A DNA stretch of 20,116 nucleotides, taken from positions 1 to 20,116 of the forward strand of contig URFM01000059.1 in assembly GCA_900547035.1 (NCBI GenBank). The letters are read 5' to 3'. Within the stretch, counting starts at the first letter, position 1; each line of letters starts with the position of its first letter. Positions 1 to 20,116 of the stretch are shown piece after piece. The stretch is from an uncultured Clostridium sp. Lineage in GTDB: Bacteria > Bacillota > Clostridia > Lachnospirales > Lachnospiraceae. A model generated the notes under the pieces. It saw only the letters and a program-made list of their open reading frames with translations. It was not told the DNA's origin and did not search any database. The translations under genes and the position numbers were made by a program.

Positions 1-585
1 TCCACCCTTCACTGCGAGTACACCGACCCGTTAGCTCTCCATGCCATCGAGATGATTAACGAGTATCTGATTCCGTCTTATAACGGGGATATGGAAGCCC
101 GTGATAAGATGCATGACGCCCAGTGTCTGGCCGGCATGGCATTCTCCAATGCCCTGCTTGGAATCGTTCATTCCATGGCCCACAAGACCGGCGCCGCATA
201 TTCCGGCGGCCACATCGTTCACGGCTGTGCAAATGCAATGTATCTGCCCAAGGTAATCAAGTTTAACTCCAAGGAACCTGAGGCCGCTGCAAGATATGCG
301 AAAATCGCCAAATTTATCAACCTGTCCGGAACCACCGATGAAGAGCTGACCCAAGCTTTAATCGACCGAATCCTGGAGATGAATAAAGCCTTGGATATTC
401 CTGCCTGCATTAAGGAATATGAAGGCGGCATCATTGATGAGAAGGAATTCATGGAGAAGCTGCCTCAGGTAGCAGAACTGGCCGTAGGTGACGCCTGCAC
501 CGGCTCCAACCCCAGAACCATCACTCCCGACGAGATGGCGAAGCTGCTGAAGTGCTGCTATTATGATGAGCCTGTAAACTTCTAA
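1..585 (+). CDS. Iron-containing alcohol dehydrogenase, C-terminal part (5' end outside window)
   Basis: The frame is open from base 1 to the TAA at 583-585, so about 194 C-terminal residues are present. The segment reading GIVHSMAHKTGAAY, followed by a His-rich stretch and CANAMYLP, is the metal-binding signature of group III (Fe-dependent) alcohol dehydrogenases, where the His residues hold the catalytic iron. Such enzymes reduce aldehydes to alcohols with NAD(P)H, a fermentative electron sink. A stand-alone butanol or propanediol-type dehydrogenase and the C-terminal half of a bifunctional AdhE cannot be distinguished because the N-terminus is missing. The second His cluster (GGHIVHG) is spaced slightly differently from the usual PHG motif of AdhE, which mildly favours a stand-alone enzyme. 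A terminator follows directly, so this is the last gene of its transcript. Confidence 0.88.
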   Translation, partial: STLHCEYTDPLALHAIEMINEYLIPSYNGDMEARDKMHDAQCLAGMAFSNALLGIVHSMAHKTGAAYSGGHIVHGCANAMYLPKVIKFNSKEPEAAARYAKIAKFINLSGTTDEELTQALIDRILEMNKALDIPACIKEYEGGIIDEKEFMEKLPQVAELAVGDACTGSNPRTITPDEMAKLLKCCYYDEPVNF

Positions 586-603
586 AATTACATAGCATTT
601 AAG

Positions 604-648
604 AAAGGAAACCGGATTCAGCTCCACTGAATTGCGGTTTCCTTTTTT
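604..648 (+). terminator. Rho-independent terminator after the alcohol dehydrogenase
   Basis: An 11-bp stem (604-614 with 635-645) is extended by a second 6-bp stem (616-621 with 627-632) around a CTCCA loop, and it ends in a T run at 643-648. It lies 19 bases after the stop codon. Confidence 0.9.
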
Positions 649-687
649 GATGTTGTATCTGTGTTCTTTATGCCTATGTGCTCTGTC

Positions 688-716
688 TTGACAATTGAAC
701 TTTGCCGATGTATACT
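688..716 (+). promoter_or_regulatory. Sigma-A type promoter of the marR gene
   Basis: TTGACA at 688-693 and TATACT at 711-716 are separated by 17 bases, very close to the vegetative consensus. The start of transcription would fall around 722-725, inside the palindrome described next. Confidence 0.85.
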
Positions 717-748
717 TTCTAATAGTTTGAATTCAAACCATTAGAAAG
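715..748 (+). promoter_or_regulatory. 34-bp palindrome, probable MarR operator
   Basis: Bases 715-748 form an inverted repeat with one mismatched pair (724/739). The core is the 14-bp perfect palindrome GTTTGAATTCAAAC at 725-738, flanked by arms CTTTCTAAT and ATTAGAAAG. It starts in the -10 box, covers the expected transcription start and ends in the Shine-Dalgarno sequence of the marR gene. MarR dimers bind such palindromes, so autorepression is the natural reading; this is inferred from position and symmetry. Confidence 0.75.
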
Positions 749-760
749 GAGGTCGACTCT

Positions 761-1201
761 ATGCTGAACCAGGAACTCCACTATCTTCTGATGGTAGGCT
801 ACAACCTCAGCAACCGGGCCATCACCTCACGCATCGCCGGGACCGGCCTTCTGCCGGGACAGCCCAAAATTCTGGAATATCTGATGGAGCATGACGGCTG
901 CACTCAGAAGGAAATCGGTGAGGGCTGCGGCCTGGACAAATCCACCATCGCTGTTCTTCTTCCAAAGCTGGACAAAGCCGGCCTGATTCGCAGGGAACCC
1001 TGCGTCACCGACCGGCGTTTTTTTCATGTGTATTTGACAGAGGAAGGGAAAGAGATGGGGGCGCAGGTGCGTCAAATCTGCGCTTCCTGGGATGAACAGG
1101 TATGGGGAAGCCTTCCTCCCTCTGAGCGCCAGGCCTTTCTCGACACCTTAAAGGCCTTAATCCGGCAGATGAAGGAGCTTTCGCCTCCCCGTTCTACCTG
1201 A
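761..1201 (+). CDS. MarR-family transcriptional regulator
   Basis: This 146-residue protein has the length and layout of MarR repressors: an N-terminal dimerisation helix, a winged helix-turn-helix around residues 35-95 (CTQKEIGEGCGLDKSTIAV as recognition region), and a wing with DRRFFHVYLTEEGKE, matching the DxR...LTxxG signature of the family. The ATG at 761 is chosen because AAAGGAGG (745-752) lies 8 bases upstream. The gene sits behind a near-consensus promoter overlapped by a long palindrome, so it is probably autoregulated. The next gene, a YitT-like membrane protein, starts 59 bases downstream on the same strand and is the likely co-regulated target. The ligand is unknown. Confidence 0.92.
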   Translation: MLNQELHYLLMVGYNLSNRAITSRIAGTGLLPGQPKILEYLMEHDGCTQKEIGEGCGLDKSTIAVLLPKLDKAGLIRREPCVTDRRFFHVYLTEEGKEMGAQVRQICASWDEQVWGSLPPSERQAFLDTLKALIRQMKELSPPRST

Positions 1202-1260
1202 ACGCGGCATATGCCGTCCTGAAAGATATCACATTTCACACAAAGGAGAGATTTCAACCT

Positions 1261-1933
1261 ATGAAACAGACTATCTGCCGTTATGCCTGGTTCATTCTGG
1301 GCATCGTCATCAATGGTTTCGGGGGGGGCTGCCATCACTAAAGCCGCTCTGGGAACCTCCCCCATCTCAAGTGTCCCCTATGTGCTCAGTTTGCGTTTTC
1401 CTTTTTCTCTGGGACAGTTTACCTTCATATTTAACATGTTTCTGATTCTTGGTCAGTGGCTTTTGCTGAAAAAAGACTTTAAGCCCTTTCAATTTCTTCA
1501 GATCGGTGTTACTTTTATTTTCAGCGCCTGTATCGACCTGAGTATGGCTCTGCTTTCCTTTCTGCAGCCGGATGGGATTTTCGCCTGTCTGGTTTCCCTT
1601 TTGGTAGGCTGTGCCATCCTGGCCTTCGGCATCAGCGTGGAAGTGGCTCCGGATGTTCTTATGGTCCCCGGCGAAGGCCTGGTGAGCGCCATTACCCGTG
1701 TTACTGGAAAACGCTTCGGCTCCGTAAAGCTGATCTTTGATACCACTTTAATGGCCTGCGCCCTAATTCTCTCTCTGCTCTTTTTTCAGGGTATCAACGG
1801 ACTGGGCCTTGGGACCATCCTTTCGGCACTGATTGTAGGAAAGATCGTTAACTTTCTCAACCGCCATCTGAAGCTCATTACTTTGATTCGGCAGCTGAGG
1901 CCTCAGGAGACGGCAACTGCAAGCAGCAACTAA
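1261..1933 (+). pseudogene. YitT/YczE-like integral membrane protein, frame broken at a run of eight G
   Basis: Translation from the ATG at 1261 (AAGGAG at 1243-1248) gives a hydrophobic start, MKQTICRYAWFILGIVINGF, then reaches a stop at 1339-1341. The rest of the protein is in the next frame and is open to the TAA at 1931-1933. The frames join if the G8 tract at 1321-1328 is read as G7, giving a continuous product of about 223 residues. That product has several membrane helices and the GTSPISSVPYVLS and VEVAPDVLMVPGEGLVSAI segments typical of YitT/YczE-type proteins, whose transport function is poorly known. In the given sequence the gene is off. Slipped-strand phase variation, a fixed mutation and a sequencing indel are all possible. 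It probably shares the marR transcript. Confidence 0.8.
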
Positions 1934-1936
1934 ATC

Positions 1937-3069
1937 CTATATTTCAAAGTGTTTTTTTGAAAGTATTGTTTCCGATGCAAAAATAAAGTCGTTATCATAA
2001 TGTTCGGCCTGTTCATTTACAAGAAGCCCGGTATGACAAACCGCCAGAGCCTTGCTGACAGGGTAAAAAACTCCGGAGGTGACGGTCTTATATCCACATA
2101 CATTCAGGCTGCTTTCAATGCTTCTTGCCGCCGCAGTTTTCCCAGAGCCCGGGATTCCGCACAGCATAATAAATTTAACATCGTGTGTATCCGCCTTATA
2201 TCCCTCTTTCCGAGCTTCTTTTTCACGCCGCCTTTCGGTATATAGAGAAATCGTCTTTCCTCTCTGGAATAATTCAACAAATGTTCATCGGTATTGCTGA
2301 TCATGAAATCCGTAAGGATCTGATAATCCATAAAACGCTGCATAATCTCGCGGTCTATTCCGTTCTGAGCGCAGATCTCAATATATCCGTCATATAGAGA
2401 CACATCGTTTTTGTTCTTCTGGCTTTCGACCACCTCATAGGCAGGTATAAATTCTACCTTTTCCGATGTAAAGGCTCTGCACCGGCATAAAACGGTCCGA
2501 TCCTCCGTAACAGAAGCCGTATATTTCACAAAAGGAATATCGCTGTTTTGCAATTCATGTATTTTTGATGCAAACACTTCATTAATCGACTGTTGTCCAA
2601 AATATTTTGTGCTTTCCTTTACGAGAACAGGCGGCGTCTGGCTCAGATCCCAGTATTTCTCCATCTGTCCGCCGAGAGAAGCGTTGGGGTCATAGGATGT
2701 CGCGTTATGATAAGGCGCCTTGCCGTCATGGTATACGGAAAGATTTGAAAAATTTATATCCCTATAGGAGAGCGCAACGCCTTCAGGGCGAATCCAGTAT
2801 GCATCCGTCATGCTCAACGCCAGATTTTTCGCCAAATAGCTTCCGGCATTGAGATAGCCGGCTTCACGCAGTATATCCTTAAGGACCGTACGTGAAGCCG
2901 GTACGGAGCGAAACTCCCACCATTTTTTTATTTTTCTGTCGTCACTGTTACCCAGGAAGGGGGATTCTCCAGTTCTAAGGTCGCGGTAATTTACGATTCT
3001 GCCCATCGTGTCATCATAGCTCAGGACACCACAGGTATTGTCTTTGTGCATTAAGAAACATTTAACCAT
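1937..3069 (-). pseudogene. Broken HipA-like gene running into a P-loop kinase fragment
   Basis: Reading from the ATG at 3069 (AGGAGG just upstream), residues 1-270 resemble the HipA-like proteins often labelled 'excisionase' in clostridial genomes. Visible features are the MVKCFLMHKD start, the SVPASRTVLKDIL and YWIRPEGVALSYRDINF segments, and the NTDEHLLNY motif near 2285, equivalent to the kinase catalytic loop NxDRHxxN. After this the frame gives about 50 unlike residues and stops at 2104. Another frame, open from about 2285 to the TAG at 1937, reads coherently (ELFQRGKTISLYTERRREKE) and contains a Walker A motif, GIPGSGKT, near 2146-2166. I read this as one decayed locus with a deletion or frameshift near 2285; two fused gene remnants are also possible. 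A short product of 321 residues could still be made. Confidence 0.6.
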
Positions 3070-3193
3070 GCGCCCTCCTATATCAACCTTCGGATTTTTT
3101 TATGATACCACAAGATCCGTCGTTTTAAAACTGAAGCAACTATCGCTGAACCATCGTCCTTCCATATTTATTTTTAGTGAATATACGAATAGC

Positions 3194-3228
3194 AGGGGCT
3201 AAGGCACCCCTTTTGTGCAATAGCCCCT
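3194..3228. repeat. Hairpin next to the end of the 3227-5874 gene
   Basis: AGGGGCTA (3194-3201) pairs with TAGCCCCT (3221-3228), and inside it GCAC (3204-3207) pairs with GTGC (3215-3218). It overlaps the stop codon of the minus-strand gene. There is no clear T run on either strand after the stem, so it is only a possible weak terminator. Confidence 0.4.
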
Positions 3229-5874
3229 ACAACTCCTGCCTAATCTCCGTCCCCGTAGAATATCCCGCCTGCGAAAATTCGTGCCCCGCCTGCATAGCCG
3301 ACAGTTCTTCCGTATAAACTTCGAAAGATACTTTTTCTCCATCTATCTGGCAGGAATCGGGGACGGTATAGGAATAATCCTGATATCCTGCCTGAAACTC
3401 CCGAACAGCAACATATTTTCCCTCCTCAATCTTCCCAAACCGGTTCCATATAACCCCCTGATGGGTATCATGCTGTTGAATCAGGTTTCTTTTCGGGCTG
3501 TAGTAAAAGGAGCCGTAAACACCGAACTGCCCTAGGCATACCGTCTGCCCCTCGTAATAGGTATATAGATAAGCGGCAGTCGCATGAATACCATCTGGCG
3601 CAATCACCAGCTCCGGTATCTCATCCTCATCGATATACACATATTCGAATCGGGGAGATTGCGTTGCAGCCCGACTTGCGTAATATCCCGCCGGTTCCCC
3701 ATATATAAGCTCAAACTTATAGGACACCATCGCCTTCTCATAATCGGATACCTCCACCAGCTGCTCCTTTACTTCCAAAAGAGTTTCCCATGCATGGAGC
3801 ATCTGCCCCCTTTCTTCTTCCCGGTCTGTGCTGCCCTCATTAATGGAAACCAGCCGGATTTCCTCCATATCTTCCAGGGAGCAGGGCCTGGAGCTCAGCG
3901 TACCTCCATCATAGAACCAGCCGCTATAACCGGAAATGTAATTGCCTGTTATCACACAGGGAATCCCGTCCAATTTTCCTGTACAGGCCAAAATTTCCTC
4001 GGCTCCTTCCATGATAATATCCCGTCTTTCCTACGCAAACCGCTTCCTCCCCCTGGCAGGCCCAGACCTCCAGGGTATAATCGTAGTTAAAGGAATCCAT
4101 ATATCCGATGAGCAGCTCCATAGTCCCATTGCCGTCCATATCCAAAAGCTGCAGGTAATTCACTCCGCCCCCGTAAACGCACCACCCCAGATTTCTCAGT
4201 TCGAACGTCCCATATTCCGCCTCATAGGCTTTCACGACCTCGCCGTATGCCGCAAAATAGTCCGGGCGCTTTACCTGGATTTCTCCAAAGTTCCGGTAAC
4301 GGTGGGGCTGAATGGAGGCATCCACGGTTTGAAGCAGGACATCATTGCAGGAAATCTCTATCCGACAAAGTCCCTCCTCCCCTTCCAGCCTGTGGAACGC
4401 AAAACTTCCATCTGCCTCCGGAATTGTAAAAGCCAGTACCTCCCCCCTCCGAATCCCGCAGAGTAAGGTCATACAGCTCCCACTCAGGAGCTTCCTCCCC
4501 TTCCGGAGCGGTCAGGGTTCCCCGGATTCCGGCCCATAACGTATAATTCTTTGCATCCGGTTCCCGCACGAAAATGTCGGGGCCCACATTGGGATACTGG
4601 GGCCTGCCCCTTGAATTCCACTCATTCTTTGCCCTTGCAAGGGCTTTTTCCACACTATAATAATACGGTTCGTTCATGTAGGAAAAGGTCAGGGCAGCCA
4701 TGGCCTGTGAATAACCGGTATTAATATCCTCCGTCCCTTTATTGGCAATAACCACCTGAGCGCCTTTTACCAGAAACGCTTCTGCCAGCCTGTCGTCCTG
4801 GCCGCTTCTGCATGCGGACAGATAAACCATGCCCTCATCCATAGCCGGGAGGAAGATTCTTAAGTATTCCGGTGTCAGGGCATAGACATTTTTCCCTCCT
4901 ACCCGTGCCATCGTAACCATTTTAGTCCTTAAGTATACGTCCTGAATCCCGATTGCGGAGCCCAGCGCGTCACCCAGGGATTCCGCTTCCGATGTCAGAA
5001 GGACAGGCCCTAACTCCTGACAGTAGTGCCCGTGTCCATCCCATACCAGAACCTGACAGCCATCGGGAATTTCCGGGAAAAATTCCTGCTCATAGGCAAT
5101 CGTCTCCCCATGCAATTTGGTCACATCCGAAAAAGATTCCAATATCTGCTGAAGAACATCTTCCCCATCCGCTACTCCCTGCGGATTATTCCAGGCCCAT
5201 TTGACTCCATAAAAAGGAAACGCCGCCACCGTATTAATACCCTTCCCGCCTGCCAACGTATCCTGCCGGGCAGCGTGATAAAGATAGGTAAGCCCGCTGG
5301 CAAATTCCATGTAAATGGTATCATCCTGCCGACTGTAATAGGTAATGGCCCCGGCTTCCTTCTGCTCCTTTACCGCCCCTTCCGCTTCATCCATCGCCTC
5401 GGAAATCATCCCCGCATCTACTGTCCCGTCTGCTTTCTCATATGGCCGGACTGCCTCAGAGAGCGTTTCTGTACATTGTTCAAATTCCTGAATATCTTCC
5501 TGTGTCAGTTGGGCTTCCCCGGAATCCGCTCTCAGCCATCCAGCATATAAGACCAGCTCGCCCAATACTTCTTCGCCAAAGGAATACGGTTCCCGGCAGT
5601 CTTCATCCAGATACCACCTATCAAATATATAGCCCTCCCGTACAGGAAAAGGAGGGCACGTTGCCGTCCCGCCCCTGGAAATCCACTGCGTCTCCGGCGC
5701 GTATTTGATTTCATCCGTACCGGCATTGTGTTCAAAGCTTACCGGTATCTGGCCGTCTGAACTGCCGGGATTCCCTATATGCCCCCGGAGCAGATAGACT
5801 CCTGCCCCGCCTGCCGTCCCCAACATGAGTGCCGCCAGAAACGCAGCTGCTGTCTTTCCTTTGCTCCAGGACAT
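3227..5874 (-). pseudogene. Secreted InlB-repeat protein with caspase/CHAT-like His/Cys pair, split by two frameshifts
   Basis: The gene starts at 5874 after AGGAGGAGG. The first frame (to 4342) encodes a signal peptide or anchor (residues 8-30), an InlB/Flg_new-type repeat (about 43-113, with GYIFDRWYLDEDC), and a clan CD-like domain with VLVWDGHGHY (His281) and VYLSACRSG (Cys355), the His/Cys arrangement of caspase-like and CHAT peptidases. Near 4442-4447 (six C on the plus strand) the reading passes to the frame ending at 3924, with DMDGNGTMELLIGY, a calcium-loop-like or FG-GAP-like motif. Near 4020-4035 it passes to the frame ending at 3227, with YVYIDEDEIPELVI, a similar repeat. Joined, this is about 880 codons. 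As given, only a 510-residue protein with an altered tail is made; it still carries the His/Cys pair. Peptidase activity is inferred. Confidence 0.72.
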
Positions 5875-5894
5875 TTAACCTCCTCCTTTGTTTT

Positions 5895-6611
5895 TCAACC
5901 TTCCCTCCGCAGCGCCTCCACCACCGCCCGCCTGGACCTCTCCTCCACCTGCAAAGTCAGCCCCGGCTCATTGATATGCTCCAGATAATGGGCGTCAGAA
6001 TTGCTGATAATCCGACAGCCCTCCAGATACGGATGGTCCCGCAGGAGCCCGTGAAGTTTTCCCAAATCCTTGACCTCCGCCGTCACAAAGCGGCTGTCCG
6101 GAGGGATAAATCCCAGGTTGGCAATGAGACTGTTGGCGTTCTTGTCGATGTGGGCCGGAAACATAACTCCGTCAAATTTCAGAGCCAGGTCCCAAAGATC
6201 CTGAAAAGAAATCTCCGTGGCATTAATCAGAAGATTTGGCTCCTCCCCGCAAATCCGGTCATGGCAGTCGTAAATCTGCTGTCTGCCGAAGATCTCCGTT
6301 CGGTTGGGAAATTTCATCAACCGCTCATAGACGTAGGAGTCAAAATCCAGGGCCCCATCCAGATTTTCAAAAAGACAGACCGCATGGACCTCCTCCGCCG
6401 TCGTCACCTCGATGCCCGGCACAGCCAGTATCCCGTACTCCTCCGCCGCCGCCAGGAGGGCGGGGCAGTTGCGGCAGGAATTGTGGTCCGTCAGTGCAAT
6501 CAGGTCCAGTCCCTTTACCATAGCCATCCCGGCAATATTGGCCGGAGTCATATCCTCATCCCCGCAGGGTGACAGACAGGAATGGATATGTAAATCGTAA
6601 AAAAGATTCAT
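5895..6611 (-). CDS. PHP-domain metal-dependent phosphoesterase
   Basis: The start is taken at 6611 because its ATG overlaps the TGA of the upstream gene (ATGA), which implies translational coupling; the product is 238 residues. PHP metal-binding motifs are visible: DLHIHSCLSPCG (His8, His10), LTDHNSC (Asp42, His43), PGIEVTTAEEVH (Glu68, His76), PAHIDK (His154) and NSDAH (Asp206, His208). Stand-alone PHP proteins hydrolyse phosphoesters of nucleotides, sugars or proteins with a multi-metal centre; the substrate cannot be predicted here. It is the last gene of the minus-strand cassette containing the HydS-like protein, two DRTGG proteins and an ATPase. That suggests a role in removing a phosphorylated signal, but this is inference from neighbours. 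Confidence 0.88.
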   Translation of the reverse strand: MNLFYDLHIHSCLSPCGDEDMTPANIAGMAMVKGLDLIALTDHNSCRNCPALLAAAEEYGILAVPGIEVTTAEEVHAVCLFENLDGALDFDSYVYERLMKFPNRTEIFGRQQIYDCHDRICGEEPNLLINATEISFQDLWDLALKFDGVMFPAHIDKNANSLIANLGFIPPDSRFVTAEVKDLGKLHGLLRDHPYLEGCRIISNSDAHYLEHINEPGLTLQVEERSRRAVVEALRREG

Positions 6612-6943
6612 GGATTTAACAGCTGCCACACCTTCAGGGCCGCTTCAAAAACTGGCATGGAAGTGGACAGCACCGTAATTCCCTGCTGTCTGGCCTTGGC
6701 TGCGGCGTTTTCATCTAAAGCCGCATCCTCTGCCAGAATGACGCAGGCAGCATCCGCCAGAGAGGCCACCGCCAGGGTGTTGATATTGGCCATCACCGTC
6801 ACCCAGGCGCAGCCCTCGGGCGCCCGGCTCATGGCCACGCTTAAAAGATCGCAGCAAAAGGGCTCTGTAATCTGCCGTTCCAAATCATCTCCCGGATTCA
6901 CCGTCCGGAAGAGTTCCATCTCCATCAGTTCCTGCACGGTCAT
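6608..6943 (-). CDS. Stand-alone DRTGG-domain protein (second of the cassette)
   Basis: The preferred start at 6943 (MTVQELMEM, 111 residues) follows GAGGGAGAG. An in-frame ATG at 6967 lies inside the upstream gene and lacks a site. The body has the alternating strand/helix pattern of the DRTGG fold (WVTVMANINTLAVASLADAACVIL, then GITVLSTSMPVFEAALKV). This fold is otherwise known as a regulatory domain next to CBS domains or in phosphotransacetylases, and may bind a nucleotide. The conserved DRTGG letters are absent, as is common in this family. It is distantly similar to the first gene of the cassette (8781-9128), including the MTV start and the VLST turn. The start lies 59 bases inside the HydS-like gene, and its stop overlaps the PHP gene start. 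Confidence 0.75.
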   Translation of the reverse strand: MTVQELMEMELFRTVNPGDDLERQITEPFCCDLLSVAMSRAPEGCAWVTVMANINTLAVASLADAACVILAEDAALDENAAAKARQQGITVLSTSMPVFEAALKVWQLLNP

Positions 6944-8333
6944 GTTTCTCTCCCTCTTTCTTGTCAAGCAGGGACATTTCCTCGGAAATTCTCCCTATGT
7001 ACTCTTTAATCAGCTTTAAGGGCTCCTGCTTCTCGATTCCTCCGTCTACCAAATCCTCCGCCAGAAGGGAAACCTCCTCCGAAAGCTTGTGCAGATTCTC
7101 TCTCAGATAATAAACGCAGTCGCTTTCATTGGCCTCCCCCCGCACAATATCCTCCGCCAGGGCCTTGCAGGTAGGCGCTCCGCAGGAACCGCAGTCCAGC
7201 CCCGGGAACTTTTTCATCAGCCGTTCTACCTGATTCAATCTTGAAAAGCTCTCCATCATGGTATTTCCTAGGCTGAATACCGGCTCATACTGGACGCCTG
7301 TGGTCCAGGGAATAATCTGCTGGCTCAGCTCATCAATATGAGTCCTGGCCACCGGCATATATTTGCGAAGCCGTTTCAGCTTCACCTCCGCCACATAAGG
7401 ATTCTCCACTGTCAGCACGCCGCCTACGCAGCCCCCGTTGCAGGCGTTCAGCTCCACAAATCTCAGGTTGGTAAATTTCTGGTCTTCCATGTCCTCCAAA
7501 ACCCGGATTACATTTTCAATGCCGTCTGCCGCCAGATAGCTTTCGGTAAAAAGGCCGCTGGCCTCGCCGCCGCTGTGGCCCCAGCTGATACCGATTTTTC
7601 CCGCTGTTCCGATAGACGGATACTCTTCCCTCCCAACCGCCTTCATACAGGCCAGAAGCTTGGGGTACACATCTTTAATAGCCAGAACCTTATCCACCTG
7701 GCTCTTCTCCGTCCCCAGAGGAGCTTTCACATAGGTCACCTTGGAGGGACAGGGGGAAATGAAAATAATGCCGATTTTTTCCCGGGGCAGTCCTGTTTTT
7801 TCCATAGCCCTCTGTGCAGCCAGCACCGCAGCCACCTCCACCGGAGGGTTCAAAGGCAGCAGATGAGGAATCAGATTGGGAAATCTCACCCGGATCAGCC
7901 GCACCACCGAGGGGCAGGCCGTGCTGATAAATGGCAGATCTTCCTCGTGCTCGGAAATATACTGGCGGGTGGCCTCGCTGACCAGCTCCGCCGCCGCTCC
8001 CACCTCGAACACATCGTCAAAACCCATGCGGATCAGGGCGTTGAGCACAATGTTCACATCGTCCAGGTTATTAAACTGGCTGTACAGTGAAGGGGCCGGC
8101 AGAGCTACCGTATATTCGTACTGCCGGATACAATCCAGACGGTCGTAGGTCGCGTGCTTGGCGTGATGGGGACAAACCCGGATGCACTCTCCACAATCGA
8201 TGCAGAATTTATTGTTAATGCTGGCCTTGCCTCCCCGCACCCGGATGGCCTCCGTGGGGCAGCGCTTGATGCAGTTGATGCACCCCTTGCACAGGGAGGC
8301 GTCCAGCCTTACGGAATGATAAAACTTATCCAT
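6885..8333 (-). CDS. HydS-like putative sensory [FeFe] hydrogenase
   Basis: 482 residues. Two [4Fe-4S] ferredoxin motifs lie at the N-terminus (Cys15/18/21/25 and Cys44/47/50/54). The H-cluster domain follows with altered motifs: FISTACPSVV (Cys140) where catalytic enzymes have TSCCP, ISPCPSK (Cys195) in place of MPCxxK, and ELNACNGGCVGG (Cys298, Cys302) in place of ExMxCxxGCxxG. A C-terminal cluster domain has DCGSCGAPTCK plus Cys406. The four cubane-ligand cysteines are retained, while the proton-shuttle cysteine (Ala139) and two H-cluster methionines (Ser193, Asn296) are replaced. This pattern is known from HydS-type sensory hydrogenases, which are poor catalysts thought to detect H2. No PAS domain is present. 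It sits amid ATPase, DRTGG and PHP genes. The last 20 or so residues overlap the next gene. Confidence 0.85.
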   Translation of the reverse strand: MDKFYHSVRLDASLCKGCINCIKRCPTEAIRVRGGKASINNKFCIDCGECIRVCPHHAKHATYDRLDCIRQYEYTVALPAPSLYSQFNNLDDVNIVLNALIRMGFDDVFEVGAAAELVSEATRQYISEHEEDLPFISTACPSVVRLIRVRFPNLIPHLLPLNPPVEVAAVLAAQRAMEKTGLPREKIGIIFISPCPSKVTYVKAPLGTEKSQVDKVLAIKDVYPKLLACMKAVGREEYPSIGTAGKIGISWGHSGGEASGLFTESYLAADGIENVIRVLEDMEDQKFTNLRFVELNACNGGCVGGVLTVENPYVAEVKLKRLRKYMPVARTHIDELSQQIIPWTTGVQYEPVFSLGNTMMESFSRLNQVERLMKKFPGLDCGSCGAPTCKALAEDIVRGEANESDCVYYLRENLHKLSEEVSLLAEDLVDGGIEKQEPLKLIKEYIGRISEEMSLLDKKEGEKHDRAGTDGDGTLPDGESGR

Positions 8334-8343
8334 TTTCCTCGCC

Positions 8344-8766
8344 TCAAATCTTCACTTTCATGGTAATCTTAGTCCCTACTCCAAGCTGGGTTTCAATCTC
8401 CATCTCATCGGAATATTTTTTCATATTGGGCAGTCCCATGCCCGCCCCAAATCCCAGAGAACGGATCGCATCCGGAGCTGTGGAATATCCCTCCTGCATA
8501 GCCAGCGAAACATCTGGAATTCCCGGCCCTACGTCGTCCAGCACCATCAAAATCTCCTGAGGTGTAATCTCGACCATAATCTTTCCGCCTCTGGCGTGAA
8601 TCACCATGTTAATCTCACCCTCATACATAGCAATCGCCACCTTGCGGACCGCTTCCGGGCTGACTCCCAGCTGTTTTAACTTCCGCTTCACATCGCTGCT
8701 GGCCTCTCCCGCCCTGGTAAAATCATCCGGGGATATTTCATAATTTAAACGAATTGCATCCTCCAT
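8344..8766 (-). CDS. RsbW/RsbT-like ATP-binding protein (HATPase fold, anti-sigma-type kinase)
   Basis: 140 residues, nearly all of it one GHKL ATP-binding domain. The N box is AMYEGEINMVIHARGG (Glu49, Asn53, His57), the G1 box DDVGPGIPD (Asp78, Gly80, Gly82), the G2 region LGFGAGMGLPNMKKY (105-116), and the last motif GVGTKI. Small proteins of this build (SpoIIAB, RsbW, RsbT) are serine kinases or switch proteins that bind sigma factors or STAS-domain partners. No sigma factor or STAS gene is in the window, so the partner is unknown. The start at 8766 follows AAGGGGGAAAG by about six bases. The stop lies 10 bases before the HydS-like gene, so the two are co-transcribed. Confidence 0.88.
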   Translation of the reverse strand: MEDAIRLNYEISPDDFTRAGEASSDVKRKLKQLGVSPEAVRKVAIAMYEGEINMVIHARGGKIMVEITPQEILMVLDDVGPGIPDVSLAMQEGYSTAPDAIRSLGFGAGMGLPNMKKYSDEMEIETQLGVGTKITMKVKI

Positions 8767-8780
8767 ATTACTTTCCCCCT

Positions 8781-9128
8781 TCAGCTGGCTCCCCCATGAA
8801 GTCCTGCCGCATAAAGCATTCCACAGGCGGAAAACATTCTGTGTCCGGTGGATAAAACTACCAGTCCCCGTTCCTTTGCCATCTCCAGCATTGCCTCATC
8901 AGGCTTCTTTCCCCTGACAAAAATCAGACAGACAATATCCAGCATCTCCGCGGTGCGAATCACCTGCGGATTGCAAAGCCCTGTCAGCAAAATGGAGTGA
9001 TCCTTGGAAAAAGCCAGTACGTCGCTCATCATATCCGAACCGCAGGCGGTGCGCACTTCCCGGTCCAGATGTTCCTCCCCGACCAGAACCCGCGCACCTA
9101 AAATGTCTCTTGCATCTTTAACCGTCAT
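8781..9128 (-). CDS. Stand-alone DRTGG-domain protein (first gene of the minus-strand cassette)
   Basis: The start at 9128 (MTVKDARDILG, 115 residues) is preferred over upstream ATGs at 9185 and 9155 because AAAGGAGAGG lies just before it and because its paralogue in the same cassette also begins MTV. The domain shows the DRTGG pattern: a strand with a small-residue turn (TACGSDMMSDVLAF), ILLTGLCNPQVIRTA, then CLIFVRGKKPDEAMLEMAKE and GLVVLSTGHRMFSACGML. It has no catalytic motif. Stand-alone copies next to hydrogenase and ATPase genes recur in Clostridia as far as I recall, with unknown role; a small-ligand or redox-linked regulatory function is a guess. Confidence 0.78.
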   Translation of the reverse strand: MTVKDARDILGARVLVGEEHLDREVRTACGSDMMSDVLAFSKDHSILLTGLCNPQVIRTAEMLDIVCLIFVRGKKPDEAMLEMAKERGLVVLSTGHRMFSACGMLYAAGLHGGAS

Positions 9129-9345
9129 ACCTTTCCTCTCCTTTTTCTTTCCCATGGTTGAACGAAATCTGCTGGTATCCTTCATAATAGTCTATCACAT
9201 TTCGCTGGATATTTTCAACATATACTTCTATTTTCCCCCTTCCACAATCGTTAGTTTTTTCACATTGACTGTGGATTTTTTTTATATTGTGTGTTAGAAT
9301 ATTGTTACATTGCACAATGCACAACACGTAAGGAGGTAAAAACGA
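9129..9345. promoter_or_regulatory. Divergent control region between the sensory cassette and the hydrogenase operon
   Basis: The 217-bp gap separates two divergent operons. Minus side: TTGAAA (complement of 9213-9218) and TAGACT (complement of 9189-9194) with an 18-base spacer form a modest promoter candidate. Plus side: TTAGAAT at 9294-9300 preceded by TG gives an extended -10, with no good -35 at the right distance; TTGACT at 9265-9270 is too far. Downstream of that -10 lie the arms CATTG/CAATG (9308-9319) and a tandem TGCACAA repeat (9311-9317, 9318-9324), placed where a repressor could block the start. The plus operon has a strong AAGGAGGT at 9330-9337. Confidence 0.5.
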
Positions 9346-9840
9346 ATGGCTTGCAAAAAACCAACCGTTCCATTCTCTGGAACGCCGGAGCAGGAGGCAG
9401 AACTGAAGGCCGCGATTGCGGAACTTAAGAACGAGCCTGGTGCTCTGATGCCTGTCATGCAGAAAGCGCAGGAAATCTATGGCTACCTTCCCATCGAAGT
9501 ACAGACCATGATTTCCGACGAAATGGGTATTCCGTTGGAAAAGGTCTACGGAGTATCCACATTTTATGCCCAATTTGCCTTACAGCCCAAGGGCAAATAC
9601 AAAATTTCCGTCTGTCTTGGCACTGCCTGTTATGTAAAGGGCTCCGGAGATATTTTTAACAAGCTGGAGGAGATTCTTGGCATCACCAGCGGCGAGTGTA
9701 CCCCGGACGGCAAATTCTCTCTGGATTCCTGCCGCTGTGTGGGAGCATGCGGACTGGCCCCCGTTATGATGATCAACGGCGAGGTTTACGGACGCCTGAC
9801 TCCTGACGACGTGCCTGGTATCCTGGCCAAATATAATTAA
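9346..9840 (+). CDS. NuoE-like [2Fe-2S] subunit of the NAD(H)-linked [FeFe] hydrogenase
   Basis: 164 residues, the usual length of the 24-kDa NuoE/HydC type. A helical N-terminal part (about 1-80, with YGYLPIEV and VYGVSTFYAQF) precedes a thioredoxin-like domain whose four ligands are visible as CLGTAC (Cys90, Cys95) and CRCVGAC (Cys131, Cys135). The subunit carries electrons between the NADH site of the NuoF-like subunit and the other clusters. It is the first gene of a five-gene operon ending with HydA, the arrangement of trimeric or tetrameric bifurcating hydrogenases such as Thermotoga HydABC. The start at 9346 is fixed by AAGGAGGT. The gene name hydC is used in some organisms, but naming varies. 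Confidence 0.93.
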   Translation: MACKKPTVPFSGTPEQEAELKAAIAELKNEPGALMPVMQKAQEIYGYLPIEVQTMISDEMGIPLEKVYGVSTFYAQFALQPKGKYKISVCLGTACYVKGSGDIFNKLEEILGITSGECTPDGKFSLDSCRCVGACGLAPVMMINGEVYGRLTPDDVPGILAKYN

Positions 9841-9845
9841 CGCTT

Positions 9846-10403
9846 ATGCTGCCTGAGATTTCCTTAAACGTATTGGATATTGCGGAGAACTCTACCAGAG
9901 CAGGAGCCGCCTTGGTCTCCATTCTTGTAAAGGTCAATCACAAGGACGATACTTTGACCGTAACCATCGGCGACAACGGCTGCGGCATGACGCCGGAGCA
10001 GGTAAGCCATGTAACCGACCCCTTTTTCACCACCAGAACTACCAGGAAGGTAGGGCTGGGCGTTCCGTTTTTCAAGCTTGCCGCGGAAAGCACCGGCGGG
10101 CACTTCCATATTGAATCGGAACCGGGAAAAGGCACCTCGGTAACTGCGGTGTTTGGGTTGTCGCATATCGACCGGATGCCTCTGGGGGACATTACTTCCA
10201 CAATCCACAATCTGATCATCTACCATCCGGATACGGATTTCATCTATACATACCAGTATGATGACAGCTCGTTTACACTGGATACCAGGCAGATGCGGGA
10301 AATCCTGGATGGAATTCCCTTAAACGCGCCGGAGGTATCAGACTACATTTTAGAATATCTGACGGAAAACAAACAGGAAACCGACGGTGGAGCCATCATC
10401 TAG
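9846..10403 (+). CDS. Stand-alone HATPase-fold protein inside the hydrogenase operon
   Basis: 185 residues. It has the GHKL ATP-binding boxes: N box VLDIAENSTRAGA (Glu14, Asn15), G1 GDNGCGM (Asp43, Gly45, Gly47), F box DPFFTTR (58-64), G2 GLGVPFFKLA (70-79) and GKGTSV. These resemble histidine kinase catalytic domains, but there is no dimerisation/phosphoacceptor helix and no sensor region. The last 80 residues are an unassigned C-terminal part. It begins 5 bases after the NuoE-like stop with no clear Shine-Dalgarno, so translational coupling is likely. Similar ATPase genes lie in other clostridial hydrogenase operons; the substrate is unknown. It may phosphorylate or bind another protein, or regulate the enzyme, but no partner is evident. 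Confidence 0.87.
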   Translation: MLPEISLNVLDIAENSTRAGAALVSILVKVNHKDDTLTVTIGDNGCGMTPEQVSHVTDPFFTTRTTRKVGLGVPFFKLAAESTGGHFHIESEPGKGTSVTAVFGLSHIDRMPLGDITSTIHNLIIYHPDTDFIYTYQYDDSSFTLDTRQMREILDGIPLNAPEVSDYILEYLTENKQETDGGAII

Positions 10404-10461
10404 TGTACAGGCTCCCCTGCACAATCTTTTGGCACTCTTTTAGAAGGAGGAAGGTTAAGAC

Positions 10462-10839
10462 ATGAAAACTCTTGCAGAATTAAAAGCAATTCGTGAAAAG
10501 ATGCAGAGCCAGGTCAATCTGCGTGCCGAAGACCACGACCACATTCGCGTGGTAGTTGGCATGGCTACCTGCGGTATCGCCGCAGGCGCAAGACCTGTTT
10601 TAAATACCCTTGCACAGGAAGTTCAAAAAAAAGGGCTGACGGACAAAATTTCCGTTACCCAAACCGGCTGCATCGGATTATGCCAATACGAGCCCATCGT
10701 TGAGGTCATGGAACCCGGTAAAGAAAAAGTTACCTATGTGAAAATGAACCCCGAAAAAGCCATGGAGGTTCTGGAGCGCCATCTGATCGGCGGCCATGTG
10801 GTTGACAAATACACCATGGGCACCGCGGATGTAAAGTAA
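10462..10839 (+). CDS. Small thioredoxin-like ferredoxin of the hydrogenase operon
   Basis: 125 residues, thioredoxin-like [2Fe-2S] ferredoxin family (HndB-like). Visible motifs are GMATCGIAAGARPVL (Cys37) and TQTGCIGLCQYEP (Cys70, Cys74). The normal C-x4-C pair of the family is reduced to a single Cys, since position 42 is Gly; only three cysteines exist in the whole protein. The cluster therefore may need a non-Cys ligand or a partner residue, or may be absent. The start follows GAAGGAGGAAGG. It lies 15 bases before the NuoF-like gene and belongs to the same transcript, so it is presumably an accessory or small subunit of the complex. Confidence 0.88.
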   Translation: MKTLAELKAIREKMQSQVNLRAEDHDHIRVVVGMATCGIAAGARPVLNTLAQEVQKKGLTDKISVTQTGCIGLCQYEPIVEVMEPGKEKVTYVKMNPEKAMEVLERHLIGGHVVDKYTMGTADVK

Positions 10840-10854
10840 AGGAGGAATCCCATC

Positions 10855-12645
10855 ATGTATCGTTCACATGTACTTGTCTGCGGCGGCACCGGATGTACTT
10901 CCTCCGGAAGCCCCCAGATCATGGAAGCTTTAAAATATGAGATCAAACGTCAGGGCCTGGAAGATGAGGTGGCGGTAGTAGAAACCGGCTGTCACGGACT
11001 CTGTGCCTTAGGCCCCATCATGATTGTATACCCGGATGCCACCTTCTATTCCATGGTGCAGCCCGGAGACATCCCCGAGATCGTTTCTGAGCATCTTCTG
11101 AAGGGCCGTGTGGTCACCCGACTGCTCTACCAGGAAACCGTCAGTCCTTCCGGCGGTATTAAGGCTTTAAGCGATACGGATTTTTACAAAAAGCAGCACC
11201 GCATTGCCTTACGTAACTGCGGCGTCATCAATCCGGAAAATATTGAAGAGTACATCGGTACCGGCGGATATGAAGCTCTTGGCAAGGTACTGACGGAAAT
11301 GACCCCTGATGATGTGATTCAGGTTCTCCTGGATTCAGGCCTGCGGGGCCGCGGCGGAGCCGGATTCCCCACCGGTCTGAAGTGGAAGCTGTGCAAGCAG
11401 AACGATGCGGATCAGAAATATGTCTGCTGCAACGCCGACGAGGGCGACCCCGGCGCGTTCATGGACCGTTCCGTTCTGGAGGGCGATCCCCATGCGGTAC
11501 TGGAGGCCATGGCCATCGCAGGATACGCCATCGGAGCAAACCAGGGCTATATCTACGTTCGTGCCGAATATCCCATCGCTGTTGAACGTCTGAAAATTGC
11601 CATCAAGCAGGCCAGAGAGATGGAACTTCTGGGAAAGAATATCTTCGGCTCCGGCTTTGACTTTGATATTGACCTGCGCCTGGGCGCCGGCGCATTCGTC
11701 TGCGGCGAGGAGACGGCTCTCATGACCTCCATCGAGGGCAAGAGAGGCGAACCCAGACCCAGACCGCCCTTCCCGGCTCAGAAAGGACTTTTTGGAAAGC
11801 CCAGCATTTTAAATAACGTGGAAACCTATGCCAACATTCCCCAGATCATCTTAAACGGCCCTGAGTGGTTCGCCTCCATGGGTACGGAGAAGTCCAAGGG
11901 CACCAAGGTATTCGCCTTAGGCGGCAAGATCCACAACACGGGACTGGTGGAGGTTCCCATGGGAACCACCCTGCGAACCGTCATCGAGGAGATCGGCGGC
12001 GGCATCCCCAACGGAAAGAAATTCAAGGCAGCCCAGACCGGCGGCCCCTCCGGCGGATGTATCCCAGCCGAGCATTTTGACGTTCCCATCGACTATGACA
12101 ACCTGATTGCCATCGGCTCCATGATGGGTTCCGGCGGACTGATCGTCATGGACGAGGACGACTGTATGGTGGACATCGCCAAGTTCTTCCTGGAATTCAC
12201 CGTAGAGGAATCCTGCGGAAAATGTACCGCCTGCCGTATTGGAACCAAGCGTATGCTGGAAATTCTCACCAAGATCACCAAAGGACAGGCCACCATGGAG
12301 GATCTGGATAAGCTGGAAGATCTGTGCTACTATGTCAAGAGCAACTCTCTGTGCGGACTGGGCCAGACGGCTCCTAACCCGGTGCTCTCCACCCTGCGGT
12401 ATTTCCGCGATGAGTATGAGGCCCATATCAAGGAGAAACGCTGTCCCGCGGGAGTCTGCAAGGCGCTGCTCTCCTACAACATTGACCGTGATAAGTGCCG
12501 GGGATGTACTTTATGTGCCCGCACCTGCCCGGCCGGCGCCATCATGGGTTCCGTGAAGAATCCTCATGTCATCGACCAGACCAAGTGCATCAAATGCGGC
12601 GCCTGCATGGAGAAATGTAAGTTCGGCGCAATCTACAAGAAATAG
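10855..12645 (+). CDS. hydB: NuoF-like flavoprotein subunit (HydB type) of the NAD(H)-linked [FeFe] hydrogenase
   Basis: 596 residues with the full HydB layout. Residues 1-95 form an N-terminal thioredoxin-like [2Fe-2S] domain (Cys9, Cys14, Cys46, Cys50). An FMN- and NADH-binding part of about 120-330 carries GRGGAGFPTG (165-174) and the NADEGDPG segment. An SLBB-like linker lies near 340-430. The NuoF [4Fe-4S] motif ESCGKCTACRIGT (Cys454, 457, 460, with Cys500) follows. The tail has two ferredoxin clusters (Cys548/551/554/558 and Cys578/581/584/588). This subunit oxidises or reduces NAD(H) at FMN and is the probable bifurcation site that couples NADH and ferredoxin to H2. The start at 10855 follows AAAGGAGG. 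The HydA gene begins 18 bases after its stop. Confidence 0.95.
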   Translation: MYRSHVLVCGGTGCTSSGSPQIMEALKYEIKRQGLEDEVAVVETGCHGLCALGPIMIVYPDATFYSMVQPGDIPEIVSEHLLKGRVVTRLLYQETVSPSGGIKALSDTDFYKKQHRIALRNCGVINPENIEEYIGTGGYEALGKVLTEMTPDDVIQVLLDSGLRGRGGAGFPTGLKWKLCKQNDADQKYVCCNADEGDPGAFMDRSVLEGDPHAVLEAMAIAGYAIGANQGYIYVRAEYPIAVERLKIAIKQAREMELLGKNIFGSGFDFDIDLRLGAGAFVCGEETALMTSIEGKRGEPRPRPPFPAQKGLFGKPSILNNVETYANIPQIILNGPEWFASMGTEKSKGTKVFALGGKIHNTGLVEVPMGTTLRTVIEEIGGGIPNGKKFKAAQTGGPSGGCIPAEHFDVPIDYDNLIAIGSMMGSGGLIVMDEDDCMVDIAKFFLEFTVEESCGKCTACRIGTKRMLEILTKITKGQATMEDLDKLEDLCYYVKSNSLCGLGQTAPNPVLSTLRYFRDEYEAHIKEKRCPAGVCKALLSYNIDRDKCRGCTLCARTCPAGAIMGSVKNPHVIDQTKCIKCGACMEKCKFGAIYKK

Positions 12646-12663
12646 TAAGGGAGGGAACAGACC

Positions 12664-14409
12664 ATGGAAACCATTAATCTGAAAATCAACGGCATTTCGG
12701 TCAGCGCCCCCAAGGGTTCTACCATCCTGGAAGCTGCCAGACTGGCCCACATTGAGATCCCTACTCTGTGTTTCTTGAAGGAGATCAATGAGATTGGCGC
12801 CTGCCGTATCTGTATTGTAGAACTGAAAAACGGCAAGATGGTAACATCCTGCGTATATCCGGCTGAGGAGGGCATGGAGGTATTTACCAACACCCCCAGA
12901 GTCCTGGATTCCAGAAAAAAGACGCTTCAGCTGCTTTTATCCAATCACAACCGTTCCTGCCTCTCCTGCGTCCGCAGCGGACACTGCGAGCTTCAGGAAC
13001 TGGCTCATTCCCTGGGAGTAGAGGATGAGTCCTACTACGACGGCGAGATGACGGAAACTGAGATCGACACTTCCGCCGCCCACATGATCCGGGACAACAG
13101 CAAGTGCATTCTCTGCCGCCGCTGCGTGGCAGTCTGCGAGAATGTCCAGGGCATCGGCGTCATCGGCGCCAACCACCGCGGCTTCCAGACTCAGATCGGC
13201 TCCGCCTTTGAGATGGGACTGGGCGAAACCTCCTGCGTATCCTGCGGACAGTGCATCGCGGTCTGCCCCACCGGCGCTCTGACCGAAAAAGACAGCACCG
13301 CCGATGTTTATGCTGCCATCGCCGATCCGAAGAAGCATGTCATCGTGCAGACGGCTCCCGCTGTCCGGGCTGCTCTGGGCGAGGAATTTGGACTTCCCAT
13401 CGGCACCAATGTAGAAGGAAAAATGGCCGCGGCCCTGCGCCGTCTCGGCTTTGACAAGGTATTTGACACCGACTTTTCCGCGGACCTGACCATTATGGAG
13501 GAGGCCCACGAGTTTATTGACCGGGTGCAGAACGGCGGCGTTCTTCCCCTGATCACCTCCTGCTCCCCCGGCTGGGTGAAATACTGCGAGCACTATTTCC
13601 CGGATATGACGGAGAATCTGTCCTCCTGCAAATCGCCTCAGCAAATGTTCGGAGCCATTGCCAAATCCTACTATGCGGAGAAGGCCGGCATTGATCCGAA
13701 GGACATCGTCAGCGTCAGCGTGATGCCCTGTACCGCCAAGAAATTCGAGATCGGACGCCCGGATGAGGATGCCAACGGTGTTCCGGATGTGGATTTCTCC
13801 ATCACCACCAGAGAACTGGCCCGGATGATCAAAAAGTCCGGCATCCGCTTCCTGGATCTGCCCGATGAGAAGTTCGATGAGCCCTTGGGCCTTGGCACCG
13901 GCGCAGGCGTGATCTTTGGCGCGACCGGCGGCGTGATGGAGGCGGCTTTAAGAACCGCAGTGGAAACCCTCACCGGAGAAGAGCTGCCCAAGCTGGACTT
14001 CACCGAAGTCCGGGGTACCAAGGGTATCAAGGAGGCCACATACAACGTAGCTGGTATGGAAGTAAAAGTAGCGGTAGCCTCCGGCCTGGGCAATGCCAGA
14101 GAACTGCTTAATAAAGTAAAGTCCGGCGAAGCTCACTACCACTTTATTGAAATTATGGGATGTCCCGGCGGCTGCGTCAACGGCGGCGGACAGCCTCAGC
14201 AGCCAGGCTATGTACGCAATACTACCGATATTCGGGCTCTCAGAGCTAAGGTTCTCTACGACAGCGATGCAGCTAACCCCATCCGCAAGTCCCATGAGAA
14301 TCCTGCTATCAAGGAACTCTATGCCACTTATCTTGGCGAGCCCGGAAGCGAGAAGGCCCACCACCTGCTGCATACGACTTATGTGAAGAGGAGTATTAAT
14401 CAGCATTAA
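12664..14409 (+). CDS. hydA: [FeFe] hydrogenase catalytic subunit HydA (multi-subunit, probably electron-bifurcating)
   Basis: 581 residues. In order: a plant-type [2Fe-2S] domain (Cys36, 47, 50, 63); a His-Cys [4Fe-4S] motif (His95, Cys99, 102, 108); two [4Fe-4S] clusters (Cys148/151/154/158 and Cys191/194/197/201); the H-cluster domain with TSCSPGW (298-304), VMPCTAKK (Cys356) and EIMGCPGGCVNGGGQP (Cys500, Cys504); and a C-terminal small-subunit-like tail ending near YATYLG. It reduces protons or oxidises H2 in the cytoplasm. Together with the NuoE- and NuoF-like genes upstream it fits group A3 bifurcating hydrogenases. The second cysteine of the usual TSCCP motif is Ser here. The start follows AAGGGAGGG, and a large terminator follows the stop. 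Confidence 0.95.
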   Translation: METINLKINGISVSAPKGSTILEAARLAHIEIPTLCFLKEINEIGACRICIVELKNGKMVTSCVYPAEEGMEVFTNTPRVLDSRKKTLQLLLSNHNRSCLSCVRSGHCELQELAHSLGVEDESYYDGEMTETEIDTSAAHMIRDNSKCILCRRCVAVCENVQGIGVIGANHRGFQTQIGSAFEMGLGETSCVSCGQCIAVCPTGALTEKDSTADVYAAIADPKKHVIVQTAPAVRAALGEEFGLPIGTNVEGKMAAALRRLGFDKVFDTDFSADLTIMEEAHEFIDRVQNGGVLPLITSCSPGWVKYCEHYFPDMTENLSSCKSPQQMFGAIAKSYYAEKAGIDPKDIVSVSVMPCTAKKFEIGRPDEDANGVPDVDFSITTRELARMIKKSGIRFLDLPDEKFDEPLGLGTGAGVIFGATGGVMEAALRTAVETLTGEELPKLDFTEVRGTKGIKEATYNVAGMEVKVAVASGLGNARELLNKVKSGEAHYHFIEIMGCPGGCVNGGGQPQQPGYVRNTTDIRALRAKVLYDSDAANPIRKSHENPAIKELYATYLGEPGSEKAHHLLHTTYVKRSINQH

Positions 14410-14411
14410 TC

Positions 14412-14486
14412 GCTCATAATAAGGAAATCCCCCGCTTCAAGCGAATCAACGATTCACCGGAGGCGGGGGATCCTTTTGTTATGAGC
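14412..14486. terminator. Nested hairpin terminator after hydA
   Basis: An outer stem GCTCATAA (14412-14419) pairs with TTATGAGC (14479-14486). Inside it AAGG (14421-14424) pairs with CCTT (14472-14475), and ATCCCCCGC (14427-14435) pairs with GCGGGGGAT (14463-14471). On the plus strand CCTTTTGTT follows the inner stem. It starts three bases after the hydA stop and ends the hydrogenase operon. Its symmetry could also serve minus-strand transcripts. Confidence 0.85.
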
Positions 14487-14510
14487 ACTTTAGTTCTGTC
14501 TTTATATTGA

Positions 14511-14772
14511 TTACATTTTGCTCCACTTTTTGTACCATGCGGCTACCGTCTTCTCATCTTCCTCTAGAATGTCAGCTGCTTCCTGAGGCGAGTAGCCCTT
14601 GCGGTACAAGTTGCGGGCGGTTCTGATAATCGGAATCATTAACCGCATTGTAAAGCTGGAGCAAATCTTCTTTTCCCTCGAAAATCCTGATAAACAGCCG
14701 GTCCTTGTACCCCCGGTTTGCCCTGCGGCGGTTTCCCTTGCAGCGCCTTGCCGTTCGCCTTTTTCTTGCCAT
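14511..14772 (-). pseudogene. Remnant of an Rpn/PD-(D/E)XK nuclease-family gene with internal deletion
   Basis: From the ATG at 14772 the first part reads like the N-terminus of the PD-(D/E)XK 'transposase-like' Rpn family common in Lachnospiraceae (KDRLFIRIFEGKEDLLQLYNAVNDSDY, residues 23-49, cited in two parts: KDRLFIRIFEGKED and LLQLYNAVNDSDY). This frame then runs to a stop near 14572. The neighbouring frame, open to the TAA at 14511, gives RNLYRKGYSPQEAADILEED and a WYKKWSKM end, which looks like the C-terminus of the same family. Full-length members are about 300 residues, so some 200 middle codons, including the nuclease core, have been lost near 14620-14640. It is not expected to be functional. 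Confidence 0.65.
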
Positions 14773-15048
14773 AGGCAGCCTTCTCCTTTCATTGTACTAA
14801 ACATGGTTTTCCTTGTAAAGGGTGTTTTCGGCTGTGAAAATGCAGCCATAGATATCCGGATTCCCCGGATAAAATGAAGTATGTTGCAGTATGAACACTG
14901 CTGATGTGGCTATTCTATCAAATGAAGTGGGATAATGAAGGCGCCTAAGGGCCCGAAACAACAAACCCAAACAACAGAAACCCCCAGCAGAACTCTTTTC
15001 CTGAAAAGACATCCCGCCGAAGGCTTCTGACATGATTCATTTTCGCCC
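14773..15048. other. 276-bp non-coding stretch with small hairpins and a diverged dispersed repeat
   Basis: I see no convincing gene. Two small inverted repeats lie close together: GGCTG/CAGCC around 14830-14846 and ATCCGG (14854-14859) with CCGGAT (14865-14870). Bases 14938-14965, starting AAGGCGCCTAAGGGCCCG, resemble the second half of the two repeat copies at 18118-18253. A 78-codon open frame on the minus strand (14797-15033) has no ribosome binding site and no family features. Confidence 0.5.
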
Positions 15049-17343
15049 TTAATCTTCTTTTAATTCCTCCGCAGCCGACTCCTCCATTACCCTCCATCTC
15101 AGCACTACCCGGAACAAATCTCCCTCCACAGACAATTCCATCGTGCCGTCCTGAAGTTCCGTAAAGCTCTTGGCAATGGCCAGTCCTAGGCCGGAGCCCT
15201 CCGTATTCCTGGATTCGTCTCCCCGGACAAACCGCTCCATCAGCTCCTGGGGAGATACGGTCACCTCCGCCGCGGAAATATTCATCAAAGTAATGACTAC
15301 CCACCCATCCTGTGTTTCCAAGGTCACATAGGCCCGGGTGTTCGGCATGGCGTATTTTGTAATGTTTACCAGAAGATTTTCAAAAATCCGGTAGGTCCGC
15401 TGTCCGTCCAGATTGGCGATTACCTTTTCTTCCGGCAGCTTCCAGCGGAAATCCACGCCGCAGCCGGCGATTCGCTCAGAAAGCTCCAGTCGTACTTCTT
15501 TTATAAGACTCACCAGATCCACCGGCTCCAGATTGAGATTCACGCTCCCGCTGCTGGCCTTGCTGACCTCGAACAAATCCTCAATCAGCACCTTCAGGCG
15601 CATAGACTTCTGCTCCAGCACATCAATGTAGGAATCCCTCTCCTCTTCTGTAATTCCCGGCTGTTTCAAAAGATTCACATAGGTGATAATAGCCGTCAAA
15701 GGCGTTTTTAAATCGTGGGACACATTGGTAATCAGCTCCGTCTTGGTCCGCTCGCTTTTTACTTCCTGGTCCACCGCCTTTTTAAATCCCTGGCGGACCC
15801 GAGCCAGCTGCTCCTTCAGCGGTTCAAAAAGTCCCAGATTTTCCGTTACATCCACATCTAAATTCCCTTCTGCCATCTGGTTGATCGCATTTAACAGAAC
15901 ATCGTATTTTTTCTGCATCTGCTTCCAATATCTCTGAATCAGTACAAACAGCACCAGAGAGTAGATAATCAGAACACCAATTCCCGCAAACCATAGCAGA
16001 GAAATCAGAGCCAGAATAATGAAGTTGGCAATAACCGCCTTTCCAATAGCCTTGGTAGAATTGGAATGCCAGTCCACCTCATTAAAGGGATTCAGACAGC
16101 GTACCACCCACCGTTTTATAAAGCGGCAGAATCTCAAAATCCAGGTTCTCTCCTTCAGATACCGCCACAATCCCAGCCGGAACACAGCGCCGGCACTAAC
16201 CGCCATCCAGAAGAGACTCCCGTAGACGAACATCCACATGGCCAGGTTTGCCAGAAATTCCAGGATCTCTGCCACAGCAGGCAAAATGCCCGCATCCGTC
16301 AGTTCCCGGATGATTTCTCCTCGGGTAGTCAGCTCAATCATCCCCGCCGGTACACCGCCGCATACAAGAGCGGTCCAGCAAAGAGCCAAAAAGCACATAG
16401 GTTCAAAGGACAGACGGCTGCACCTTCCCTCTCCAAGCCCCAGAGGCCGGACAGCCGGAAGAATCAGGGCTAAAAGAGCCAATACGCCTCCGATTGTGGC
16501 CACTACTCCATAATATCCTCCGGAACTGACATAATCGTGAAGCATAGGAGTTGTAGGGCCGTCGAGATATCGGAAATCCTCCAGATCAAACTGATACACA
16601 AAATTAACATCCTTAGGTCCTGAAAACACTACGCCGCTGTAGCGGTAATCCCCTGAAAGCCGCAGCTCCAGCGGGTCATAAAACTGGTAATTTGTCATCA
16701 AATTGCCCATTCGGTCCCTGTTTGCATCGGAGCCATCTACCGATTTCACTTCCATGGAACCGGATTCATCAAAATATAAAGAAAGGCGGATTTGTCCGTT
16801 TTCCAGCTTACGGGAAAAAAATGCCGATGGATTCTCCACATTGCTGCCCAAAACCTTTCCCTGCCGGTCCAGCATTTCATAAGGAAGGATCCGGCTGTAC
16901 TCCCTTGCAAAGGACTGCCACTCCTGTCCTACCGAATCCATCGTGGCCTGCAGGTCCTCATAATAATAGGCGTCATAGGATAGATTCTCAGAATCTTCCC
17001 AGGTTTCGTCGCCAGAAACGCTGCTCGATCCCTGACCGCTTTGTTTCTGGCGGATTTTCTCTTCCAATCCCGGCAGGAATACCTGGGAAGGAGTAAGAAT
17101 TTGTCCCGCTTCCTTCTGTTTCTGCTCCCGCCATGCCTGATAAATGCTGTTCATGATCTGTATGGAAGCAGAGTACTCCGCCTTACTGCTTTCCTCCATG
17201 GACTGCTCATAGCCCTCATGCCATCTTAACGCTTTCTCCTGCATATAGGGATATGCCAATACCGTTAAAAGGGACGCCGCCGTTACCAGCAGCAAGCAGA
17301 GACATACGCTGACTCTATGGCTGTTTTTCAATTTTGTATCCAA
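15049..17343 (-). CDS. Membrane sensor histidine kinase
   Basis: 764 residues. A first membrane helix (about 11-33) is followed by a roughly 240-residue extracellular region that I cannot assign, then helices near 278-300, 316-336, 362-388 and 436-470. A HAMP-like segment (NQMAEGNLDVDV, 488-499) leads to the H box NVSHDLKTPLTA with phosphoacceptor His543, then an N box (FENLLVNITKYAM) and the G2 motif GSGLGLAIAKS. The usual DxGxG box is replaced by NISAAE, common in this VanS-like subgroup. It phosphorylates the response regulator encoded just upstream. The TTG at 17343 overlaps the regulator gene by 29 bases; a second in-frame TTG at 17331 sits better behind GGGGAG, so the start is uncertain. 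The signal is unknown. Confidence 0.9.
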   Translation of the reverse strand: MDTKLKNSHRVSVCLCLLLVTAASLLTVLAYPYMQEKALRWHEGYEQSMEESSKAEYSASIQIMNSIYQAWREQKQKEAGQILTPSQVFLPGLEEKIRQKQSGQGSSSVSGDETWEDSENLSYDAYYYEDLQATMDSVGQEWQSFAREYSRILPYEMLDRQGKVLGSNVENPSAFFSRKLENGQIRLSLYFDESGSMEVKSVDGSDANRDRMGNLMTNYQFYDPLELRLSGDYRYSGVVFSGPKDVNFVYQFDLEDFRYLDGPTTPMLHDYVSSGGYYGVVATIGGVLALLALILPAVRPLGLGEGRCSRLSFEPMCFLALCWTALVCGGVPAGMIELTTRGEIIRELTDAGILPAVAEILEFLANLAMWMFVYGSLFWMAVSAGAVFRLGLWRYLKERTWILRFCRFIKRWVVRCLNPFNEVDWHSNSTKAIGKAVIANFIILALISLLWFAGIGVLIIYSLVLFVLIQRYWKQMQKKYDVLLNAINQMAEGNLDVDVTENLGLFEPLKEQLARVRQGFKKAVDQEVKSERTKTELITNVSHDLKTPLTAIITYVNLLKQPGITEEERDSYIDVLEQKSMRLKVLIEDLFEVSKASSGSVNLNLEPVDLVSLIKEVRLELSERIAGCGVDFRWKLPEEKVIANLDGQRTYRIFENLLVNITKYAMPNTRAYVTLETQDGWVVITLMNISAAEVTVSPQELMERFVRGDESRNTEGSGLGLAIAKSFTELQDGTMELSVEGDLFRVVLRWRVMEESAAEELKED

Positions 17344-18025
17344 CTCCCCACACCACCTTTACATATTTCGGGTCCTTGGGATTTACTTCGATTTTCTCGC
17401 GGATATTCCGGATATGGACCATCACTGTGTCCGTATTCACCGCCCGCTCGTTCCAGACCCTCTCATAGATTTCATCCGCCGGAAATACCCGGCCCGGATT
17501 CTGAATCAGCAGCAGGAGGATTCGGTATTCAATGGGAGTCAGCTTCACCGGCTTGTCATCTACCGTCACCTCCACGGTCTCCTCGTTAATTTCGAGGCCT
17601 CCCAGGCGGTGAATTTTCGGATTATCCGGCTGCTTCTGGTTCAGCCGCTCCATAAAGCGGTGGTAGCGGCGCAGTTGGGAATTGACTCTGGCCAAAAGCT
17701 CCATAGGGGTAAATGGCTTAGTAATATAATCGTCTGCCCCCATATTCAGGCCCAGAATCTTATCCACATCCTCCGACTTGGCCGACAGGAAAATCACCGG
17801 AAAATCATACTTTTCTCTCAGACGGACCACCATAGTGATGCCGTCCATTCTGGGCATCATCACATCTACAATGGCCAGCTGAACCTCCTCCTGCTCCAGG
17901 ATTTTCAATCCTTCCACGCCATCCGCGGCCTGAAGAACCTGGTATCCCTGGCTTCTCAGGAAAATTTCAACTCCCTCTCTGATTTCCTTGTCATCCTCTA
18001 CCAGCAGAATCCGATCCGCTCCCAT
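17315..18025 (-). CDS. OmpR/VanR-type response regulator
   Basis: The start is placed at 18025 (MGADRILLVEDD, 236 residues) because AAGGAGG lies 8 bases upstream; an earlier in-frame ATG at 18046 lies before that site and is less likely. The receiver domain spans about 4-118 with acidic pocket Asp11/Asp12, phosphoacceptor Asp54 (AIVDVMMPRMDG), switch Ser81 and Lys103 (YITKPF). The winged-helix DNA-binding domain follows (about 135-233), with PIEYRILLLL, ERVWNE and TVMVHIRNIREKI. It overlaps the histidine kinase gene by 29 bases, so the two are co-translated as a two-component system. Target genes are unknown, and no obvious direct-repeat binding site was found upstream. Confidence 0.95.
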   Translation of the reverse strand: MGADRILLVEDDKEIREGVEIFLRSQGYQVLQAADGVEGLKILEQEEVQLAIVDVMMPRMDGITMVVRLREKYDFPVIFLSAKSEDVDKILGLNMGADDYITKPFTPMELLARVNSQLRRYHRFMERLNQKQPDNPKIHRLGGLEINEETVEVTVDDKPVKLTPIEYRILLLLIQNPGRVFPADEIYERVWNERAVNTDTVMVHIRNIREKIEVNPKDPKYVKVVWGVGYKIEKQP

Positions 18026-18117
18026 ACACCCTTCCTCCTTGCTCATGATGGTATCTTAACAGCCAAAACAAAAAAGCGTCTTCATAAAATGTAAAAGATT
18101 TTCTAAAGATTCCGCGC

Positions 18118-18161
18118 AAGCGCCCCAAAGATAAGGCGCTAAGTGCTCGTAACAATACAAA
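18118..18161. repeat. Dispersed hairpin repeat, copy 1
   Basis: 44 bases that match copy 2 at 18211-18253 almost throughout. It contains the stem AGCGCC (18119-18124) with GGCGCT (18135-18140), followed by the invariant tail TAAGTGCTCGTAACAATAC. It lies between the response regulator promoter region and the group B-like hydrogenase terminator, outside any gene. Confidence 0.8.
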
Positions 18162-18210
18162 GTTCTAGGCTCGAAAAGACCTCGCCAAGTACTTTGCATG
18201 TATCGCACGT

Positions 18211-18253
18211 AAGCGCCCCAAAGACGGGCGCTAAGTGCTCGTAACAATACAAA
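18211..18253. repeat. Dispersed hairpin repeat, copy 2
   Basis: 43 bases in direct orientation to copy 1, starting 93 bases downstream of it. The stem AGCGCCC (18212-18218) pairs with GGGCGCT (18226-18232), and the loop differs from copy 1 by an indel and substitutions that keep or extend pairing. The tail after the stem is identical to copy 1. Confidence 0.8.
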
Positions 18254-18279
18254 ATGCCAGCCCCGCTTACGGAGCTGGC
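18251..18279 (-). terminator. Rho-independent terminator of the group B-like hydrogenase
   Basis: GCCAGC (18256-18261) pairs with GCTGGC (18274-18279), and CCG (18263-18265) pairs with CGG (18270-18272) around a CTTA loop. Read on the minus strand the stem is followed by ATTTTGT. It lies 20 bases after the hydrogenase stop. Confidence 0.75.
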
Positions 18280-18298
18280 TCGATAAAATTTTCAAACT

Positions 18299-19753
18299 TT
18301 AGTGGCGATGCATAGAGAACTTGTCCATGGGGTAATTCTTTAAGTTCTCTCTTACTTTCCGGCCATCGGCCTCTCCCAGCAGTTTGTCCCGATCCTTCTT
18401 GAACTCGTTTTCCGCCTTGCGCTTGCTGGGACCGCCTACGCAGCCTCCCACACAGGCCATGCCTTCGATAAAATCCTCAGGCAGACGGTTTACTTTCAGC
18501 ATTAACAGAGCCTTCTTGCACTCCACGGCGCCGCTGCAGCGGGCAACTTTAATACCATCGGTGCTCTCTCCGGCTTCCTGCATGCACTCCAGAACCGCGT
18601 TGGTCACGCCGCCGCCGTTTCCGAAGCGCTTTCCGAAAATGGAACTCTCCTGGTAGTCATTGGGCTCGGGCTCCAAATCCACGCCCTTGGCCTGTATCAT
18701 GTTGTAAATCTCTTCCAAATTTAAAACATAATCTGCATTGTCCTTTACATTTAAGTCCAAAGCCTCGCTCTTCTTGGCAATGCAGGGTCCGATGAACACG
18801 GTAATGGTTTCCGGATCCATAGCCTTCAACAGTCTCGATACAGCGCACATGGGTGATACGGTGGTGGACATATTATCTAAAAGCATGGGGAAATGCTTCT
18901 TGATCATGTTCACGAAAGCGGGACAACAGGAAGTGGTCATCTTTTTGCCTTCCTTATAGGCCTCTACCCACTCATCAGCCTCATAGGCGGCAGTCATGTC
19001 TCCTCCCAGTCCTACCTCCACCATATCGGCGAATCCTACCTTCTTCAAGGCTGTTTTCCAGCTGGCCATGGTAATCTCAGGTCCAAACTGTCCCTCCACG
19101 GAAGGAGCTACCATTGCCACCACCTTCTTGCCTGCCTTAATCAGCTTGATTACGTCCACCACAAAGGTCTTGGAATCAATCGCGCCGAAGGGGCAGCTGT
19201 GTACGCAGTTTCCGCACTCGATGCACTTCTTCTCATCGATTTCACAGATTCCGTACTCATCGTATGTAATGGCATCCACCGGGCAGCTCTTCTTACAGGG
19301 ACGCTCCAGGTGAGCGATGGCGTTGTAAGGACAGGCCTGGGAACATTTTCCGCAGGACTTACATTTTCCGGGGTCAATATAGGCCCGGTCACGGCCCATA
19401 CTGATGGCGCCGAAATTACAAGAATTCTGACATGCTTTTCCCATACATTTCTGGCAGTTGTCCGTTACCACGTAAGCGGCGATGGGACATTCCTCACATG
19501 CCGCATTGATAACCTGCACCACGTTTGCGGAATCCTTGCCCTTGGGACATTTTCCCTCTGCCAGACGAACTCTCTGGCGGATAATCTCTCTCTCTTTATA
19601 GATGCAGCACCGGTACTGAGCCTGGGGGCCGGGAATAATATCGTAAGGAATATCGTGCTCCTTCTCCTTCAGGTTGTCCTCCCAAGCGGCTTTGGAAACC
19701 GCGTAGAGCACCTCGTGCTTCAGCTTCAATATTGTCGCATCATTGGTTACCAT
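18299..19753 (-). CDS. Group B-like monomeric [FeFe] hydrogenase
   Basis: 484 residues. The N-terminus (1-95) contains four scattered Cys, including NAACEECP. A multi-cluster ferredoxin region follows (Cys100/103/108/112, Cys131/134/137/141, Cys153/157, Cys177/180/183/187). The H-cluster domain has TTSCCPAF (Cys276, Cys277), IGPCIAKK (Cys324) and EGMACVGGCVGG (Cys434, Cys438). All cubane ligands and the proton-shuttle Cys are present, but the M of MPCxxK is Gly. These motif variants fit group B [FeFe] hydrogenases, frequent in Clostridia and physiologically little studied; ferredoxin is the likely partner. The start at 19753 follows GAGGAGG. It is a single-gene transcript with its own promoter and terminator. 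Confidence 0.9.
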   Translation of the reverse strand: MVTNDATILKLKHEVLYAVSKAAWEDNLKEKEHDIPYDIIPGPQAQYRCCIYKEREIIRQRVRLAEGKCPKGKDSANVVQVINAACEECPIAAYVVTDNCQKCMGKACQNSCNFGAISMGRDRAYIDPGKCKSCGKCSQACPYNAIAHLERPCKKSCPVDAITYDEYGICEIDEKKCIECGNCVHSCPFGAIDSKTFVVDVIKLIKAGKKVVAMVAPSVEGQFGPEITMASWKTALKKVGFADMVEVGLGGDMTAAYEADEWVEAYKEGKKMTTSCCPAFVNMIKKHFPMLLDNMSTTVSPMCAVSRLLKAMDPETITVFIGPCIAKKSEALDLNVKDNADYVLNLEEIYNMIQAKGVDLEPEPNDYQESSIFGKRFGNGGGVTNAVLECMQEAGESTDGIKVARCSGAVECKKALLMLKVNRLPEDFIEGMACVGGCVGGPSKRKAENEFKKDRDKLLGEADGRKVRENLKNYPMDKFSMHRH

Positions 19754-19788
19754 TGATTAAACCTCCTCATAATCCCTATCTATCAAAC

Positions 19789-19817
19789 AATCTACACTAT
19801 TTGTATACAAAATGCAA
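19789..19817 (-). promoter_or_regulatory. Promoter of the group B-like hydrogenase with palindrome in the spacer
   Basis: On the minus strand TTGCAT (complement of 19812-19817) and TAGATT (complement of 19789-19794) are 17 bases apart. The spacer holds the perfect 12-bp palindrome TTTGTATACAAA (19800-19811), placed as a repressor operator would be. The boxes are only fair matches to consensus. Confidence 0.5.
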
Positions 19818-19859
19818 GTCCAAAAACAGATACAAACCGGGAAAAAACGTCCACTTTTC

Positions 19860-20115
19860 CTAATAATAGGAAACTGTTACCTTTTTGCCCATCTCCTCGA
19901 TGACGCTCTTTAACTGTTCCACCAGATTCTGCCGGATTCCCAGATCAAATGGGAGGCCGGGATTCTGGTAAGCGCTGTTGATGGCCTTGCCCACATACAA
20001 ATGGACATCCGTACAATCCTCAATCAGCACCTTTGCCACCATGGAAGCGCCGTTGGGCTTATCCAGTTCCAGGAAAAATTCCTCAGAAACCGTTTCGTTC
20101 TTTACATAGCGCCGC
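19860..20115 (-). CDS. C-terminal fragment of an unrecognised protein (5' end outside window)
   Basis: The minus-strand frame is open from the window edge to the TAG at 19860-19862, giving about 84 residues. The internal ATG at 20042 is unlikely to be the start, because the frame upstream (YVKNETVSEEFFLELDKPNG) reads as protein. The segment alternates strand and helix, includes LIEDCTDVHLYVGKAIN and ends VIEEMGKKVTVSYY. I do not recognise the family. It is transcribed toward the group B-like hydrogenase, but the 106-bp gap with a candidate promoter suggests separate transcription. Confidence 0.6.
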   Translation of the reverse strand, partial: RRYVKNETVSEEFFLELDKPNGASMVAKVLIEDCTDVHLYVGKAINSAYQNPGLPFDLGIRQNLVEQLKSVIEEMGKKVTVSYY

Positions 20116-20116
20116 A

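Follow-up and report, generated by a model that had tools for sequence, protein, structure and literature searches.

A conserved five-gene cassette around a group D-type sensory [FeFe]-hydrogenase, a possible redox-signalling relay of anaerobic bacteria

The window analysed here, a 20,116-nucleotide stretch of DNA from an uncultured Clostridium sp. of the Lachnospiraceae (assembly GCA_900547035.1, contig URFM01000059.1), carries a run of five predicted open reading frames, all of which are present on the minus strand in the order and at the coordinates of Table 1. The tight packing described in a first-pass annotation was borne out, with successive gaps from DRTGG1 to DRTGG2 of 14, 10 and −59 bases, and a gap between DRTGG2 and PHP of −22 bases with a GTG start or −4 with ATG 6611. 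The latter start fits better, because relatives of PHP (the best 120 of 7998 homologues, which are close relatives) are mostly 236–243 aa long. The start of DRTGG1 is an ATG at 9128 preceded by a GGAGAGG-like site.

Table 1. Features of the cassette and of the adjoining hydrogenase operon in the window
Feature	Coordinates	Strand	Remarks
DRTGG1	8781..9128	(-)	115 aa, single DRTGG domain
ATPase, RsbW/SpoIIAB-like GHKL	8344..8766	(-)	140 aa
HydS, group D (M2e)-type sensory [FeFe]-hydrogenase	6885..8333	(-)	Assigned from Pfam domains and residues
DRTGG2	6608..6943	(-)	111 aa; start overlaps HydS end by 59 bases
PHP metal-dependent phosphoesterase (predicted)	5895..6629	(-)	Start GTG 6629 or ATG 6611
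Shared divergent promoter region	9129..9345	(.)	TTGAAA-18-TAGACT promoter-like site for the cassette
HydC-HydE-HydD-HydB-HydA operon	9346..14409	(+)	Divergent from the cassette
HydE, second ATPase	9846..10403	(+)	HATPase_c 61.4 bits (Pfam)

A Pfam scan of the window HydS identified Fe_hyd_lg_C, Fer4 and FeS domains and no PAS domain. Eight N-terminal cysteines forming two [4Fe-4S] motifs and the four H-cluster cysteines of the H-domain are present in the window and kept at all 167 HydS loci, and the C-terminal CX2CX4CX16C motif is also conserved (C381, C384 and C389 in 167/167; C406 in 165/167). The window protein has A139, S193 and N296 at the C299, M353 and M497 sites; alanine occupies the proton-path cysteine site (C299) at 141 of the 167 loci, and threonine or serine the M353 site at 166. 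These altered active-site residues, together with the C-terminal motif and the lack of a PAS domain, agree with the sensor-type H-cluster proposed earlier, and by its motifs HydS has the characteristics of the group D (M2e) class of sensory [FeFe]-hydrogenases. A HydS with 73% identity and a full cassette is found in C. phytofermentans (L071), in a strain other than that of Cphy_3798, which Carere 2012 names as group D M2e (PMC3561251). In Clostridium thermocellum, Cthe_0335 has likewise been assigned to group D in published work.

TamHydS of Thermoanaerobacter mathranii, compared here by its published description, shares with the window HydS its domain plan, the CX2CX4CX16C motif, the loss of the proton path and a hydroxyl residue at the M353 site, as well as a context with an adjoining histidine-kinase-like ATPase and a trimeric bifurcating hydrogenase downstream (PMC8163306). 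The neighbours named for it in that description are an ATPase and an AraC regulator, in contrast to DRTGG and PHP proteins here. Maturation of TamHydS with the synthetic [2Fe] subcluster has been published. The enzyme is described as catalysing slow, reversible H2 turnover (PMC8163306) and, according to a 2026 study, its C-terminal cluster gave no response to H2 (PMC13104023). Group C HydS proteins (TmHydS, R. albus HydS, HfsB) are likewise putative H2 sensors with a C-terminal FeS cluster and lie near another hydrogenase, but differ from group D in possessing a PAS domain, as known from the literature, and the two group C loci inspected adjoin a SpoIIE phosphatase and lack the DRTGG/ATPase/PHP cassette.

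The cassette ATPase matched HATPase_c_2 (39.6 bits) and also HATPase_c in Pfam, and its closest solved structure is SpoIIAB (1til, E 1.9e-12). GHKL ATP-binding motifs are present together with the N-box glutamate, which we take to be the catalytic glutamate, and residues E49, N53, D78, G80, G82, G107, G109 and G111 are invariant at 165 of 165 loci. In being SpoIIAB-like with an intact ATP site, the protein matches its earlier description as an anti-sigma-like ATPase. It shares GHKL family membership, the N-box Glu/Asn and glycine-rich boxes with the partner-switching kinases SpoIIAB and RsbW, whereas the cassette is without their STAS antagonist, sigma factor and PP2C, and has a DRTGG protein as neighbour instead. 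A hydrogenase-like sensor is also coupled to a kinase in the regulatory [NiFe]-hydrogenase system with HoxJ and HoxA, which differs from the cassette in its metal site and in its use of a histidine kinase and response regulator; the [NiFe] system is mentioned in PMC5707799.

DRTGG1 matched PF07085 at 32.7 bits (Pfam cut-off 25.2; scanned from 9185), and DRTGG2 matched it at 19.8 bits, under the cut-off (scanned minus its first three residues). The fold predicted for DRTGG1 (AlphaFold, mean pLDDT 90.9) matches solved DRTGG domains, with 2ioj ranking first in Foldseek (E 1.8e-7, query TM 0.82), followed by a CBS-PPase DRTGG domain and HPr kinase; its homologue search covered the best 120 of 7529 sequences, which are close relatives. 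Residues D32, S35, T49 and K74 of DRTGG1 are conserved at 161 of 163 loci and R58 at 156, while D32, S35, T49 and N55 of DRTGG2 are present at all 162 loci. One locus (L178) retains only the DRTGG1-ATPase pair, and its genome gave no match to HydS at E 1e-10. Because the two genes persist as a pair without HydS in this genome, DRTGG1 is the likeliest partner of the ATPase, and for DRTGG1 the proposed ATPase-DRTGG pairing is strengthened.

PHP matched PF02811 (34 bits, Pfam), and conserves D12, H14, H16, D48, H49, E74 and H82 at 155 of 155 loci, H160 at 154 and D212 and H214 at 152, where the remaining sequences are gaps; these ten residues are presumably the metal ligands of the family. Among the matches listed, the closest solved fold is EndoQ (5zb8, E 2.7e-8), with RNase AM and an AMP-bound amidohydrolase also among the nearest, and no CpsB/YwqE-type title occurs in the 10 PHP structure matches or in the best 50 of a second search. 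PHP, with its metal site complete, is by these comparisons similar to nucleic-acid or nucleotide phosphoesterases, and phosphoesterase activity is predicted. Owing to this likeness, the earlier idea that PHP resets the signal is left unproven and is not favoured by the nearest folds.

Conservation of the cassette was assessed across class Clostridia, where all five genes occur in order at 150 of the 166 loci that have HydS at its usual position (HMM) and the median distance between adjoining domains is 11–35 bases; on one strand, this order is kept at 75 of 80 Lachnospiraceae loci by tblastn and 74 of 80 by HMM. Among 391 Clostridia-class genomes, the cassette ATPase accompanies group D HydS in 181 of 184, the other three having a contig end at that place, and occurs in 4 of the 207 that lack such a HydS, two of these at contig ends (Fisher p 6.6e-103, a value that ignores kinship). 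Exceptions are two cassettes without HydS in place in genomes that have HydS elsewhere (L257, L267), and one locus (L177) that keeps ATPase-DRTGG2-PHP, with DRTGG1 and any group D HydS absent. A copy is also present in one Parabacteroides record (L172). Co-occurrence beyond close relatives, named beforehand as the first of the points on which the first-pass annotation could fail, is thus seen class-wide and in Parabacteroides, and the conserved order supports its treatment of the five genes as one unit.

Two approaches to physical contact were set aside. Gene fusions were absent from 271 sequences, the one multi-domain ORF representing ferredoxin-type repeats. Mean-field DCA of every pairing among six proteins (15 pairs, effective depth 94–157) gave top z values, calculated with no null, of 15.8 for HydS-PHP, 13.2 for HydS-HydE, 12.9 for PHP-HydE and 9.1 for DRTGG1-ATPase; inter-protein couplings among the top scores were fewer than area predicts in 15 of 15 pairs and the favoured DRTGG1-ATPase pair was not outstanding, and the method was judged uninformative as interaction evidence.

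The hydrogenase operon opposite the cassette encodes a HydA of the group A6 NADH-dependent type (NCBIfam NF040763, 919.5 bits). An alignment of 67 sequences shows parts of the intervening region to be conserved, and three promoter-like sites were found in 5700–9500 against 3.0 expected by chance. A Rex operator in this region was rejected, as the sole one-mismatch match in the window lies outside it at 1966 and is at chance level; strict Rex-like patterns in 67 intergenic stretches gave 2, 1, 0 and 1 hits by pattern, none in the window. Divergence from the catalytic operon, claimed at first pass, holds in the window but not in the wider class, where the cassette is co-directional with the hyd operon or inside it. 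Cassettes elsewhere were seen before or inside a HydABC operon, alone, or before rnf with no HydA observed, and the last arrangement speaks against H2 as the sole subject of the cassette. HydE can be found after PHP where the other hyd genes are missing, as in the Parabacteroides record, and is the sole hyd gene near the cassette at 7 of 115 class loci. The commonest additional gene cluster occurs at just 22 of 166 loci, many with short flanks and with ORFs under 100 aa excluded; conserved neighbours were accordingly dismissed as the output, and no transcription factor is therefore a constant cassette member. A PyrK/PyrD/PyrE-like run, its identity judged by eye, was observed at 17–18 of 166 loci.

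Taken together, the cassette probably uses a protein resembling a hydrogenase to sense H2 or the redox state of the cell, and relays what it detects to a kinase-like switch. A more specific reading, to which we give an even chance, is a redox-signalling relay of anaerobes around group D HydS, acting via a SpoIIAB-like kinase on HydABC/Rnf. HydS, its H-cluster tuned away from fast turnover, would bind H2 or exchange electrons with ferredoxin and then, by extension from published TamHydS work, change conformation and so control the SpoIIAB-like protein, whose observed ATP-site residues are consistent with kinase activity. The partner of this putative kinase may be the neighbouring DRTGG1, replacing the usual STAS antagonist, as their pairing suggests. 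DRTGG2, PHP and HydE would form a second arm, in which the predicted phosphoesterase PHP probably cleaves a phosphate compound and thereby terminates or adjusts the signal. From gene order, the output may be how abundant or how active a ferredoxin/NAD(H) machine is, namely HydABC in the window and Rnf in some other genomes. In favour of the relay are the co-occurrence of the ATPase with group D HydS, the class-wide gene order and short spacing, the Parabacteroides copy, the conserved key residues, the DRTGG1-ATPase pair of L178, the distance of STAS genes from the cassette, its placement before or inside hyd operons or before rnf, and the different neighbour (SpoIIE) of the two group C loci. 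Against it stand the DCA result for the favoured pair, the absence of fusions, the 28 of 115 loci with no hyd gene nearby, the exceptions L257, L267 and L177, and the unresponsive C-terminal cluster of TamHydS.

Alternatively, the ATPase and HydE could act post-translationally on HydABC/Rnf, by phosphorylation or chaperone-like remodelling that PHP undoes, with DRTGG proteins as adaptors and no transcriptional output. We consider this unlikely, although the cassette lies within the hyd operon (HydC before, HydE/HydB/HydA after) at 10 of 115 class loci, HydE accompanies HydC and HydB at each of the 80 loci, out of these 115, where those two are seen, and the scarcity of additional families described above leaves no constant transcription factor. 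Against it, 28 of the 115 loci have the cassette without a nearby hyd gene, and eight of these, extended downstream, revealed no hyd or rnf gene in the 19–19.9 kb covered except a 23-bit ATPase match in one (L279).

Classical anti-sigma action, where a sigma factor whose gene lies elsewhere is held by the ATPase until HydS releases it, draws on the anti-sigma F factors being the closest solved relatives of the ATPase, yet the protein scores below the curated models for both SpoIIAB (57.4 bits, cut-off 135) and RsbW (17.9 bits, cut-off 145). No STAS or sigma domain was detected by Pfam among the 20 window proteins, and no STAS gene lies close to the cassette in 23 genomes tested (some with short contigs), of which 20 have STAS matches and three have none; same-contig matches are all at least ~39 kb off. 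In one genome (G001) a separate ATPase match stands beside a STAS gene (3060252, 3060691), the arrangement expected of SpoIIAA-SpoIIAB, and we regard the anti-sigma reading as very unlikely. Equally improbable in our judgement is that HydS is a low-rate metabolic hydrogenase with the other genes as operon passengers or accessory functions: its H-cluster cysteines are complete and the slow, reversible turnover of TamHydS would suit such a role, whereas the frequent alanine at the proton-path site and the persistence of the five-gene order argue against it.

A regulatory link between group D HydS, a kinase and a bifurcating hydrogenase is a published hypothesis (PMC3561251, PMC3492117, PMC8163306). 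Among the papers listed by the literature searches, none was found to describe the DRTGG and PHP components, the near-obligate association of the genes or the connection to Rnf, which Calusinska 2010, Zheng 2014 and Poudel 2016 might mention, and a search for 'DRTGG' together with 'hydrogenase' returned nothing on topic. Our analysis suggests that the cassette provides the partners so far lacking for a class of sensor hydrogenase that is known but has not been explained, and its near-obligate nature supplies concrete candidate partners for group D enzymes. The setting is that of gut and fermentative bacteria, in which the H2/ferredoxin balance helps decide fermentation products. More tentatively, and with less chance of being right than the relay itself, the cassette may represent a previously unnamed signalling module that is widespread among anaerobes of two or more phyla. 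In it, a SpoIIAB-like kinase under a hydrogenase-type sensor would act on DRTGG rather than STAS proteins and so govern ferredoxin/NAD machines (HydABC or Rnf); if true, this would add to the partner switches a new class that responds to the redox state of the cell.

The five genes that the first-pass annotation had described as tightly packed were confirmed as such on the minus strand, with spacings of 14, 10 and -59 bases and the last two genes overlapping by 22 or 4 bases. They encode two single-domain DRTGG proteins (DRTGG1 and DRTGG2), a SpoIIAB/RsbW-like ATPase, a sensory [FeFe]-hydrogenase (HydS) and a predicted metal-dependent phosphoesterase (PHP), and are divergent from the HydC-HydE-HydD-HydB-HydA operon, whose HydA scored 919.5 bits to the group A6 NADH-dependent hydrogenase model. 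The closest relative found was an uncultured Enterocloster (L001; HydS 93% identical), which makes Lachnospiraceae the most probable origin of the window. Parts of the divergent promoter region were conserved among 67 sequences, and its inverted repeats are candidate sites that could bind a shared regulator. The 510-aa protein encoded 20 bases downstream of PHP, on the same strand, gave zero tblastn rows across the loci of 80 relatives and therefore looks local. A second, group B monomeric hydrogenase (TIGR04105, 598 bits) lies beyond a two-component system, and one occurs near the hyd operon in several relatives too.

Coordinates of features in the window and in loci of two other genomes
Sequence	Feature	Position	Strand
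Window	DRTGG1, SpoIIAB/RsbW-like ATPase, HydS, DRTGG2, PHP in that order (five genes)	9128 -> 5895	minus
Window	PHP	5895-6629	minus
Window	510-aa protein with Listeria-Bacteroides repeat	4342-5874	minus
Window	Inverted repeats within the divergent promoter	9241-9309	
Window	Inverted repeat	9241-9249 with 9267-9275	
Window	Palindrome	9292-9309	
Window	Two-component system	15049-18046	
Window	Group B monomeric hydrogenase	18299-19753	
L180 (genome G146)	Second cassette-type ATPase	2186-2767	
L271 (genome G217)	Relocated HydS	7983-9242	same as Nqr-like set
L271 (genome G217)	NqrB/C/D/E/F-like set	3559-7519	same as HydS

HydS carries two N-terminal [4Fe-4S] motifs, an H-domain and a C-terminal C381-X2-C384-X4-C389-X16-C406 motif, and Pfam detected no PAS domain in the window protein. 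In published work, group D (M2e) enzymes are marked by this domain plan, by the absence of the proton-path cysteine C299 and by replacement of M353 with a hydroxyl residue (PMC8163306). The window HydS has A139 and S193 at these two sites, which were Ala in 141 of 167 loci and Thr/Ser in 166 of 167 respectively, and the sensor-type H-cluster motifs first read from the sequence are thereby upheld; the cluster cysteines were invariant over the 167 loci, save C406 (165/167). The putative group D assignment follows from these motifs. Group D M2e genes were listed with trimeric bifurcating hydrogenases, those of C. phytofermentans included, in Carere 2012 (PMC3561251), and a different strain of that species possessed the full cassette (L071).

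Searches of 391 Clostridia-class genomes, including the seed genome G001, separated HydS matches into two distinct score classes: in 184 genomes E was at most 1.9e-85, in 44 it lay between 9.0e-45 and 2.0e-27, presumably through other hydrogenases, and 163 had no match at 1e-25. The ATPase query at 1e-15 matched 185 genomes, comprising 181 of the 184 HydS genomes versus 4 of the 207 others (Fisher p 6.6e-103, kinship ignored; score classes and overlap counted by hand from match tables), showing that co-occurrence extends beyond close relatives. Contigs end at the HydS start in the three HydS genomes lacking an ATPase match (G055, G090, G344) and directly past the ATPase in two of the four extras (G340, G138), leaving G232 and G202. 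Evidence outside the class consisted of one Parabacteroides distasonis record (L172) with DRTGG1-ATPase-HydS-DRTGG2-PHP-HydE, a 38% identical HydS, no HydABC within about 8 kb and Pfam DRTGG matches to both DRTGG genes, one under cut-off. This record (NZ_OY725779.1) is labelled a plasmid yet carries gyrA, and so looks like a chromosomal contig. A MAG titled Planctomycetia (L063) with a Lachnospiraceae-like cassette (HydS 75% identical) is probably mis-binned or mislabelled, and some genomes (G194, G311; loci L181, L191, L192) have two cassettes each.

Gene order was surveyed at one locus per genome in 169 of the 184 HydS genomes, the other 15 being left out. HydS was in place at 166 loci, and 150 of these had all five genes in order, the median gaps between adjacent cassette domains being 11, 35, 26.5 and 14 bases. 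Seven of the remaining 16 were cut by contig or stretch ends and, by the edge rule, nine had a part missing or moved, among them L107, whose stretch extends only 1.5 kb downstream, L179, whose sequence starts 573 bases ahead of the ATPase, and L185 and L186, in which DRTGG2-PHP has moved. HydS was not in place at L270, which is cut, and L257 and L267 have DRTGG1-ATPase-DRTGG2-PHP-HydE with HydS elsewhere in the same genomes. By tblastn, 75 of 80 Lachnospiraceae loci had all five genes. In G217, a relocated HydS lies upstream of an Nqr-like gene set matching PF03116, FMN_bind, two Rnf-Nqr and Fer2-FAD-NAD, and the 464-base interval between them contains no NqrA-like gene.

Rearranged loci suggest that the cassette has two arms, DRTGG1-ATPase(-HydS) and DRTGG2-PHP-HydE. 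At L178, DRTGG1 overlaps the ATPase with no other cassette gene present and no HydS match in the genome, and at L185 and L186 DRTGG1-ATPase-HydS is separated from DRTGG2-PHP-HydC-HydE, DRTGG2-PHP being retained four genes farther along. The usual partners of SpoIIAB/RsbW-like kinases are STAS proteins. Of 23 cassette genomes tested, 20 encode STAS proteins (PF01740), either on a contig other than that of the cassette or some 39 kb or more from it (some contigs are short); the remaining three, small genomes, had none by PF01740 or PF13466. Because STAS is far off or absent and DRTGG1 pairs with the ATPase, DRTGG1 is the best candidate for its partner. Against this, L177 retains the ATPase without DRTGG1, and in a coevolution run with no null DRTGG1-ATPase was unremarkable (top z 9.1 versus 15.8 for HydS-PHP). 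The second ATPase of G146 adjoins an MsrA/MsrB gene, on a stretch where DRTGG1 and HydS are absent.

The closest solved structure to the ATPase is SpoIIAB 1til (E 1.9e-12), and E49, presumably the counterpart of the SpoIIAB catalytic glutamate, N53, D78, G80, G82, G107, G109 and G111 were kept in 165/165 loci. It scored below the cut-offs of both curated SpoIIAB and RsbW models and therefore may work like these proteins yet is not classed as one. The confidently predicted DRTGG1 model (mean pLDDT 90.9) was closest to solved DRTGG domains and HPr kinase. PHP (mean pLDDT 92.5) keeps ten residues that we take to be metal ligands. EndoQ was its closest fold, ahead of a putative phosphoesterase, of RNase AM and of other PHP phosphoesterases or PHP domains of polymerases; an AMP-bound amidohydrolase ranked 13th. 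The substrate of PHP would more probably be a nucleic acid or nucleotide than a phosphoprotein. An invariant cysteine, C22 (155/155 loci), lies near the PHP HxH motif. The relay through these proteins, its direction and its output are what we infer.

At group C loci of R. albus and Monoglobus, the genes next to the sensor encode a SpoIIE-type phosphatase, which in R. albus matches Pfam SpoIIE, and another hydrogenase. This arrangement matches the published hfs operon with serine-phosphatase-like HfsC (PMC11837493), in which hfsB deletion increased hydrogenase activity and ethanol production (PMC5707799). These few loci suggest a parallel, where group C sensors would accompany a SpoIIE-type phosphatase and group D sensors a SpoIIAB-type kinase. 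Carere 2012 (PMC3561251) and Rydzak 2012 (PMC3492117) proposed that sensory hydrogenases, kinases or phosphatases regulate the bifurcating hydrogenases encoded beside them, Verbeke 2013 gives the same gene order in Thermoanaerobacter (PMC3608648), and Land 2020 gave group D a proposed sensory role. The literature searched, which covers older key papers only partly, yielded no description of DRTGG or PHP genes alongside group D HydS; sensor/kinase regulation has thus already been proposed, whereas the DRTGG and PHP parts are apparently new.

Divergence of the cassette from the catalytic operon, as originally annotated, holds in the window and in 70 of the 71 five-gene Lachnospiraceae loci where HydC was found, but not throughout the class. 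Neighbours were counted for the 115 of 169 class loci that extend 6 kb or more downstream, leaving aside 54. At these 115, the cassette precedes HydC-HydE-HydB-HydA on the same strand in 58 and sits inside the hyd operon in 10 (HydC before; HydE/HydB/HydA after). HydC/HydE/HydB were seen without HydA in a further 10, of which L185 and L186 are cut short by the end of the sequence; HydE was the sole hyd gene in 7, 2 were mixed and 28 had no hyd genes nearby. Eight of these 28, extended downstream, revealed no hyd or rnf in 19-19.9 kb, save a 23-bit ATPase match in L279. RnfC-/RnfD-like ORFs occurred on the cassette strand in 15 of 271 sequences, none of them among Lachnospiraceae loci L001-L080, with the genes checked by Pfam or NCBIfam in L177, L179 and L285. 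Eight of the 15 carry HydC/E/D/B but show no HydA within the sequence covered, as is the case for L177, which also lacks HydS; four have HydE only (two without HydS) and two full hyd. Given these hyd and rnf neighbours, the common theme of the cassette looks like ferredoxin/NAD(H) machinery, not H2 alone.
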